Below the pieces are notes generated by a model. That model worked only from the letters and a program-made list of their open reading frames with translations. It did not search any database and had not been told where the DNA came from. From NCBI RefSeq assembly GCF_003286915.1, contig NZ_QMFY01000001.1, forward strand, positions 992,001 through 1,056,000: a stretch of DNA of 64,000 bases, given 5' to 3'. A program made the translations under genes and the position numbers. This document shows, one piece after another, positions 1 to 64,000 of the stretch (positions within the stretch are counted from its first letter, which is position 1; every line of letters begins with the position of its first letter). This stretch comes from Pseudochryseolinea flava. Lineage in GTDB: Bacteria; Bacteroidota; Bacteroidia; Cytophagales; Cyclobacteriaceae.

Positions 1-2262
1 GCTACAATTTAAAGAGCCTTCCATTTTCGAAGGACGTTTGAAATATCCCTTCTTGTAACCTGTTTCCGGATGACGATAAACTTTCAGCATATACTTATCC
101 CAAATAGGTCTCGCTGATTTTGTACCTGCTCCAAAATCCCACGACGGAAAACGTATACTTCTCTCGTCTCCGCCTACCCAAACACCTGTTACAAGGTTGT
201 GTGTAACACCGATGTACCAACCGTCGGAAGCATTGTCCGTCGTTCCAGTTTTTCCACCGATTTCGTTGTCCTTTTTAAGATCATAGCTTAATCCCAACGA
301 AGTTCCACCAGATTCTTCAACACCACCTTTCAACATGTAAACCATTTTATAAGCCGTTGCTTCATTAATTGCCAAAGTTGTTTTCGGAACAAAGTTTTCA
401 ATTACGTTTCCATTTTTGTCTTCAATGCGCGTGATGTAATACGGCTCAATTGCTAAACCGAGATTGACGAAACCACAATAAGCGCCGACCATATCGTAAA
501 GAGACACATCACTTGTTCCTAAACAGATAGACGGAACAGCATCGAGTTTTGTTTTTATCCCAAGACGCTTGGCAAAATCCACAACATTATCAGGTTTAAC
601 TTTGTCAACCATTTGTGCTGTGATGGAATTGAGTGAACGAGCCATTGCTTGACGAATGGTCATCTTCTCTCCTGATCCGCGTGTACCATCAGCATTGTAC
701 GGCGTCCACGTGCCCCCTGGAACTTGAATCGTCGGTGATATGTCATAGAGTTCTAAACACGGAGAAAAACCATCTTCGATCGCTTTGCCATAAACGAAAG
801 GCTTGAAGGTTGAACCGGGTTGACGTGTTGATTGCTTCACGTGATCGAACTTAAAATACTTATGGTTCAATCCACCCACCCATGCTTTCACAGCACCCGT
901 TGTTGGGTCCATAGACATCATACCACTTTGAAGGAACTTATTGTAATACGCCAATGAGTCCATCGAACTGAACAAAGTATCACGCTCACCTTTCCAGCTG
1001 AAGATCGTCATCTTTTTCTTCTTGTTGAGCATGATTTCAATAGAGTCAGAATTCGTGCCGTAGCGCGAAACAAGATTTTTGTATGTTTCTGTCCGTTTGA
1101 TTTTTTTTGCTAAGAAGTTTTTCACTTCACCGCCGGTGTTCTCATCGACCCAAGGGTTTCTATTCCTTAACTTCCACTGCTTTACAAATTCAGCTTGTAG
1201 TTTCGTCATGTGTTCCGTCATCGCCTCTTCCGCGTAACGTTGCATACGGCTATCTATCGTCGTATAAATTTTTAGACCTGAATCCCAGAGATCGTAGTTG
1301 TGCTCTTTACACCATGCGATTAAATCGTTTCGCAATACGTTTCTGAAATATGTTGCTAATCCTTGGTTTTGATTTTGTACAGCAAACTTTAATTCGATTG
1401 GTGTAACCTTTAGCGAATCGTATAATGATTTGTCGATATACTCGTAGCTATACAGTTTGTAGAGAACTTCATTACGTTTTTTAAAGGCTGCGTCAGGATG
1501 TAGATTGGGATTGAACGCTGATGGGTTTTGTAGCATACCCACAAATACAGCAGACTCAACAATATTTAGACTATCAGGTTGTTTGTTGAAATACGTTTCG
1601 GCGGCTACCTTAATGCCATAAGCATTGCTGCTGAATTCAGTTGTATTGAGATACATCGTGATGATCTCCTCTTTCGTGAAGTTGCGTTCAAGGTGAACCG
1701 AGATGATCCACTCTTTAGTTTTTTGGACAATTCGTCGCGGATACTTTCCAAGCTTCGCGATTGGGCCATCCATTTCTGGATTCAGCGTATATAAGTTTTT
1801 GGCAAGCTGTTGTGTTATTGTACTTCCGCCACCCGCTGGATCAAACGTTAACAACCCCCACACTACACGCACGTACGACCAAAAATCCATTCCGGAGTGC
1901 TTGTAGAAACGACGGTCTTCGGATAACAGTAATGTATTGACTAACTCCGGCGACAGTTGTTCGTAGGTTACCTGACTTCTGTTATAGCGAAAGTAGCGTC
2001 CAAGCGAAACACCGTCGGCTGAAATCAATTCTGATGAAAGGTCGTTCTCTGGATTTTCAATGGCTTTAAGGCTCGGCATTTCTCCATAGAGACCGAACAT
2101 ATTATAGCGGACCGAAAGAATGTACAGTGGAAATCCTATAGCGATGCAGAGGAAAAGTATCCAGATCACTTTAACTGTTTTCTTAAACCATGGTCGATGC
2201 AATAAAAGCGCATCATTGAACTTCTGCAGGATAGTTTTTTTCGAAGAATCGGAGGTATTCAT
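1..2262 (-). CDS. Penicillin-binding protein 1A, bifunctional (3' end cut by window edge)
   Basis: This is a class A penicillin-binding protein that polymerises and cross-links peptidoglycan in the periplasm. I read 754 residues; the C-terminus lies beyond the window. An N-terminal membrane segment sits at about residues 30-50. The GT51 glycosyltransferase domain follows, with EDRRFYKHSG from residue 115 (catalytic Glu) and GGSTITQQLAKNL near 145-157. The transpeptidase domain has the SxxK motif STFK at about 484-487, an SLN motif further on, and KTGTT near 671. The ATG at 2262 is the only Met upstream of the membrane segment, so the gene overlaps the end of the upstream SprE-like gene by 50 bases. 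The two are probably co-transcribed. The family call is firm; the exact start is less so. Confidence 0.93.
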   Translation of the reverse strand, partial: MNTSDSSKKTILQKFNDALLLHRPWFKKTVKVIWILFLCIAIGFPLYILSVRYNMFGLYGEMPSLKAIENPENDLSSELISADGVSLGRYFRYNRSQVTYEQLSPELVNTLLLSEDRRFYKHSGMDFWSYVRVVWGLLTFDPAGGGSTITQQLAKNLYTLNPEMDGPIAKLGKYPRRIVQKTKEWIISVHLERNFTKEEIITMYLNTTEFSSNAYGIKVAAETYFNKQPDSLNIVESAVFVGMLQNPSAFNPNLHPDAAFKKRNEVLYKLYSYEYIDKSLYDSLKVTPIELKFAVQNQNQGLATYFRNVLRNDLIAWCKEHNYDLWDSGLKIYTTIDSRMQRYAEEAMTEHMTKLQAEFVKQWKLRNRNPWVDENTGGEVKNFLAKKIKRTETYKNLVSRYGTNSDSIEIMLNKKKKMTIFSWKGERDTLFSSMDSLAYYNKFLQSGMMSMDPTTGAVKAWVGGLNHKYFKFDHVKQSTRQPGSTFKPFVYGKAIEDGFSPCLELYDISPTIQVPGGTWTPYNADGTRGSGEKMTIRQAMARSLNSITAQMVDKVKPDNVVDFAKRLGIKTKLDAVPSICLGTSDVSLYDMVGAYCGFVNLGLAIEPYYITRIEDKNGNVIENFVPKTTLAINEATAYKMVYMLKGGVEESGGTSLGLSYDLKKDNEIGGKTGTTDNASDGWYIGVTHNLVTGVWVGGDERSIRFPSWDFGAGTKSARPIWDKYMLKVYRHPETGYKKGYFKRPSKMEGSLNCS

Positions 2263-4849
2263 CAAGGCCCTTTGTTCGGTAAAAAATGTCGAAATTGTCT
2301 TTCGTGATTACAAAAGTATTGAATTTATGGTTTCGTAATTCGGTAATGCTCGGAAGCTTTTGATTAAACTTAATCATAAACTCAAGTGCATCGGTAACCT
2401 GTGGTAAATCCGTGACCAGAATCAATCCATAGTCATCAGACAGTTGTAAGTTGCTCGTTTTAAGTTGTAGGCGCGCAAAGTTTTCACTGTTGAATTTCTC
2501 CAACACACTTGTGCCTGCGTTGCTGAGTTTTTCCGCCGACGGGTAAATCATTACAAAGTAATGCGCCTCTTCAAGCGACTTTATGTATTGTATGCCCTTT
2601 TGCTTTTCCTGATTCTGTTGGAAGTCTTTCGACGTTTGTAACAGACTCTTTGCATATTCCGTGATCTTCTCCATCGGATATTTTTGGATGAATTGATCAA
2701 GCTCGTATTGATACTGATTTATATTTTCAGTTTCACCGACAATCAAAATTCTGAGCAAGTCCAGCGTGGGTTTAAATGACGTTTCCCCCAAAGCCATCGC
2801 TTCATCGATGTATTTGGATGAAGTTGTAAAATCACCCTGCTCATAAGCCTCGTACGCAGACTTATAGATAACTTTTTGTTTTTCGACGGCGAGACTGGAT
2901 TCTACCAAATAATTTGGATTGAGCAGAATTTTGGTATACGTCGAATTTGGATAGAGTTCTTTTAACCTTGATGCAAAGAAATCAGCTTTCGTCTGATCTG
3001 TTTCTTTAAAGATCAGATAGAGCTTATAGAGTACCTCGGCTTCATGATCGCTTCCAGGGAAACGTCTGAGCAATGTTGTATAGGAGTCTACTGCATTGTC
3101 TTTTTCTTGAAGCTTGAAATAGTAGATGTCTCCCAAATTAAAATAAGCCTCTTCAATTTTCTTCAAGGCCACCTTACGCTGTTCTTCGGTGCGAGGTATT
3201 TCTTTATTGACCCGATCATATTCTTGCGCAACCGGATCAGCTGCCGGCAGATCTTTCTGATTCGCAGCCTGAGCTGTTGTATCGGTTTCGGTCGGTGTAG
3301 GCAAACTGTTTGCCGTAGCTACCGCGATACGATTTGATCGACGCCAATTATCTTCTAGTGGAACATCTCCCCAAGTTCGTTTAAATTCGTTCTGCCCAAT
3401 TGACATTGCTGACGAATTGCCGAAGTACCAACTGGTGTTTTCATTTTCGTTTTCGCCCGTTGAAAAAACATTGTTGTCGTTGGCTTCGATGCTGATGCGA
3501 TTTGATTTTTTCTTTGCCTTTTCTTTCTTCTCTTCAGCAGCTTTCCGTATTTGATAAGCTGAATCAATTCTTCCACGAAGCTGTACCGAATCGAGGCTTG
3601 CCATTGCTAAGAGGCTATCCTGCCATTGAATCGTTTTTAGATTTTTGACAAACTCTGCTAAGATCAACTGTCGCTCTTTTATCTGAGCATATCCTTCATA
3701 GTCTTTCGAAAGCGCATTGATAGCACTATCATAATAAGCCGCAGAGAGTTCAAACTTGCGCAAGGTATCGTAATACACTTCGCCAAGGCGTAGGTACGCT
3801 TCTCCATCAATACGTTTATTATTTCCAGTGCGCACGGCGAGGTTGAAATTTTCAATACCCTCCTTTAGATTTTTCTGCTTGAGTTCAAACACGCCCATTT
3901 CATAATAGATCTTGTCTCTGAACTCTTTGTTCTTACTGTCTTTTAAGAGTTGCTTGAATGATTTCCTGGCTGCATTTACGTCGCGACTCCTTGAGATCTC
4001 TGTTACTTGGGCCATGTATAGACGAGCGTAAAAATCTACTTCATACGCAGGGTTGGTGCTAATACATTTTTTATAAAATCCATAGGCTTCATCTTCGAAT
4101 CCTAATTTTTGATAGATCTGTCCGATGATGAAATATACGCGCCCAGGACGATCGCGTTTTTTTAACAATGGAACGGCGCTGGTGAGGTTACGAACCATTT
4201 TATCGAGATCTTCAAGATTTTGATAGTAGTAAGCTTTCTCAAGATAGAGTGCTTTGCGATTTGCTTTGTTCATGATAGGCTCCTCTTTCTGCAAAAAGTC
4301 TATCGCTGCTTGCGCATTATTGTATTCTTTTTTTTCGGTAAACGTTCTTACCAAATGAATGATGGCAGTATGTCGTGCGTGAATATCATCACTTTTGGTG
4401 TTAACATATTTAAAGGTTTGAATGGCATTGCCCCAGTCCATGCTGTAGAAACGCGCGCGACCTACGAGTATATAGTTATCATCCACCCATTTGCTGTTAG
4501 GGTGACGTTGTATGGCAATCGACGCCATCTTTACAGCCTCTTGAATTTCTTTATCATAGCCTTTGGCCACAGCCGAGTCCAACGCAGGGTAAAGACGGAG
4601 AATTCGGTTATAGTCGTCGGTAAGACTACCCCAAACGAGGTCGTCTACTTTTTTTAGTTCTTCGCGTGAATAATAATATCCATTATAATGGGCAGTAGTG
4701 TTGTGATACGCTTTGCTGGTCCAGGAACGACTTTCTGAGGAACATCTTAATAGTAGCGGTAAACAGCCGATGGAAATAATAAAGAGGGCAATCCTTTTCA
4801 AGCGGGTAGTATTTGTAAACAGTAAAAACGCAAAAAACCTACATTCCAT
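2213..4849 (-). CDS. sprE: SprE/PorW-like TPR lipoprotein
   Basis: A large TPR protein of about 878 residues resembling SprE of Flavobacterium and PorW of Porphyromonas, outer-membrane-associated lipoproteins needed for type IX secretion and, in gliders, motility. An N-terminal hydrophobic stretch ends in LLLRCSSE, with Cys as the probable lipid site; the Arg before it makes a poor lipobox. The family-like segment AYHNTTAHYNGYYYSREEL follows, then many TPR-like helical repeats and a low-complexity Lys/Asn/Glu linker in the middle. The ATG at 4849 is the likely start; a TTG at 4801 would give a tighter 23-residue signal peptide and is a real alternative. The open frame extends further upstream, but only with a TTG start. 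It is divergent from the M23 peptidase gene. The family call is by N-terminal resemblance and architecture. Confidence 0.82.
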   Translation of the reverse strand: MECRFFAFLLFTNTTRLKRIALFIISIGCLPLLLRCSSESRSWTSKAYHNTTAHYNGYYYSREELKKVDDLVWGSLTDDYNRILRLYPALDSAVAKGYDKEIQEAVKMASIAIQRHPNSKWVDDNYILVGRARFYSMDWGNAIQTFKYVNTKSDDIHARHTAIIHLVRTFTEKKEYNNAQAAIDFLQKEEPIMNKANRKALYLEKAYYYQNLEDLDKMVRNLTSAVPLLKKRDRPGRVYFIIGQIYQKLGFEDEAYGFYKKCISTNPAYEVDFYARLYMAQVTEISRSRDVNAARKSFKQLLKDSKNKEFRDKIYYEMGVFELKQKNLKEGIENFNLAVRTGNNKRIDGEAYLRLGEVYYDTLRKFELSAAYYDSAINALSKDYEGYAQIKERQLILAEFVKNLKTIQWQDSLLAMASLDSVQLRGRIDSAYQIRKAAEEKKEKAKKKSNRISIEANDNNVFSTGENENENTSWYFGNSSAMSIGQNEFKRTWGDVPLEDNWRRSNRIAVATANSLPTPTETDTTAQAANQKDLPAADPVAQEYDRVNKEIPRTEEQRKVALKKIEEAYFNLGDIYYFKLQEKDNAVDSYTTLLRRFPGSDHEAEVLYKLYLIFKETDQTKADFFASRLKELYPNSTYTKILLNPNYLVESSLAVEKQKVIYKSAYEAYEQGDFTTSSKYIDEAMALGETSFKPTLDLLRILIVGETENINQYQYELDQFIQKYPMEKITEYAKSLLQTSKDFQQNQEKQKGIQYIKSLEEAHYFVMIYPSAEKLSNAGTSVLEKFNSENFARLQLKTSNLQLSDDYGLILVTDLPQVTDALEFMIKFNQKLPSITELRNHKFNTFVITKDNFDIFYRTKGLDEYLRFFEKNYPAEVQ

Positions 4850-4872
4850 ATTATTATAGACCTCGGATTCTC

Positions 4873-4880
4873 TAATTTTG
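4873..4880 (+). promoter_or_regulatory. Possible Bacteroidetes -7 element (TAATTTTG) before M23 gene
   Basis: TAATTTTG matches the TAnnTTTG -7 consensus of Bacteroidetes and lies 17 bases upstream of the TTG start of the M23 peptidase gene. No convincing -33 TTTG is seen at the expected distance, so this is a weak call. Confidence 0.35.
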
Positions 4881-4897
4881 TCCGAAAATCTCAAATT

Positions 4898-5746
4898 TTG
4901 AAAGCAAAGAAAACACTATCGAACAGACTAACGACCCGGTATCAGCTCATTATTCGTAACGAAGAGAATTTTGCCGAGAAAACCAGCTTGGGTTTTACCT
5001 ATTCGAAAGTTATTCTTTTTTCAGTGATTTTGTTTGCTGCTCTCTTCCTGTTGAGTCTTTTCATGACGAAGACCATTTTAGCGAAGTGGTTTGACCCGAA
5101 GCACGAGCAGATGGTTTTAAATAAACGGCTTTATGAATTGGCGCAAATGGTGGATTCGTTGGAAACGCGGAATCGGCAACGAAGCGAGTTCATCGCCAGT
5201 ATTCAGCGTCGCTTAAGAGGTGAAAAAGATTCTGTCGTGGTGCAAAGCGAGGAGAGTACACCATCAACCACGCGGCCATCACTCAAAGCACCCGCAAGTG
5301 ATTCAACTTTTAGGAAAGATTTTGAGGCGTCTGATTTGTCGCTCATTACCTTGGCAAATTCAAAAGCCAGAGAATTGCAGGGAACATTCTTTCCGCCGAT
5401 ATCAGGATTTATCTCTGATCATTTTGACGCGAAGAAGGGCCACATGGGTACCGACATTGTAGCGAAGGCAAATGAACCCGTGAAATGTATTGCCGATGGG
5501 ACGGTCATTTTTTCATCGTGGACGCAAGACTCAGGTTATGTTATAATGGTGCAGCACCGCGGCAATGTGATATCAGCATATAAGCACAATGCACAACTTT
5601 TAAAAAAAGTTGGTACTTTTGTTAATGGAGGCGAAATTATTTCTATAGTTGGCAACAGTGGTGAGCTCTCCAACGGACCGCATTTGCACTTTGAACTGTG
5701 GTACAATGGGAACGCTTTAAACCCAGAAGAATTTGTCACTTTTTAA
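4898..5746 (+). CDS. M23 family metallopeptidase, membrane-anchored (LytM-like)
   Basis: A cell-wall endopeptidase-like protein of 282 residues. One membrane segment lies at about residues 35-57, followed by a probable coiled coil (about 70-110) and a C-terminal M23 domain. The zinc-binding motifs are visible as HMGTDI and, near the end, HLHFELW. The protein would be anchored in the inner membrane with its catalytic domain in the periplasm. The start is a TTG at 4898; no ATG precedes the membrane segment, and the family's N-terminus (a basic stretch, then LIIRNEENF) fits this start. The bactofilin gene begins 11 bases after its stop, a pairing seen elsewhere between bactofilins and M23 hydrolases. 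Confidence 0.88.
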   Translation: MKAKKTLSNRLTTRYQLIIRNEENFAEKTSLGFTYSKVILFSVILFAALFLLSLFMTKTILAKWFDPKHEQMVLNKRLYELAQMVDSLETRNRQRSEFIASIQRRLRGEKDSVVVQSEESTPSTTRPSLKAPASDSTFRKDFEASDLSLITLANSKARELQGTFFPPISGFISDHFDAKKGHMGTDIVAKANEPVKCIADGTVIFSSWTQDSGYVIMVQHRGNVISAYKHNAQLLKKVGTFVNGGEIISIVGNSGELSNGPHLHFELWYNGNALNPEEFVTF

Positions 5747-5757
5747 ACAACAACGTC

Positions 5758-6192
5758 ATGCTAACTTCTAAAGAACAAAAACGGGCAGCCGAAGAGATCA
5801 GCAACTCAAGCAATACCATCGGCAAGGGCACGTTTCTCGAGGGAAACATCGAGACTTACGGAAACATCCGTATCGAAGGCAAAGTTACCGGCAATATCAA
5901 ATCGAAATCGAAGGTAGCACTAGGTCCTCAAGCACACATTCAAGGAAACATCATCGCGCAAAATGCTGACGTTGAAGGCGAGGTAAAAGGTAAACTTGAA
6001 ATTTCCGAGCTTCTTGTACTAAAAGCAACGGCTGTTATCAATGGAGACATTGTTACCGGTAAGATGGTAGTTGAGCCAGGCGCAGTGTTCAATGGGACTT
6101 GTAAGATGGGCGCTGTAGTGAAGGACATTAAAATAGGAGCTGACAATGGCCTCACAAGAGCCATCCCACAATCCGAAGCCAAGACAATCTAA
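5758..6192 (+). CDS. Bactofilin
   Basis: A 144-residue polymer-forming bactofilin (DUF583). The central region, about residues 20-115, is a beta-helical repeat with regularly spaced Gly and hydrophobic residues (GNIETYGNIRIEGKVTGNIK and similar units), flanked by short polar tails. Bactofilins form nucleotide-free filaments that position cell-wall enzymes. The adjacent upstream M23 peptidase fits that role. The start is the ATG at 5758; an in-frame TTG further upstream would add a tail inside the peptidase gene and is unlikely. The gene's end overlaps the next gene by 47 bases. Confidence 0.9.
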   Translation: MLTSKEQKRAAEEISNSSNTIGKGTFLEGNIETYGNIRIEGKVTGNIKSKSKVALGPQAHIQGNIIAQNADVEGEVKGKLEISELLVLKATAVINGDIVTGKMVVEPGAVFNGTCKMGAVVKDIKIGADNGLTRAIPQSEAKTI

Positions 6193-6382
6193 CGCGTACC
6201 TCAAATATAGTGGCCTGGCCTTTCAGCTCTTGGCCGCTATTGGTGTTTTGGGATGGCTTGGTTATCTGCTTGATGCATACCTCGGATTAAAATTTCCTGC
6301 TTTTATGCTTCTTTTCGGATTTGGTGCATTTGGTGGCATGATGTACCAAATCTATAGGTCTATTAATCGCGATAATTCTTGA
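6146..6382 (+). CDS. AtpZ/AtpI-like small membrane protein
   Basis: A 78-residue protein with a polar N-terminus and two hydrophobic segments at about residues 25-45 and 50-70, joined by the short loop LLDAYLGLK. This matches the AtpZ/AtpI type of small proteins that precede ATP synthase genes and are linked to c-ring assembly or cation handling. The start ATG at 6146 lies inside the bactofilin gene, a 47-base overlap. The next gene overlaps its stop by four bases. The family call comes from size, topology and position. Confidence 0.75.
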   Translation: MASQEPSHNPKPRQSNAYLKYSGLAFQLLAAIGVLGWLGYLLDAYLGLKFPAFMLLFGFGAFGGMMYQIYRSINRDNS

Positions 6383-6738
6383 CTAAGTTTTTTATTGCTC
6401 TACTGAGTTCAGCGATCCTGATCGCTACGGGGTGTCTTGTTGGTTCGGCTGAAGCCTATTGGCTTGTACCATCCTATTTTCTTGAGACGTTACTTCTTTT
6501 GGCGTTTGCCACTGGCTTCCTTTATATCTATTTGGATCGTGCGGCAAAAGATATGTTTGTTCAAATGTATTTGCTCACCATCACCGTAAAAATTCTCGCC
6601 TTTGGCGCATATATCCTTATCATTGTTTTGTCAGACCAAGCTCATGCCCTAGGAAATGTGGTGTTTTTTATGGTGGCTTATTCGGTATTTACGGCGCTTG
6701 AGATCGTGTTTCTCTATCGGAAAAAAACACGCTCCTGA
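6379..6738 (+). CDS. Small membrane protein upstream of atpB, AtpI-like position
   Basis: A 119-residue protein with four predicted membrane segments and no other visible motif. It starts at a TTG whose last two bases form part of the upstream TGA stop (TTGA overlap), so it is very probably translationally coupled to the AtpZ-like gene. Proteins of this size and topology often occupy this position before atpB in Bacteroidetes and are annotated as hypothetical or AtpI-like. Its exact role cannot be read from the sequence. Confidence 0.65.
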   Translation: MTKFFIALLSSAILIATGCLVGSAEAYWLVPSYFLETLLLLAFATGFLYIYLDRAAKDMFVQMYLLTITVKILAFGAYILIIVLSDQAHALGNVVFFMVAYSVFTALEIVFLYRKKTRS

Positions 6739-6777
6739 CACACGGTTTTTGGAGGCAAAATATTTTTAAAACATTTT

Positions 6778-6804
6778 TTTGTGGAGGTATAATGAATACC
6801 TTTG
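6778..6804 (+). promoter_or_regulatory. Probable promoter of atpB operon
   Basis: TACCTTTG at 6797-6804 fits the -7 consensus TAnnTTTG. A TTTG at 6778-6781 could be the -33 element, but the 15-base spacing is shorter than the usual 17-20. It starts 36 bases before the atpB ATG, so atpB onward may be expressed separately from the bactofilin/AtpZ genes. Confidence 0.5.
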
Positions 6805-6839
6805 CGGTCGGATTTCAAAAGCCTCCGAAATAAGCCAAA

Positions 6840-7901
6840 ATGAGCGTTTTCTCCAGCCTCCTAAGACAATCTGCCGCGTTTTGCATCATTTTTTTTGCAG
6901 TTTTTTCTTTTGCTAACGCACAAGAAGAACACACGCCTAAAGCAACAGAACACGCATCTGAAGAACATCCATCAGAGAAGAAAGAAAACATCAGTGACGT
7001 CATCCTTCACCACGTGATGGACGACCATATCTGGCACTTGTGGGACGGACACTATGGCACAATCTATCTGCCGGTGATTGCTTACACTAGCGAAGGCTTG
7101 AAACTGTTCTCATCACATAACTTTTACGATGACCATCACCACGCAACAAAAGAATACGAAGGGCTTAAGTTGGATCACGGTCACATTGTTGAAGTAAGTA
7201 CAGGAAAGTCAGCATTCGATCTTTCGATCACAAAGAATGTTGCCATGCTCTTTATCAATGCCATTCTATTGCTTCTTATTTTCACAGCTGTTGCAAGAGG
7301 CTATAAGAAGAATGCTGGCAAAGCTCCTTCTGGAATCCAATCTTTCTTTGAACCGATTATCATCTTTGTAAGGGACGAAGTAGTGAAGCCAAACATCGGT
7401 CATCACTACGCGAAGTTTATGCCTTACATGCTTACATTATTCTTCTTTATCCTTTTTGGAAACTTGCTAGGGCTTCTTCCTGGTGCGGGTAACTTGACGG
7501 GGAACATCGCAGTAACATTGGTATTGGCCGTATTGACTTTCATTATCACCAATGCGAATGGAAATAAGGCATACTGGGGTCACATTTTCTGGACACCAGG
7601 TGTTCCGCTTCCATTGAGAGTGGTAATCCTTCCCGTTGAGATCCTGGGAATTTTCACAAAGCCAATTTCATTAACGCTTCGTTTATTCGTGGCGATCACT
7701 GCGGGTCACATCGTATTGCTGAGTTTGATTGGTTTGGCGTTCATTTTCCAGAGCTACTGGGTTGGCTTGGGGTCATCACTGATGGTATTGTTTATCAACC
7801 TCATTGAACTTTTGGTTGCAGGTATCCAGGCATATGTATTCACGCTGTTTTCGTCCTTATATATTGGGATGGCGATAGCAGAACACGACGATCATCATTA
7901 A
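6840..7901 (+). CDS. atpB: ATP synthase F0 subunit a
   Basis: Subunit a of the F1F0 ATP synthase, forming the proton half-channels beside the c-ring. The 353-residue protein is longer than the E. coli version. It begins with a signal-peptide-like segment (residues 1-27) and a His/Glu-rich periplasmic stretch (about 28-120), both common in Bacteroidetes. Membrane helices follow. The essential Arg is visible as R281 in LTLRLFVA, and the helix with AGHIVLLSL follows it. It heads the run a-c-b-delta-alpha-gamma. Confidence 0.96.
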   Translation: MSVFSSLLRQSAAFCIIFFAVFSFANAQEEHTPKATEHASEEHPSEKKENISDVILHHVMDDHIWHLWDGHYGTIYLPVIAYTSEGLKLFSSHNFYDDHHHATKEYEGLKLDHGHIVEVSTGKSAFDLSITKNVAMLFINAILLLLIFTAVARGYKKNAGKAPSGIQSFFEPIIIFVRDEVVKPNIGHHYAKFMPYMLTLFFFILFGNLLGLLPGAGNLTGNIAVTLVLAVLTFIITNANGNKAYWGHIFWTPGVPLPLRVVILPVEILGIFTKPISLTLRLFVAITAGHIVLLSLIGLAFIFQSYWVGLGSSLMVLFINLIELLVAGIQAYVFTLFSSLYIGMAIAEHDDHH

Positions 7902-7957
7902 TAAATAGATTAAAGATTTTCTCTTGGGTGACCAGGAGATTTGTTTCACTTAAATAA

Positions 7958-8215
<258 letters not shown>

Positions 8216-8288
8216 CAAACATTGAACTTGCCTTAGGCACTTGGCCGGGCAGGTTCTTTTAATTTGAACAAACACATTCAATAAACTT

Positions 8289-8783
8289 ATGGAATTTCTC
8301 ACCCCCGGCTCGGGACTAATCTTTTGGCAGTTTGTAATCTTTGTAGGATTATTTTTCCTTTTAAAAGCGCTGGCATGGAAGCCCATCCTTAGTTCACTTA
8401 AGGAGCGTGAAAATTCCATCGAAGAAGCTTTGTCAACAGCGGAGAAAGCACGTGCAGAAATGGCGCGCCTTAAGTCCGACAATGAAAAGCTTTTGAAAGA
8501 AGCGCGTGAAGAGCGCGACAGAATTCTTCGTGAAGCACGTGAAGTTGCTGCGCGTATGAAAGACGAAGCTCAGCTTGACGCAAAGAAAGCAGCCGATAAA
8601 ATTGTAGAAGATGCGCGTGCGGCAATCAACATTGAAAAGCAAGCTGCATTGAAAGAAGTTAAAATCCAGGTGGCGACTTTCTCGCTTCAAATTGCAGAGA
8701 AGCTTTTGAAGAAGAACCTCGCTGGGGATAAAGAACAGAAAGAGTTGGTTGAAAACTTCATCAAAGACGCGAAACTTAACTAA
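8289..8783 (+). CDS. atpF: ATP synthase F0 subunit b
   Basis: The 164-residue peripheral stalk subunit. An N-terminal membrane helix (about residues 8-28) is followed by a long charged helix rich in Ala, Glu, Lys and Arg, the expected right-handed coiled coil that reaches the delta subunit. Its stop is followed three bases later by the atpH start, so the two are probably translated together. Confidence 0.95.
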   Translation: MEFLTPGSGLIFWQFVIFVGLFFLLKALAWKPILSSLKERENSIEEALSTAEKARAEMARLKSDNEKLLKEAREERDRILREAREVAARMKDEAQLDAKKAADKIVEDARAAINIEKQAALKEVKIQVATFSLQIAEKLLKKNLAGDKEQKELVENFIKDAKLN

Positions 8784-8786
8784 CCA

Positions 8787-9347
8787 ATGGTAGATTCAAG
8801 AGCTGCATCGCGTTACGCCAAATCACTTCTGGGTCTTGCTATCGAGCAAAATGCACTCGATCAAGTGCAGGCCGATATGCAATTGTTTTCGAAAGTGGTT
8901 GATGGTAGCAAGGAACTTGGCCTTGTGTTGCGTAACCCTATCATCAAACACGATAAGAAAAGAGATATCCTTGAAAAACTTTTCAAAGGAAAGGTGCACA
9001 GCCTAACCATGGCCATCATCGACATCATTACAAAAAAGAATCGCGAACCATTGTTGCCTGTTATTGCAAAAGAATTTCAGGCGCAATACAACGAATATAA
9101 AGGGGTTGGTAAAGCTACTGTTACCACCGCAGTTCCGCTGGATGCAAAACTCCGCGGTGAAATCGAGAAAATCGTGAAAGATCTTAGCAATAAGAAGTCG
9201 ATCGATTTGACCGAAAAAGTAGACGCAAGTTTAATCGGTGGATTTGTACTCAATGTTGGCGATCGCCAAATCGATGCATCTATCAAGAGCAAACTGAAGT
9301 CGCTGAAAGTAGAATTTACTCAGAACCCATTCATTAAAGAATTTTAA
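8787..9347 (+). CDS. atpH: ATP synthase F1 subunit delta
   Basis: The 186-residue delta (OSCP) subunit that links the peripheral stalk to the F1 head. The N-terminal six-helix domain begins with the family-like SRAASRYAKSLLGLA. The C-terminal part carries the conserved segment VDASLIGGFVLNVGDRQIDASIKSKL. It sits in the normal position between b and alpha. Confidence 0.95.
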   Translation: MVDSRAASRYAKSLLGLAIEQNALDQVQADMQLFSKVVDGSKELGLVLRNPIIKHDKKRDILEKLFKGKVHSLTMAIIDIITKKNREPLLPVIAKEFQAQYNEYKGVGKATVTTAVPLDAKLRGEIEKIVKDLSNKKSIDLTEKVDASLIGGFVLNVGDRQIDASIKSKLKSLKVEFTQNPFIKEF

Positions 9348-9359
9348 TCTCCTATAACC

Positions 9360-10934
9360 ATGGCAGAGATCAGACCGGAAGAAGTATCAGCAATTTTACG
9401 TGAGCAGTTATCGAATTCACGTACCGACGCTCAATTGGAAGAAGTTGGTACAGTATTAACCATCGGTGATGGTGTTGCTCGTATCTACGGACTTACACAA
9501 GCGCAAGCTGGTGAGTTGATCGAGTTCGAAACTGGACTCAAAGGACTCGTGCTTAACCTTGAAGAAGATAACGTAGGTGCCGTATTGCTCGGTGACTATA
9601 AAGATATCCGTGAAGGTGCAACTGTAAAGCGCACTGGTAAAATCGCCTCTGTGAAAGTTGGTGATGGTATGCTTGGCCGTGTTGTGGATACACTTGGAAA
9701 TCCTGTTGATGGTAAAGGCCCAATCGCTGGTGACCTTTATGACATGCCATTGGAAAGAAAAGCTCCCGGTGTAATTTTCCGTCAGCCAGTAAACGAACCA
9801 CTACAAACTGGTATTAAAGCGATCGACGCGATGATCCCGGTAGGTCGTGGTCAGCGTGAGTTGATCATCGGTGACCGTCAGACTGGTAAAACAGCTGTGG
9901 CAATCGACACGATCGTTAACCAACGTGAGTTCTACGAAAAAGGTCAGCCTGTATATTGTATCTATGTTGCTGTAGGGCAAAAAGCATCTACTGTAGCAAG
10001 CGTTGCTGCATCTCTTGAAAAAGCCGGTGCGCTTCCATACACTGTCATTGTATCAGCTGCTGCTTCTGATCCAGCACCAATGCAATTCTTCGCGCCATTC
10101 ACAGGTGCTGCTATCGGTGAATTCTTCCGTGATACCGGTCGACCTGCACTCGTAGTATATGATGATCTTTCTAAGCAAGCTGTTGCTTACCGTGAAGTGT
10201 CTCTTCTTTTGAGAAGACCTCCTGGACGCGAAGCTTATCCTGGTGACGTATTCTATCTTCACTCTCGTCTTCTCGAAAGAGCGGCGAAAATCATCAACAA
10301 TGATGCGATCGCTAAAGATATGAACGATCTACCGGCATCAATCAAGCACCTCGTTAAAGGTGGTGGCTCATTGACGGCGCTTCCAATTATCGAAACGCAA
10401 GCTGGTGACGTTTCTGCATACATTCCAACAAACGTGATCTCGATCACCGACGGTCAGATCTTCCTTGAAACAAACTTGTTCAACTCTGGTATCCGCCCTG
10501 CGATCAACGTTGGTATTTCTGTATCACGTGTAGGAGGTTCTGCTCAGATTAAATCAATGAAGAAAGTTGCTGGTACGTTGAAGCTTGATCAAGCACAGTT
10601 CCGCGAACTTGAAGCTTTTGCGAAATTCGGTTCTGATCTTGATGCGGCTACAAAACTCACCATCGAACGCGGTAGAAGAAACACTGAAATTTTGAAGCAA
10701 GATCAGTTCGCGCCAGTTCCTGTAGAGGAACAAGTAGCGATCATTACCGCTTCTACGCGTGGATTTATGGATAAAGTTCCAGTTGCTAAAGTGAAACAGT
10801 TTGAGAAGGAATTCATCGAGCTTCTTCGCGGTAGCCACAAGAATGTATTGACTAATCTTCAAGCTGGTAAATTTGAAGATGCGGATGTTGCTACGATGAA
10901 AGCTGTAGCAACGGACCTTGCTGCTAGATACTAA
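9360..10934 (+). CDS. atpA: ATP synthase F1 subunit alpha
   Basis: The 524-residue non-catalytic nucleotide-binding subunit of F1. The N-terminal beta-barrel is followed by the central P-loop domain with GDRQTGKT at residues 171-178 and the family signature [16 protein letters not shown]-terminal helical domain ends the protein. Length and order are typical. The beta and epsilon genes that often follow gamma in other phyla are absent from the window. Confidence 0.98.
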
Positions 10935-10966
10935 GCTTCACGAAGTACACTGAACACTGACTAGAA

Positions 10967-11854
10967 ATGCCAAGTTTAAAGGAAGTTAAAGGCCGCATCA
11001 CCTCGGTAATCAGCACACAGCAGATTACGAAAGCCATGAAAATGGTGGCGGCGGCTAAGTTGCGTAAGTCTCAGGATAGAATCACTCAGATTCGCCCGTT
11101 TGCGCAAAAGTTGGCCTCAATTCTTTCGAACCTTTCTGCTGCACAAAGCAACTCGGATGGCGAGAACTGGTATAGCCAGCAGCGTGAGGTCAGAAATGTA
11201 TTGATTGTTGCTATCAGTTCCGATCGCGGATTGTGTGGATCTTTTAACAGTAACATTTTTAAAGGTGTTGCCCGTCTCGTAGAAGAAAAATATAAAAACG
11301 AGTATGCGAAAGGACACGTGACGATCTTACCAATCGGAAGAAAAGCGAATGAATATTTTGCAAAACGTAAGGTGGCTGTGGTGAGCGATTATGCTACGCT
11401 CTTTAGTAACCTTACTTTTGACTCTGCATCGGCGGCCGCTGAATTCATGATGAATGCATTCCAGCAAGGCAAATACGACAAGATTGAAATCGTATATAAC
11501 GAGTTCAAAAACGTGGCTACACAAATTCTTCGTGCGGAACAATTTTTGCCAGTAGTACCACCAGCGACTTCACAGAACACTTCGACGCAAGTTGATTACA
11601 TTTATCAACCAAGTCAGGAGGAGATCATTGACGGATTAATTCCAAAGTCATTAAAGGTACAATTGTTCAAATCGCTCTTGGATTCAAGTGCTTCTGAAAA
11701 TGGTGCTCGTATGACTGCCATGGACAAGGCTACTGAAAACGCAGGTGAGTTGTTGAAACAACTCCGTTTGACGTACAATAGAACGCGTCAGGCCGCGATT
11801 ACCAAAGAGATCCTTGAGATCGTGGGTGGTGCGGAAGCGTTGAAATCTGCTTAA
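10967..11854 (+). CDS. atpG: ATP synthase F1 subunit gamma
   Basis: The 295-residue central rotor shaft. The N-terminal helix carries KGRITSVISTQQITKAMKMV, the middle has the conserved SSDRGLCGSFN, and the C-terminal helix ends in TRQAAITKEILEIVGGAEAL; both terminal helices form the antiparallel coiled coil inside the alpha/beta hexamer. A strong hairpin terminator begins 21 bases after the stop, closing the operon. Confidence 0.97.
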   Translation: MPSLKEVKGRITSVISTQQITKAMKMVAAAKLRKSQDRITQIRPFAQKLASILSNLSAAQSNSDGENWYSQQREVRNVLIVAISSDRGLCGSFNSNIFKGVARLVEEKYKNEYAKGHVTILPIGRKANEYFAKRKVAVVSDYATLFSNLTFDSASAAAEFMMNAFQQGKYDKIEIVYNEFKNVATQILRAEQFLPVVPPATSQNTSTQVDYIYQPSQEEIIDGLIPKSLKVQLFKSLLDSSASENGARMTAMDKATENAGELLKQLRLTYNRTRQAAITKEILEIVGGAEALKSA

Positions 11855-11874
11855 GAGAAAATTACTATAACTTT

Positions 11875-11903
11875 AAAGTCTCGCTAGAAAGCGAGACTTT
11901 TTT
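11875..11903 (+). terminator. Intrinsic terminator of the ATP synthase operon
   Basis: An 11-bp perfect stem (AAAGTCTCGCT / AGCGAGACTTT) with loop AGAA, running into a T tract. It separates atpG from the downstream prenyltransferase gene. Confidence 0.92.
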
Positions 11904-11922
11904 GTTTTATGCTCATCGAACT

Positions 11923-12726
11923 ATGCTGCTAAAATTGTACACCCGTTTCAATGTTCTTAGCCTAGATGTGGCGCTTGGGTCGTTGTGCGCGGCGTTGTTC
12001 TTTGGAAAATTACTGCACGTTCAAATTCTGGTCTTTGGCCTATTGTCATTGTCAGTGAGTGTTTGGATCATATATACGGTCGATCATTTACTCGACGCTA
12101 AACGAATTAAGGCCCCTGCGTCGACTGAAAGACATCGGTTTCACCAACAGCATTTCCAAGTATTATGTTGGATGGTAGTGCTTTCCATTATCTTGAATAT
12201 CGTTGTCGTGATGTTTATCAGGCCAGCGGTACTTCGTGGTGGATTGATCTTGATCGCATGTTGCGCACTTTATTTAATAGTGCATCGTGTGATTAAATTT
12301 CCAAAAGAATTTTTAATTGCAATCCTTTATACAGCAGGTGTATTACTTCCCTCATTGTCGGTAACACAAATGGAACTTAGCCAGCTGCCACTCGTGATCG
12401 TTGTTCAATTTCTGTTAACAGCATTTCTGAATTTGGTTATTTTTTCGTGGTATGATCGTGACCGTGATCAGCGCGATGGAAGCGCATCGATCGTATTACG
12501 CCTTGGTGATAAGAAAAGTCGCAAGATTATCTTTATCATTCCGATTGTAAATCTTTTGCTGATGATGTGGACGACAGATGTTATTGCTTCGTTGACTGTG
12601 ATGGTGATGAGCGCTACTTTACTGGCCGTGTTTCTTTGCCAATCGTTTCTGCGGGAGGATGATAGATTTCGTTTACTTGGCGACGCGGTATTCTTTCTGC
12701 CATTATTATACTTACTCATAAGTTGA
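11923..12726 (+). CDS. UbiA-family prenyltransferase-like membrane protein
   Basis: A 267-residue multi-helix membrane protein. The two Asp-rich motifs of the UbiA family are present in altered form: TVDHLLDAKR with D54 and D58, and WYDRDRDQRDG with D179, D181 and D183. UbiA enzymes transfer polyprenyl groups to aromatic or glycerol-type acceptors. The acceptor here cannot be deduced; quinone, carotenoid or ether-lipid chemistry are all possible. The ATG at 11923 is used because an in-frame TTG at 11902 falls in the terminator's T tract. The methyltransferase gene downstream overlaps its stop, so the two probably act in one pathway (inference). Confidence 0.72.
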   Translation: MLLKLYTRFNVLSLDVALGSLCAALFFGKLLHVQILVFGLLSLSVSVWIIYTVDHLLDAKRIKAPASTERHRFHQQHFQVLCWMVVLSIILNIVVVMFIRPAVLRGGLILIACCALYLIVHRVIKFPKEFLIAILYTAGVLLPSLSVTQMELSQLPLVIVVQFLLTAFLNLVIFSWYDRDRDQRDGSASIVLRLGDKKSRKIIFIIPIVNLLLMMWTTDVIASLTVMVMSATLLAVFLCQSFLREDDRFRLLGDAVFFLPLLYLLIS

Positions 12727-13370
12727 TGAAGCTATCGTCACTTAACAAGTTTGATAGAATTGCTCATGTTTACGATTGGCTTGCTAAAGTATTTATTGGC
12801 GAGGATATCAGGCATGCACAGCGATTCTTTCTACATGAAATTTCAGATGCCAAGAGAATTCTAATTATTGGAGGTGGAACGGGATGGATCTTGCATGATA
12901 TTGGCAAGATAAATCCGACGGCCGAGATATTGTATGTTGAAGCCTCATCATCGATGATCGACATGGCCAAGCAAATCAATATCAATAACCCGATTACGTT
13001 CTTACATGGAATAGAGTCGGATGTAGATACGCAATCGAAATTTGATGCTGTGATTACCAACTTCTACGTTGATCTATTTTCAGATGCGTCACTTGAGCAA
13101 AAAATAAAAATCATACTGCCATTGTTGGATGTAAATGGGAAGTGGCTTGTTACAGATTTCGTACAATCGAAAAATGTATATCATCGATTCTTGCTTTGGA
13201 CGATGTATCTTTTCTTTCGCGTCGTAACTAACATCGAAGCGCGGTCAATGCCGCAATGGCTGGAATGTATGACAAGGGAAAATTTGGATGTTCTAAAAAA
13301 GCAGTTCTTTAGAAATGGTTTTATTTGTTCTTTAGTGTTTCGTCGGGGATTAAAATCCGCGAAACATTAG
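12726..13370 (+). CDS. Class I SAM-dependent methyltransferase
   Basis: A 214-residue soluble methyltransferase. Motif I is ILIIGGGTGW (about residues 45-54), followed by an acidic residue ending the second strand (LYVEAS) as expected for SAM ribose binding. FDAVITNFYVDLF fits motif II. The ATG at 12726 overlaps the upstream TGA stop, which implies translational coupling to the UbiA-like gene. The substrate is unknown; a lipid or prenylated aromatic is a reasonable guess from context. Confidence 0.75.
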   Translation: MKLSSLNKFDRIAHVYDWLAKVFIGEDIRHAQRFFLHEISDAKRILIIGGGTGWILHDIGKINPTAEILYVEASSSMIDMAKQININNPITFLHGIESDVDTQSKFDAVITNFYVDLFSDASLEQKIKIILPLLDVNGKWLVTDFVQSKNVYHRFLLWTMYLFFRVVTNIEARSMPQWLECMTRENLDVLKKQFFRNGFICSLVFRRGLKSAKH

Positions 13371-13428
13371 ACACGACAAGCTGAGTAGATTGCTTTTTTT
13401 GCCTTCTGTTAAGATTCAGATTAAAACG

Positions 13429-14643
13429 CTACTCTTTTCCATCGACGTAATCTTGCAAGTATTTAAAATGCTCCGTTAATTTCCCTTGATCACAGATGGT
13501 AGCTCTTTTGATAATATCATCTTGATCGGGATCTCGTAATAAAATCGGAAGTACTTTGTCAATAAGATCTTTGCCGAATTCTTCAGACGCGCTTCTTGGT
13601 AACTCACAGGGCAAGTTGTCCACGGCCATCACGGTTACAAACTTTTCATTTGAAAGCGCTGAACGAACTTCTCCCGTCGCAGGATCATAATCGTAAATCG
13701 GATCTGCAATTGTTGACGCCTTTTTTGTGCTTGGAATCGACCCATCGATATCACACGTGATGTCTGCGATCACCTTTATTTTAAAATCGGGAGAAGTCAT
13801 GTCCGATTGTGTAAATAAAACGGGAGCTTTTGGATTCCAGTAAGCACCAGCCATCAATACATCCGCTACTTTCGTAAAAGTCTTAAAGATTGAATCGTAC
13901 TTCTCGGGATGTAAGTGAAACTCTTCGCGGTTAAAATGCCCGCCCGATTTTCTTACGTGATAATCTGAACTGCTTAGCTGAACATAAACCGGCTCCGTAT
14001 ATTCTTTTGTCAAGAAATCACTCGCGTTAACTTTTCGAATACCTGCGCTGTCGAGGGTTTCCATCGATCCTTTGCCTACTCGCCCTGCGCCCGTGAGAAT
14101 GATTTTAATTGGCGGTAGTTTTACTTTTCGCAATTCGAGCTTGAGATCATTAACGTCGAAGCATTCGTGTGCTCGTCGAATGTTGTAAAGCTTGAAGCGT
14201 TCACCGTACGTCCATAGTCCGTTATAAGCGCCGACGATGCCTGCATATCTCCCGAACGCAACCAATCGATTACCTTGCTTGTCTTTCAAGGCTTCGTAGT
14301 CGATCATGCGAATGTTTTTACTCAAGATCACACGCAGCAACTCGCGATTGTAAGGTTGCTTTTTGATAGTATGTGAAAAGAAGAGATACGTTTTTCCTGC
14401 AATGAGTTGTTCTTTGGGCACTTCTTTTATCCCCATCAAAATATCGCAATCATTTACAGACGCACGTACTTCTATCTCCAATGCTTGATATTCTTGTTCA
14501 CGAAAACATCGGATGTTACTTTCTTGACAAATGACTTTAACACCAGCAAATCGCTGCTCGATTTCTTCAGCCTGCAATGGTGTAAAAGGTACGCGCTTAT
14601 CTGGCGGCACTTTGCCTTCCTTAATCAATCCGATAGTGGTCAT
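13429..14643 (-). CDS. Saccharopine/alanine dehydrogenase-like NAD-dependent enzyme
   Basis: A 404-residue protein of the alanine dehydrogenase/pyridine nucleotide transhydrogenase fold. The N-terminus IGLIKEGKVPPDKRVPFTP is typical, and the Rossmann motif GAGRVGKG lies at about residues 185-192. Bacteroidetes homologues are usually labelled saccharopine dehydrogenase (lysine-forming), but the true substrate in bacteria is uncertain. It stands apart from its neighbours: the plus-strand methyltransferase gene ends 58 bases away and the DinB-like gene lies upstream on the same strand, 31 bases away. Confidence 0.78.
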   Translation of the reverse strand: MTTIGLIKEGKVPPDKRVPFTPLQAEEIEQRFAGVKVICQESNIRCFREQEYQALEIEVRASVNDCDILMGIKEVPKEQLIAGKTYLFFSHTIKKQPYNRELLRVILSKNIRMIDYEALKDKQGNRLVAFGRYAGIVGAYNGLWTYGERFKLYNIRRAHECFDVNDLKLELRKVKLPPIKIILTGAGRVGKGSMETLDSAGIRKVNASDFLTKEYTEPVYVQLSSSDYHVRKSGGHFNREEFHLHPEKYDSIFKTFTKVADVLMAGAYWNPKAPVLFTQSDMTSPDFKIKVIADITCDIDGSIPSTKKASTIADPIYDYDPATGEVRSALSNEKFVTVMAVDNLPCELPRSASEEFGKDLIDKVLPILLRDPDQDDIIKRATICDQGKLTEHFKYLQDYVDGKE

Positions 14644-14674
14644 GAGTTATCAGTTGTATGCAAGGCAATTTACA

Positions 14675-15238
14675 TTAAACCTTTAACACAGCCTCTCGAT
14701 TTGATCTTTTTTCCAGGATGTCTCTTATCTGAAGTATATGACGTTGTTGATGAACGACAAGAAATTCAAACGCATCAAAAAATGGAATTGTTAATATCCT
14801 TAGAAATTCAACGCTAATGTTTTGTTTGCCTATCGATTTACTTGCGCTAGCATCAAGCATGTGCAAAAGTTTATCTTGATGCGCAAGAAACTCATGAAGT
14901 GTTGCAATGCTGAGCTTACTGTGAACCGGATTAAGATGCTTCATCGTCTTTTGCATCTTCCGATTCGAAGGATGCATCATCGAAATAAATTTTTTGCCGA
15001 GCCATGACGACTTGTTTACCGGTTGTCCATCGTTGGAACGCGTGAGCACATTATTGATCGCGACATTGTAATATCGGCAATAGCGATTTAGATGCTCGAT
15101 ACACTCAAGGATACTCCATCGTTCCGCGGATTGTTTCCAATTTAATAGCGTTTCATCCTGCGCATTTATCGCGGCGACAAATGCGATTGTTTCATCAATC
15201 TCTACTTTTAAATTCTTAATTCGATCCTGCGCTGTCAT
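14675..15238 (-). CDS. DinB-like domain protein
   Basis: A 187-residue four-helix-bundle protein of the DinB/YfiT superfamily. The usual metal-binding His residues can be placed in CIEHLNRY (about residue 48) and FLVVHQQRHILQI near the C-terminus. Family members include thiol-dependent transferases and proteins of unknown role; no substrate can be assigned. A Crp/Fnr-like gene lies upstream on the same strand. Confidence 0.8.
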   Translation of the reverse strand: MTAQDRIKNLKVEIDETIAFVAAINAQDETLLNWKQSAERWSILECIEHLNRYCRYYNVAINNVLTRSNDGQPVNKSSWLGKKFISMMHPSNRKMQKTMKHLNPVHSKLSIATLHEFLAHQDKLLHMLDASASKSIGKQNISVEFLRILTIPFFDAFEFLVVHQQRHILQIRDILEKRSNREAVLKV

Positions 15239-15295
15239 AAGTTGTTAATTTGGATCAAAATTATTTTTGAACGCGCATATAGAAATTGACGGCGA

Positions 15296-15880
15296 TCAAG
15301 ATTTTTCAGGGCGAATTCTGCTTAGTGTTTCGGGTGACATTCGAAGATACGATGCGATGTACTTGCGCGGTATGATCTGAAATACTTTTGGACTTCGTTG
15401 AATTAAACGTTGGTACCGCTCCTCCGGAGTGAACGTAAGCATCTCGGTTTCGCGTTCGATCTTACCCATCAACGCTTCTTCTTGTAGCTCACGCCACGCT
15501 GTTTCTATCTTGCGAAATGAGCTGAATAAATCATAGAAGTCTACTTTTCGAATAGACATCAGCGAAGTCGCGCTAAGTGCCTGGATGTAATACGTTGATG
15601 GTTGATTTCTGATGAAGGAAGGGTAAGAGCAAATAAGGCTGTTGTCGTAACCAAATCCTACGCAGATCTCTTCGTCGTTGTGCGGAAAATAGATACGAAC
15701 ACTTCCCTCGATGATGTAGAACAGATTCGTTTCTGTTTGATCTTTTTCGATCAAGAATTGATGACGCTTAAGCTTTACCGGATGCTTCCAATGATCCAGT
15801 AAAGCTTGTTGAGCGTCTGCGGGCAAAGGAGTGTTGCTGCCGAAGATGCGAAGTAATTTCTCCTGCCACGGTTGCATCAC
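15296..15880 (-). CDS. Crp/Fnr family transcriptional regulator
   Basis: A 194-residue regulator. The N-terminal cyclic-nucleotide-binding-like beta roll spans about residues 20-120 (LIEKDQTETNLFYIIEGSVR). The C-terminal helix-turn-helix lies at about 168-192, with recognition-helix sequence MSPETLSRIR. No Fnr-type Cys cluster is seen. Its ATG lies 3 bases past the AIM24-like stop on the same strand, so the two are probably co-transcribed. The effector is unknown. Confidence 0.88.
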   Translation of the reverse strand: MMQPWQEKLLRIFGSNTPLPADAQQALLDHWKHPVKLKRHQFLIEKDQTETNLFYIIEGSVRIYFPHNDEEICVGFGYDNSLICSYPSFIRNQPSTYYIQALSATSLMSIRKVDFYDLFSSFRKIETAWRELQEEALMGKIERETEMLTFTPEERYQRLIQRSPKVFQIIPRKYIASYLRMSPETLSRIRPEKS

Positions 15881-15883
15881 GAA

Positions 15884-16657
15884 TTAATCTTCGAGAAAGC
15901 TTCCGAGAAGTGAGCTTCCTTCTTTCCCGCTATTGCGTCCATACGGCGCGAGTGCTTGTATTAATTTTCTGATTGGCATGGATTGTAAATATACTTTACC
16001 AGTTCCGCGAAGTGTAGCGAGAAACATACCTTCGCCACCGAAGATCATCGACTTAAGTCCACCGGAAGCTTGCACGTCGAAGTCAATTTGTGATTCGAAT
16101 GCTACAACGCAACCTGTGTCTACACGAAGTGTTTCGTTGTTAAGCGTTCTTTCGATTACCGTTCCTCCGGCATGGACGAATGCTTTTCCGTCGCCTTGTA
16201 GTTTTTGAAGAATAAAACCTTCACCACCAACAAGGCCAGAACCGATTTTACGATTGAATGTGATAGAAACTTTTGTTCCAAATGCGGCGCATAGAAATCC
16301 ATCTTTTTGAACGATCATTTCCTGGCCAGGCGACGTTGCGAGATCGATTGGAATCACTGTTCCCGGATAGGGTGCGGAGAATCCTACTTTGGCTCTTCTC
16401 GAACCGCGGTTGGAAAAATGCGTCATGAATAAAGATTCGCCCGTCAGCATACGCGATCCCGCAGAGAGAAGTTTATCGAACAATCCTTGGTTGGCATTTG
16501 AGCCATCTCCCATTTTTGTTTCAAACGCGATACCGTCCTCCATGAAGAGCATAGCACCAGCTTCAGCAATTACGGTTTCTCCTGGGTCAAGTTCAACTTC
16601 AACGATCTGAATACTTTCACCTTTGATTTGATAATCGATTTCGTGGGATCGGTTCAT
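15884..16657 (-). CDS. AIM24/TIGR00266 family protein
   Basis: A 257-residue protein of the AIM24 family, with a beta-rich fold and repeated Gly-containing strands. Visible family features are the N-terminal [14 protein letters not shown] and later [17 protein letters not shown] and [19 protein letters not shown]. The bacterial role is unknown; some members are associated with membranes. No signal peptide is present. Confidence 0.85.
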
Positions 16658-16680
16658 ATTCTTTTTAAATTTTTACGAAT

Positions 16681-16712
16681 TAAACGAAAAGCCCCGCGCG
16701 TTGGCGGGGCTT
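16681..16712 (-). terminator. Intrinsic terminator after small hypothetical gene
   Basis: A 9-bp stem (AAGCCCCGC / GCGGGGCTT) with a six-base loop at 16689-16712. Read on the minus strand it runs into TTTTCGTTTA. It ends the transcript of the 72-residue gene before the AIM24-like gene. Confidence 0.85.
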
Positions 16713-16720
16713 ACAGCAAT

Positions 16721-16939
16721 TTATTTCTTTTTCTTTTTGCCTTTTTTCATCTCATCGTAGTCGTCGCGTTCTGCAAGTTTTTTGTCGTCTACGTTTTTAT
16801 CGAGGAATTCATTGATCTTTTCAATTCGCATGTTTGACGTAATCTCGCCAAACTGGTCGATTGACACATCGAAACCTTGCAGATCTTTGTGAACCTTTGG
16901 TTTCGGCTTTTGCTCATCTTTACCTTCTTTTTTAGACAT
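16721..16939 (-). CDS. Small Lys-rich conserved hypothetical protein
   Basis: A 72-residue, highly charged protein with a Lys-rich N-terminus, the central segment VHKDLQGFDVSIDQFGEI, and a C-terminus of Lys repeats (MKKGKKKKK). Proteins of this form are widespread in Bacteroidetes but have no known function. No signal peptide or membrane segment is present. It lies 25 bases upstream of the gltX stop region on the same strand and is followed by its own terminator. Confidence 0.7.
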   Translation of the reverse strand: MSKKEGKDEQKPKPKVHKDLQGFDVSIDQFGEITSNMRIEKINEFLDKNVDDKKLAERDDYDEMKKGKKKKK

Positions 16940-16964
16940 AACAGAAAGGTTTATTGAATACTAT

Positions 16965-18500
16965 TTACGCAACTTTCACCTTCAGGGTTTGTAGGGCGTA
17001 TTGAATTCTTTTTACGACCTCCTGGGCACCGATAATTTCCATGATCATCATCAAATCCGGACCGCCGCCCGCACCGGTTAATGATACCCGTAACGCTTGC
17101 ATAATTTTTCCAGAACCAATTCCTAACGTCGCGGTCACCTGCTCGAGTGCAGCTTTCGCCGTTGCTGCATCCAACGTTGCTGCTTTTGCAATCTCGTCTT
17201 TGAACGCACTGAGGACTTTAACGGCTTCGTCGTTCCATTTTTTTGAAATCACACCTTCATCGAATGTGGTTGGTGCAAAGAAGAAAAACTTTCCTTGTGA
17301 CCAAAACTCGCCTGGGAACGTTACTCGATCACGCATGATGGTAACAATCTTTTTCGCTTTCGCTTCGTCACACGAAATATTCTCGCCTTTCAACGACTCT
17401 TGAAGGTATACAACAAGTTCGTCATCGCTCTTTGCGCGCAAGTATTGTTGATTAAACCACTGCGCTTTTTGAATATCGAAACGCGCGCCAGCTTTATTCA
17501 CACGGTCAAATGAAAACGCCTCGATGAGTTGTTCCATCGAAAAAATTTCTTGTGTTGTTCCTGGGTTCCATCCAAGCAAAGCCAGAAAGTTAACCAGCGC
17601 TTCTGGCAAATAGCCGGCATCTTTATAGCCGACAGATACAGTGCCAGATACAGGGTCAGTCCATGTACGCGGGAATATCGGGAATCCATATTTATCAGCA
17701 TCACGCTTACTAAGTTTGCCGTTACCGTCTGGTTTTAGAATTAATGGTAGGTGCACGAATTGTGGCATGTCTTGTTCCCATCCGAGAAAGCGATACAGCA
17801 ATACGTGTAGTGGCGCAGACGGCAACCATTCCTCACCGCGTATGACGTGTGAAATCTTCATCAGATAGTCATCGACAACATTCGCCAAATGATAGGTCGG
17901 CATACCGTCACCTTTCATCAACACTTTGTCATCGATCTGAGAAGAGTAAACCATCACCCAACCACGGATGATGTCGTTCAATCTGATCTCCTCTTTCTTG
18001 GGAACTTTCAATCGGATTACATAAGGTGTTCCTGAAGCAATCAGGTTTTTCACTTCACCTTCGGAGAGTGTAAGTGAATTCCTCATTTGCATCCGCGTGA
18101 CACTATTGTATTGGTAGTTGTCTACGCCAGCGGCCTTTAATCTTTCGCGCATCGCCTCGAGTTCTTCCGGCGTATCGAATGCGTAATACGCATTGCCTTC
18201 GTCGATGAGTTGTTGTGCGTATTTTTGATAAATAGGTTTTCTTTCAGATTGACGATAAGGAGCATGAGGTCCACCAACACCAACACCTTCGTCGATTTTG
18301 ATTCCTGCCCATTTCAGGGATTCAATAATGTATTCTTCTGCGCCGGGTACAAAGCGTGTCTGATCGGTGTCTTCAATGCGAAGGATCATGGTGCCTTGAT
18401 GCTGACGGGCAAGTAAATAATTATACAAGGCAGTTCTTACACCACCAATGTGGAGTCCGCCGGTAGGGCTGGGTGCGAATCTTACGCGTACTGGTCTCAT
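16965..18500 (-). CDS. gltX: Glutamyl-tRNA synthetase
   Basis: A class I aminoacyl-tRNA synthetase of 511 residues that charges tRNA-Glu. The HIGH-type motif appears as HIGGVRTALYN from residue 17 and the KMSKS-type motif as KLSKRDADKYG in the second quarter to middle. The C-terminal anticodon-binding region follows. It diverges from glnS, with a 190-base intergenic region between them. Confidence 0.97.
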   Translation of the reverse strand: MRPVRVRFAPSPTGGLHIGGVRTALYNYLLARQHQGTMILRIEDTDQTRFVPGAEEYIIESLKWAGIKIDEGVGVGGPHAPYRQSERKPIYQKYAQQLIDEGNAYYAFDTPEELEAMRERLKAAGVDNYQYNSVTRMQMRNSLTLSEGEVKNLIASGTPYVIRLKVPKKEEIRLNDIIRGWVMVYSSQIDDKVLMKGDGMPTYHLANVVDDYLMKISHVIRGEEWLPSAPLHVLLYRFLGWEQDMPQFVHLPLILKPDGNGKLSKRDADKYGFPIFPRTWTDPVSGTVSVGYKDAGYLPEALVNFLALLGWNPGTTQEIFSMEQLIEAFSFDRVNKAGARFDIQKAQWFNQQYLRAKSDDELVVYLQESLKGENISCDEAKAKKIVTIMRDRVTFPGEFWSQGKFFFFAPTTFDEGVISKKWNDEAVKVLSAFKDEIAKAATLDAATAKAALEQVTATLGIGSGKIMQALRVSLTGAGGGPDLMMIMEIIGAQEVVKRIQYALQTLKVKVA

Positions 18501-18556
18501 TTCTCTTCCTTTCCTTAATCGATTCTTTCTGGAATCGTTTGTTTAGATAACAATAG

Positions 18557-18564
18557 CAAAGGTA
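18557..18564 (-). promoter_or_regulatory. Possible -7 element of gltX promoter
   Basis: The minus strand reads TACCTTTG here, a match to TAnnTTTG, 57 bases upstream of the gltX ATG. A -33 TTG occurs only at a short 12-base spacing, so the match is partial. Confidence 0.4.
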
Positions 18565-18690
18565 AAATATGATTTACAATAACGTGGTTGGAATCGTATA
18601 AAAGGCCTAAAAAATGGTGCAGATAGCCAAAAAAATACCGACGGAATCAAAGGCTTTTATACCTTTACAACTTTCAAAAGCGAGCGTAGT

Positions 18691-20349
18691 ATGACGGAAG
18701 AAAAAAGCCTGAACTTTCTTGAAGAGATCATTGAAAACGACCTGAAAGCAGGAAAGTATAAAAGCATCATCACCCGTTTTCCTCCAGAGCCAAATGGTTA
18801 TTTGCATATGGGCCATGCCAAGAGTATTTGCTTGAACTTCGGCCTTGCACTGAAATATGGCGGGAAAACCAACCTGAGATTTGATGACACAAACCCTGTT
18901 ACAGAAGAAACAGAGTATGTAGAGAGTATTAAAAATGATATTCAGTGGCTAGGTTTTCAATGGGCTGAAGAACTGTATGCTTCCGATTACTTCGAAAAAC
19001 TTTATGCATTCGCGGTGATGCTGATTAAAAAAGATCTGGCTTACGTTGACGACAGCTCCAGCGAAGAGATTGCCAAACAGAAGGGAACGCCAACGCAACC
19101 TGGAACAAATAGTCCCTTTCGCAGTCGTAGTGTAGAAGAGAACCTAACACTTTTTGCAGACATGCGGGCCGGGAAATATAAGGATGGCGAGAAAGTACTT
19201 CGCGCTAAGGTTGACATGGCTCACATTAACATGCACATGCGTGACCCGCTGATGTATCGTATCAAGCATGCCCATCATCATCGCACGGCAAACAACTGGT
19301 GTATTTATCCGATGTACGATTTTGCTCACGGTCAAAGCGATTCAATCGAAACCATTACGCATAGTATCTGCACGTTGGAATTTATTCCGCACCGCGAACT
19401 GTACGACTGGTTTATCAAGAATCTCGAGATCTATCCGTCACATCAGTATGAGTTTGCACGTTTGAATATGACGTACACGGTGATGAGCAAGCGCAAACTT
19501 CTTCAACTAGTCAATGAAAAACATGTTGCGGGATGGGATGATCCGCGTATGCCTACATTGAGTGGCGTTCGCAGGAGAGGATATACGCCGAAAAGTATTC
19601 GCGAATTCTGTGAGAAGATTGGTGTTGCAAAACGTGAAAACTTGATCGATGTTGGGTTGCTTGAATTTTGTGTTCGCGAAGATCTCAACAAAATATCACA
19701 GCGTAGAATGGTGGTTTTCGATCCATTGAAGGTTGTGATCACAAACTATCCAGATGGGAAATCGGAAACGCTCACCAGTGAGGATAATACGGAAGATGCA
19801 AACGCCGGCCATCGTGAAGTTCCTTTCAGCAAGGAAATTTATATCGAACAAGAGGACTTCATGGAAGTTGCGCCGAAGAAATATTTCCGACTTGCTCCAG
19901 GACAAATGGTACGTTTGAAAAGCGCTTACATCATCAAGTGTGATGAAGTGATCAAAGATGTTTCTGGAAAGATCACTGAGCTTCGTTGCAGCTACATTCC
20001 TGAAAGTAAGAGTGGTTCAGATACTTCGGGCATTAACGTGAAAGGAACTATTCATTGGGTAAGTATTCCGCATGCCGTAAAAATCGAAACGCGCTTGTAC
20101 GACAGACTTTTCAAAGTAGAAAATCTCGGAGAAGCAGAAGGTGACTTCAAAGAATATTTAAATCCCGACTCGTTGCAGGTACAAGTTGCTTATGCAGAGC
20201 CGGCGATAACTTCTGCAAAAGAATCTGAGCGCTATCAGTTTTTAAGAAAAGGATATTTTGCACTCGATCCAGATTCTTCAAAAGATAAATTTATCTTCAA
20301 TCGCACGGTTACGCTCAGGGATATGTGGGCGAAGGAAGCGAAAAAATAG
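18691..20349 (+). CDS. glnS: Glutaminyl-tRNA synthetase
   Basis: A 552-residue class I synthetase that charges tRNA-Gln directly. The GlnRS form of the HIGH motif, PPEPNGYLHMGHAKS, starts at residue 31, and the KMSKS-type motif is VMSKRKL near residue 268. The eukaryote-like GlnRS beta-barrel anticodon domain fills the C-terminal half. With GlnRS present, the cell need not rely on the GatCAB amidation route for tRNA-Gln. A long inverted repeat follows its stop. Confidence 0.97.
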   Translation: MTEEKSLNFLEEIIENDLKAGKYKSIITRFPPEPNGYLHMGHAKSICLNFGLALKYGGKTNLRFDDTNPVTEETEYVESIKNDIQWLGFQWAEELYASDYFEKLYAFAVMLIKKDLAYVDDSSSEEIAKQKGTPTQPGTNSPFRSRSVEENLTLFADMRAGKYKDGEKVLRAKVDMAHINMHMRDPLMYRIKHAHHHRTANNWCIYPMYDFAHGQSDSIETITHSICTLEFIPHRELYDWFIKNLEIYPSHQYEFARLNMTYTVMSKRKLLQLVNEKHVAGWDDPRMPTLSGVRRRGYTPKSIREFCEKIGVAKRENLIDVGLLEFCVREDLNKISQRRMVVFDPLKVVITNYPDGKSETLTSEDNTEDANAGHREVPFSKEIYIEQEDFMEVAPKKYFRLAPGQMVRLKSAYIIKCDEVIKDVSGKITELRCSYIPESKSGSDTSGINVKGTIHWVSIPHAVKIETRLYDRLFKVENLGEAEGDFKEYLNPDSLQVQVAYAEPAITSAKESERYQFLRKGYFALDPDSSKDKFIFNRTVTLRDMWAKEAKK

Positions 20350-20365
20350 CTTTTGGAATAGATTC

Positions 20366-20428
20366 AAGTTACAAGCCTCAAGTTACAAGCATTCAAACTT
20401 GCAACTTGAGGCTTGCGGCTTGTAACTT
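20366..20428. repeat. Long intergenic inverted repeat, possible bidirectional terminator
   Basis: The arms AAGTTACAAGCC and GGCTTGTAACTT form the outer stem, and CAAGTTACAAG / CTTGCAACTTG (one mismatch) form an inner stem. The element lies between the convergent genes glnS and ridA. It shares a 12-base word, CAAGTTACAAGC, with an inverted repeat at 53799-53869. It may act as a terminator or belong to a dispersed repeat family. Confidence 0.75.
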
Positions 20429-20808
20429 TATTTAACGGCGATACACGAAATCTCTACATTCACATCTTTTGGAAGTCTGCTCACTTCGACCGTTTCGCGG
20501 GCAGGAGGATTTGCTGTGAAATACTTGCCGTAGATTTCATTGACCCTTGGGAAATTGTTCATGTCTTTCAAAAAGATCGAGCATTTCACGACGTTTGAAA
20601 AATCCATTTCTGCGGCAGTTAGAATTTCTTGGAGATTTGACATGACTTGCGCAGTCTCTTCTTCGATTGATCCTTTTAAGATATTACCTGTGGATTGTTG
20701 AATAGCGATTTGACCGCTTACAAACAGCATATTGCCCGATTGCACAGCCTGGCTATACGGACCTATAGGTGCAGGGGCCTTTTCAGAATAAACTATCTTT
20801 TTTGACAT
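20428..20808 (-). CDS. RidA family deaminase (YjgF/YER057c/UK114)
   Basis: A 126-residue soluble trimeric protein that hydrolyses reactive enamine/imine intermediates from PLP enzymes. The sequence is close to the canonical RidA: APAPIGPYSQAVQSGNMLFVSGQI at the N-terminus, the Arg of VNEIYGKYF...PARETVEVSRLP near residue 105, and VEISCIAVK at the end. It is a single-gene unit converging with glnS. Confidence 0.93.
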   Translation of the reverse strand: MSKKIVYSEKAPAPIGPYSQAVQSGNMLFVSGQIAIQQSTGNILKGSIEEETAQVMSNLQEILTAAEMDFSNVVKCSIFLKDMNNFPRVNEIYGKYFTANPPARETVEVSRLPKDVNVEISCIAVK

Positions 20809-20875
20809 GATGTGCGTTTTAAAATTTAATTTAGGAAAGTCAAAAATAACGATCTACTGAGCATTTCTCTGAACT

Positions 20876-21541
20876 ATGAAAATTTTAATCATTGGTGAGG
20901 ATTCAAATTTGCAGGAGTGTAAGCAAAAATTCGGCGACGAGCATCAGTATACTTTATCAGATGCCCATCGTGAGGCCGATAAATTGTTGGAAGATTACGA
21001 GCTTGTAATTGATTTTATGATCGATGAAGCGCCGGAGCAAATCGAGATTTATTTCAATTATCAGGGTACAGTTTTGCTCAACACCACGAAGATTACACTT
21101 ACAGAGTTAACCTTTCACAATAGGCACAAGATCAAGTCAAAAATATTTGGCTTTAACGGACTGCCTACTCTTGTTAATCGCGAGCTTCTAGAGGTTAGTT
21201 GCATTGATTCAAGTGATGAGATGTTACTCAAACAGCTTTGTGATGGCCTTAAAACAAAATTTACGCGTGTGGACGATCGCGTTGGCTTGGTTACGCCAAG
21301 GGTAATCTGCATGATTATCAACGAGGCGTATTACACGGTTCAAGAAGGAACAGCATCACGAGAAGACGTCGACATGGCGATGAAGTTAGGAACCAATTAT
21401 CCTTATGGTCCTTTTGAATGGACTAAACGCATCGGCCTTCGACATGTTTATGAGGTGCTTGAGGCCGTTTACGAGGACACGAAAGATGAGCGCTATAAAA
21501 TTTGCCCCTTGTTGAAAAAGGAGTATCTGCGATCAGTATAA
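20876..21541 (+). CDS. 3-hydroxyacyl-CoA dehydrogenase-like protein with degenerate NAD domain
   Basis: A 221-residue protein. The C-terminal part (about residues 125-215) is a 3HCDH C-terminal domain with EGTASREDVDMAMKLGTNYP and YGPFEWTKRIG. The N-terminal 110 residues resemble a shortened Rossmann fold, but the expected GxGxxG is replaced by IIGEDSN, so NAD binding is doubtful. Full-length enzymes are about 280 residues or more. It may be a non-catalytic or altered relative. A shared bidirectional terminator separates it from glmS. Confidence 0.75.
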   Translation: MKILIIGEDSNLQECKQKFGDEHQYTLSDAHREADKLLEDYELVIDFMIDEAPEQIEIYFNYQGTVLLNTTKITLTELTFHNRHKIKSKIFGFNGLPTLVNRELLEVSCIDSSDEMLLKQLCDGLKTKFTRVDDRVGLVTPRVICMIINEAYYTVQEGTASREDVDMAMKLGTNYPYGPFEWTKRIGLRHVYEVLEAVYEDTKDERYKICPLLKKEYLRSV

Positions 21542-21572
21542 AAAAAGGGACAGTTTCCCGTCCCTAATTTTT
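21541..21572. terminator. Bidirectional terminator between convergent genes
   Basis: A short G/C stem (GGGAC / GTCCC) flanked by an A tract on the left and ATTTTTG on the right, so each strand gets a T tract. It lies between the 3HCDH-like gene and glmS. Confidence 0.7.
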
Positions 21573-21573
21573 G

Positions 21574-23409
21574 TTATTCTACTGTCACTGATTTTGCTAA
21601 GTTTCTAGGTTGATCTACGTTACAACCTCTCATCACAGCGATGTGATACGATAGCAGTTGTAAAGGAATCGTAGATACCATTGGCATTAACGCTTCATGC
21701 ACAGCCGGAACTTCGATTGTAAACTCTGACATTTTTGGAATCAGGTCATCACCTTCTGTAACGATGGAGATAACACGACCCTTACGTGCTTTCACTTCCT
21801 GAATGTTCGAAACAATTTTCTCGTAGGAAGAATCTTTTGTTGCGATAAACACCACAGGCATCTCTTCATCGATCAAAGCAATTGGTCCGTGTTTCATTTC
21901 AGCTGCAGGGTAACCTTCGGCATGGATGTATGAAATCTCTTTCAACTTCAGTGCACCTTCTAAAGCAACTGGGAAGTTGTAGCCACGGCCAAGATACAAG
22001 AAGTTTCGCGCGTCCTTAAAAGTTTCGGCAACAACCTGAATCTGCTCATTCAATTGCAATGCTTTCTCAACCTTTGATGGAATGTTTTCCATTTCTACCA
22101 GCAACTCATGAAGCTTTTGTTCTGTAATTGTTCCTTTCTTATTGGCGACAATGAGAGCAATCATGTTTAATACTGTGAGCTGTGCCGTAAATGCTTTTGT
22201 ACTAGCCACACCAATTTCAGGCCCTGCATGTGTATAGGCTCCTGCATGTGTTGTACGTGCAATAGATGAACCAACCACGTTACAGACGCCAAATATGATA
22301 GCGCCTTTTGATTTGGCAAGTTCGATCGCTGCAAGCGTGTCTGCCGTTTCTCCGGATTGTGAGATAGCAATGACTACATCACCTTCACGAATAATTGGAT
22401 TGCGATAACGGAACTCAGAGGCGTATTCAACTTCGACTGGGATTCGGCAGAATTCTTCGAAGAAATATTCTGCTACGAGACCTGCGTGCCACGAAGTACC
22501 ACAAGCCACGATAATGATGCGATCTGCGTTGACAAGCTTGTTCACATACTCGCGAAGTCCACCGAGTACAAGTCTTCCGGTTTGTGAATCAAGGCGACCA
22601 CGCATACAATCTTTAATGGAGCGTGTTTGTTCGAAAATTTCTTTAATCATGAAATGTTCGAAACCACCTTTCTCAATTGCCTCAAGCTCAAGGTCTACAG
22701 TTTGAATGTATGGCGTGAGCGGAAGATTAGCAGTGTTTGTAACGCTGAGTTTGCCATCGCGAATGACAGCGATCTCCTGATCGTTGAGGTACACGACTTC
22801 ATTGGTGTATTCTACAATCGGGGTGGCATCTGACGCCAAGAAGAACTCGTCTTTACCAACGCCAACAACCAGTGGACTGCCCTTACGCGCTGCCACGAGA
22901 AGGTCAGGGTCTTCAAGCGACATGATCACGACAGCATAGGCGCCGACTACTTTTGTTAAGGCAAGACGTACCGCTTCTTCAAGCGAGCATCCTTCGTTGT
23001 CCTTGATGTCTTCAATGAAATGAATAAAAACTTCGGTGTCGGTATCGCTTAAAAACTCGTGTCCCTTACGAAGTAACTCTTGTTTTAAGGCGTTGTAATT
23101 CTCGATAATACCGTTGTGAATGATCGCAAATTTCCCGGTTGCTGAGTAGTGAGGGTGAGCGTTCTTATCGTTTGGTTCACCGTGTGTTGCCCAGCGGGTG
23201 TGACCGATGCCGATGTGGCTTATTAGATTTTTGCCTTTTAGATATTCCTCAAGGTCGGAAACTTTTCCTTTCTTTTTATAAACGTTAAGACCGTCGTTTA
23301 ACAACGCTATTCCAGCGCTGTCATAGCCACGATACTCTAATCGTTTAAGTCCTTTAATGATTACTTCTTGGGCCTGGCGATGGCCGACGTATGCTACAAT
23401 GCCACACAT
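21574..23409 (-). CDS. glmS: Glutamine-fructose-6-phosphate aminotransferase (isomerising)
   Basis: Makes glucosamine-6-phosphate from fructose-6-phosphate and glutamine, the first step to UDP-GlcNAc, peptidoglycan and LPS. The 611-residue protein starts MCGIVAYVGHR with the catalytic Cys2 of the glutaminase domain. Two SIS domains follow (for example ISQSGETADTLAA), and it ends in LAKSVTVE, as in the family. It is the last gene of a minus-strand group with the DUF4270 and GT5-like genes, an order seen in other Bacteroidetes. Confidence 0.97.
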   Translation of the reverse strand: MCGIVAYVGHRQAQEVIIKGLKRLEYRGYDSAGIALLNDGLNVYKKKGKVSDLEEYLKGKNLISHIGIGHTRWATHGEPNDKNAHPHYSATGKFAIIHNGIIENYNALKQELLRKGHEFLSDTDTEVFIHFIEDIKDNEGCSLEEAVRLALTKVVGAYAVVIMSLEDPDLLVAARKGSPLVVGVGKDEFFLASDATPIVEYTNEVVYLNDQEIAVIRDGKLSVTNTANLPLTPYIQTVDLELEAIEKGGFEHFMIKEIFEQTRSIKDCMRGRLDSQTGRLVLGGLREYVNKLVNADRIIIVACGTSWHAGLVAEYFFEEFCRIPVEVEYASEFRYRNPIIREGDVVIAISQSGETADTLAAIELAKSKGAIIFGVCNVVGSSIARTTHAGAYTHAGPEIGVASTKAFTAQLTVLNMIALIVANKKGTITEQKLHELLVEMENIPSKVEKALQLNEQIQVVAETFKDARNFLYLGRGYNFPVALEGALKLKEISYIHAEGYPAAEMKHGPIALIDEEMPVVFIATKDSSYEKIVSNIQEVKARKGRVISIVTEGDDLIPKMSEFTIEVPAVHEALMPMVSTIPLQLLSYHIAVMRGCNVDQPRNLAKSVTVE

Positions 23410-23414
23410 AAAAA

Positions 23415-25028
23415 TTACTGGTTTGGTTCTACAGTAGGAATGGTATAGTAAATTCTAAGGACGATGTTATCCTTATCAAATGAAACCCTGTTTAATGTCT
23501 TTCCAGCGGTATGAAATCCATAAGGGATTGTTGTTGAAGAAGTCGGGCTATAAGGCGTTAGCAAAACTTTCGTGTAAGGCGTCTTTGCTTCATCTTTTTG
23601 AAGTAAGCTTTGAAAGAACAATCCCGCAGATCCTACATAACTCTTGTTGGTCTGAGAGTAGTTTAATGTCAAGAAGTTGCCGAGGTCATTCACAATATTT
23701 AACGTGCTATCGAATGGCACACCGTTGGCAGTAGAGAAACTATTTTGTCGATCGAAATTAACGTAGCCACGGTATAAGTTAAGGTTTGCAACCTCCTTGG
23801 TGTAATCGGAGTTCCGTCCCTGGTAACTGATTTTTTTGAATCGGTTATTGTCGTTAATGATCTTTACAATCAAGGTTGAAGGTGGACTATAGATGCCCGG
23901 TTCTTCAATATTTTTAATGACAAGTTCGGCAGAATTGACCAACATTTGGTCAATGGTATCAGCGAACTCTAAAACTTTTGAAAAGTCGACGACCGTGGCC
24001 ACACCAGTGGCTCCCTGGATGTAACGTCGATCGTCAGCGGGTTCAAACGGCTGATAGAAGTTTGTTAGTCCATCCAGTGTTGTACCAGCACGGTCACCCT
24101 CAATCGCATTGTAACTTACTAACTTGAAGAGGGAGTGATTCCCAAGGCCGATATCGGTTCTATAAATGGTGTTCTTCCTTTTGTCTTTATAAGTAAGACG
24201 TATAGTAGAATTCGGCAGGAAAAATCTAATAATCTTATCAGAAGTTTGGGGGACGATCGCAATACCTTTAAAAACATCCATAAAAATTTTAGGCGCTTCA
24301 GCAATTGTATCACGAAATACCTTCGAATTCATGAGGGTAAACAGTTCTTGACCAAAAGCATTGTCAAGCGTTGCTGTCACGAATGTGGAGTCTAATGTTT
24401 CATCGTTGGCTTCAGTGATGTATTTGTCGTAATCAACTTCTACGGATGCGGTCGCGATTGGTGTTGCATGATGCGGTATGCTTGATTTATTGAAATAAAT
24501 ACGCCTCCGGCTCGTGATAAATTCCACTGGCTTTTGTTGGCCTCCAGCAGTAGTTCGGATTGTGTCTATCGTTGATGATGGAAGCGATTCTGACAGTTTA
24601 TAAATGTTGTATGTCTGTGTCGTCTTGCTTTGCGCCCCATACACGTAGTAGTCTACAAGCAATCTAATTTCTGCGGAGACAAAAACAAGACTGTCGTTTA
24701 GTGTTAAACTGTCCTTCTTTGCGAGGTTAACTAGATTTGTGAGAGGATAAATCTGCGCAGTAGCGGATGCGGATACCTCACCGAATATAGGATCGATGTG
24801 TTTGCCGACAATCATTCGATTGAAATCGTTTGACGCGTCACCGTTTGAAGTACGAACCGAGTCAAGTAGTACAACACTACTTGTTACCGGTATTTCGACA
24901 AATCTACTTTGGAATTTTGGATTTGGATTTTTAAATCCGAGGGGACTGGTTTCTTCTGAGCAGGAGAAAAAAAATAGGGCAACGGCTAGTACAGCCAATT
25001 GCCCAAAACTCTTAACCGACAAGTTCAT
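23415..25028 (-). CDS. DUF4270 family lipoprotein
   Basis: A 537-residue exported protein of the DUF4270 family, found in Bacteroidetes. The N-terminus MNLSVKSFGQLAVLAVALFF is a signal peptide ending in FFSCSEE, with Cys as the likely lipid site. The rest is beta-rich with no catalytic motif visible. The ATG at 25028 fits the signal peptide; the frame stays open another 38 residues upstream, inside the next gene. It overlaps the GT5-like gene by 17 bases and glmS follows 5 bases after its stop. Function is unknown. Confidence 0.82.
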   Translation of the reverse strand: MNLSVKSFGQLAVLAVALFFFSCSEETSPLGFKNPNPKFQSRFVEIPVTSSVVLLDSVRTSNGDASNDFNRMIVGKHIDPIFGEVSASATAQIYPLTNLVNLAKKDSLTLNDSLVFVSAEIRLLVDYYVYGAQSKTTQTYNIYKLSESLPSSTIDTIRTTAGGQQKPVEFITSRRRIYFNKSSIPHHATPIATASVEVDYDKYITEANDETLDSTFVTATLDNAFGQELFTLMNSKVFRDTIAEAPKIFMDVFKGIAIVPQTSDKIIRFFLPNSTIRLTYKDKRKNTIYRTDIGLGNHSLFKLVSYNAIEGDRAGTTLDGLTNFYQPFEPADDRRYIQGATGVATVVDFSKVLEFADTIDQMLVNSAELVIKNIEEPGIYSPPSTLIVKIINDNNRFKKISYQGRNSDYTKEVANLNLYRGYVNFDRQNSFSTANGVPFDSTLNIVNDLGNFLTLNYSQTNKSYVGSAGLFFQSLLQKDEAKTPYTKVLLTPYSPTSSTTIPYGFHTAGKTLNRVSFDKDNIVLRIYYTIPTVEPNQ

Positions 25029-25815
25029 TATAGAGGTTGTAATACGATTCAGTATAATTTTCGTTTGTATCAATAGTTTCAACTTTCTTCTCTTTGATTT
25101 TCTTGAAGAGCCCTTCAAGCTTTTTATTATCGCCAGCGACAATAACGGCGTCAGAGAATTCTACACCAAGTTTAATGAATCCTTCGAAGTCGGCAGTCTT
25201 AAGATTACCAAGCATATTGTCTTCGATGTCCATCATTTTCACTTTGTCAAGAATGTCGCCCTTAAATTTGTGTGAGAAGGCATTGTTGTAGATCGTGAAA
25301 ACTGTCTTCGTGTTTTTAAACAACGGATCGTTTTTGTAAGTCGTTTTCAAATACAACGGAATGAAGCTGGTGATCCAATCGTTGCAATGCACAATATCGG
25401 GAGCCCATCCGAGTTTGCGGACAGTTTCGATAGCGCCTTTACAAAAGAAGATTGCACGTTCATCGTTGTCTTCGTAAAAATTGTCTTCTTTGTCGTGGAA
25501 AACAGATTTACGGTGGAAGTAATCTTCGTTATCGATGAAATAAACTTGAAGTTTAGCATTTGGGATTGAAGCAACCTTAATGATCAAAGGTTTTTCTTCG
25601 TCGCCCACTGTAATATTGATACCGGAAAGTCTTACTACTTCGTGCAACCGGTTCTTGCGCTCGTTGATAATTCCAAAGCGCGGTACCAGGATACGGATCT
25701 CCATTCCTTTCTCCTGCATTGCTTGCGGGAGTTTGCGAACAAAGTCAGCGACTTCAGAGGTTTGCAGGAAGGGGTTGATCTCACTGGCTACATACAGAAC
25801 GCGGAGTTTTGACAT
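25012..25815 (-). CDS. Stand-alone GT5 (starch/glycogen synthase N-terminal) domain protein
   Basis: A 267-residue protein matching only the N-terminal catalytic domain of GT5 glycogen/starch synthases: LRVLYVASEINPFLQTSEVADFVRKLP at the start and DIVHCNDWITSFIPLYLK in the middle. The KxGGL motif of active synthases is replaced (TSEVADF), and the entire C-terminal ADP-glucose-binding domain is absent. Such short forms are common in Bacteroidetes and may have a regulatory or other sugar-binding role. The ATG at 25815 fits the fold start. It diverges from panC. Confidence 0.8.
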   Translation of the reverse strand: MSKLRVLYVASEINPFLQTSEVADFVRKLPQAMQEKGMEIRILVPRFGIINERKNRLHEVVRLSGINITVGDEEKPLIIKVASIPNAKLQVYFIDNEDYFHRKSVFHDKEDNFYEDNDERAIFFCKGAIETVRKLGWAPDIVHCNDWITSFIPLYLKTTYKNDPLFKNTKTVFTIYNNAFSHKFKGDILDKVKMMDIEDNMLGNLKTADFEGFIKLGVEFSDAVIVAGDNKKLEGLFKKIKEKKVETIDTNENYTESYYNLYNELVG

Positions 25816-25851
25816 ATGTTTAATTTTAAAGTAGAACGGAAATTTGAGCCA

Positions 25852-25882
25852 CAAAATTACAAATAAATACCCCCATGATCAA
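25852..25882 (-). promoter_or_regulatory. Probable promoter of GT5-DUF4270-glmS group
   Basis: On the minus strand TTG (25882-25880) is followed after 20 bases by TAATTTTG (25859-25852), fitting the -33/-7 pattern of Bacteroidetes. The -7 element is 36 bases upstream of the GT5-like start. Confidence 0.45.
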
Positions 25883-25902
25883 CTTATTTTCAGTTTTCCC
25901 TA

Positions 25903-25910
25903 TATCTTTG
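25903..25910 (+). promoter_or_regulatory. Probable -7 element of panC promoter
   Basis: TATCTTTG matches TAnnTTTG exactly, 25 bases upstream of the panC ATG. No exact TTG is found at the -33 position. Confidence 0.5.
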
Positions 25911-25935
25911 CGACCCTTTGCCAAAATGGCCTAAA

Positions 25936-26778
25936 ATGGAGATTTTCAACGAAATAGCCCCATTAAAAGCCTTCTTAAAGGCTAAAAAACAAGCGCTTAA
26001 CTCCATTGGTCTGGTGCCGACGATGGGGGCGCTTCATAGTGGCCACATCTCACTGATCGAAGCCTCGAAAGCGGAGAATGACCTCACAGTCTGCTCGATC
26101 TTTGTTAACCCCGCCCAGTTTAACAATCCAAACGATCTTCAGCGCTATCCTCGTACACTAGATAAAGACACTTTATTGCTGAAAAAAGTTGAATGCGATG
26201 CGATTTTTTGTCCAGATAGTACGGAAATGTATCGCCATCAACCACTCATTAAATTTGATTTCGGCCATCTTGACAAGATCATGGAAGGAAAGTTTCGACC
26301 TGGTCACTTTAGTGGCGTTGCACTTGTCGTGTCGAAGCTCTTTAATATCGTCGAGCCGCATCATGCCTATTTCGGACAGAAGGACTGGCAACAATATTCC
26401 ATTATTCGTCAGTTGGTCGACGATTTAAACTTCAATCTCATATTGCATAGTGTGCCGACGTCGCGCGAGCCTGATGGACTCGCGATGTCGTCGAGAAACT
26501 TGCGATTGAACGAATCTCAGCGTCAAAAAGCAATTGTTTTTTTTGAGGCACTTACATTCGCGAAAAGAGCGTTGAACGACGGTGCGCCGCTTGTGCAAGT
26601 GCAGCAGAAGGTGATGCAATTGGTAGAAAAAGATGCTGAAATAAAGCTTGAGTACTTTGAGCTTGCCGATAGCAAAAACTTAAATCTCCTTGAAAACGTT
26701 AAGGGTGCAAGTCAGCCAATTATGTGTATTGCTGGCTTTGTAGGAGAAATCAGATTGATCGATAACATGTTCTTGTGA
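25936..26778 (+). CDS. panC: Pantothenate synthetase
   Basis: Condenses pantoate and beta-alanine with ATP to make pantothenate. The 280-residue protein shows LVPTMGALHSGHISL with the HxGH motif at H34-H37, the pantoate-binding region KLFNIVEPHHAYFGQKDWQQ and the AMSSRN (KMSKS-like) motif. An in-frame TTG at 25918 lies in the leader next to the promoter; the ATG at 25936 is preferred. The next enzyme of the route's beta-alanine branch, panD, follows after 60 bases. Confidence 0.96.
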   Translation: MEIFNEIAPLKAFLKAKKQALNSIGLVPTMGALHSGHISLIEASKAENDLTVCSIFVNPAQFNNPNDLQRYPRTLDKDTLLLKKVECDAIFCPDSTEMYRHQPLIKFDFGHLDKIMEGKFRPGHFSGVALVVSKLFNIVEPHHAYFGQKDWQQYSIIRQLVDDLNFNLILHSVPTSREPDGLAMSSRNLRLNESQRQKAIVFFEALTFAKRALNDGAPLVQVQQKVMQLVEKDAEIKLEYFELADSKNLNLLENVKGASQPIMCIAGFVGEIRLIDNMFL

Positions 26779-26838
26779 CGTGGACAAGATGTTGTTTGAT
26801 CTATAGAAATGGGTTTAAAAATATAATTTTCAACCACC

Positions 26839-27186
26839 TTGAGAATAGAAGTTTTAAAGTCGAAAATTCACCGCGCGAAGATCACTCAGGCTGAGCTTCA
26901 TTATGTAGGCAGTATTTCAATTGATGAGGATTTGATGGAAGCAGCAAATCTCATTGAAGGCGAAAAGGTAACGGTTGTAAACGTTAACAACGGCGAACGT
27001 CTTGAAACGTACGTCATCAAAGGTGACCGTGGAACAGGTATGGTCTGTTTAAATGGTCCCGCTGCGCGCAAAGCACAAGTAGGAGATATCGTCATCATTA
27101 TATCGTATGCTTCAATGAAGTTTGAAAAAGCAAAGCAGTTCAAGCCTACGATCATTTTTCCGACACCGGATAATAAGTTACCTTGA
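26839..27186 (+). CDS. panD: Aspartate 1-decarboxylase
   Basis: Makes beta-alanine from aspartate, the other pantothenate precursor. The 115-residue proenzyme carries the self-cleavage site G24-S25 in HYVGSISID, which yields the pyruvoyl group, and later the conserved [12 protein letters not shown]. The start is a TTG at 26839: the family's N-terminus [16 protein letters not shown] begins exactly there, and the first in-frame ATG would remove the cleavage site. Confidence 0.96.
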
Positions 27187-27227
27187 TGAAATTTTAACTT
27201 TATTTTCATCACAACCCCAAGCTTCGG

Positions 27228-28238
27228 ATGTCTTCTCGCCAAAAGGCCATTATTCAATACATCGTCATCTTTGGCGTAACACTTTTTCTTCTTTGGTTTT
27301 CCATTAGAAATTTAGAATGGAGTGTTCTTCAAAAGAACTGGTATGTTGCAGACAAAACATGGTTGTTGATCATGGCTGTAATTGCGTTGGCGAGTCATCT
27401 CGTGCGCGCTGAACGTTGGCGTATGCTGATGGTTCCAGCGGGTTATCATCCTAAATTGTCGCATAGTTTTTATTCATTGATGGTTGGGTATTTGGTCAAC
27501 TTGATAATTCCGCGTGGCGGCGAAGTGTCGCGCTGTTATAATCTCTATAAGCTTGATAAAACACCAGCCGATATGTCGTTTGGTACCGTGGTTGTCGAAC
27601 GTATCGTGGATTTGATCTGTTTGGTGTTCTTGATTGCGCTCTGTTTTCTAGTAGAATCCGAAAAACTTTTGTCATTCTTAGATACACTTCCGTTTTCGGT
27701 AGGCAGTGGTAAATCACGCATCCAAACATTGTTGATCGGTGGTGCGATAGCGATGCTGATCCTCGCGTTGCTTTGGTTCATCGTGAAGCGTAATGCTAAA
27801 CTTCAGGCCTTTGTAACGAAAGCATGGTATGGCTTTAAGCAGGGGTTAGTCTCTGTCTTCAAACTTGAACAAAAGGGGAAGTTTATTTTCTATTCCCTCC
27901 TGATTTGGTTTTTGTATTTCTTGACGAGCTATACGGTACTGAAAGCATTTCCATCCACGTCTGAACTAGGTGTTGGTGCTGTGCTGAGTTTATTCGCCAT
28001 TGGTGCTATCGCCATGGCGGCGCCACTACCAGGAGGTGCAGGATCTTATCATATTTTGGTTCCGCAAGGCCTTGCTTTCCTTTATCATGTCCCCCTGAGC
28101 GATGCCGTCGCGTTCACTGTAATTTTCCACGGGTGGCAAACACTAATTATGATCATTGGTGGTGCTGCCTCACTTTTGATAACTTCGTATCAGGTAAAAA
28201 GAGCGAGTGCCAAGGCAGCAACGCAAAAGGCCGAATAA
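27228..28238 (+). CDS. Flippase-like membrane protein (LPG synthase TM region, YbhN/UPF0104-like)
   Basis: A 336-residue protein with about eight membrane segments. It matches the membrane domain of lysylphosphatidylglycerol synthases without the catalytic C-terminal domain; the motif RGGEVSRCYNLYK and the later PLPGGAGSYHILVPQG are characteristic. Members are thought to move or bind lipids or lipid-linked sugars. It follows panD by 41 bases, an association common in Bacteroidetes. Confidence 0.85.
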   Translation: MSSRQKAIIQYIVIFGVTLFLLWFSIRNLEWSVLQKNWYVADKTWLLIMAVIALASHLVRAERWRMLMVPAGYHPKLSHSFYSLMVGYLVNLIIPRGGEVSRCYNLYKLDKTPADMSFGTVVVERIVDLICLVFLIALCFLVESEKLLSFLDTLPFSVGSGKSRIQTLLIGGAIAMLILALLWFIVKRNAKLQAFVTKAWYGFKQGLVSVFKLEQKGKFIFYSLLIWFLYFLTSYTVLKAFPSTSELGVGAVLSLFAIGAIAMAAPLPGGAGSYHILVPQGLAFLYHVPLSDAVAFTVIFHGWQTLIMIIGGAASLLITSYQVKRASAKAATQKAE

Positions 28239-28312
28239 GCAGTGTCGTTTTGGCAGCCGAATGAATTTGGCGCAAACCTTGTTTAGATAGAAACAATAAA
28301 AATCAAACTACT

Positions 28313-29008
28313 ATGGCATTAATCATTGGTCTCTTTTTTATGGCGGTCGGTTGGATTGTCAGCTCGAGATTGAAGAGTAAGTTTCGGGAGTATTCTCAAG
28401 TACATCTCACCAAAGATCTAACCGGTGCAGATGTAGCACGTTTAATGCTCGCCGATCATAATTTGCACGATGTCAAAGTTGTGAGTGTCGAGGGGGAGCT
28501 TACCGATCACTACAACCCTGCAAATAAAACAGTTAATCTTAGTCCCAATGTTTTTCACGGTCGCAACGCAGCCGCTACTGCCGTCGCAGCCCATGAATGC
28601 GGTCACGCAGTGCAACACGCGAAAGCATATAGCATGCTTGAGTTTCGTTCGGCTATGGTCCCGATTCAAAATGTAAGCGCGTCCATTTTAAACATTGTTT
28701 TCATTGCCATGTTTGCTGGATCGTTCTTCTTAAGAGGCGTGTTCCCTTTTCAAACTGCCCTTTTGGTGATCATTGCATGTTATGGAATATTTGCACTTTT
28801 TGCCCTGATTACACTACCTGTAGAATTTGATGCTAGTAAACGTGCGTTGGCTTGGGTTCAATCGAGGGGTATTGTAAATAACCAAGAATATGGCATGGCG
28901 AAGGATGCGTTGAAGTGGGCTGCGATGACGTATGTTGTTGCTGCAATAGGTGCCTTAACGATGCTCATTTACTACATTATGCTTTTTATGGGCGGTCGTC
29001 GCGACTAA
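28313..29008 (+). CDS. Neutral zinc metallopeptidase, YugP family
   Basis: A 231-residue inner-membrane protease-like protein. An N-terminal membrane helix (about 2-17) is followed by the zinc motif HECGH at residues 94-98 within AVAAHECGHAVQHAKAY, and three further membrane segments. LPVEFDASKRA downstream likely supplies the third zinc ligand (Glu). The substrate is unknown. A strong terminator follows. Confidence 0.88.
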   Translation: MALIIGLFFMAVGWIVSSRLKSKFREYSQVHLTKDLTGADVARLMLADHNLHDVKVVSVEGELTDHYNPANKTVNLSPNVFHGRNAAATAVAAHECGHAVQHAKAYSMLEFRSAMVPIQNVSASILNIVFIAMFAGSFFLRGVFPFQTALLVIIACYGIFALFALITLPVEFDASKRALAWVQSRGIVNNQEYGMAKDALKWAAMTYVVAAIGALTMLIYYIMLFMGGRRD

Positions 29009-29033
29009 CCAACATCGTAAAGAATGATTATTT

Positions 29034-29066
29034 AAGAGGGCCTGAAATTCAGGCCCTCTTTTTTTG
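29034..29066 (+). terminator. Intrinsic terminator after YugP-like gene
   Basis: A perfect stem (AAGAGGGCCTGAA / TTCAGGCCCTCTT) followed by seven T. It closes the panC-panD-flippase-peptidase group. Confidence 0.92.
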
Positions 29067-29132
29067 TTTCGCCATCAAATAAAACAGTAGATTGGTTTCA
29101 AGAATTGAAACTCAAACAACCTAGACACTTCT

Positions 29133-30272
29133 ATGAATTTTCAACTTACTGAGGAGCATCTCGCCGTGCAACAGGCCGCTCGCGATTTCGCGCAGAATGA
29201 TTTACTTCCCGGCGTTATTGACCGTGATACCGAACAAAAATTTCCCGTTGATCAAGTCAAGAAAATGGGCGAGCTCGGCTTTCTCGGCATGATGGTAGAT
29301 CCCAAATACAACGGCGGTGGTATGGACACGATTGCTTATGTATTGGCGATGGAAGAGATTTCCAAGATCGATGCTTCAGCATCAGTGTGTATGTCTGTTA
29401 ACAACTCACTGGTGTGTTGGGGATTGGAACGCTTTGGCACGGAAGAACAAAAGGAAAAATATTTGAAACGCCTTGCGACGGGTGAAGTCATTGGCGCATT
29501 TTGTCTATCAGAACCTGAGGCAGGATCGGATGCAACAAGTCAACGGACTATAGCAGAAGACAAGGGCGATCATTATTTATTGAACGGCACCAAAAACTGG
29601 ATTACCAACGGAAACACTGCTAGCGTTTACATTGTGATCGCGCAAACAGATGTGGCCAAAAAGCACAAAGGCATTAACGCGCTCATCGTTGAGAAAGGTA
29701 TGCCTGGTTTTGTCGTTGGCAAGAAAGAAGATAAGATGGGTATTCGCGGATCGGACACACATTCGTTGATGTTTACGGATGTGAAGGTTCCGAAAGCAAA
29801 TCGCATTGGTGACGATGGCTTTGGTTTTACATTCGCGATGACGACTTTAAATGGCGGTCGAATCGGAATTGCAGCGCAAGCATTGGGTATCGCGTCTGGC
29901 GCCTACGAGTTAGCATTAAAATATTCAAAAGAGCGAAAAGCGTTTGGAAAGAATCTCTCAGAACACCAAGCCATTCAATTTAAGTTAGCAGATATGGCTA
30001 CGAAAATTGATGCTGCGCGATTACTCGTGCATCAAGCTGCGTGGTTGAAAGATCAAAAGCGCGACTTTGTGAAAGCTGCGGCGATGGCCAAGTTGTTTGC
30101 TTCACAGATTGCACAGGATGTAACCACGGAAGCTGTTCAAATTCATGGTGGATATGGTTACGTCAAAGAGTTTCATGTAGAGCGATTGATGCGCGATGCT
30201 AAGATCACACAAATTTATGAAGGCACGACGGAAATTCAGAAGATGGTTATTTCTCGTGAATTGCTGAAATAA
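29133..30272 (+). CDS. Acyl-CoA dehydrogenase
   Basis: A 379-residue FAD enzyme that oxidises acyl-CoA to enoyl-CoA. Family signatures are GAFCLSEPEAGSDATSQ (FAD/substrate) and IHGGYGYVKEFHVERLMRDA. The catalytic Glu is E363 in IYEGTTEIQ near the C-terminus, the position found in short-chain and related acyl-CoA dehydrogenases. It is a single-gene unit bounded by terminators on both sides. Chain-length preference cannot be read here. Confidence 0.93.
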   Translation: MNFQLTEEHLAVQQAARDFAQNDLLPGVIDRDTEQKFPVDQVKKMGELGFLGMMVDPKYNGGGMDTIAYVLAMEEISKIDASASVCMSVNNSLVCWGLERFGTEEQKEKYLKRLATGEVIGAFCLSEPEAGSDATSQRTIAEDKGDHYLLNGTKNWITNGNTASVYIVIAQTDVAKKHKGINALIVEKGMPGFVVGKKEDKMGIRGSDTHSLMFTDVKVPKANRIGDDGFGFTFAMTTLNGGRIGIAAQALGIASGAYELALKYSKERKAFGKNLSEHQAIQFKLADMATKIDAARLLVHQAAWLKDQKRDFVKAAAMAKLFASQIAQDVTTEAVQIHGGYGYVKEFHVERLMRDAKITQIYEGTTEIQKMVISRELLK

Positions 30273-30294
30273 GCCAACAAAAAATCAAACGTAG

Positions 30295-30325
30295 AACCTC
30301 AGAATAAAAATCTGAGGTTTTTTTA
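30295..30325 (+). terminator. Intrinsic terminator after acyl-CoA dehydrogenase
   Basis: A 9-bp perfect stem (AACCTCAGA / TCTGAGGTT) with an A-rich loop, followed by a T tract. The tract runs into an ATG at 30325, which is therefore not the start of the next gene. Confidence 0.9.
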
Positions 30326-30378
30326 TGCTTTCATTGAACGTTACATTGATTCGTGTGTACAGCGTAAAAAAGAATAAT

Positions 30379-32379
30379 ATGAAATTATTGATGATTATAT
30401 GGTGTGCATGTATCGCATCGCTGCAAATCCTCGTTGCCGAAGAACCTCAGTTGATTTTACCGAAGACAAAAGTTATCCATCCCTTAGGGTGGTACAGCGC
30501 GCAACAACAGCTATGGGCTGATGAAGTAAAACGTCACCGGAAGGATCCAAAAACTTGGCTGAATTATTATGCCGCAAGTCGATATGCAGGAATGGGTGAC
30601 AGCGAACTTGATTTGATCGTTTCAAACATGGCCGGGGACGCAGCGCATTCATTTGAATTCGCGCTTGTGAAAGGTTGGCATTTGGGGAACACCCTAGAAG
30701 GATTTAAACAGATCGCACTAGCCTATAATCTGCAGCCACAGAATGCCTCGACATATGCATCGATGTTATTGTTCAGCGATATTGAAAACGATCGTTCAGA
30801 GCGCGCTCAGTTCAGTCAAAAATTGTTAGCGAGTGGTCTTTTATCTTCTTCGTTGCTTCACTATAGCTACAATGTTTTGATGTCTGTTGAGCAAGGTGGT
30901 GTGCTGATCACGGAAGGAGAGAACACAGCAGTCCCATTATATGTTCTACAAGACGTATTCGATGTGCGAGAGGATGTAAAGGTTGTGCAACTCGAGTTGT
31001 TGACCACCGCAGAACTTCGAACCAAAATATTGTCTAATCATAGATTGCTGTTAAATGATGGTGTTGCATCCGCGACAAACAATACGCAAGCGATTGCCAT
31101 ACAACTTCCTATTCAAAATCCTTCTTACAAATTTTTTTATGGATTGACGTTAACGCAAGACAACGTCAGTTCCATACGTGAGCAGTTATACGTTGTGGGA
31201 TTGGCCTCGCAGAAAAGTTCAGAACGGCTTGACAATTTGAAGGTCATTCAGCGCAATATTGAATCGCGTTTCTTGTTAGATTACTTGACCGTTGACTTCA
31301 ACGGTGAAAGTGAATTTGCTTCAGGGCGCGTACTCAGTGCCAACTACCTGGTACCAATGCTGATGCTTCATGAGTTTTATCGTGAGAAGAATGAAATGGA
31401 AAGGGCGAATGATCTCTATTTGCTGATCCAAAAAATCGCCATTCAAAGTGGAAAAGAACAGCTGGTGAATAATTATCTCGCCGGTAAACAAGCACAGGTT
31501 CCGTATTTCCCACATCAACTTGATTTGAAAGAGATTGAGGGCATTTTTAAAAAGGTTAAGGATAATGTTTACGCGCAAGAGTATGAAGTGACCAATGTTC
31601 AATACAATACATTTTTGAACTACTTGCATATAAACGGACAAGATGGACTGTATAGCAAATTCAACTTTGACTTGTCGCGGTATGAAGAGCCAGCGTTATC
31701 GTTTATGAAGACATATACGGCAAATCGTGTAGCAACAAAAAAAGACAAATATTTTACACGTTATCCTGCGGTGAATATCAGTTATGAATCCGCAGTCGCT
31801 TACTGCGAATGGCTAACGGATCAATACAACAAGCAGGCTGGGAGGAAGTATAAAAAGGTTAAATTTAGATTGCCATCAATTAAGGAGTGGCAGATTGCCG
31901 CGCTCGGTTATGCTAAAGTTCAGACATGGGAGCTGGATGAAAACAATGTCGAAGTTGGAATTCCAAAAAACGCTACCGACGAATTGACAAAAGATCATCG
32001 CACCATTCCGGTAAAGGGGAATGATATTTTGTATCCATGGTATCGGTCGTTTAATTATCGTAACAAGGTGCTCAACAGTAGAGGGTGTTCACTTGGGAAC
32101 TTCAAATTTCCTGACGATCAAAAGCCATGCTTGCCGGCTAAAATGATTTCTGTTGATGGATTTGTAATGATGAGTATGGTGCAAGCTTATTTTCCAAACG
32201 ACATTGGTTTGTACGACGTTGTCGGAAATGTTTCGGAGATGACCGAGGAAAAAGGTAAGTCATGCGGCGGTAGCTGGAATCATGTTCCGGAAGAATCCAC
32301 AATCAGGAGTGTGAATAACTATGATAGACCTGATCCTGCCGTTGGATTCAGAGTTTTTATGGAAGTACTCGAACAGTAG
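30379..32379 (+). CDS. FGE-sulfatase (SUMF1/EgtB-like) domain protein, exported
   Basis: A 666-residue protein. It starts with a probable signal peptide (to about residue 20). The N-terminal half is helical, TPR-like, and contains GGVLITEGENTAVPLYVLQD (about 173-192), which resembles a motif in the soluble part of DUF2723 membrane proteins. The C-terminal part (about 400-665) is a formylglycine-generating-enzyme-like fold: EVTNVQYNTFLNYL, FRLPSIKEWQIAALG, GLYDVVGNVSEMTEE and CGGSWNH. Bacteroidetes use such domains structurally, as in GldJ/GldK; the copper Cys pair of true FGE is not obvious. The ATG at 30379 fits the signal peptide. The ECF sigma gene starts 1 base after its stop, so they are one unit. 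Confidence 0.8.
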   Translation: MKLLMIIWCACIASLQILVAEEPQLILPKTKVIHPLGWYSAQQQLWADEVKRHRKDPKTWLNYYAASRYAGMGDSELDLIVSNMAGDAAHSFEFALVKGWHLGNTLEGFKQIALAYNLQPQNASTYASMLLFSDIENDRSERAQFSQKLLASGLLSSSLLHYSYNVLMSVEQGGVLITEGENTAVPLYVLQDVFDVREDVKVVQLELLTTAELRTKILSNHRLLLNDGVASATNNTQAIAIQLPIQNPSYKFFYGLTLTQDNVSSIREQLYVVGLASQKSSERLDNLKVIQRNIESRFLLDYLTVDFNGESEFASGRVLSANYLVPMLMLHEFYREKNEMERANDLYLLIQKIAIQSGKEQLVNNYLAGKQAQVPYFPHQLDLKEIEGIFKKVKDNVYAQEYEVTNVQYNTFLNYLHINGQDGLYSKFNFDLSRYEEPALSFMKTYTANRVATKKDKYFTRYPAVNISYESAVAYCEWLTDQYNKQAGRKYKKVKFRLPSIKEWQIAALGYAKVQTWELDENNVEVGIPKNATDELTKDHRTIPVKGNDILYPWYRSFNYRNKVLNSRGCSLGNFKFPDDQKPCLPAKMISVDGFVMMSMVQAYFPNDIGLYDVVGNVSEMTEEKGKSCGGSWNHVPEESTIRSVNNYDRPDPAVGFRVFMEVLEQ

Positions 32380-32380
32380 A

Positions 32381-32941
32381 ATGTTTTTTAGTTCTGTAAA
32401 GAAAAAAAGCGACGAGGAATTGATGTCCTTGGTGCAGCTCGGAGACGGCGATGCTATGACCGAGCTGTATCGTCGTTATGCGCAAAAACTTGTTCGCTAC
32501 TTCCATCGGATGTTGTATAAAAATGAAGCGATGGCGCAGGACTTTCTGCATGACTTGTTCCTGCGCGTGATAGAACGCGCAGATCAATTCAAACAGGGAT
32601 ATCGTTTTTCGACCTGGCTCTATTCGATCGCGCACAACATGTGTAAGAACGAATACCGGAAGCAAGCCATTCGTGGTCGACAAGATTTAGAAGCAGAGCC
32701 GTTGAGCGAAGATCTTTATGAACGCTTTACCCAGACGGAATTTCGTTCTGCGCTTGATCGAATGTTGGATATGATGGAAGAAGATGATAAGAATTTGTTT
32801 GTTCTTCGTCATGAACTTGAAATGACTATCGAAGAAATTTCGAAAGTGGTAGACTGTCCGGAAGGCACAGTGAAGTCGCGGCTATTTTATTTGAAAAAGA
32901 AACTTGCGCTGGCGTTGATTGATCACAAAGTTGGAATGTAA
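32381..32941 (+). CDS. ECF-type RNA polymerase sigma factor
   Basis: A 186-residue sigma-70 family factor with only regions 2 and 4. Region 2 includes MAQDFLHDLFLRV and FSTWLYSIAHNMCKNEYRK; region 4 includes the helix-turn-helix MTIEEISKVVDCPEGTVKSRLFYLKKKL. The ATG at 32381 directly follows the FGE-like gene's stop. Downstream lies a one-helix membrane protein that could be its anti-sigma factor. Confidence 0.93.
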   Translation: MFFSSVKKKSDEELMSLVQLGDGDAMTELYRRYAQKLVRYFHRMLYKNEAMAQDFLHDLFLRVIERADQFKQGYRFSTWLYSIAHNMCKNEYRKQAIRGRQDLEAEPLSEDLYERFTQTEFRSALDRMLDMMEEDDKNLFVLRHELEMTIEEISKVVDCPEGTVKSRLFYLKKKLALALIDHKVGM

Positions 32942-32992
32942 AGAACGTTGATGCGTTAAAGTGTATAAAGGTTGAATTACAAAGCAGGAAAA

Positions 32993-33562
32993 ATGCAACA
33001 GAAGAACAACGAAGATAAGTTAGATGAACTTCTTGTAAGTAAATCGTACGGTGAACTTACGAATGAAGAGAAATTGTTTGTTGAAGAAGAACTTGGATCG
33101 GCTGAGCAGTACAATGCGATGAGAAAGGTCAGTCTGGCTTTGATTACGTCGAAGAGTGATCTTTCTCCCGATCCTTTTATAGTGAAGTCACTTCAGAATA
33201 AGATGTACGATCATCGTGCATCAAAAGGTCGCTCTTCCCTTTTCGTGCGCGCGGTCCCAGCCTATGCAACGGCGCTGATGATTGTCGTTGCCAGTGCTAT
33301 ATCTTGGTTTCTCGCTTCAAGACAGATGCAGCCCATTATTAAAATCGTTGAAGTAGTAAAACACGACACGTTGTTTTTGAAAACTCACGCCGATACTATT
33401 TTTAAGGACCGCATTATTTATCGAACCATCTTAAAGAAAGAGCGCACGGCTAACAATATTCATGTTGCAAATACAATTGAAACGCCGTCGAGTGGAACTA
33501 CTGGTGTGAGTATGAAAGAAAAACAAGACTTAGAGCTACTCCTTGTTTCGGGCACGCGGTAG
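32993..33562 (+). CDS. Probable anti-sigma factor-like membrane protein
   Basis: A 189-residue protein. The N-terminal cytoplasmic part (about 1-85) has the pattern KLDELLVSKSYGELTNEEK, common in Bacteroidetes proteins encoded after ECF sigma factors. One membrane segment spans about residues 90-110 (AYATALMIVVASAISWFLA), and a 75-residue periplasmic tail follows. No zinc anti-sigma motif (HxxxCxxC) is present. The anti-sigma role is inferred from gene order and topology. Confidence 0.62.
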   Translation: MQQKNNEDKLDELLVSKSYGELTNEEKLFVEEELGSAEQYNAMRKVSLALITSKSDLSPDPFIVKSLQNKMYDHRASKGRSSLFVRAVPAYATALMIVVASAISWFLASRQMQPIIKIVEVVKHDTLFLKTHADTIFKDRIIYRTILKKERTANNIHVANTIETPSSGTTGVSMKEKQDLELLLVSGTR

Positions 33563-33582
33563 TGGAGAATAGCTTGAATGAA

Positions 33583-34338
33583 CTACGCGCCGCTTTGATT
33601 TCTTTCGTAAACATGATCGGAAATTTCCGTAAGCAATTCCGGATCTTTTTCCAGCGCATTACCGATAACAATCATGTCGGCGCCGGCGTCTAATGCGGTG
33701 CGTGCCTTTTGACTTGTGTTAATGCCGCCGCCAACGATCAGCGGAACATTGATTGATTTCCGTACAGCCGCAATCATGCGTGCGTTGATTTCTTTTTCGG
33801 CACCACTACCGGCATCAAGATAGATTGTTTGTAATCCCAACATTTCACCAGCCATCGCTGTGCATGCGGCAAGTGAATATTTATCATCGGGAATCGGCGT
33901 AGTGTTACTGATATAGGCTACAGAGGTAACGCGTCCGGAATTCACTAACATATAGCCGGTCGGGATCACTTCTAACTTTGTATTCTTGATGATTGGCGCG
34001 GCAATTACATGCTGTCCAATCAGTAACTCGGGATTTCTACCCGATATGAGCGATAGAAAAAGCAACGCGTCTGCAGTAGGTTCTATTTGCATAGTGTTAC
34101 CAGGAAACAGAACAACAGGAATAGTGACGTTGTCTTTAATTTGTTTAATGACTTGCGATTGATTGGTAGTGGTAACCAAACTTCCACCAACGAAGAAGTA
34201 ATCCACGCAATTTTCACTGGCAAGGTTTATCAGTTGCAGAAGACGAGATGGTTCTTCGACTTTGTCGGGATCGACTAAGACGGCAATGGACTTTTTTCCT
34301 TGCTGATGTTTTTCCCGTAAAGTCTGAAGGATGTTCAT
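33583..34338 (-). CDS. Geranylgeranylglyceryl phosphate synthase-like (GGGPS/PcrB family)
   Basis: A 251-residue TIM-barrel prenyltransferase. The family motifs are present: IAVLVDPDK (residues 18-26), DYFFVGGSLVT, VVLFPGN, IYLDAGSGA and LIVGGGINT followed by ADMIVIGNAL. The enzyme joins sn-glycerol-1-phosphate to a polyprenyl diphosphate, the first archaeal ether-lipid step; homologues occur in Bacteroidetes. Its ATG overlaps the stop of the upstream 134-residue gene (ATGA). No glycerol-1-phosphate dehydrogenase gene is in the window. Confidence 0.9.
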   Translation of the reverse strand: MNILQTLREKHQQGKKSIAVLVDPDKVEEPSRLLQLINLASENCVDYFFVGGSLVTTTNQSQVIKQIKDNVTIPVVLFPGNTMQIEPTADALLFLSLISGRNPELLIGQHVIAAPIIKNTKLEVIPTGYMLVNSGRVTSVAYISNTTPIPDDKYSLAACTAMAGEMLGLQTIYLDAGSGAEKEINARMIAAVRKSINVPLIVGGGINTSQKARTALDAGADMIVIGNALEKDPELLTEISDHVYERNQSGA

Positions 34339-34739
34339 TCCTTTTCTTCTTTTGGTTGATGACGAGAAGCAAGATATTCGGCTAATTTCTCTTTTGCGAG
34401 ATCGAGCAATATGACCGATGCTTGACTGGCAAGCGTTGTTCCAATTTGCGAAAGTACACCGGGTGATGAAGGTGCTTCGGCAACTTCAACAACATCGTCG
34501 TCATGCTCCTTTACAAGTTTAATTTTCCTGACCTTTTGTTTTGGCTTCGATTTTCCGCCAGAAAATTGATTAAGAAGAAAATAGGTAACCGCCAAAGCGC
34601 CGCCGATAACCAACGCGTTGGTAATTATCTTTTCAGTTTTTTCAGACACAAGTCTTACTTCATTCTGCAATTCTTCACGATGCTTTTCAGATTTCTTGAC
34701 GAGCTCTCTTTTGAAATCATTTGATTCAAGTAATTCCAT
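34335..34739 (-). CDS. Hypothetical single-pass membrane protein
   Basis: A 134-residue protein. The N-terminal 38 residues are a charged helix, followed by one membrane segment (NALVIGGALAVTYFLLNQF, about 41-60), a basic linker (KSKPKQKVRKIKLV) and an acidic patch, then a C-terminal amphipathic region. I do not recognise a family. It lies 3 bases after the holin-like gene and overlaps GGGPS by 4 bases, so the three are one operon. Confidence 0.7.
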   Translation of the reverse strand: MELLESNDFKRELVKKSEKHREELQNEVRLVSEKTEKIITNALVIGGALAVTYFLLNQFSGGKSKPKQKVRKIKLVKEHDDDVVEVAEAPSSPGVLSQIGTTLASQASVILLDLAKEKLAEYLASRHQPKEEKE

Positions 34740-34742
34740 AGG

Positions 34743-35099
34743 CTATTTTTTCTTTAGCTTGAAGTTCTCATTAAACTGATTTTCCATTTTGTTTTTAAGA
34801 CCTTCTCTGGAAAGCCATAAAACCAAACCTGCGATCAAGTAAAAGCCAGCCACGATCATAAAGCCGATAAATGGACTCGTAACTTCTGCGATTTTATAGG
34901 CCACCGCTGTGCTGACAAATAAAATAAAAAGAGCAAAGACAAAGGCGAGCGCGGCAAACACGACAGCTTTGGAAAGCGCTTTCGCAACGTCCTCTTTAAT
35001 CTCAACTTTCATCAACTCGATTCGCGCTTCGATGTATCCTGTGAGATTACTCATGATACCATCAAGGCGGAGGAATTTTGCAATGGTTTCTTTAATCAC
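34743..35099 (-). CDS. Phage-holin-like (Phage_holin_3_6) membrane protein
   Basis: A protein of about 118 residues with the pattern of the holin X/Phage_holin_3_6 family, common in bacterial chromosomes: an amphipathic N-terminal helix (GYIEARIELMKVEIKEDV), two membrane segments and a basic tail. Despite the name it is not phage-related here. The start is uncertain: a GTG at 35099 (VIKETIAKFLRLDG) fits the family, and an ATG lies at 35054 or 35123. It is the first gene of the GGGPS operon. Confidence 0.75.
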   Translation of the reverse strand: MIKETIAKFLRLDGIMSNLTGYIEARIELMKVEIKEDVAKALSKAVVFAALAFVFALFILFVSTAVAYKIAEVTSPFIGFMIVAGFYLIAGLVLWLSREGLKNKMENQFNENFKLKKK

Positions 35100-35117
35100 G
35101 ATGGAAAAATAACAATC

Positions 35118-35234
35118 ATGCAATATAACCAGAAGATAGCAGATTTGGTCTTAAAGAAATTCAAACTTCCGCTAAAAGAGGTTAGACGGCGTAAGGCTAC
35201 ATCCTATCGAGGTAGATCAATGAGAATGGGATGA
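35118..35234 (+). CDS. Possible 38-residue basic small ORF
   Basis: An ATG at 35118 opens a frame ending in TGA at 35232-35234. The peptide has a hydrophobic/basic helix and then many Arg/Lys (KEVRRRKATSYRGR). It fills the gap between two divergent minus-strand genes and overlaps the antisense 3' end of the Na/Pi gene by 38 bases. It is too short to judge; it may be chance. Confidence 0.2.
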   Translation: MQYNQKIADLVLKKFKLPLKEVRRRKATSYRGRSMRMG

Positions 35235-36321
35235 TAAAGAATATAAGCAGTAGAAATAGAACGCCGGCAAATCTGTATCGCATGGAAAGGCGACCTAATG
35301 CTTCGGCGAGCTGAATGGGGATACCTTTGATTCCAGGCAAGAACATAAATACGATGACACCCAATAAATTGAAAAGAAAATGTGCCATGGCAATGCTGAC
35401 GGCGCTGGGTGTAGTTCCGTAAAGGAAAGCCGCGATGATGGCGGTGACGGTCGTACCCACATTGGCACCCATGATAAAAGGAACAGCTTGGCGAAGCTTC
35501 GCGAGTTTTTTTGCAACAATCGGAACGACAACCGAAGTTGTGATTGTACTAGATCGAATGGCTGCCGTCGTTACCAATCCCCAGCCAAAAGACTTCCACG
35601 GGTTCAAGAAGAAAAATCGTGCAAAAGTTTCCGGTGATTTAGCTTTTACGAGATCTGAAATAAGTTTGCGAAACAACAATATTGAGGCAAAAAGTAAAAT
35701 CAATGCTAGCCCGGAAATAACAAACGGGTTTGGTAAAATCGTTAAGAGGAAATCTACAAAATGATCGAGAAAGGTGAGCGACTTAGTTGATGTTCCTCGC
35801 ACAAAAAAAGGTGCTTTCATAAAGTAGGCCGAAACTTGCGATGAAAGCTTCGAGAAAAAACCGTAGGAATACTCAAGTGGAAATAGGATGACCGTAGTTA
35901 GAAGATTGAAGAATACATGGTAGGCACCTGCAGCCGTGGCGCGTTTGAATTCTTTTTTCTTTGGAATAAACCCGAGTGACACAATCATCGCAGTAATGGT
36001 GGTTCCAATATTCGCACCTATGATGATGGGTATCGCGGCTTCAACCGTTAGCGCGGCTGATGCAACTAACGCAATCACAAGCGCGGTAATGGTAGAGCTA
36101 CTTTGCAAGATTGCGGTCAATAAGAGGCCGATAAATAATCCAACAAACGGGTTCGTCGTCGCGAGCAGGATTGTGTCTGTAAGATCTTTTCCAAGATGAC
36201 TCAACGATGACACCATTACTTCCAGGGAGAATAAAAAGAGCACAAGCGCGCTGAAAATATAGAGCGCTATTTTCAGATTGCTCTGAACAGAACTTGGCTT
36301 GGCAATGTTTGATGTTTCCAA
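35197..36321 (-). CDS. Na/Pi cotransporter family protein
   Basis: A 374-residue membrane transporter of the NptA/PF02690 family. Two inverted repeat halves are visible, each with a Ser-rich signature: LLTAILQSSSTITALV and later TAAIRSSTITTSVV, and each with GAN(I/V)GTTVTA. These form the phosphate and sodium binding site. No cytoplasmic PhoU-like tail is present, making it shorter than the two-domain bacterial NptA-type proteins. About 8-9 membrane segments are predicted. Confidence 0.9.
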   Translation of the reverse strand: METSNIAKPSSVQSNLKIALYIFSALVLFLFSLEVMVSSLSHLGKDLTDTILLATTNPFVGLFIGLLLTAILQSSSTITALVIALVASAALTVEAAIPIIIGANIGTTITAMIVSLGFIPKKKEFKRATAAGAYHVFFNLLTTVILFPLEYSYGFFSKLSSQVSAYFMKAPFFVRGTSTKSLTFLDHFVDFLLTILPNPFVISGLALILLFASILLFRKLISDLVKAKSPETFARFFFLNPWKSFGWGLVTTAAIRSSTITTSVVVPIVAKKLAKLRQAVPFIMGANVGTTVTAIIAAFLYGTTPSAVSIAMAHFLFNLLGVIVFMFLPGIKGIPIQLAEALGRLSMRYRFAGVLFLLLIFFIIPFSLIYLDRM

Positions 36322-36402
36322 AGGAGAAACTTATGCTTAAAGATAAGTCGGTGTCTAAAAATTGACCCTATCTTGATAAAAGAATAACAATTACTTAATG
36401 TT

Positions 36403-37590
36403 CTACAGTGCGAGCTCTTGAAGCGCCATCCACGCCATCAGGCCCGGACCTATCTTTAATGCATCTTCGTCAATATCAAAAGTTGGTGTGTGCACGTATG
36501 ATGTGATTCCCTTCGCATCGTTTCGCGTTCCTAACCGATAGAAAGATGCCGGCACAACCTGCGAATAATACGCGAAGTCTTCGGCACCCAACGTAATGTC
36601 AATGTCCACCACATTTTCCTTTCCGACGTAATCCTGAGCTGCTTGTTTGATCCTTCGCGTGAGTGATGGATTATTTTCTAGATATGGATATCCCATGGAG
36701 ATATCAACGTCACAGCGACCACCCATTCCTTCAGCAATACTCTCGGCCATCTTCTTGATCTTTGCAAGACCGGAAGCACGCCACTCTTCGTTCATCGCGC
36801 GGAATGTGCCGGCAATGTTTACTTCATTGGGAATGATATTGGTGGCCCCGAAACCTGTGATATTTCCAAATGTTAATACTGTAGGCTGCTTCGGACTCGC
36901 GTTACGACTGATTATTTGCTGCAACGCAATAATAATGTGTGATGCGATCACAATCGGATCGATAGCCAGATCTGGCGCCGCGCCATGACCTCCTTTGCCT
37001 ATCACTTTTAAATAAATTTCATCGGCACTTGCCATATACATGCCTTCTTTGAATCCAATTTTTCCGGCAGGAAGCAATGGAAAAACGTGTTGTCCGATGA
37101 TGCCAGAGGGTGTTGGATTTTCCAGCACGCCGTCGCGAATCATGTATGAGGCGCCGCCAGGATTCTTTTCTTCACCCGGCTGAAAAATGAGTCGTACTGT
37201 ACCTTCAAATTGATCCTTGACTGTCTCTAGAATTTTAGCTGTACCGAGGAGGGAAGATGTGTGAACATCGTGACCACAGGCATGCATCACGCCGGGATTC
37301 TGAGATTTGTAGGGAACGTCGTTGGCCTCGTGGATCGGTAAAGCATCCATGTCGGCACGTAAAGCGATGGTTTTCTTTTGTGGATTTTTTCCCTTGATTT
37401 CAGCCACAAGACCAGTTGTAGCCAACGTTTCGACCTGGAGTCCGAACGATTTCAGCTGTTCCCCAACGTATTTTGCAGTATTGAATTCCTGGTAAGATAA
37501 TTCCGGGTTCGCATGCAAATGGCGACGGTAGGCGATCACTTGTTCGCTGTATTCTATGGAAAGTGTCTTAATTTTTTCTAAGAGATTCAT
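36403..37590 (-). CDS. M20 family amidohydrolase (hippurate hydrolase-like)
   Basis: A 395-residue metal-dependent aminoacylase-like enzyme. Visible metal and catalytic motifs are MHACGHDVHTS, PGEEKNPGGA and GAEDFAYYSQVVP, typical of the HipO/IAA-amino-acid hydrolase branch. Such enzymes cleave N-acyl or related amides of amino acids; the exact substrate is unclear. No signal peptide is seen. It is a single gene upstream of the DUF1080 cluster. Confidence 0.9.
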   Translation of the reverse strand: MNLLEKIKTLSIEYSEQVIAYRRHLHANPELSYQEFNTAKYVGEQLKSFGLQVETLATTGLVAEIKGKNPQKKTIALRADMDALPIHEANDVPYKSQNPGVMHACGHDVHTSSLLGTAKILETVKDQFEGTVRLIFQPGEEKNPGGASYMIRDGVLENPTPSGIIGQHVFPLLPAGKIGFKEGMYMASADEIYLKVIGKGGHGAAPDLAIDPIVIASHIIIALQQIISRNASPKQPTVLTFGNITGFGATNIIPNEVNIAGTFRAMNEEWRASGLAKIKKMAESIAEGMGGRCDVDISMGYPYLENNPSLTRRIKQAAQDYVGKENVVDIDITLGAEDFAYYSQVVPASFYRLGTRNDAKGITSYVHTPTFDIDEDALKIGPGLMAWMALQELAL

Positions 37591-37906
37591 CGGAATAATT
37601 AAGGTGTCAAATTACAAACAAAATACGCAACTGTGGACCGGATTGTTGGATTCTGGGGTGCAATAAGGCTTGATCGACGTTAAAAGAATCCATGTCCGCG
37701 ACAGATTTCAGCTTCGCGCTCAATCTTGTTTGAATTTCAAATGAATGCTTTAGGTAAAAGCCGTATTTTCTCGTCTTAGTAGAAAGCCGGCAATAACAGA
37801 TGGTAACCGATTACATCAACTGTAGCCTAAACGACATCAGTGGTTTTGGGAATAAAACTTAACATCGGATATTGTGGCCGCAAGAAACATTTTTAACCCA
37901 CTGTTC
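37591..37906. other. Intergenic region, no gene seen
   Basis: This 316-base stretch separates the divergent M20 and DUF1080/PA14 genes. I see no coding ORF with family features, no hairpin and no clear TAnnTTTG/-33 pair, though promoters for both genes must lie here. Confidence 0.6.
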
Positions 37907-39805
37907 ATGAAGAAAAAAAGTATTTTGTTTTCGCTGATGCTGTTCAGTGCTGCAGTCGCGGCACAAGAGACGCCAGTGAAAACCCTTCCCTTCAACGACA
38001 TGTCTTCCTTTAAGCCCCAAGCAGGAAACTGGCAAGTTGTAGGCGATGTTGTGATGGATCGCAATGTTGATTCACATCCTGTTGCTAAATCGATTGAGCA
38101 AACGTCGCCGGGAAAGAAGAAAAAAGGTAAAGAAGCAACACCTCCACCAGCACCTAAAGCGGTTAGCTTTCAGCCAGGCACAGGCATTCTCCTTAACATG
38201 AATGACGACACACACAAAGACAACCTGGTGTCGGCTTTCGAACATGGCGATATCGAACTTGAATTTGAAGTAATGCTGCCCAAAGGATCGAACTCTGGCA
38301 TTTACTTGCAAGGAAGATATGAAGTGCAGCTCTACGATAGCTGGGGCGTAAAAGAAGCGAAGTTTTCCGACATCGGCGGCATCTATCGCAACTGGGAGAA
38401 TAAGCCTGGTAAAATTTATATGGGCAAGGCGCCGCTAAGCAATCCGGCAAAGGCACCAGGTCTCTGGCAAAAAATGAAAATCGTTTTTCGTGCACCTCGC
38501 TTCGACGCAGCGGGTAATAAAATAGCTAACGCGAAGTTTGTAACGGTTTCATTGAACGATGTAGTGATACACGACAACGTAGAGGTACCGTTGCCAACCG
38601 GCGGTCCGATTGAGAACAACGAGAAGGCTATGGGTCCATTGATGATACAAGGTGACCACGGCGCTGTGGCGTTTAGAAATTTTAAGTACAAGCTCACAAA
38701 GGAAATTAGCATCACCGTGAGTGATGTTACCTACAAAACATATCAGGGTGCATTTAAAAGTGTCGATGAATTTGCATCCCTTAAACCAGCGACCACCGGA
38801 TCAAGCCCTGAGCTGACTGCAGAAGTAATTCCTGACGAAAATAATTACGGTGTGATTTACACAGGAAAGGTTACTGTACCGGAAGATGCAGAATATGAAT
38901 TCTACCTTGCGGTGACAGGCGGTTTAAAGTTTGTTGTCAATAATCAAACGCTCGTTGATCATCAAACGAATTCTCGTGGAAGACGCGGACAGAAGATTAC
39001 GCTAAAAGCTGGAACGTATCCATTTGAGATCTACAATTTCAAAACATCATCATGGATGCCGCCACGTCTTGGTTGGTATGCGCGCACAGAAAATTCTTAT
39101 GTTAATACTTTAACGGCTTATAATTCTTTTCCACCGGATGATGAGCCAACGTCGCCAATTCTAATTCATGTTGGAAGCTCACCAAAATTGTTGCGTGCGT
39201 TTCTCGATTTCAAAAGAAACCGGGGACAGCGGCTTACTCATACCATTGGTGTAGGCGATCCTTCAGGTGTGAATTATGTGTATGATCTTGGCGCGGCAAA
39301 TCTTGTTTGTGTATGGCGCGGCGATTTTGTTGACGCTACACCGATGTGGCACGAACGCGGCGATGGCTCATTCCGTCCTCTCGGTGCTGTGCAGTATCTA
39401 CTCGCAGGTCCGTCGCTGGTATCGCTTGCAAGTGAAGCGGAAGATTTTCCGACTACTTACAAGGAAGGTAGTTATAAGTCGAAAGGCTATTCCATCGAAG
39501 AATCGACAGGACGTCCGATCTTTAAGTTTTCGCTTGATGGACTCGACGTTGATGATAAGATCACGCCTGATGGCACAATCATTACACGCGAGCTTACGCT
39601 AAAAAATAAAGGAGCACAACCACTTTATTTCAAACTCGCGGAAGGTACATCGATCATTAAAATGGCCGACGGTTCATACGCGATTGATGACAAACAATTT
39701 TACATTAAGACGGACCATGCAGCAACGATCCGCGAGTCAGGTGATAAAAAGTCACTCGTTGTAAAAGTAGAAGGCAATGCTGTTAAGTACACTGTCATCT
39801 GGTAA
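37907..39805 (+). CDS. Exported DUF1080 (3-keto-disaccharide hydrolase-like) protein with PA14-like domain
   Basis: A 632-residue exported protein with signal peptide MKKKSILFSLMLFSAAVAA. The N-terminal part (about 25-265) is a DUF1080/3-keto-disaccharide hydrolase-like jelly roll (GTGILLNMNDDTH, LPKGSNSGIYLQGRYEVQL, VEVPLPTGGPIEN). The next part (about 275-400) is PA14-like (EYEFYLAVTGGLKFVVNNQ, GTYPFEIYNF). The C-terminal region is unassigned. The ATG at 37907 fits the signal peptide. The sorbosone-dehydrogenase-like gene begins 13 bases after its stop. Confidence 0.8.
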   Translation: MKKKSILFSLMLFSAAVAAQETPVKTLPFNDMSSFKPQAGNWQVVGDVVMDRNVDSHPVAKSIEQTSPGKKKKGKEATPPPAPKAVSFQPGTGILLNMNDDTHKDNLVSAFEHGDIELEFEVMLPKGSNSGIYLQGRYEVQLYDSWGVKEAKFSDIGGIYRNWENKPGKIYMGKAPLSNPAKAPGLWQKMKIVFRAPRFDAAGNKIANAKFVTVSLNDVVIHDNVEVPLPTGGPIENNEKAMGPLMIQGDHGAVAFRNFKYKLTKEISITVSDVTYKTYQGAFKSVDEFASLKPATTGSSPELTAEVIPDENNYGVIYTGKVTVPEDAEYEFYLAVTGGLKFVVNNQTLVDHQTNSRGRRGQKITLKAGTYPFEIYNFKTSSWMPPRLGWYARTENSYVNTLTAYNSFPPDDEPTSPILIHVGSSPKLLRAFLDFKRNRGQRLTHTIGVGDPSGVNYVYDLGAANLVCVWRGDFVDATPMWHERGDGSFRPLGAVQYLLAGPSLVSLASEAEDFPTTYKEGSYKSKGYSIEESTGRPIFKFSLDGLDVDDKITPDGTIITRELTLKNKGAQPLYFKLAEGTSIIKMADGSYAIDDKQFYIKTDHAATIRESGDKKSLVVKVEGNAVKYTVIW

Positions 39806-39818
39806 ACTAGAAATGATC

Positions 39819-41762
39819 ATGAACAAAAAATATAAGGATATGATTTTGTCATTGACATCCATGCTGATGTTGGTGACGTCGATGGCAGTTGCACAGAAAT
39901 TGCCTGTTGAGGAAGATTATTATAAGATCATCACCATCCCAACGCCGGAAGGAATATTATTGGAAGTCGGGGGTGTCGCAACATTGCAAGATGGACGTAT
40001 TGCTGTGAGCACGCGTCGTGGCGATGTTTACGTGATCGAAAACGCATCCATGGAGAACGGCGCATCTCCTACGTTTAAACTTTTCGCATCGGGACTGCAT
40101 GAGCCGCTAGGTCTTCTCTACAAAGACAATGCACTATATGCAGCGCAACGTGGAGAGCTTACAAAGCTCGTCGATACTAATGGTGATGGTAAAGCAGATG
40201 TCTATGAAACTGTATATGCATGGCCTCTATCGGGACATTATCATGAATATTCTTTCGGTCCGAAACTTAGTCCCGACGGTGCATTTTTTGTAACAGGCAA
40301 CGTAGCGTTCGGTGATGAAGAATGGTGGCGCGGCGAGAGTCGTAGACCTTGGAGAGGATGGACGATGAAAATTTATCCTGATGGCAAAATGGAACCATGG
40401 GCTACCGGGATGCGCTCACCTTGCGGATTAGGAATGATCAACGGAGAATTTTTCTATGATGATAACCAAGGTGATTGGATGGGATCAGGTGGTGTATGGC
40501 ACGTTCGTAAAGGAGATTTTACAGGCCATCCAGCTGGTTTACGCTGGACAGGCGAACCGAATTCTCCCGTGAAATTAACGGTTGATCAGCTCTACGCGAA
40601 AGTAGATCCACGTAGAAACAAAATGAACGGCCATTATGTAAAGCCTGAAAATGTTGTGGATGAAAAACCAGATTTTCTATTCGAGGTTAAAAAACAATTT
40701 CCAGAAGTGAAGTTGCCTGCGGTGTGGCTTCCGCACGGTGTGTTGGGTATTTCGAATTCTGAAATTATCAGCGATGAAACAAAAGGAAAGTTTGGTCCTT
40801 TTGCCGGACAAATTTTTGTAGGCGATCAAGGACAAAGTAAGATTATGCGCGTGGTGTTAGAGGAAGTGAAGGGTGAACTTCAAGGTGTTGCTTTTGATTT
40901 TAGATCAGGCTTTCAATCAGGCGTGTTACGTATGAACTGGGGTCACGACGGATCGTTGTATGCTGGTGAAACAAACCGTGGTTGGGGATCGGCTGGTACT
41001 ACAAACTCTGGATTACAGCGTTTAAAATGGACTGGTAAACTTCCATTCGAAATGAAAACAGTTAGCGCTCGTCCTGATGGTTTTGAAATAACATTCACAA
41101 AACCTGTAGATAAGAAGACAGCTGAGGATTTAGCATCTTATGGTGGACGCAGTTTTATTTATAAATATCATCCTGTGTACGGTAGCCCTACCGTGAGTGA
41201 CGAGAAACTAAATATTAAAGGCGTGAAAGTTTACGAAGATGGACTTCGTGTTCATATTGTCGTCGAAAATCTTCGTCAGTATTATATTCATGAATTGAAT
41301 TTAACGGGTATCCGTTCTGCGGATGGATTACCGGTGCTTCACAGTACAGCGTATTATACTTTGAATAACATTCCTGAAGGCGCTAAAATTCCGGCCAGTG
41401 AATTAAGTATCAAACGCTCTAAAGCGCCTGCAACATTGCCAGCACCGAAAGTGAAATCAACGGCATCAACAACGACTACAAAAGCACCTACATATGCTGA
41501 GATTGAACCGTTGTTAGTCAAGAACACTTGTACAGCTTGTCATCAAACCAAGAAGCGCCAAGTGGGTCCTTCATTTGTTGATGTTGCTAAACGTAAATAT
41601 TCTAACGAACGGATTGTGCAGTTGATCTACAATCCTGAACCCAAAAATTGGCCAGAACATGAAACGCCAATGGCACCGATGCCACAGGTTCCGCGCGCAG
41701 AGGCGTTAAAAATTGCCGCATGGATTAACTCATTGCGTGTTGAAAAAGAGCCTACGCCATAG
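39819..41762 (+). CDS. Exported glucose/sorbosone dehydrogenase-like protein with C-terminal cytochrome c domain
   Basis: A 647-residue exported protein. A signal peptide (MNKKYKDMILSLTSMLMLVTS...) is followed by a beta-propeller-like sugar dehydrogenase region (LVDTNGDGKADVYETVYAWP, WATGMRSPCGLG, HGVLGISNSE), as in the membrane-bound dehydrogenases of Bacteroidetes and Planctomycetes. Near the C-terminus is a class I cytochrome c heme site, CTACHQ, with a downstream Met ligand likely in MAPMPQVPR. Electrons from an oxidised sugar would pass to the heme (inference). The start is the ATG at 39819; 39813 is also possible. Confidence 0.82.
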   Translation: MNKKYKDMILSLTSMLMLVTSMAVAQKLPVEEDYYKIITIPTPEGILLEVGGVATLQDGRIAVSTRRGDVYVIENASMENGASPTFKLFASGLHEPLGLLYKDNALYAAQRGELTKLVDTNGDGKADVYETVYAWPLSGHYHEYSFGPKLSPDGAFFVTGNVAFGDEEWWRGESRRPWRGWTMKIYPDGKMEPWATGMRSPCGLGMINGEFFYDDNQGDWMGSGGVWHVRKGDFTGHPAGLRWTGEPNSPVKLTVDQLYAKVDPRRNKMNGHYVKPENVVDEKPDFLFEVKKQFPEVKLPAVWLPHGVLGISNSEIISDETKGKFGPFAGQIFVGDQGQSKIMRVVLEEVKGELQGVAFDFRSGFQSGVLRMNWGHDGSLYAGETNRGWGSAGTTNSGLQRLKWTGKLPFEMKTVSARPDGFEITFTKPVDKKTAEDLASYGGRSFIYKYHPVYGSPTVSDEKLNIKGVKVYEDGLRVHIVVENLRQYYIHELNLTGIRSADGLPVLHSTAYYTLNNIPEGAKIPASELSIKRSKAPATLPAPKVKSTASTTTTKAPTYAEIEPLLVKNTCTACHQTKKRQVGPSFVDVAKRKYSNERIVQLIYNPEPKNWPEHETPMAPMPQVPRAEALKIAAWINSLRVEKEPTP

Positions 41763-41784
41763 ATTACAGCGACATCGAAAATTG

Positions 41785-41815
41785 AAAAGGGATGCGACTA
41801 CCGCGTCCCTTTTTT
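41785..41815 (+). terminator. Intrinsic terminator after the dehydrogenase gene
   Basis: A stem AAAGGGATGCG / CGCGTCCCTTT (one T-G pair) with a short loop, followed by TTTTT. It ends the DUF1080-dehydrogenase pair. Confidence 0.8.
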
Positions 41816-41832
41816 ATTGGTGACGATCCTAT

Positions 41833-41840
41833 TACCTTTG
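41833..41840 (+). promoter_or_regulatory. Possible -7 element of the TPR gene
   Basis: TACCTTTG matches TAnnTTTG, 22 bases upstream of the ATG at 41863. The nearest TTG is only 13 bases further upstream, so the -33 element is not convincing. Confidence 0.4.
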
Positions 41841-41862
41841 TGTCTTTCTTAAGTGCCCCAAT

Positions 41863-43425
41863 ATGAAAAAGTTACTCTTCGGGATTATGTTTCTCATAAT
41901 TCTCAACCCTTCCAGTGCACAAGATTCTTTGGTAAGTTTTGCTGAACTCAACTATACTTCTTCATTCGAGCAGGAGATATTTCAACAAACGCGTGTAAAA
42001 TTTAAAGACCCATTTTCATTATTCATGGCGAATGGAGGTCTCTTAAAAGAGTCAAAAATTAAAGATAGCCGTGAACAGTTTTATGCATTCGTACGGAGCT
42101 TGGGTTACGAAAAATCGCAAGGAAAGCGCAATGACAAAAGGATAAATCCATTGTATGATGCGATACACAAGCGATTCTTGACCAAGTACGAAGAGAAGAA
42201 TAAGTTCGAAGAAATTTTTTACAATGGAAACTATAACTGCGTATCAGCGACTGCCCTTTACGCCCTTGCATTCGAGGAATTGAAAATTCCCTATGTCATC
42301 AAGGAAGAGCCTACTCACGTTTACTTGATTGCATATCCAGGGTTGGAGCAAATTGTTTTACAAACAACGATGGCCGTTGGCGCCACACAAACCATCAGCG
42401 CGGAGTTCAGACAGCAGTATGTCAAAATGCTTCGTGATCAGAAAATTATATCCGCGAGAGAGTATAGTAGTTATGGCGCAGATGCGCTATTTCATAAGTA
42501 TTATTTCGGTGAGAATACAGATATCAATCTTGAACAACTGGCTGGAATTCAATATTGCAATGAAGCTTTGTATTTGTTTCAAGAGAAGAACTATGAAGAT
42601 GCTTTTCAGTCGTTGCAAAAAGCGTACTATCTATACCCTTCGGAGCGTTCGCGTTACCTTTTATATCTGTCGTCGATAATGTCATTTAACGAGCATCAGC
42701 AAATTGATTCAGTGCATGCGGTTAAGTTGGGCCGACTTTCGCAGTTCAAGTCGATGGGTATTCAGAACAAACAAATTATATCTGAATTTGCCACTGCAAC
42801 ACACAAGCTACTGAGTAATTCGACCACACGTGATAAAGAATTTTATGATCACTATCACCGTATTTTAACTGACGAGGTTTCAGATTCTACATTGGTGAAG
42901 GAGATTAATTTTTTCTATCAATATGAAAAATCGCGGTGGGCTTTCAATCGCGGGTATTATCAGGAATCATTAGTGCATGCTGAAAACGCTATTAACGTAG
43001 ATCCGGCAGACGAAGAAGCACAGATGATGCTTATCTCCGCTTTGGGGAACACATTGCAAAATGAATCAGATGCTTCGGTTATTGAGTCTACACTGGAGGG
43101 CTATGCTGTGAAGTTTCCAGCGATCACAAAGAATAATAAATTCAATGAACTCCGTGCGGCCAGTTATATTCTGCAATTTAACATTGGATATACTGTTGGG
43201 AAGATTTCTACTGGAGAGCACTATCGTTCTTTATTTGAGCAAATCTCCAATCAATATCGTGGGATGATGGTTAATCCTGACTTAATTGGTCAAGCGTACT
43301 CGACGGCGGCCGTGTATTACTTTAAGAAGGGACAAAATGCAAAAGCAAAACAATTTATTGCGACCGGCCTGAAATATGCTCCAAATAGTTATGAGTTGAT
43401 TTCACGGCAGCAGATGCTGCGCTAG
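41863..43425 (+). CDS. Exported transglutaminase-like protein with TPR repeats
   Basis: A 520-residue protein with signal peptide (cleavage near residue 19-20, SSAQ). The first half holds a transglutaminase-like core: NYNCVSATALYALAFEEL with C126 and THVYLIAYPG with H152; the third residue of the triad is not clear. The second half has TPR-like helices (ALYLFQEKNYEDAFQSLQKAYYLYPS and similar). It may be a peptide-processing or scaffold protein; the substrate is unknown. It converges with the MORN-repeat gene, which overlaps its stop by 4 bases on the other strand. Confidence 0.72.
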   Translation: MKKLLFGIMFLIILNPSSAQDSLVSFAELNYTSSFEQEIFQQTRVKFKDPFSLFMANGGLLKESKIKDSREQFYAFVRSLGYEKSQGKRNDKRINPLYDAIHKRFLTKYEEKNKFEEIFYNGNYNCVSATALYALAFEELKIPYVIKEEPTHVYLIAYPGLEQIVLQTTMAVGATQTISAEFRQQYVKMLRDQKIISAREYSSYGADALFHKYYFGENTDINLEQLAGIQYCNEALYLFQEKNYEDAFQSLQKAYYLYPSERSRYLLYLSSIMSFNEHQQIDSVHAVKLGRLSQFKSMGIQNKQIISEFATATHKLLSNSTTRDKEFYDHYHRILTDEVSDSTLVKEINFFYQYEKSRWAFNRGYYQESLVHAENAINVDPADEEAQMMLISALGNTLQNESDASVIESTLEGYAVKFPAITKNNKFNELRAASYILQFNIGYTVGKISTGEHYRSLFEQISNQYRGMMVNPDLIGQAYSTAAVYYFKKGQNAKAKQFIATGLKYAPNSYELISRQQMLR

Positions 43426-44162
43426 AATTTTCTGTCGATAGCCAAGTTGTATTTCCCTTCCAATATTTTATAGTTGCTTTGAGCGGTTTTTACCTTGGCG
43501 ATGATATTCAACTCTTTCATGATATACATACCGGGCTGAAGATTCATTCTCATATAGGCAACGCCTTGCTTGACATCAAAAAGTTGTGCGGCGTCATGGC
43601 CGATGTAACCTTCTTTTGTCAAAACGCCTTCGTAATATTCTACATTCCCTTTTGTGTCGTCAGAGAGTTTAATCTCTAACGTAAAATTTCCACTTGTCAT
43701 CAAGTTGTCAACTTCTTTAAACACGATCTTCGGATACCGTGTTTTTAATTTCTGGTCGATTGTATATTCTTTTAGATCTTTGCAGAGATTGCTTTCGAAA
43801 TACGGTATCTCGGCCATCAATTCTCCAGTTCTGCGATATCTTTTGACGACACCGTGTTTTTTGCCCTTGAAGTAGGGTGTCTCTTCTAAAATCCCGCCGT
43901 GCTCATAGTATTTTTTTGCAACGCCTTCTCTTTTCTTTCGAAGAAAAGTAACCTCTTGGAATAGCTGCCCATTTTTAAAATACTCTTTGTAAAATCCCGT
44001 TTGATCGGCATACATCTTTGTCTCTTTGTAGAGCGTGCCATCGGGATAGTATTCATGCGTTTCATCGTCAACAGCGCGTGTATCTTTTTTACTGCAAGCG
44101 CTAACAAAAAAGAAAATGGCAATGATGAATGGAAATAGTGACTTGGCGTGCGAGCTCTTCAT
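43422..44162 (-). CDS. MORN-repeat lipoprotein
   Basis: A 246-residue exported protein. The signal ends in FFFVSACSKKD, a good lipobox. Residues about 45-155 carry several MORN-like repeats of the YwqK type (YYPDGTLYKETKMY, EYFKNGQLFQEVTFL, YYEHGGILEETPYFKGKKHG). The remainder is unassigned. Such repeats are often wrongly labelled antitoxins; nothing here supports a toxin partner. It lies downstream of the SPOR gene on the same strand. Confidence 0.8.
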   Translation of the reverse strand: MKSSHAKSLFPFIIAIFFFVSACSKKDTRAVDDETHEYYPDGTLYKETKMYADQTGFYKEYFKNGQLFQEVTFLRKKREGVAKKYYEHGGILEETPYFKGKKHGVVKRYRRTGELMAEIPYFESNLCKDLKEYTIDQKLKTRYPKIVFKEVDNLMTSGNFTLEIKLSDDTKGNVEYYEGVLTKEGYIGHDAAQLFDVKQGVAYMRMNLQPGMYIMKELNIIAKVKTAQSNYKILEGKYNLAIDRKF

Positions 44163-44193
44163 GGCGCGAGTTGGGGTTGCGTGTCACAAAGAT

Positions 44194-44227
44194 AAAAAAA
44201 TACGGAAGGTGTGTTGGCCTTCCGTAT
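44194..44227 (-). terminator. Intrinsic terminator after SPOR gene
   Basis: A 10-bp stem (ATACGGAAGG / CCTTCCGTAT) with an eight-base loop. On the minus strand it is followed by TTTTTT. It closes the secA-SPOR unit and lies just upstream of the MORN gene. Confidence 0.88.
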
Positions 44228-44232
44228 CTAGA

Positions 44233-44751
44233 TTATTTGATCGATATCTTTTCCGGGATGATAATCGCCGCAGGAAAAAAGCGCTTGACTTCACTGTAGT
44301 CTTGCTGAGCATCCAGCCTTGTGTAGTACTTGCCGACCTTCACTCGGAAGATTGGTTCCGTAAATTGTACCTCTGATTGAAGATCTGGGAACGCATTTGT
44401 TAACGTTTTTTTTGCGTTCAACGCTTCCTCGCGTTTCCCAGAATATACCTGAATTGTAAATCCATCGATCGAATTTTTACTCAGATTAATGCTGCTAATA
44501 CTATCCAATACGCCATCCAACTTTTTATTAACGGCAACCTTAGGCTCAACGTACGACGTTGGTTTTTTATCCTCTGGTTTACTGTTGTCGGCAGTTGTAA
44601 CTACTTCGGCTTTCGGACGGTGTACCGTCAGATCTTCCGAGTATCTATTTTCTTGTGACGACGTTGTGGTTGTCTTTTGCGTTTTGCAGCTCGAAAGAAA
44701 AACTCCGAGTATAAAAAGAAAACCGGCGAAACGTAGTATGCGCATAGTCAT
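44233..44751 (-). CDS. SPOR-domain lipoprotein
   Basis: A 172-residue exported protein. The signal peptide ends in the lipobox FLSSCKTQ. A Ser/Thr/Lys-rich linker leads to a C-terminal SPOR domain (GFTIQVYSGKREEALNAKK to RLDAQQDYSEVKRFFPAAII), which binds denuded peptidoglycan at septa. The ATG at 44751 lies 1 base after the secA stop, so the genes are co-transcribed. Confidence 0.88.
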   Translation of the reverse strand: MTMRILRFAGFLFILGVFLSSCKTQKTTTTSSQENRYSEDLTVHRPKAEVVTTADNSKPEDKKPTSYVEPKVAVNKKLDGVLDSISSINLSKNSIDGFTIQVYSGKREEALNAKKTLTNAFPDLQSEVQFTEPIFRVKVGKYYTRLDAQQDYSEVKRFFPAAIIIPEKISIK

Positions 44752-44752
44752 A

Positions 44753-47700
44753 TTAATCGATAATGATGCAACGATTGTTGAGTAAATCATCTTCAACCTT
44801 TTTGTATTTCACATCGCGAAGCACCCGCCCATCGGTGTACTGAACACTCACTTTATCATTGCGATTAGCAAGCTTATCAGATTTTACGGGCATGACTTTC
44901 TCTTGTGCTGGGCGATTTTGTTGCGCTTGCTGTGGAGCACCGCCGCCGCTAAGCAAAGATTTTGATTCTTCTTTTTGTTCATTCAGGCGAACTTTCGCGC
45001 GTTGTGGTTGTCGTGCTTCTTGGACCTGATCAGGTTGCTGCACTGGCAAATCGGCCTTGAGTAAGAACGATATCGTCTCTTCGTTCACTTTCGCGATGAA
45101 GCGCTTGAATAATTCAAACCCTTCAAATTTGTAAATCAAGAGTGGATCTTTCTGCTCGTAAACAGCATTTTGAACGGACTGTTTAAGATCGTCCATCTCT
45201 CGCAAATGCTCTTTCCAAAGTTGATCGATGATGTGGAGCGTGATTATCTTCTCCATCGATTTAATCAACTCTCCGTTATTGGTCTCAACACATTTTGCAA
45301 GGTTAGCGGAAATTCCAATTTGTTTCTTGCCGTCGCTAAAAGGAACCATGATGTTGTCCACAGTAGCGCCACGTGTTTTATGAATCTCCTGCACCACGCC
45401 CAATGCTTTTTGAGCAATGGCACTATTCTTTTGTTGATAATGCTGCAGTGTTTTGTGGTAGAGGTCATCGGTAAGTTTCTCTTGTTTCGTACGATCGAAA
45501 TCTTCTTTTGTGATTTCGTAGTCGATACCAAAAGTGCCTAATGCATTCAGTCGCAAACTTTCGTAGTCGCTTGCATTTTTTGCATTGATAATCATATCTT
45601 CCGATGTGTCGTACAGCATGGTGAGTATGTCAAGCTCGAGGCGCTCTCCGAAGAGTGCGTTTCTTCTACGCTTGTAAATCACTTCGCGCTGTGAGTTCAT
45701 CACGTTATCGTATTCCAGCAAGCGCTTACGAATACCGAAGTTGTTTTCTTCTACCTTTTTCTGAGCCCGTTCGATAGAACTAGTGACCATCGAATGCTGA
45801 ATCACTTCACCCTCTTTCAAACCGAGTCTATCCATGATGCGTGTAATACGCTCAGGCATGAACATACGCATCAAGTTATCTTCTAATGATACATAGAACT
45901 GTGACGTACCCGGATCACCCTGGCGTCCTGAACGTCCACGCAACTGACGGTCTACACGACGTGACTCATGTCGTTCTGTACCAATGATAGCAAGTCCCCC
46001 AGCAGCTTTCGATTCAGGTGTAAGCTTGATGTCGGTACCGCGACCGGCCATGTTCGTTGCAATTGTTACTGTACCTGGCTTACCAGCTTCGGCAACAATC
46101 TCAGCTTCGCGTTGGTGTTGCTTTGCGTTTAGTACTTGATGTTTAATTTTTCTCATCTGAAGCATACGACTCACGAGCTCGGAAATCTCTACCGATGTCG
46201 TTCCCACCAACACGGGTCTTCCTTCGCCAGTAAGTTTTACTACTTCGTCGATAACAGCGTTGAATTTTTCACGAACCGTTTTGTAAACCAAATCGTCGTA
46301 ATCTTTTCTTACGGCTTGCTTATTTGTTGGAATAGCAACGACGTCGAGTTTGTAAATATCCCAGAGCTCTCCTGCTTCCGTTTCTGCTGTACCTGTCATA
46401 CCCGCAAGCTTATGGTACATGCGGAAGTAGTTTTGTAAGGTGATGGTAGCGTAGGTTTGTGTGGCATCTTCTACCTTCACATTTTCTTTCGCCTCTATCG
46501 CCTGGTGTAAGCCGTCTGAATAACGACGGCCATCCAATACACGGCCAGTCTGTTCGTCAACGATTTTCACTTTGCCATCAACAATGATGTATTCCGTATC
46601 TTTTTCAAAAAGCGTATACGCTTTCAATAATTGATTGATACTGTGAATACGTTGAGACTTCGTTTGGTAGTCGCGAATAAGTTCTTCTTTCTGATGAAGC
46701 TTATCTGCGTCGTTGAGTGTGGTGTTTTTTTCGAGCTTATTAAGTTCTACGCCGATCTCAGGAAGGATAAAGAATTTAGCATCCTCGCCTTCACCTGTAA
46801 TGAGATCAATTCCGTTTTCGGTGAGTTCAACGCTATTGTCTTTTTCGTCGATCACAAAGTACAAAGGCTTGTCTGCTTCTGGCATATTGCGCTTGTTCTC
46901 TGCGAGGTAATGGTTCTCTGTTTTTTGAAGCACAGACTTGATGCCTGTTTCGCTGAGGAATTTGATCAAAGGTTTGTATTTCGGCATGGCGCGGTACGCA
47001 CGGAATAGTGCAAGTCCGCCATCTTTTTCATTGCCTTCAGTGATTTGCTTTTTGGCTTGTGATAAGAATTCGTTCACAAGCTTCTTTTGCGCTTCTACCA
47101 ATTTATAAATCCGCGGCTTGAGATCGTAAAATTCATGTTCGTCACCACGTGGTACAGGCCCAGAGATAATCAGTGGGGTACGTGCTTCATCGATCAACAC
47201 CGAGTCAACCTCATCGACCATCGCATAGTGATGGGCGCGTTGTACGAGATCTTCAGGATCGCGTGCCATGTTATCGCGGAGGTAGTCGAAACCGAACTCA
47301 TTGTTTGTTCCGTACGTGATATCCGCACGGTAGGCGTTTCTTCGCGCGTTTGAATTGGGTTCGTGTTTATCAATACAGTCTACACGAAGGCCGTGGAATT
47401 CAAAAATCGGTCCCATCCATTCGCTATCGCGTGTAGCCAGGTAGTTGTTTACGGTTACGATGTGCACACCACGTTTGGCAAGTGCATTCAAGAATGCCGG
47501 AAACGTAGCTACCAGTGTTTTACCTTCGCCGGTTGCCATTTCAGAAACTTTTCCTTCGTGCAATACGATACCACCGATAATCTGCACTTCGTAGTGCATC
47601 ATATCCCACTTGATCTTATTACCAGCAGCGATCCACTCATTATACCAAATGGCTTTCTCACCATCGATTTTAACGTTCTCTTTTCTGCCTGCAAATTCGC

Positions 47701-48109
47701 GATCGTAATCTTGTGCTGTTACTTGGAGCGTTTCGTTTTCTTTGAAACGACGAGCAGTTTCGCGAACAATGGCGAAGGCTTTCGGAAGAACTTTCATGAG
47801 AACTTTTTCGAGTTCTTTATTACGATTCTCTTCTAGTTTGTCAATTTCTTGAAAGATCGCATCTTTTTCGTTGATCTCCAGTTGTGGGTTCTCGGCGATT
47901 TTGGCGTGAAGTGATTTGATCTTCTCGTCAGTAGCACTGAGCTCTTGATTGATGAGATCTTGAATTTTTTTTGTTTCGCCGCGAAGATCGTCGTTGCTGA
48001 TGGACTTTAGTTTTTCACCTTCTTGTTTGGTTTGTTCAACCAAAGGCATCATGCGTTTAATGTCCTTTTCCGACTTCGTTCCGAAGATTTTGGCAATGAG
48101 TTTTAGCAT
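44753..48109 (-). CDS. secA: Preprotein translocase ATPase SecA
   Basis: The motor ATPase of the Sec pathway, 1118 residues, longer than the E. coli protein and typical of Bacteroidetes. Walker A is MATGEGKT and Walker B includes MVDEVDSVLIDEART. GTDIKLTPESKAAGGLAIIGTERHESRR and the QLRGRSGRQGDPG motif mark the second ATPase domain. The C-terminus ends in VKYKKVEDDLLNN and lacks the Cys-rich zinc SecB-binding tail. dapF lies upstream and the SPOR gene follows immediately. Confidence 0.98.
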   Translation of the reverse strand: MLKLIAKIFGTKSEKDIKRMMPLVEQTKQEGEKLKSISNDDLRGETKKIQDLINQELSATDEKIKSLHAKIAENPQLEINEKDAIFQEIDKLEENRNKELEKVLMKVLPKAFAIVRETARRFKENETLQVTAQDYDREFAGRKENVKIDGEKAIWYNEWIAAGNKIKWDMMHYEVQIIGGIVLHEGKVSEMATGEGKTLVATFPAFLNALAKRGVHIVTVNNYLATRDSEWMGPIFEFHGLRVDCIDKHEPNSNARRNAYRADITYGTNNEFGFDYLRDNMARDPEDLVQRAHHYAMVDEVDSVLIDEARTPLIISGPVPRGDEHEFYDLKPRIYKLVEAQKKLVNEFLSQAKKQITEGNEKDGGLALFRAYRAMPKYKPLIKFLSETGIKSVLQKTENHYLAENKRNMPEADKPLYFVIDEKDNSVELTENGIDLITGEGEDAKFFILPEIGVELNKLEKNTTLNDADKLHQKEELIRDYQTKSQRIHSINQLLKAYTLFEKDTEYIIVDGKVKIVDEQTGRVLDGRRYSDGLHQAIEAKENVKVEDATQTYATITLQNYFRMYHKLAGMTGTAETEAGELWDIYKLDVVAIPTNKQAVRKDYDDLVYKTVREKFNAVIDEVVKLTGEGRPVLVGTTSVEISELVSRMLQMRKIKHQVLNAKQHQREAEIVAEAGKPGTVTIATNMAGRGTDIKLTPESKAAGGLAIIGTERHESRRVDRQLRGRSGRQGDPGTSQFYVSLEDNLMRMFMPERITRIMDRLGLKEGEVIQHSMVTSSIERAQKKVEENNFGIRKRLLEYDNVMNSQREVIYKRRRNALFGERLELDILTMLYDTSEDMIINAKNASDYESLRLNALGTFGIDYEITKEDFDRTKQEKLTDDLYHKTLQHYQQKNSAIAQKALGVVQEIHKTRGATVDNIMVPFSDGKKQIGISANLAKCVETNNGELIKSMEKIITLHIIDQLWKEHLREMDDLKQSVQNAVYEQKDPLLIYKFEGFELFKRFIAKVNEETISFLLKADLPVQQPDQVQEARQPQRAKVRLNEQKEESKSLLSGGGAPQQAQQNRPAQEKVMPVKSDKLANRNDKVSVQYTDGRVLRDVKYKKVEDDLLNNRCIIID

Positions 48110-48248
48110 AGAGTTAATTCGTCGTTAAACCGTTAAACATTGTGCCGGACCCGACCTTAGCCAAAACGACCTGTTCGGAATGCGAAACATGTAAACGCCC
48201 TAAAGGGGGCCTAAAGTTAATTTGTTTTTTGAGATTACGCGGGTACAA
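48110..48248. other. Intergenic region between secA and dapF
   Basis: 139 bases with no ORF. It holds a GC-rich stretch (CCCTAAAGGGGGCC) but no good hairpin with a T tract. It must carry the secA promoter if secA is transcribed independently of dapF. Confidence 0.5.
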
Positions 48249-49040
48249 TTACAGTTCCAAATGGCCTTCGAACACCATTTTGGCAGGCCCGACGAGGAAA
48301 ATATCCTCAAACATGACGGAGTGGCCATTGTCGCCTGAAGATTTCGGCTTTTTGAACTCGATGGATAGGTCGCCTCCGAGTGCCTTGATGGAGATTGGCG
48401 AGGTCAATCCCTTCAGTGAGGCAGCCAATGCCGCGGCCGTTACGCCCGTACCACAAGAAAGTGTTTCATCTTCGACACCTCGCTCGTAGGTGCGCACAAA
48501 AAGCACGTTATTCGGAAGGATTTCTAGAAAATTAACATTCGTTCCGCCTGGCTTGAATGTCTCGCTATTACGAATTTTTCGACCCTCTTCAAATACGGGG
48601 TAATTCTTGAGGTCCTGAACGAAACGTATGTAATGTGGAGAGCCCGTGTTGATAAAGAAGTCGTCGCCGATTGACTTTACTTCTCTAACATTATTCATTT
48701 TTATACTGACGATTTCCCCGTTGAGTTGAGCGTCATGAGGGCCATCGAACGCTTCGAAAGTGGATTTACCGTTTACAATTCCCAAGGTCGCTGCGAAATG
48801 AACTGCGGCTCGGCTTCCATTCCCACAAAGACTTTGAGAACCATCACTATTAAAATACTCTAACTTAAAATTGAGTGAAGGATGTCTTTCGATTAACATA
48901 AGGCCGTCGGCACCCACGCCGAACTTGCGATCGCAGATTTGTTCAATTTGAGATTTCGTGAAAACGAGGCGGCTCACCCGATTGTCAATGATGACGAAGT
49001 CGTTGCCTGTAGCCTGGTATTTATAGAAGTGAATTTTCAC
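48249..49040 (-). CDS. dapF: Diaminopimelate epimerase
   Basis: Converts LL-diaminopimelate to the meso form used in lysine and peptidoglycan synthesis. The 263-residue protein shows the two catalytic Cys residues: C72 in SLCGNGSRAA and C196 in LSCGTGVTAA. The N-terminus KYQATGNDFVIIDN is also typical. It is preceded by the DUF4834 gene. Confidence 0.97.
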   Translation of the reverse strand: MKIHFYKYQATGNDFVIIDNRVSRLVFTKSQIEQICDRKFGVGADGLMLIERHPSLNFKLEYFNSDGSQSLCGNGSRAAVHFAATLGIVNGKSTFEAFDGPHDAQLNGEIVSIKMNNVREVKSIGDDFFINTGSPHYIRFVQDLKNYPVFEEGRKIRNSETFKPGGTNVNFLEILPNNVLFVRTYERGVEDETLSCGTGVTAAALAASLKGLTSPISIKALGGDLSIEFKKPKSSGDNGHSVMFEDIFLVGPAKMVFEGHLEL

Positions 49041-49061
49041 GAACGGAAAAGATAGCAGTAC

Positions 49062-49265
49062 TTATTTAATTTCTTCGTAGTCGACGTACTCGCCAATTTT
49101 GCGGCTACGCTTTTTGTCTGCCTTTCTGGCGGCGTCTGCCTGTTGCTGCATGCGCTCATATTGTCGAAGCTGTTGTGACGCTGCGCCGGCTTTAAAGAAA
49201 AACTTCCCTATTTTATAGAGCACGTAAAAAATAAGACCGAGTACGAGAAGATATCTGAACGACAT
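49062..49265 (-). CDS. DUF4834 family small membrane protein
   Basis: A 67-residue protein with one N-terminal membrane segment (residues 4-20) and a charged tail ending in RSRKIGEYVDYEEIK, the conserved DUF4834 signature. No function is known. It ends 21 bases before dapF on the same strand. Confidence 0.82.
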   Translation of the reverse strand: MSFRYLLVLGLIFYVLYKIGKFFFKAGAASQQLRQYERMQQQADAARKADKKRSRKIGEYVDYEEIK

Positions 49266-49450
49266 GGTTTTAATTTTTAACTCAAACGTAAGAACAAAGG
49301 TATAGGTTCAAGACGGATTCGCCAACCTATTTATTTTGCTTGAACGTTGATAAATCATTGAGTTACAGGAGCTGCCATTTTAAATGTTTTTTCGGCGTCA
49401 TCATGATTATACAATAACATCTTATTCCTTACACACTCGATGAACGGACG

Positions 49451-49479
49451 TTGAGCCATCTCATGGCCCTATATCTTTG
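49451..49479 (+). promoter_or_regulatory. Promoter of the IPT/TIG lipoprotein gene
   Basis: TTG (49451-49453) and TATCTTTG (49472-49479) are spaced by 18 bases, a close match to the Bacteroidetes -33/-7 consensus. The ATG of the gene lies 28 bases after the -7 element. This TTG should not be taken as a start codon. Confidence 0.7.
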
Positions 49480-49507
49480 CAGCCATTACGAAACACTATT
49501 TTTTAAT

Positions 49508-50728
49508 ATGGGAAAAATGAAATTCGGTTATCTACTATTGTACGTTGTACTTTTTGTTTCCACGGTGAGTCTTGTAGGTTGTGGAAGCGATGAATCGGAT
49601 CCGGAGCCAGAACCTTCAAAAAGTAATGCGAAAGCAATTACGTCCTTTAAATTCTCTGGACTTGCTCCTGAAGTCGCTGGTGTTGTTGACGAGTCGAAAA
49701 AGACAGTGGCTCTTACTGTTTTAAAAGGCACAAATGTTACTGCGCTTGTTCCAACAATTGCAGTTTCTGAAAAATCTTCGGTGGCACCTGCTTCTGGCGT
49801 AGCGCAAAATTTTACGAACCCAGTAACATACACTGTTACTGCTGAAGACGGTTCAACGCAAGATTATGTTGTGACTGTAACCGTGAGTCAAACTGTAACT
49901 TTTGAAGTGGATGAATTCGAAGAAGGAACGGAAATACAGCAAGATGACATCTTTATTGTTACTGGCGATGGCTTTAGCGGCGGAACGAGCAAGGTTGTTT
50001 TGAAGAATGTTGAAACAGAAACAGAATACACCTACACACCGACAGCAGGATCAGGAGATGAAATTATTTATCTGAAAGCCGCTGCTGATCTTCCGGTAGG
50101 AAATTATACAGTGACAGTGTTTGTAGGAACGCAATCGCTGGAATTGGAAAACACAGTCGCAGTAGTTCGTCATCATCCAATGATTACAGCCGTTGATAAA
50201 ACGACTGTAGCACCGGAGGCGACTATCGTGATTACCGGCAAGTACTTTGGCTCTGCAGGCCAGAACAAGGTTTATCTGACGCAAGATGGTTTCCAATTTA
50301 AGTTAACCATCATATCAGAGTCCGCCACTTCAATTACAGCAAAATTACCAGAGAACATATTTGAAGGTGATCATGAACTGAGTGTAGTGAGCCATGACGT
50401 TGAGGTAACTTTCGATGGTATTATTGAAGTTACGGAGCCTCCTACACCAAAACCGACGATTACAAACATTCAAGAGTTTATCTACAACCGTGGCGAGACG
50501 ATGATCATCACGGGAACGAACTTAAAGAAAGCTGGCGTAGCGACGAATATTGTTTTCACTCCTTTTACAAGTGGGGTCGGTACTGTGAGAAGCGGGATTG
50601 CTAATGCTGCAGGCACGCAAGTGACGTTCGCTATTCCTCCTGAATTCCCAGTAGGTACATATGTGATCACCGTTGAAGTTGACTTTGTGTCGAGTGAAGA
50701 GTACGGCGATGTGATTAAGATTCAATAA
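49508..50728 (+). CDS. IPT/TIG domain lipoprotein with DUF5018-like N-terminus
   Basis: A 406-residue exported protein. The signal ends in the lipobox SLVGCGSDES. The next part (about 35-125) is DUF5018-like (SFKFSGLAPEVAGVVD, NPVTYTVTAEDGSTQDYVVTV). Three IPT/TIG Ig-like domains follow, each opening with a phrase such as TFEVDEFEEGTEIQQDDIF, HPMITAVDKTTVAPEATIVITGKYFG and KPTITNIQEFIYNRGETMIITGTNL. Such proteins are cell-surface or outer-membrane lipoproteins of unclear ligand. The ATG at 49508 or 49517 is the start; a well-placed promoter precedes it. Confidence 0.85.
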   Translation: MGKMKFGYLLLYVVLFVSTVSLVGCGSDESDPEPEPSKSNAKAITSFKFSGLAPEVAGVVDESKKTVALTVLKGTNVTALVPTIAVSEKSSVAPASGVAQNFTNPVTYTVTAEDGSTQDYVVTVTVSQTVTFEVDEFEEGTEIQQDDIFIVTGDGFSGGTSKVVLKNVETETEYTYTPTAGSGDEIIYLKAAADLPVGNYTVTVFVGTQSLELENTVAVVRHHPMITAVDKTTVAPEATIVITGKYFGSAGQNKVYLTQDGFQFKLTIISESATSITAKLPENIFEGDHELSVVSHDVEVTFDGIIEVTEPPTPKPTITNIQEFIYNRGETMIITGTNLKKAGVATNIVFTPFTSGVGTVRSGIANAAGTQVTFAIPPEFPVGTYVITVEVDFVSSEEYGDVIKIQ

Positions 50729-50750
50729 GCAATAAAATTTTATCTTATAC

Positions 50751-50785
50751 GAGGGCTGTCCTGAAAAGGGCAGCCCTTCGCTTTT
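50751..50785 (+). terminator. Intrinsic terminator after IPT/TIG gene
   Basis: A 10-bp stem (AGGGCTGTCC / GGGCAGCCCT, one T-G wobble) with loop TGAAAA, followed by TCGCTTTT, a modest T tract. Confidence 0.7.
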
Positions 50786-50793
50786 ACAACGCA

Positions 50794-50831
50794 CTAAAAA
50801 AATAAAGGCTGCCTAGTTTATAAGCAGCCTT
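50794..50831 (-). terminator. Intrinsic terminator of carB
   Basis: An 8-bp stem (AAGGCTGC / GCAGCCTT) with an 11-base loop. Read on the minus strand it is followed by a T tract (ATTTTTTTAG). It lies just after the carB stop at 50852. Confidence 0.82.
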
Positions 50832-50851
50832 CTTTATGAAAAATGTTTCGC

Positions 50852-53668
50852 TTAGCGACTCAAGTAAAGATTTCTTTCTGAATAAATTTTCAAGAAGTAA
50901 TCATCCATTAAATCGTCAATGAAATAAATCGCTTCACCCGTAGATTTCATCTCAGGTCCAAGTTCCTTATTCACGTCAGGGAATTTATGGAAAGAGAACA
51001 CAGGTTCTTTAATTGCATAACCTTTGCGCGTAGGATTGAAAGTAAAGTCTTTTACTTTCTTGTCGCCAAGCATAACCTTCGTAGCGTAGTTCACATAAGG
51101 TTCATCATAAGCTTTGCAAATAAATGGAACGGTTCTCGATGCTCTTGGATTCGCTTCGATGATGTACACCTTATCATTTTTGATTGCGAATTGAATGTTG
51201 ATCAATCCTACAGTTTGCAACGCGACAGCAATCTTCTGTGTGTAATGTTCAATCTGTTTGATCACGAAGTCTCCCAAATTGTAAGGTGGCAATACCGCGT
51301 AAGAGTCGCCTGAGTGAATACCTGCCGGTTCAATGTGCTGCATGATACCGATGATGTAAACATCTTCGCCGTCGCAAATTGCATCGGCTTCTGCTTCAAT
51401 GGCGCCATCGAGGAAGTGATCGAGCAAAACTTTGTTATCAGGCAAATGCTTCCAGATATCTAAAATGTGATGCTCAAGCTCCTGCTCGTTGATTACAATC
51501 TTCATGCTTTGTCCACCCAACACGTAAGAAGGGCGAACCAGCAATGGGAATCCGATTGTCTTGCAAACTTCAAGTGCTTCATCGGCATTTTTTGCAACAC
51601 CAAATTCAGGATATGGAATGCCAAGGTCTTTTAACAATGAAGAGAAACGTCCACGGTCTTCAGCGAGATCAAGTGCATCGAATGATGTACCAATGATTTT
51701 GATGCCGTACTTGTGAAGTTTCTCTGCAAGTTTTAATGCAGTCTGTCCTCCAAGCTGAACAATTACACCCTCAGGTTTTTCATGTTCAATAATATCGAAA
51801 AGGTGCTCCCAGAATACAGGCTCGAAGTAAAGTTTATCAGCGATGTCAAAATCTGTAGACACCGTTTCTGGATTACAATTTACCATGATGGTTTCGTAAC
51901 CAGCTTCTTTCGCAGCGAGTACGCCGTGAACGCAAGAATAGTCGAATTCAATACCTTGACCGATACGGTTCGGACCTGACCCGAGAACAATGATCTTTTT
52001 CCTGTTCGAAACGATCGATTCATTTTCTTTATCGAAAGTCGAATAGTAGTAAGGTGTTTTTGCTTCGAACTCGGCGGCGCAAGTATCTACTAGTTTGTAA
52101 ACACGTTTGATGCCAGCGTCTTTACGCTTTTTGTAGACTTCGCTTTCAAGACAATTCAAAATATGTGCAATCTGTCTATCAGCAAATCCTTTTTCTTTCG
52201 CTGAACGAAGGAGATCGGTTGGCAACGATTCGATCGTGAATGTTGCAATTTTCTTTTCTACTTCGATGAGTTCTTCAATCTGTTTGAGGAACCAACGATC
52301 GATCTTGGTAAGCTTTTGAATAGTCTTCATCGCGATACCAAGTTTCATCGCATCGTAGATGTGGAATATTCTGTTCCATGATGGATTCTCTAAGCTATAA
52401 AGAAGTTCATCTTGTTTAGTGAGCGACTTCCCGTCAGCGCCAATTCCATTTCGGCGTATCTCCAAAGACTGCAATGCTTTTTGTAAAGCCTCTTGGAAGT
52501 TACGTCCGATACCCATGGCTTCACCTACCGATTTCATTTGTAATCCGAGGCGTCTGTCTGTGCCGTGGAATTTGTCGAAGTTCCAACGTGGAACTTTTAC
52601 AATCACATAGTCTATGGCAGGTTCGAAGTAAGCCGTTGTCGTTCCTGTAATTGCATTTGTCAACTCATCGAGGTTGTAACCGATCGCAAGTTTTGCAGCA
52701 ATTTTAGCAATCGGATATCCCGTTGCTTTTGAAGCGAGTGCCGAGGAACGAGATACGCGTGGATTGATCTCGATACCGATGATTTCTTCGTCGTTGTCTG
52801 GATTCAAAGAGAACTGCACGTTACATCCACCAGCAAACTTACCGATACCGTTCATCATCTTGATCGCGAGATTCCGCATGTGCTGATAAACTGTGTCGGG
52901 GAGCGTCATGGCCGGTGCTACTGTAATAGAGTCACCAGTATGAATTCCCATTGGATCGAAGTTCTCGATCGAACAGATAATAATAACGTTTCCTAAACTA
53001 TCGCGAAGAAGTTCGAGCTCATACTCTTTCCAGCCCATGATGCTTTGCTCTACCAACACTTCATGGATCGGAGATGCATGAAGTCCACGATTTAACGCTT
53101 CGTCAAATTCATCAGGAGAATTCACGAAAGCGCCACCAGTTCCGCCCAATGTATAAGAAGGGCGAATAACGAGCGGGAATCCGATCTCTTGTGCAATCTC
53201 TTTACCTTGAAGGAAAGATGTTGCTGTTCCACCTTTGCAGACACCAACACCGAGTTCCAACATCTTCAAGCGGAATTTTTCGCGATCTTCTGTTGTCTCG
53301 ATAGCCTTAATGTCGACACCGATAATTTTTACCCCGTAGTGCTGCCAGATTCCAGCTTTGTCGCACTCGATACACAAGTTGAGCGCCGTTTGACCTCCCA
53401 TGGTTGGAAGAACTGCGTCAATGTGGTGTTTTTCAAGTATTTCCCGAATTGATTTCTTGGTGAGCGGCTTCAGATACACGTGATCAGCCGTCACTTTGTC
53501 AGTCATAATCGTGGCAGGATTTGAGTTGATCAATACAACCTCAATTCCTTCTTCTCGCAGCGATCTTGCTGCTTGAGAACCTGAATAATCGAATTCACAG
53601 GCTTGGCCGATGATAATCGGCCCGCTTCCGATGATGAGGACCGAGCGAATACTTCTATCTCTTGGCAT
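50852..53668 (-). CDS. carB: Carbamoyl-phosphate synthase large subunit lacking MGS allosteric domain
   Basis: The ATP-dependent subunit that makes carbamoyl phosphate for pyrimidines and arginine. Two tandem ATP-grasp halves are present (LIIGSGPIIIGQACEFDYSG at the start; IIVLGSGPNRIGQGIEFDYS about residue 558). The protein ends at residue 938, near where the E. coli protein's C-terminal regulatory domain (to 1073) would begin, so the MGS-like domain for UMP, IMP and ornithine is absent. A terminator follows directly, with no remnant of the missing domain. The small subunit carA is not in the window. Confidence 0.96.
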   Translation of the reverse strand: MPRDRSIRSVLIIGSGPIIIGQACEFDYSGSQAARSLREEGIEVVLINSNPATIMTDKVTADHVYLKPLTKKSIREILEKHHIDAVLPTMGGQTALNLCIECDKAGIWQHYGVKIIGVDIKAIETTEDREKFRLKMLELGVGVCKGGTATSFLQGKEIAQEIGFPLVIRPSYTLGGTGGAFVNSPDEFDEALNRGLHASPIHEVLVEQSIMGWKEYELELLRDSLGNVIIICSIENFDPMGIHTGDSITVAPAMTLPDTVYQHMRNLAIKMMNGIGKFAGGCNVQFSLNPDNDEEIIGIEINPRVSRSSALASKATGYPIAKIAAKLAIGYNLDELTNAITGTTTAYFEPAIDYVIVKVPRWNFDKFHGTDRRLGLQMKSVGEAMGIGRNFQEALQKALQSLEIRRNGIGADGKSLTKQDELLYSLENPSWNRIFHIYDAMKLGIAMKTIQKLTKIDRWFLKQIEELIEVEKKIATFTIESLPTDLLRSAKEKGFADRQIAHILNCLESEVYKKRKDAGIKRVYKLVDTCAAEFEAKTPYYYSTFDKENESIVSNRKKIIVLGSGPNRIGQGIEFDYSCVHGVLAAKEAGYETIMVNCNPETVSTDFDIADKLYFEPVFWEHLFDIIEHEKPEGVIVQLGGQTALKLAEKLHKYGIKIIGTSFDALDLAEDRGRFSSLLKDLGIPYPEFGVAKNADEALEVCKTIGFPLLVRPSYVLGGQSMKIVINEQELEHHILDIWKHLPDNKVLLDHFLDGAIEAEADAICDGEDVYIIGIMQHIEPAGIHSGDSYAVLPPYNLGDFVIKQIEHYTQKIAVALQTVGLINIQFAIKNDKVYIIEANPRASRTVPFICKAYDEPYVNYATKVMLGDKKVKDFTFNPTRKGYAIKEPVFSFHKFPDVNKELGPEMKSTGEAIYFIDDLMDDYFLKIYSERNLYLSR

Positions 53669-54019
53669 TTTTTCTTTTGTAGTGGAGTGGTATGAACAAA
53701 ATCTCGCAAAAATAAAACATGGAAAGTAATCGCGAAGGGATTGGCAAAATTTAATCTCAAGCCTTACGAAAGTTAGCTTTTATAGCGAAGTGCGCCCGCA
53801 AGTTACAAGCTGCGAGTTTTTAAGCTTTAATAGTAAATGGCTTTTAACTTGAGCCCTGCAGCTTGTAGCAATTCCAGCCTTCGCGTTGTAAGGGTAGCAT
53901 TCCTAAAACACGTCTCTTTATAGATAGACAAACAGAATATTTCCCGTCACCGTTTGAAAAACTTATTTTCCATGGGTCGTCAGAATTTTGGATCTTTTAA
54001 ATCTTGTTTTTAAAGACCT
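53669..54019. other. Intergenic region with inverted repeat, no gene seen
   Basis: 351 bases between the divergent carB and GMC genes. No coding ORF is convincing. A repeat-like element at 53799-53869 (see repeat) is the main structure. Confidence 0.6.
53799..53869. repeat. Intergenic inverted repeat sharing CAAGTTACAAGC with 20365-20376
   Basis: Outer arms ACAAGCTGC and GCAGCTTGT enclose a T/A-rich interior that also contains GGCTTTTAACTTGAG. The first 12 bases, CAAGTTACAAGC, equal those of the element after glnS. It is probably a second, degraded member of one repeat family. Confidence 0.6.
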
Positions 54020-55714
54020 ATGATGTTGAATATTGATGCAGCAAAAAAACAAACTTACGATGCCATCGTCGTGGGTTCTGGAATTTCAGGCGGTTGGGCG
54101 GCGAAGGAACTTTGCGAAAAAGGATTGAAAGTGTTATTGCTTGAGCGCGGAAAAAATGTACAACATCCTGACTATCCAAATTCCACCAAAGATCCGTGGG
54201 AGCTACCGCACCGGAATGAATTAACATTCGCCGATATTGAGAGAAGTCCGATACAACATCGTCATTATGCTTATCAGGAAGCGAATAAACATTTCTTCAT
54301 CAATGATCTTGAAAATCCATACACCGAAGTCAAACGCTTCGATTGGATTAGACCCGATGTTGTGGGTGGAAAGAGTTTGCTGTGGGGAAGACATTGTTAT
54401 CGATGGAGTGATTTAGACTTTACGGCAAATTTAAAGGAGGGTGTCGCCGTCGATTGGCCCATTCGCTACAATGACCTTGCCCCTTGGTATGATTATGTTG
54501 AAAAATTTATCGGTGTGAGTGGTCAGTCGGAAGGAATTTCGCATTTGCCCGATGGCCACTTTCAACCACCAATGGAAATGAATTGCGTCGAAGCTGACTT
54601 TAAGAAAACAATTGAAGGGAAGTTTTCGGGTAGGAAAATCATTATGGGGCGCATTGCAAATCTCACTCAGCCTGTTAAAGGTCGCGGTGTTTGTAAGTCG
54701 CGAAATCTTTGTCACCGCGGTTGTCCGTGGGGTGGATATTTTAGCACCAATGCAAGTACACTCCCGGCTGCATTTGCCACGGGAAATTTAACACTACTTC
54801 CGAATAGTCTGGTGAATCGTGTGCTGTACGATGAAGCAAAGGGAAAAGCCTCAGGTGTAGAAGTTATTAACACGGAAACAAATGAAGTAACAGAATATTT
54901 CGCACGCATCATCTTTCTCAATGCAAACACTGTGGCAACCGGTTTTATTTTGCTGAACTCAATGTCGAGTCGATTTGAAAATGGATTGGGAAATGATAGT
55001 GATCAAGTGGGTAGGAATTTAATGGATCATCACAAACACGCTGGGGCAACCGCTGATGTTGAAGGATATGAAGATTACTATTATTATGTGCGCCGGCCGA
55101 ATACATTGTATGTACCACGATACCGAAATCTTAGTAACGAGCGTAAAGATTATCGGAGAGGATTTGGATTGATGGGCGGGGCTTATCGAAACGGATGGCA
55201 TAGCCACATCATGAGTGAAGAAATAGGCGTGTCACTAAAAGAAAATGTTCAGACGCCGGGGCAATGGAAAATTAAACTCGACGGATATGGTGAGTGTTTA
55301 CCTTATCAAGAGAATCGGATTACGCTTAACACGGATAAGAAGGATAAGTTTGGACGAAATACATTGACAATTGACTGCGAGTATAAATCGAATGAGTTGA
55401 ATATGCAGAAGGACATGGCTGCATCAGTGGCAGAGATGTTTGAAGCTGCAGGATTCAAAAACGTAAAAAGTTTTATAAATACGTCTGCACCTGGTAATAC
55501 AAATCATGAAATGGGAATTGCTCGTATGGGGCGTGATCGAAAGACTTCAGTGTTGAATGCTTTCAATCAGATGCATGATGTAAAGAATGTTTTTATAACC
55601 GATGGATCATGCATGACAAGTTCATCATGTGTCAATCCGTCGCTTACATACATGGCGCTTACCGCCAGAGCATGCGACTATGCTGTGAAAGAACTAAACC
55701 GATTAAACCTATAA
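54020..55714 (+). CDS. GMC oxidoreductase
   Basis: A 564-residue FAD-dependent alcohol/sugar oxidoreductase. The N-terminal dinucleotide motif [15 protein letters not shown] lies at about residues 17-31, then the FAD-binding [13 protein letters not shown]. The C-terminal active site shows [12 protein letters not shown] (catalytic His) and [18 protein letters not shown] (second conserved Asn). No signal peptide is obvious. It opens a three-gene unit with a DUF1080 protein 5 bases downstream and a Gfo/Idh/MocA enzyme 22 bases beyond that. A glycoside-oxidising role is inferred from this context. Confidence 0.9.
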
Positions 55715-55719
55715 TAAAA

Positions 55720-57069
55720 ATGACGAATCGAATTTTGATGTTCCTGCTGGTGTTGTCCATTCCTTCTTTTGCACAGAAGAAGGATAAAACTTGGCGCTAT
55801 CTTTTTAATGGAAAGGACCTCTCAGGGTGGAAACAAGTTAATGGAAAGGCTCCTTATGCCGTGGAGAATGGTATGATCGTGGGAACAACGGTTGCTGAAT
55901 CGCCAAATTCTTTTCTGGCAACAGAAGAACTTTTTGGTGATTTCATTTTCGAAGTTGAATTCAAAATGGACGACGGTACGAATAGCGGCGTGCAATTTAG
56001 AAGTGAGCAAAGACCGGAAGATGGAAAAGTATTTGGGTATCAGCTCGACATTGATCCAACGCCACGTAAATGGTGTGGAGGAATTTATGATGAATCACGT
56101 CGTCAATGGTTGTATCCTTTAGAGTACAACGTGGCTGCGAAGAATGCATATAAGAATCAACTGTGGAATACAATTCGTATTGAAGCCATCGGAAGTAACA
56201 TGCGTACCTGGATCAATGGTATACCGTGTGCAAATATTGTCGACGACATGACACCAAAAGGTTTTATCGCACTCCAAGTGCACTCAATCAACGATGCGAA
56301 GGACGCTGGAAAAAAAGTATGGTTCAAGAATATTCGAATTAAGACGGAGAATCTTCAAGCATCGCCAATTGATAATATTTTTCAATTGAATCTTCTGCCG
56401 AACAAGATCACGGAACAAGAGAAAGCAAATGGCATTGTGTTGCTTTGGGACGGAAAAACTACGGAAGGATGGCGAGGTGCATACAAGGATAAATTTCCAG
56501 AGGCCGGTTGGGAAATTAAAGACGGTACACTCTCTGTTGTAAAATCTGATGGAGCAGAATCGCGGAATGGTGGAGACATTGTGTCGAACAATGAGTATGC
56601 TGCGTTCGATCTGCAGTTTGAATTTAAGTTAACTGAAGGTGCTAATAGCGGGGTAAAATATTTTGTAACTGAAAAAGAAAACAATCAAGGTTCCGCTATC
56701 GGTCTAGAGTTTCAAATTCTAGATGATGACAAACACCCTGACGCCAAAATGGGCGTTGTTGGGAATCGTACATTATCATCACTCTATGACTTGATTCCGG
56801 CGGCAAAGAATCCACGCGGCATCAAAAAAATTGGCGAGTGGAATCAAGGCCGTGTCATAGTGTATCCTGATAATCGTGTTGAGCATTGGTTGAACGGTTA
56901 TAAAGTAATTGAGTACACACGTGGCAATAACATTTTTAAAGCACTCGTCGCGCGCAGCAAGTACGCAGATTGGCAAAATTTTGGGATGGCGGAACAGGGT
57001 AGAATCTTGCTGCAGGATCACGGTGATAAAGTGTCGTTTCGCAGCATTAAAATTAAAATTCTTAAGTAG
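55720..57069 (+). CDS. Exported tandem DUF1080 (3-keto-disaccharide hydrolase-like) protein
   Basis: A 449-residue exported protein with two DUF1080 jelly-roll domains. The signal peptide is [19 protein letters not shown]. Domain 1 (about 25-215) has [16 protein letters not shown] and [19 protein letters not shown]; domain 2 (about 230-449) has [17 protein letters not shown] and [21 protein letters not shown]1080 proteins have been shown to cleave 3-keto-glycosides. Both copies keep the family's NSGV/SGW motifs. It lies between GMC and Gfo/Idh/MocA genes, fitting a 3-keto-sugar route. Confidence 0.88.
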
Positions 57070-57091
57070 GTCGTCGATTAAAGATTAACAT

Positions 57092-58435
57092 ATGAAATCA
57101 AACCGAAGAAACTTTATTAAGAAATCTGCAGCAGTGGCGTTGGGTGCTATGGCTTTCAGTGCAAAAAGTTATGCGAACATCATTGGCGCTAATGATAAGA
57201 TTAGAGTGGGTGTAGTCGGATTTTCTGATCGTTTTAAATATTCGCTTTTCCCTGCGTTCACACATCACTATCAGAAAAGCAATTTCGATATCGTTGCTGT
57301 CTCTGATCTTTGGAAGAAGCGTAGAGAAGAAGGACAAGCTTTCTTAAAAGAAAAACTTGGCCACGATATTCAGGCTTGTGTGAATAACGATGAATTGTAC
57401 AAGATCAAAGATCTAGATGCTGTCATCATCAGCACGGCTGACTTTCAACACGCGATTCATACCATCGAGGCCGTAAAAGCTGGCTGCGATGCATACACCG
57501 AAAAGCCTTTCGCTGAAACGATGGAGGATAATCGCGCGGCGCTAAAGGCGGTTAAAGAATCGGGCAAGATCGTTCAAATAGGTTCGCAGCGGAGGAGTGG
57601 AAACAATTACCATGCAGCTGCAGAATTCATTCAAGCAGGGAAGTTTGGTCCCATTGTGATGGTTGAACTGAGTTGGAATGTTAATCAACCAGGGCGTTGG
57701 CGTCGCCCCGCATTGGTAGCAGAGCTTCGAGAGCAAGACACAGATTGGAAACGATTTTTATTGAATCGTCCCTTTGAAAATTTCGATCCAAGAAAATATT
57801 TAGAATACAGATTATTCTGGCCCTATTCGTCAGGTATGCCTGGGCAATGGATGAGTCATCAAATAGATACTGTACATTGGTTTACAGGATTAAAACATCC
57901 GCGTAGCGTCGTGGCCAACGGAGGTGTATACATTTGGAAAGATGGTAGACGTAATTGGGATACAACAACGGCTGTGTTCGACTATGGTGCCGAAGATGGA
58001 TCATCGGGATTCCAAGTTACTTTCTCTTCTCGTATGGGTAATGGTGATGAAAACCCGGCGGAGATTTACTACTCAAATGGGGGCGAACTGAATTTGAATA
58101 CGAACAAGGTAACCCCGCGTGGTGGGATGCAAGAGAATCATGCGAAAGCGATGAACCTACATGCTAATCTTTTGCCTGAAACAGATATCACGGTGAGTGC
58201 GGAGAAAGTAGTGGCGTCTGCGGTTACTGGTGGCGATGTATTGACTTCTAATCACATGCTAAATTGGATGCAGAGTGTTAGGAACAGAACGCAACCAAAT
58301 GCGCCGGTAGAAGCAGGATACTATCATTCCATTGCAACTATTATGACGAACGCCGCGGCACGAACAGGCGAGAAAGTAACGTTCGATGAAAAAACGCAAG
58401 AGGTGATGGCAGGAGGAAAAGTATTTAAGTATTAG
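57092..58435 (+). CDS. Gfo/Idh/MocA family oxidoreductase with Tat signal
   Basis: A 447-residue NAD-dependent oxidoreductase. The N-terminus KSNRRNFIKKSAAVALGAMA is a twin-arginine signal, so the protein should be exported folded with its cofactor. The Rossmann part has VGVVGFSDRFK and the family motif CDAYTEKPFAETMEDNRA (EKP, with the catalytic Lys). Such exported enzymes have been linked to glycoside 3-oxidation. It ends the three-gene cluster. Confidence 0.88.
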   Translation: MKSNRRNFIKKSAAVALGAMAFSAKSYANIIGANDKIRVGVVGFSDRFKYSLFPAFTHHYQKSNFDIVAVSDLWKKRREEGQAFLKEKLGHDIQACVNNDELYKIKDLDAVIISTADFQHAIHTIEAVKAGCDAYTEKPFAETMEDNRAALKAVKESGKIVQIGSQRRSGNNYHAAAEFIQAGKFGPIVMVELSWNVNQPGRWRRPALVAELREQDTDWKRFLLNRPFENFDPRKYLEYRLFWPYSSGMPGQWMSHQIDTVHWFTGLKHPRSVVANGGVYIWKDGRRNWDTTTAVFDYGAEDGSSGFQVTFSSRMGNGDENPAEIYYSNGGELNLNTNKVTPRGGMQENHAKAMNLHANLLPETDITVSAEKVVASAVTGGDVLTSNHMLNWMQSVRNRTQPNAPVEAGYYHSIATIMTNAAARTGEKVTFDEKTQEVMAGGKVFKY

Positions 58436-58454
58436 CATATATCTTGTTTTCTAT

Positions 58455-58477
58455 TTCCCCGGGTTTAACCCGGGGAA
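58455..58477. repeat. Perfect 23-base palindrome
   Basis: TTCCCCGGGTT and AACCCGGGGAA flank a single central T, giving an 11-bp perfect stem. No T tract follows on either side, so it may be a transcript-stabilising hairpin, a protein-binding palindrome or a weak terminator after the Gfo/Idh/MocA gene. Confidence 0.75.
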
Positions 58478-58651
58478 GACGTGTCGTTGATCGCGAAACC
58501 TTCTTCTGTTCTCCTCAATCTTTTTCAAAAAAATCCCAATAAAATTCGTTGTGCGATGACGTGATTCATTTGTCACGGAGACATTCTCATCAATGCTTTG
58601 CTTATTTCATAATTTGATTGAATTTAGTCGACGTAAGCAAACGCATTAACC

Positions 58652-59845
58652 ATGTACTACTATCGACTCGGTAATATTCCACCGAAACGGCATACACAAT
58701 TTCGCCAGCCAGACGGAAGTCTTTACAAAGAAGAACTGGTCAGTTCAGAAGGCTTTTCTGGTGTGTACTCAAATTTATATCACATCAATCCTCCAACGCG
58801 CATCAAAGAAATCAAAACACCAGTTCGCTATGGCCCGAAACGTGTTGACGATTATGCGCTACAGCAAACGCATCTAAACACATCGAAGGTGGGAGAGACG
58901 GGAAAGGATTTTTTGAATGCAAGGAAAGTTTTGCTGATGAATAATGATTGTTCAATATCAATCTGTTCGCCACAACAACGGAAGATGGACTACTTTTACA
59001 AGAATGCTGAAGGCGATGAAGTGATATTCGTTCATGACGGAAAGGGCGTATTAATTTCTCCCTTTGGAAAACTCGATATTAAGCAAGGCGATTATGTGGT
59101 TATTCCGCGTACAGTGATTTATAAACTGGAGTTTGAAGATGGCCCGCTCCGGTTACTCATCATTGAATCGACAAGTCCTATAGAAACTGTAAAACGTTAT
59201 CGAAATCAACTCGGCCAACTTCTAGAGCATTCGCCTTATTGTGAACGCGATATTCGTCCTCCGCATGAGTTGATTACGGAAACAAAAAAAGGTGAGTACC
59301 TTTTGCAGATTAAGAAGCAAGGATTTTTGCATCAATATATTTACGACTATAGTCCTCTTGATCTTATTGGCTGGGATGGATTTTTGTGGCCTTATGCTTT
59401 CTCGATTCACGACTTCGAGCCGATCACGGGAAGAATTCATCAGCCACCACCAGTGCATCAAACATTTCAAGCGAAGAATTTTGTAATCTGTTCGTTCGTG
59501 CCGCGATTGTTCGACTACCATCCGCTCGCAATTCCGGCTCCTTATAATCATAGTAATATTGATTCTGATGAAGTCTTGTATTATGCCGAAGGAAATTTTA
59601 TGAGTCGAAGAGGTATCGAACGTGGATCGTTTACACTTCATCCCGGCGGTTTGCCTCACGGTCCGCATCCAGGCACCGTCGAGAAAAGTATCGGAGCAAA
59701 GGAAACGCATGAGCTGGCGGTGATGATTGATACATTTCATCCACTACACCTCACAACGGATTCACTGGAATTTCTCGATGAAAAATATCCCATGAGTTGG
59801 ACAGACAATGGAGGAGAATCGTTTCACGAAATCAACACACCTTGA
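58652..59845 (+). CDS. hmgA: Homogentisate 1,2-dioxygenase
   Basis: Opens the ring of homogentisate in tyrosine and phenylalanine breakdown. The 397-residue protein shows the cupin-type core: DEVIFVHDGKGVLISPFGKLDIKQGDYVVIPR in the first half and DEVLYYAEGNFMSRRG and SFTLHPGGLPHGPHPG in the second, the latter with the iron-binding His residues. The other genes of the pathway (hpd, maleylacetoacetate isomerase, fumarylacetoacetase) are absent nearby, so it is isolated. Its identity is strongly supported by the motifs. Confidence 0.9.
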   Translation: MYYYRLGNIPPKRHTQFRQPDGSLYKEELVSSEGFSGVYSNLYHINPPTRIKEIKTPVRYGPKRVDDYALQQTHLNTSKVGETGKDFLNARKVLLMNNDCSISICSPQQRKMDYFYKNAEGDEVIFVHDGKGVLISPFGKLDIKQGDYVVIPRTVIYKLEFEDGPLRLLIIESTSPIETVKRYRNQLGQLLEHSPYCERDIRPPHELITETKKGEYLLQIKKQGFLHQYIYDYSPLDLIGWDGFLWPYAFSIHDFEPITGRIHQPPPVHQTFQAKNFVICSFVPRLFDYHPLAIPAPYNHSNIDSDEVLYYAEGNFMSRRGIERGSFTLHPGGLPHGPHPGTVEKSIGAKETHELAVMIDTFHPLHLTTDSLEFLDEKYPMSWTDNGGESFHEINTP

Positions 59846-59879
59846 GCAGCATGGGCATTTTATGAGACGATACAACAAA

Positions 59880-59917
59880 AAAATGCTGCTCGAATGAAGA
59901 GCAGCATTTTTTATTTT
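59880..59917. terminator. Bidirectional terminator between hmgA and M16 gene
   Basis: A 12-bp perfect stem (AAAATGCTGCTC / GAGCAGCATTTT) with loop GAATGAA, followed by TTATTTTTTT on the plus strand and preceded by an A tract. Confidence 0.9.
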
Positions 59918-59943
59918 TTTATGCATTTGAAACTCGATCTGAA

Positions 59944-62778
59944 TTATTTTTCCGGGTTCAAGACTACCTGAACATAATTTTTATCAGTCAAATATTTCAC
60001 GGCTGCGTCTTTCACATCTTTAGGCGTAATGGTGGCAATTCGCTTTTCGTACGACAGAATACCTGTTGGATCGGCACCGAGTTCAACACTTTGTATGAGT
60101 TGTGATACCCAGAAATTATTTTCTTTCACGTTAACAACATACTGTTGCTTCCAAGTTTCTTTTACCTTGTTAAGGTCAGCCTCGGTCGGTCCATCTTTTT
60201 TAATCTTGGCAATCTCTTCGAGCGCTGCTGTGATAAGTTTGTCTACATTTTCTGGTCCACACGGGAGTGCCATGCCGAATGAATAGTTGCTGTACGGATA
60301 CTTGCTCATTCTTGCAAACACACCGCCAGAATAAATTCCACCAAGATCTTCCCGTAATTTTTCAATCACCTTGATGTTGAGTACTTCAGACAATGCCTGC
60401 ATTTTCAAATTCTCTGTTTCATTGTATGGTGTTTCGCCGTTCCAGAATAAACGGATGAAACTTTTGGGCTCAGTTCCTTTACGAACTTCTTTTTTAACAA
60501 CACCTTTTACCGGACGCAATCCTGGATCTTTAAACGTTGACTTTTTGCCTGATGCAGGAAGACTACCGAGGTACGTTTCGAGCATAGGTTTGATTTGCGC
60601 TAAATCAAATTTTCCAACGATGACGAAAGTGAATCCTGTAGCGTCCCCAAATCTCGCCTTATAAATTTCAACGGCCTTGTCGAGGTTGATGAGGCCGATG
60701 TTTTCTCCTTTTGGAACTTTCGGTGACCATGCGTGTCCCTTATATAAAATGTTGAACACACTATCCTGAAAAGTGAATTCAGGATTTGACGTCATGTTTT
60801 GATAAAGCGATTGTTGCTTGGTAACGAACGACGTGAAAAGCTCTTGGTCTTTTCTTGGCTGTGTAAAGTTTAAGTAGACAAGTTGGAGCATGGTCTCTAA
60901 ATCAACAGCGCTGCAACTTCCTGTGAGTGTTTCTGAAATCGGGCCAATGCGTGGTGAAACAGAGGCACTCTTTCCGGCAAGGACTTTTCGTAAATCAACA
61001 GGTGAGAAACTTCCAATGCCCATTTGTGAAATCACAACCGACGAGAACTCTGCGCTGAAACGATCCTTGGCGTCGAACAAATACTGCCCGCCGAAACGTG
61101 TCGCATTCATGATTACTTGATCATTCTTAAAATCAGTTGGCTTGAGTATTACGGTAACGCCATTACTCAATGTAACGGTCGTTGTTCCGATGGCTGTATT
61201 TTCTTTCGTGGCGGTGATCTTTCCTGCGGTTGGAGATTTCTCTAGCAACGAGGTAGCTATTGCTTTTTCTTCGTACGGTTTGATTTCCGCTTTGGCTGCC
61301 GTTTCTGCCATTGCAAGAAGTTCTTCTTTTGTTGGCATTTTAAAGTCGGCTTTCTCTGGTCCTTGGAGTACGACAAGTTTTGGCGTCGTTGGACTAGGTA
61401 AATTTTTTGCCGTGTAAGCATTCACCTCTTCGAGCGTAATTGCGTCGAGATAATCTTTATGGTACTGGAATTCTTTCTCTATGCCAGGAATCGGTTCTTG
61501 CTGCAGAAAGTGATTCACATATTCATCAACAAGGTTTGCGGATTCAGTTTTGTCGCGCTCATTAAAGCTACGCTCAATACCTTTCATCATCATTTTTTTT
61601 GTGCGATCAAGCTCTGCTGCGGTGAATCCGAACTTCCGCGCGCGCTCATTTTCTTGAACAAGTGCGTTGATTGCAGCTTCCGGACCACCCTTTGCAAGGT
61701 AAGCGATGGATTGGAATGACTCATAGCCACGTGCATAGCCGCCGACAAATGTTCCGCCGAAAACAAATGGAGGATCTGCCTTCTGCACGAGCTCTTGCAT
61801 ACGCTGACTCAAGATGCTTGTGAATAAGCGGCGAACGAGATATTCGCGATAGTCTGAAACAGTAACTGTTTCCTTTTCGCGTTGTGATGGATAATAAATC
61901 TCAATCACATGATTTGTTGCCTCTGGATCGGTAACGACAAGTCCCTCAGAAGTTGCGCGCGCTGGTACATCTGCATATGCGCGTGGTCTTGGGTTAGCAA
62001 CTGGCTTTAGTTTTTCAAAATGTGTTTTGATGTAGCGCTCAGCTTCTGCTGGCTCGATGTCGCCCACCACAATGACGGCCATAAGATCGGGACGATACCA
62101 ATCGCGATAGAATCGTTTGATCACATCGTGCTTGAAGTTTTTTAAGATATCGTCTTTGCCAATAGGAAGTCGCTCTGCATACTTCGATCCTTGAAACATC
62201 TTTGGATAAACAACACGAAACATTCTATCTTCAGCACCCTTTCCGCCGCGCGATTCTTCCAATACAACGCCTCGCTCTTTATCAATTTCCGCGCCGTCGA
62301 ACGCGACAGTACTTGCCCAATCTTCAAGGATTTGAAATCCTTTTTCAATGTTTTCCTTTTTCTCCGTTGGGATGGGAAGAATGTAAACAGTTTCATCAAA
62401 TCCTGTATAAGCGTTGAGGTCAGCGCCGAATTCAACACCGATCGATTGCAAGAACGAGACGATGTCATTCTTCTGGAAATTTTTGGACCCATTGAATGCC
62501 ATGTGCTCAACAAAATGCGCGAGTCCCTGTTGATCGTCATCTTCAAGTATTGAGCCTACATTAACAGCAAGTCGAAGTTCAATCTTTCGCTCGGGTTTTA
62601 CATTTTTACGAATGTAGTAAGTCAAGCCATTGCTCAGCTTTCCAATTTTAACAGTTGGATCAATCGGCAATTTCTCTTTTAATTTTTCCTGTGCAACAAC
62701 GGATTGCCCGAGAAACAACAGCGTAAGTGCATACGTCCAAAGGCTAATGGAATGTAGTAGTTTGTGAAACCGTAACAT
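59944..62778 (-). CDS. Exported M16 family zinc peptidase (two-domain)
   Basis: A 944-residue exported peptidase. The signal peptide (to about residue 30, VVAQ) precedes two M16 units. The N-terminal unit is active-type, with the inverse zinc motif HFVEH (HxxEH) at residues 88-92 and a downstream Glu in ERGVVLEESRGG. The C-terminal half is an M16-like inactive domain. M16 peptidases of this type degrade peptides in the periplasm. The ATG at 62778 gives the signal peptide; the open frame upstream adds nothing like it. The IMPase gene lies 49 bases upstream. Confidence 0.93.
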   Translation of the reverse strand: MLRFHKLLHSISLWTYALTLLFLGQSVVAQEKLKEKLPIDPTVKIGKLSNGLTYYIRKNVKPERKIELRLAVNVGSILEDDDQQGLAHFVEHMAFNGSKNFQKNDIVSFLQSIGVEFGADLNAYTGFDETVYILPIPTEKKENIEKGFQILEDWASTVAFDGAEIDKERGVVLEESRGGKGAEDRMFRVVYPKMFQGSKYAERLPIGKDDILKNFKHDVIKRFYRDWYRPDLMAVIVVGDIEPAEAERYIKTHFEKLKPVANPRPRAYADVPARATSEGLVVTDPEATNHVIEIYYPSQREKETVTVSDYREYLVRRLFTSILSQRMQELVQKADPPFVFGGTFVGGYARGYESFQSIAYLAKGGPEAAINALVQENERARKFGFTAAELDRTKKMMMKGIERSFNERDKTESANLVDEYVNHFLQQEPIPGIEKEFQYHKDYLDAITLEEVNAYTAKNLPSPTTPKLVVLQGPEKADFKMPTKEELLAMAETAAKAEIKPYEEKAIATSLLEKSPTAGKITATKENTAIGTTTVTLSNGVTVILKPTDFKNDQVIMNATRFGGQYLFDAKDRFSAEFSSVVISQMGIGSFSPVDLRKVLAGKSASVSPRIGPISETLTGSCSAVDLETMLQLVYLNFTQPRKDQELFTSFVTKQQSLYQNMTSNPEFTFQDSVFNILYKGHAWSPKVPKGENIGLINLDKAVEIYKARFGDATGFTFVIVGKFDLAQIKPMLETYLGSLPASGKKSTFKDPGLRPVKGVVKKEVRKGTEPKSFIRLFWNGETPYNETENLKMQALSEVLNIKVIEKLREDLGGIYSGGVFARMSKYPYSNYSFGMALPCGPENVDKLITAALEEIAKIKKDGPTEADLNKVKETWKQQYVVNVKENNFWVSQLIQSVELGADPTGILSYEKRIATITPKDVKDAAVKYLTDKNYVQVVLNPEK

Positions 62779-62827
62779 GTATTGAGGTTTTATTGAGATG
62801 ATTATAATAAGTGATCGTTTAATTTGA

Positions 62828-63628
62828 TTAGTATCCCCAACGTGGCTTGATCTGATTAAGCATTTCTTGATGAATGTGACCATTTGCCGCACACAGTTCG
62901 CCGCCGAATAAAAAGTTATTTCCACCTTTAAAGTCGGTAACTTTTCCGCCGGCTTGTTGAACGATGAATGCTCCTGCAGCGACGTCCCACGGGTTCAAAT
63001 TATATTCGAAAAAACCTTCAAGTCTCCCGCATGCCACATACGCTAAGTCAATCGCTGCACTGCCCAGGCGTCGAATGCCATGTGTCTTATATAGAAATTC
63101 TTTGATGATGTCGAGGTAAGCATCTTTCTTTTCAGAATGATAATATGGAAATCCAGTTGCGAGCAAACTTTCGCCTAATGAGGGAACCGACGATACACGA
63201 ATTTCATGGTCGTTGCAAAATGCTTTGCCTCCCTCTATCGCGTGAAAACACTCTTTTCGCACAACGTGATACACTGCGCCAAATATCGTTTCTGTTCCAC
63301 GCGTTAACCCAATACTGATTGCATAAATCGGTAAGCCGTGAAGAAAATTGGTCGTACCATCAAGTGGATCGATGATCCAGTTGTAAGTATTTTGCTTGGA
63401 CTGTTCAACGGTACCCTCCTCAGTGATGAAGCCAGCTTCAGGTACTATTTTGTGAAGGCTATAAACCAGTCTTCGTTCAGCTTCCTTGTCAACGTAGGAA
63501 ACCAAATTATTGAAACTGTTCTTTTGTTCAATCTTACTGAGATCGAAACCTGCCCCTTCTTTCTGGATAAAATCTCCAACTTCTACACAAAGCTCTGCTA
63601 CGCGTTTATCGATACTGATTAAATCCAT
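62828..63628 (-). CDS. Inositol monophosphatase family protein
   Basis: A 266-residue Mg-dependent sugar-phosphatase-like enzyme (IMPase/SuhB). The metal-binding motifs are WIIDPLDGTTNFLHG and NPWDVAAGAFIVQQAGG near the end, with an upstream Glu pair in FITEEGT. Substrate could be inositol or another small phosphate ester. It precedes the M16 gene on the same strand. Confidence 0.9.
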   Translation of the reverse strand: MDLISIDKRVAELCVEVGDFIQKEGAGFDLSKIEQKNSFNNLVSYVDKEAERRLVYSLHKIVPEAGFITEEGTVEQSKQNTYNWIIDPLDGTTNFLHGLPIYAISIGLTRGTETIFGAVYHVVRKECFHAIEGGKAFCNDHEIRVSSVPSLGESLLATGFPYYHSEKKDAYLDIIKEFLYKTHGIRRLGSAAIDLAYVACGRLEGFFEYNLNPWDVAAGAFIVQQAGGKVTDFKGGNNFLFGGELCAANGHIHQEMLNQIKPRWGY

Positions 63629-63714
63629 TGCGATATTGTTTTCTTGATTAATGAAATATACTCATCAAGAATGAAACTAACACGCGATGAAATTATAATT
63701 TGATAAATGGTAGG

Positions 63715-64000
63715 TTAATCAGATTGCTTACCGGCGACGACAATTACGATTTCGCCTTTCACATCTTTGCTTTGATAATAGTGTAAAACTTCTTCGACCG
63801 TACCCGTTGTAGTCTCTTCAAATTTTTTGGTGAGCTCGCGCGAGACAGAAACTTGCCTATCGGCGCCGAAAAATTCCTTGAACTGTTCAAGTGCCTTTAC
63901 GAGGCGATGGGGCGATTCATAAAATACCATCGTGCGCTCTTCAGCAGCGAGATTCTTGAGTGCCGTTTGGCGACCTTTTTTATGGGGAAGAAAACCTTCG
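63715..64000 (-). CDS. rsmI: 16S rRNA 2'-O-ribose methyltransferase RsmI, C-terminal part
   Basis: The 3' end of an rsmI gene whose 5' end is beyond the window. Read from the edge, the frame gives EGFLPHKKGRQTAL and ERTMVFYESPHRLVKALEQ, then RQVSVSRELTKKFEE, all typical of RsmI, which methylates C1402 of 16S rRNA. It ends at the TGA region near 63715. About 95 residues are visible. Confidence 0.9.
   Translation of the reverse strand, partial: EGFLPHKKGRQTALKNLAAEERTMVFYESPHRLVKALEQFKEFFGADRQVSVSRELTKKFEETTTGTVEEVLHYYQSKDVKGEIVIVVAGKQSD

Follow-up and report, generated by a model that had tools for sequence, protein, structure and literature searches.

What can a GMC dehydrogenase, a tandem DUF1080 protein and a Gfo/Idh/MocA oxidoreductase accomplish when their genes lie side by side? 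Such a trio occurs in the window analysed here, a stretch of 64,000 nucleotides from Pseudochryseolinea flava (Table 1). An earlier note read it as a periplasmic unit that oxidises a glycoside at C3 and then cleaves it. We reproduced the coordinates and Pfam families of the three adjacent plus-strand genes, which the ORF calls separate by 5 bases (GMC to DUF1080) and 22 bases (DUF1080 to Gfo). Because carB, on the minus strand, lies upstream and a homogentisate-dioxygenase-like gene lies downstream, the trio is an isolated three-gene unit. No ORF for a TIM-barrel hydratase/isomerase was found from one of these flanking genes to the other. The trio is predicted to be one operon-like unit. The longest ORF in the DUF1080 frame begins at 55609, within the GMC gene. 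The GMC frame has a second ATG at 54023, which may be the true start, since orthologues begin MNLN. Promoter and terminator scans gave counts at or below shuffle background (14 vs 11.7; 2 vs 4.0) and were dropped as evidence; the inverted repeat listed in Table 1 is absent from the terminator-scan output.

Table 1. Genes, domains and motifs of the trio, in positions of the window.
Feature	Position	Strand	Remarks
GMC-family FAD dehydrogenase gene	54020-55714	+	564 aa; glucose/fructose-dehydrogenase catalytic-subunit type; signal peptide absent
C225-X5-C231-X3-C235 in GMC	54692-54724	+	all three Cys in 81/81 aligned GMCs, own one counted
N495-H496 in GMC	55502-55507	+	Asn before conserved, presumed catalytic His; marks partnerless clade
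N539 in GMC	55634-55636	+	read from sequence; presumed second residue of the His-Asn pair
Tandem DUF1080 / 3-keto-disaccharide-hydrolase gene	55720-57069	+	449 aa; predicted exported
Sec-type leader of DUF1080 protein	55720-55773	+	judged by eye
DUF1080 domain 1 (N-type)	55789-56343	+	PF06439, 155.2 bits; missing from single-domain homologues adjoining Gfo
DUF1080 domain 2 (C-type)	56437-57057	+	PF06439, 139.4 bits; retained in single-domain homologues adjoining Gfo
Gfo/Idh/MocA oxidoreductase gene	57092-58435	+	447 aa; Tat-type leader MKSNRRNFIKK
R5-R6-N-F8 twin-arginine motif of Gfo leader	57104-57115	+	R5, R6, F8 invariant in 32/32 aligned rows
Altered NAD loop G40-VV-G43-FSD-R47 in Gfo	57209-57232	+	G43, F44, R47 invariant in 13/13 close homologues
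E137-K138-P139 Lys motif in Gfo	57500-57508	+	invariant in 13/13 rows; aligns with EKP of Alistipes AL3 8tdf/8tdh
Q252-W-M-S-H256 presumed active-site segment in Gfo	57845-57859	+	Q252, H256 invariant in 13/13
Perfect inverted repeat CCCCGGGTT-T-AACCCGGGG	58457-58475	.	3' of Gfo gene; no T run; read from sequence

The order GMC, tandem DUF1080, Gfo recurs in Ohtaekwangia koreensis, in an uncultured near-copy of O. koreensis and in Dawidia soli, the gaps being 34 and 26 or 9 and 18 bases. The trio likewise adjoins carB in L134, L135 (O. koreensis) and L136 (D. soli). This repetition beside carB argues that the order is more than chance. Chryseolinea serpens has GMC-Gfo-DUF6807 beside carB, and its one tandem DUF1080 gene is on a different contig.

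We then looked at the neighbours of Gfo in 80 genome_contigs loci, the best 80 of at least 569, which are 71-85% identical in the best segment and do not sample distant relatives. Among these best 80, a tandem DUF1080 gene immediately precedes Gfo in 46 and another gene does so in 30; a GMC gene lies within six genes of Gfo in 5. An order-level set of 25 loci, from which L036, L040 and L053 are excluded because the Gfo ORF went undetected there, includes nine with no DUF1080 adjoining Gfo. DUF6807, a Pfam family of unknown function, occurs in 48 of 108 clustered loci. The DUF1080-Gfo pair is the older core, to which GMC was added in the Ohtaekwangia/Dawidia/Chryseolinea lineage and in few other places. 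GMC was found with the pair in that one lineage, in L151 and in L054, where the GMC falls outside the clade described below and its placing is unsure. At the level of whole genomes, an FDH-type GMC (E 1e-60) is present in 29 of 31 genomes with Gfo, leaving two where it is absent, compared with 18 of 87 genomes that lack Gfo (Fisher P = 4e-13, uncorrected for kinship).

The GMC protein matches PF00732 and PF05199 above the Pfam cut-off and has the FAD motif GSGISGG close to its N terminus. Its best PDB matches are FAD glucose dehydrogenase 6a2u (1.8e-34) and the fructose dehydrogenase large subunit 7w2j. We take its C-X5-C-X3-C spacing to be that of the 3Fe-4S ligands in glucose and fructose dehydrogenases. 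His496 is kept in all 81 aligned GMCs. The residue before it divides the alignment: Asn in 9/9 members of the clade to which the window's GMC belongs, and Ile or Val in 70 of the 72 others.

This clade, marked by Asn495, emerged from the present analysis. No Gluconate_2-dh3 small-subunit gene was found near GMC in any of the nine clade members sampled, compared with 55 of 65 other fetched GMCs that have one within two genes; some of the remaining 10 sit at contig ends. The fetched GMCs, largely the best P0001 matches, do not form a random sample. The genome of the window encodes three PF13618 small subunits, and a profile search placed none of them on the contig of the GMC gene. A single small subunit adjoins two to five GMC genes in L095, L096 and L247, which makes sharing of a small subunit plausible. 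Within the fetched stretches, clade members also occur without DUF1080 or Gfo, either by themselves (L241) or next to what looks like a TIM-barrel gene (L242 and L243, assigned by likeness to the TIM barrel that Pfam identifies near the clade GMC of L151).

The tandem DUF1080 protein matches PF06439 twice (289.3 bits in total), and both domains exceed the Pfam cut-off of 26.8 bits. The earlier note had called the pairing with a two-domain DUF1080 protein unusual, yet a full-length tandem protein is already in the PDB (4jqt, E 1.4e-161). In 8 of the 25 order-level loci, the homologue adjoining Gfo has a single domain, which matches domain 2 (52-68% identical). Polar positions at least 95% conserved across 50 tandem proteins include E330, Q332, D335, H339 and D341 in domain 2.

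The Gfo protein belongs to a subfamily with at least 569 relatives confirmed among at least 594 pattern matches. It matches PF01408 and PF22725 above the Pfam cut-off, and the listed fold matches of its AF2 model (pLDDT 81.5, pTM 0.82) are Gfo/Idh/MocA enzymes. Because the sugar-type folds listed score alike, the fold points to no substrate, and its ranking (DgpA1 33.7, WlbA 33.6, P2B11 31.4) was dropped as evidence. The NAD loop of these enzymes is commonly, though not universally, GxGxxG, which the window's Gfo does not keep. An Asp-x3-His active site is likewise common but not universal in the superfamily; the window's Gfo has Q252-x3-H256 instead. In a profile alignment to 8tdf/8tdh, Q252 corresponds to Asp in AL3 (GDMACH) and the His is kept. 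Against NF058561, the model for BT_2158 glycoside 3-dehydrogenase, the protein scores 78.8 bits, below the curated cut-off of 750. This distance, the changed loop and the Gln in place of Asp suggest that Gfo may not be a C3 dehydrogenase.

Where would these proteins act? The export signals previously claimed for the DUF1080 and Gfo proteins were seen again as Sec-type and Tat-type leaders, and the genome encodes TatC (218.8 bits). No export signal was found on the GMC protein. The description of the locus as periplasmic therefore suits two of its proteins and is unproven for the GMC protein, which has neither a signal nor an adjoining small subunit.

The neighbourhoods of Gfo relatives offer a hint about substrate. 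Uronate genes (UxuA, UxaC, UxaA or UxaB type, the 'UxaB' reference being by Pfam only a mannitol-dehydrogenase-family protein) occur in 12 of the best 80 of at least 569 Gfo loci, and none is in reach in the other 68. Two of the 12, L174 and L186, are near-copies, and the sole uronate gene of L184 is a distant opposite-strand UxaA. Wherever UxuA or UxaC occurs among the genome_contigs loci (11 of them), it lies on the strand of Gfo, within 22-64 bases of Gfo in three loci. L151/L228 reads UxuA ... UxaB-GMC-cytochrome c/GSDH-TIM barrel-DUF1080x2-Gfo-DUF6807-SDR-UxaC-MFS-UxaA. Uronate genes also occur in 2 of the 25 order-level loci (L047, only a UxaB-type gene; L054, UxaC on the opposite strand), in 0 of 60 GMC loci, which are shorter, and in one (L065) of 15 loci that lack this Gfo. 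The resulting Fisher test (14/105 vs 0/60 loci, P = 0.0023) overstates the link, as the control loci span less sequence (459 kb vs 1,805 kb in total). UxaC was found in 6 of the best 80 loci of at least 569 compared with 0.26 expected (Poisson P = 4e-7), ignoring kinship and assuming one UxaC per genome, as in six genomes checked. No uronate gene adjoins the window's trio, whose genome has its UxaC cluster on another contig; none lies within loci L134-L137 or in any of 12 loci from the window's own genome, that of the trio included. A second new observation is that part of the Gfo relatives, but not the window's trio, are linked to hexuronate genes, mostly as same-strand neighbours.

LacA of the LacABC system is presumably a GMC protein. 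LacABC is a lactose 3-dehydrogenase that occurs with DUF1080 in Caulobacter and Pedobacter; the accessible part of that report proposes periplasmic 3-keto cleavage and describes three dehydrogenase components, each necessary (PMC9007349). As far as that account goes, a LacA-type dehydrogenase with a DUF1080 neighbour is common to both systems, whereas the trio lacks a small subunit or cytochrome beside GMC, adds a Gfo with a Tat leader and has DUF1080 in tandem. The GlycDH-OGE-HYD-Gfo operon of Agrobacterium, in the available text, runs oxidation, elimination, hydration and reduction, the last by Gfo with NADH (PMC10628242). Both it and the trio combine a flavin glycoside dehydrogenase with Gfo. 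In that description, however, a TIM-barrel Mn enzyme serves as lyase, where the trio has a DUF1080 protein, and a Tat protein was co-expressed with the dehydrogenase, whereas the trio lacks a Tat partner gene (PMC10628242). The pairing that the earlier note called unusual has precedents: GMC with DUF1080 in the first paper, a flavin glycoside dehydrogenase with Gfo in the second. A Xanthomonas sacchari plasmid carries all three families plus a small subunit in a stretch of 6 kb, by annotated names; its GMC homologue is 55.6% identical to ours. For the arrangement GMC-DUF1080x2-Gfo itself, we found no paper in the open-licence literature.

Structures and a Bacteroides pathway provide further comparisons. 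P2B11 (8tdi), titled as a glucuronide-3-dehydrogenase, shares the Gfo/Idh/MocA fold of the window's Gfo, but identity by structure alignment is 17-18% and its Z score is near those of many sugar Gfo enzymes. Entry 4jqt ('putative glycosyl hydrolase') contains both DUF1080 domains, as here, under a name that assigns no function. In the Bacteroides BT2156-BT2160 type pathway (NF058561, PDB 8tda/8tdf/8tdh), we take exported Gfo and DUF1080 genes to adjoin. A TIM-barrel gene is present in some relatives (L043, L048). In contrast, neither a TIM barrel nor another Gfo adjoins the trio itself, which does have a GMC, and its Gfo stands far from the pathway's model (78.8 bits vs 750). Deletion of BT2157 or BT2158 left growth on raffinose-family sugars unimpaired in the accessible results, so the known pathway is not needed on those sugars (PMC11501099).

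We favor, at a shade below even confidence, a reading in which the trio carries out oxidative glycoside cleavage in the cell envelope, with GMC linked to respiration and a uronic-acid-related substrate. GMC, with flavin and, by its cysteines, a 3Fe-4S cluster, would oxidise the glycoside, with C3 the most likely position, and hand electrons to the respiratory chain. Having no Tat small subunit of its own, it probably relies, for its export and for passing electrons out, on one encoded at another site in the genome. The exported DUF1080 protein would split the 3-keto-glycoside by elimination or hydrolysis, more likely with its second domain. Tat-exported Gfo would then shuttle hydride between glycoside and freed 3-keto-sugar, reducing the released product and oxidising the next substrate; since there is no free NADH outside the cytoplasm, NAD(H) would serve as a fixed cofactor, and GMC would prime and replenish the cycle. 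A uronic-acid glycoside, or a compound encountered along with uronic acids, is the probable substrate, because some DUF1080-Gfo relatives sit in hexuronate-catabolism clusters. The oxidation and cleavage first proposed for this locus fit the families and their context; we infer the C3 position, the step order, the NAD shuttle, the use of a borrowed small subunit and the organism's substrate. A more specific version is decidedly unlikely. There, the Asn-marked GMC is the respiratory primer of an NAD-closed shuttle on uronosides: GMC would make the first 3-keto-uronoside, DUF1080 would cleave it, the altered-loop Gfo would pass hydride from a new uronoside to 3-keto-uronate, and the uronate would enter Uxa/Uxu. 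GMC would be exported with a small subunit shared in trans or with another Tat protein, such as Gfo.

How well do simpler accounts fare? An ordinary disaccharide or aryl-glucoside pathway like those of LacABC and GlycDH, with GMC the sole oxidiser, DUF1080 cleaving, Gfo only reducing 3-keto-glucose to glucose and no uronate role, seems somewhat unlikely. Such a division of labour is described in the accessible Agrobacterium account (PMC10628242), GMC with DUF1080 is proposed for lactose use by Caulobacter (PMC9007349), and the X. sacchari homologue keeps company with small subunit, DUF1080 and Gfo. However, the Tat leader would place Gfo where NADH is not supplied, and some relatives show the uronate link. 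Moreover, the DUF1080-Gfo pair mostly occurs without a linked GMC (GMC in only 5 of the best 80 of at least 569 loci), so Gfo probably does more than complete the GMC reaction.

Alternatively, GMC could act independently, perhaps as an aldose or polyol dehydrogenase that takes the sugar or uronate once it is freed, and have no more than a promoter in common with the DUF1080-Gfo pair. GMC joins the pair only in one lineage and L151, plus L054 with a non-clade GMC; clade members occur without DUF1080 or Gfo in the fetched stretches of L241, L242 and L243; and, among solved structures, GMC comes closest to glucose and fructose dehydrogenases. The strong genome co-occurrence of GMC and Gfo and the second GMC-Gfo adjacency in L054, unsure as the placing of its GMC is, speak against this account, which we consider unlikely. 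Is GMC instead a decaying or cytoplasmic leftover, with only DUF1080-Gfo functional? The missing small-subunit gene in all nine sampled clade members would fit, but the window's GMC retains 143 of 151 positions conserved among partnered GMCs, along with the three cysteines, the His and the clade-wide residues. This retention indicates selection on GMC and makes a leftover very improbable.

Returning to the shuttle that we favor, it would, if true, explain how an exported NAD enzyme runs without a supply of NADH. The GMC clade provides a natural test of whether this class of dehydrogenase can work without its usual adjacent small subunit, or by sharing one. More broadly, these data tie a divergent and widespread Gfo subfamily, with its at least 569 relatives, and DUF6807 to possible hexuronate catabolism.

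Open reading frames across the window bore out the three genes and the two short gaps that the earlier note had described (see table). By eye, the DUF1080 protein carries a Sec-type leader and the Gfo/Idh/MocA protein (Gfo) a twin-arginine leader; the GMC protein has no export signal. TatC is encoded in the genome (6.54 Mb, 48 contigs). The trio is isolated between carB, on the opposite strand, and a homogentisate-dioxygenase-like gene.

Features of the window and of related loci
Location	Coordinates	Feature	Reading
Window	54020-55714	GMC gene, plus strand	
Window	55720-57069	Tandem DUF1080 gene, plus strand; gap of 5 bases before it	
Window	57092-58435	Gfo gene, plus strand; gap of 22 bases before it	
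Window	58457-58475	GC-rich perfect inverted repeat 3' of Gfo gene, without T run	
Window	37874-41762	Second DUF1080 gene, with PA14 domain, overlapping next gene (DUF7133/cytochrome c protein)	Possible electron-transfer pair
L045	5329-6348	DUF6807 gene	
L247 (G391, C67)	1386-12077	Five GMC genes in a row, then one small subunit, then TIM-barrel-like gene	Natural case of many GMCs with one small subunit
L024 (G000, C46)	5983-7916	Fifth GMC of the window's genome, following 127-aa twin-arginine protein absent from PF13618 matches	Perhaps another small-subunit type
L228 (L151 cluster)	8802-10532	Cytochrome c and glucose/sorbosone-dehydrogenase (GSDH) domain protein directly after partnerless GMC	Candidate electron acceptor

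The core unit is DUF1080-Gfo. Among 118 genomes from the same order as P. flava, 31 encode the Gfo (E 1e-60 or better) and 31 encode a matching DUF1080 protein. In the 25 order-level Gfo loci read, a tandem DUF1080 lay beside Gfo in 8, a single-domain protein in 8 and neither in 9. The single-domain proteins correspond to domain 2. A match to 4jqt spans the whole mature length of the DUF1080 protein, so the tandem architecture was already known. The tandem gene immediately precedes Gfo in 46 of the 80 genome_contigs loci, which are the best 80 of at least 569 relatives.

We also clustered the proteins of 108 loci without prior choice of families. Gfo (104 loci), tandem DUF1080 (67) and DUF6807 (48) were commonest, followed by short-chain-dehydrogenase-like (21), SusC-like (12) and SusD-like (10) proteins. 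Three families occurred at eight loci each (UxuA, a metallo-hydrolase-like family and a 300-residue Tat-leader family resembling TIM-barrel proteins) and three, UxaC one of them, at seven. The UxuA, UxaC, DUF6807 and TIM-barrel labels come from Pfam on representatives and the remainder from likeness. DUF6807 lies a median of one gene from Gfo, on the same strand in 44 of 46 cases; the window's trio has no such neighbour.

GMC is a lineage-bound addition to this core. The full trio is found in the window, in Dawidia soli, in Ohtaekwangia koreensis and in an uncultured near-copy of O. koreensis; Chryseolinea serpens has GMC-Gfo-DUF6807, with its one tandem DUF1080 on a different contig. All five share carB as the gene immediately upstream of GMC, and its identity to the window's copy is 91-93%. 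At L151, a sixth clade member, GMC lies four genes upstream of Gfo, and L054 is the other place where a GMC adjoins this Gfo.

The solved structures closest to the GMC are FAD glucose and fructose dehydrogenase catalytic subunits, and its C-X5-C-X3-C cysteines and conserved His are retained. Enzymes of this type are normally paired with a small Tat subunit. The six GMCs group together as a single clade (support 100/100), joined by L241-L243 from other families of the class (SH-aLRT 99). No small-subunit gene (PF13618) was found on the GMC's contig in the six genomes or, where the contig is shared, within 600 kb, nor in the 17-20 kb read around L241-L243. Each of the six genomes has two to seven PF13618 genes elsewhere. 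Among the 65 other fetched GMCs (a set of 66 minus the window's), 55 have a small-subunit gene within two genes. A Rhizobium glycoside dehydrogenase is reported to have been expressed together with its own Tat protein (PMC10628242).

Between three and eight such GMC genes are present in each of these six genomes, and the window's genome has five by Pfam domain. Since a single small subunit adjoins two to five GMC genes at L095, L096 and L247, it is plausible that one small subunit serves several GMCs. Each of the six GMCs retains 142-148 of the 151 conserved positions, which indicates, at the level of sequence, that the clade is not decaying. Asn495, beside the conserved His, is present in all nine members, and 70 of 72 others have Ile or Val there; position 463 is Gln or His in the clade and Arg in 60 of 72 other GMCs. 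A second, separate GMC clade (L080, L084 and L090; read wider as L248-L250) also had no small-subunit gene found nearby, so this neighbour seems to have been lost more than once.

The Gfo is distant from the glycoside 3-dehydrogenases of the BT_2158 family, at 78.8 bits against a cut-off of 750. It retains the EKP lysine and active-site His, G-F-S-D-R replaces the usual glycine loop, and Gln252 is Asp in the Alistipes Gfo AL3. Its AF2 model (pLDDT 81.5) folds as Gfo enzymes normally do. The best structural matches, mostly sugar-acting and with scores near one another, include DgpA, WlbA, anhydrofructose reductase, NAD-dependent glycosidases, levoglucosan dehydrogenase and the glucuronide-3-dehydrogenase P2B11.

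Hexuronate-breakdown genes occur in 12 of the 80 genome_contigs Gfo loci, leaving 68 without the link, and in 2 of the 25 order-level loci. They occur in 1 of 15 loci without this Gfo, in 0 of 60 GMC loci (shorter stretches) and in 0 of 12 own-genome loci, the trio's included. UxuA or UxaC is present at 11 genome_contigs loci; there, every such gene shares Gfo's strand, and in three cases it lies 22-64 bases from Gfo. L054 has UxuA on the same strand as Gfo and UxaC on the opposite one. At L151, relatives of all three trio proteins lie within a cluster with UxuA, UxaB, UxaC and UxaA types, an MFS transporter, two TIM-barrel proteins, another Gfo and a cytochrome c/GSDH protein. No uronate genes lie near the window's own trio, whose genome has its UxaC cluster on contig C47, or in loci L134-L137, which include O. 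koreensis and D. soli. The uronate neighbours are a hint to the trio's substrate, against which stands their absence from most loci, the trio's own among them.

The most likely explanation, a prediction given slightly less than an even chance, is that GMC would oxidise a glycoside at C3, passing electrons to respiration, that the DUF1080 protein would cleave the 3-keto-glycoside, and that Gfo would exchange hydride. The NAD(H) used by Gfo would be bound, because no NADH is supplied to an enzyme that works outside the cytoplasm. In 2 of 31 genomes Gfo is present and this GMC type is not, and most genome_contigs loci have no GMC linked to Gfo, which suggests that Gfo can oxidise glycosides itself; GMC would then be a primer or booster. 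The three-step explanation is slightly less secure because several loci lack DUF1080 beside Gfo and because the trio's nearest relatives do not show the uronate link.

Parts of this arrangement have precedents. Two reports describe a GMC-type dehydrogenase with DUF1080 in Caulobacter and Pedobacter (PMC9007349) and a flavin glycoside dehydrogenase with Gfo (PMC10628242). All three families occur together on a Xanthomonas sacchari plasmid, and 8tdi is, by its entry title, a solved glucuronide-3-dehydrogenase. Searches of open-licence literature gave no record of a GMC clade lacking the small-subunit neighbour, of this divergent Gfo subfamily or of its uronate link.
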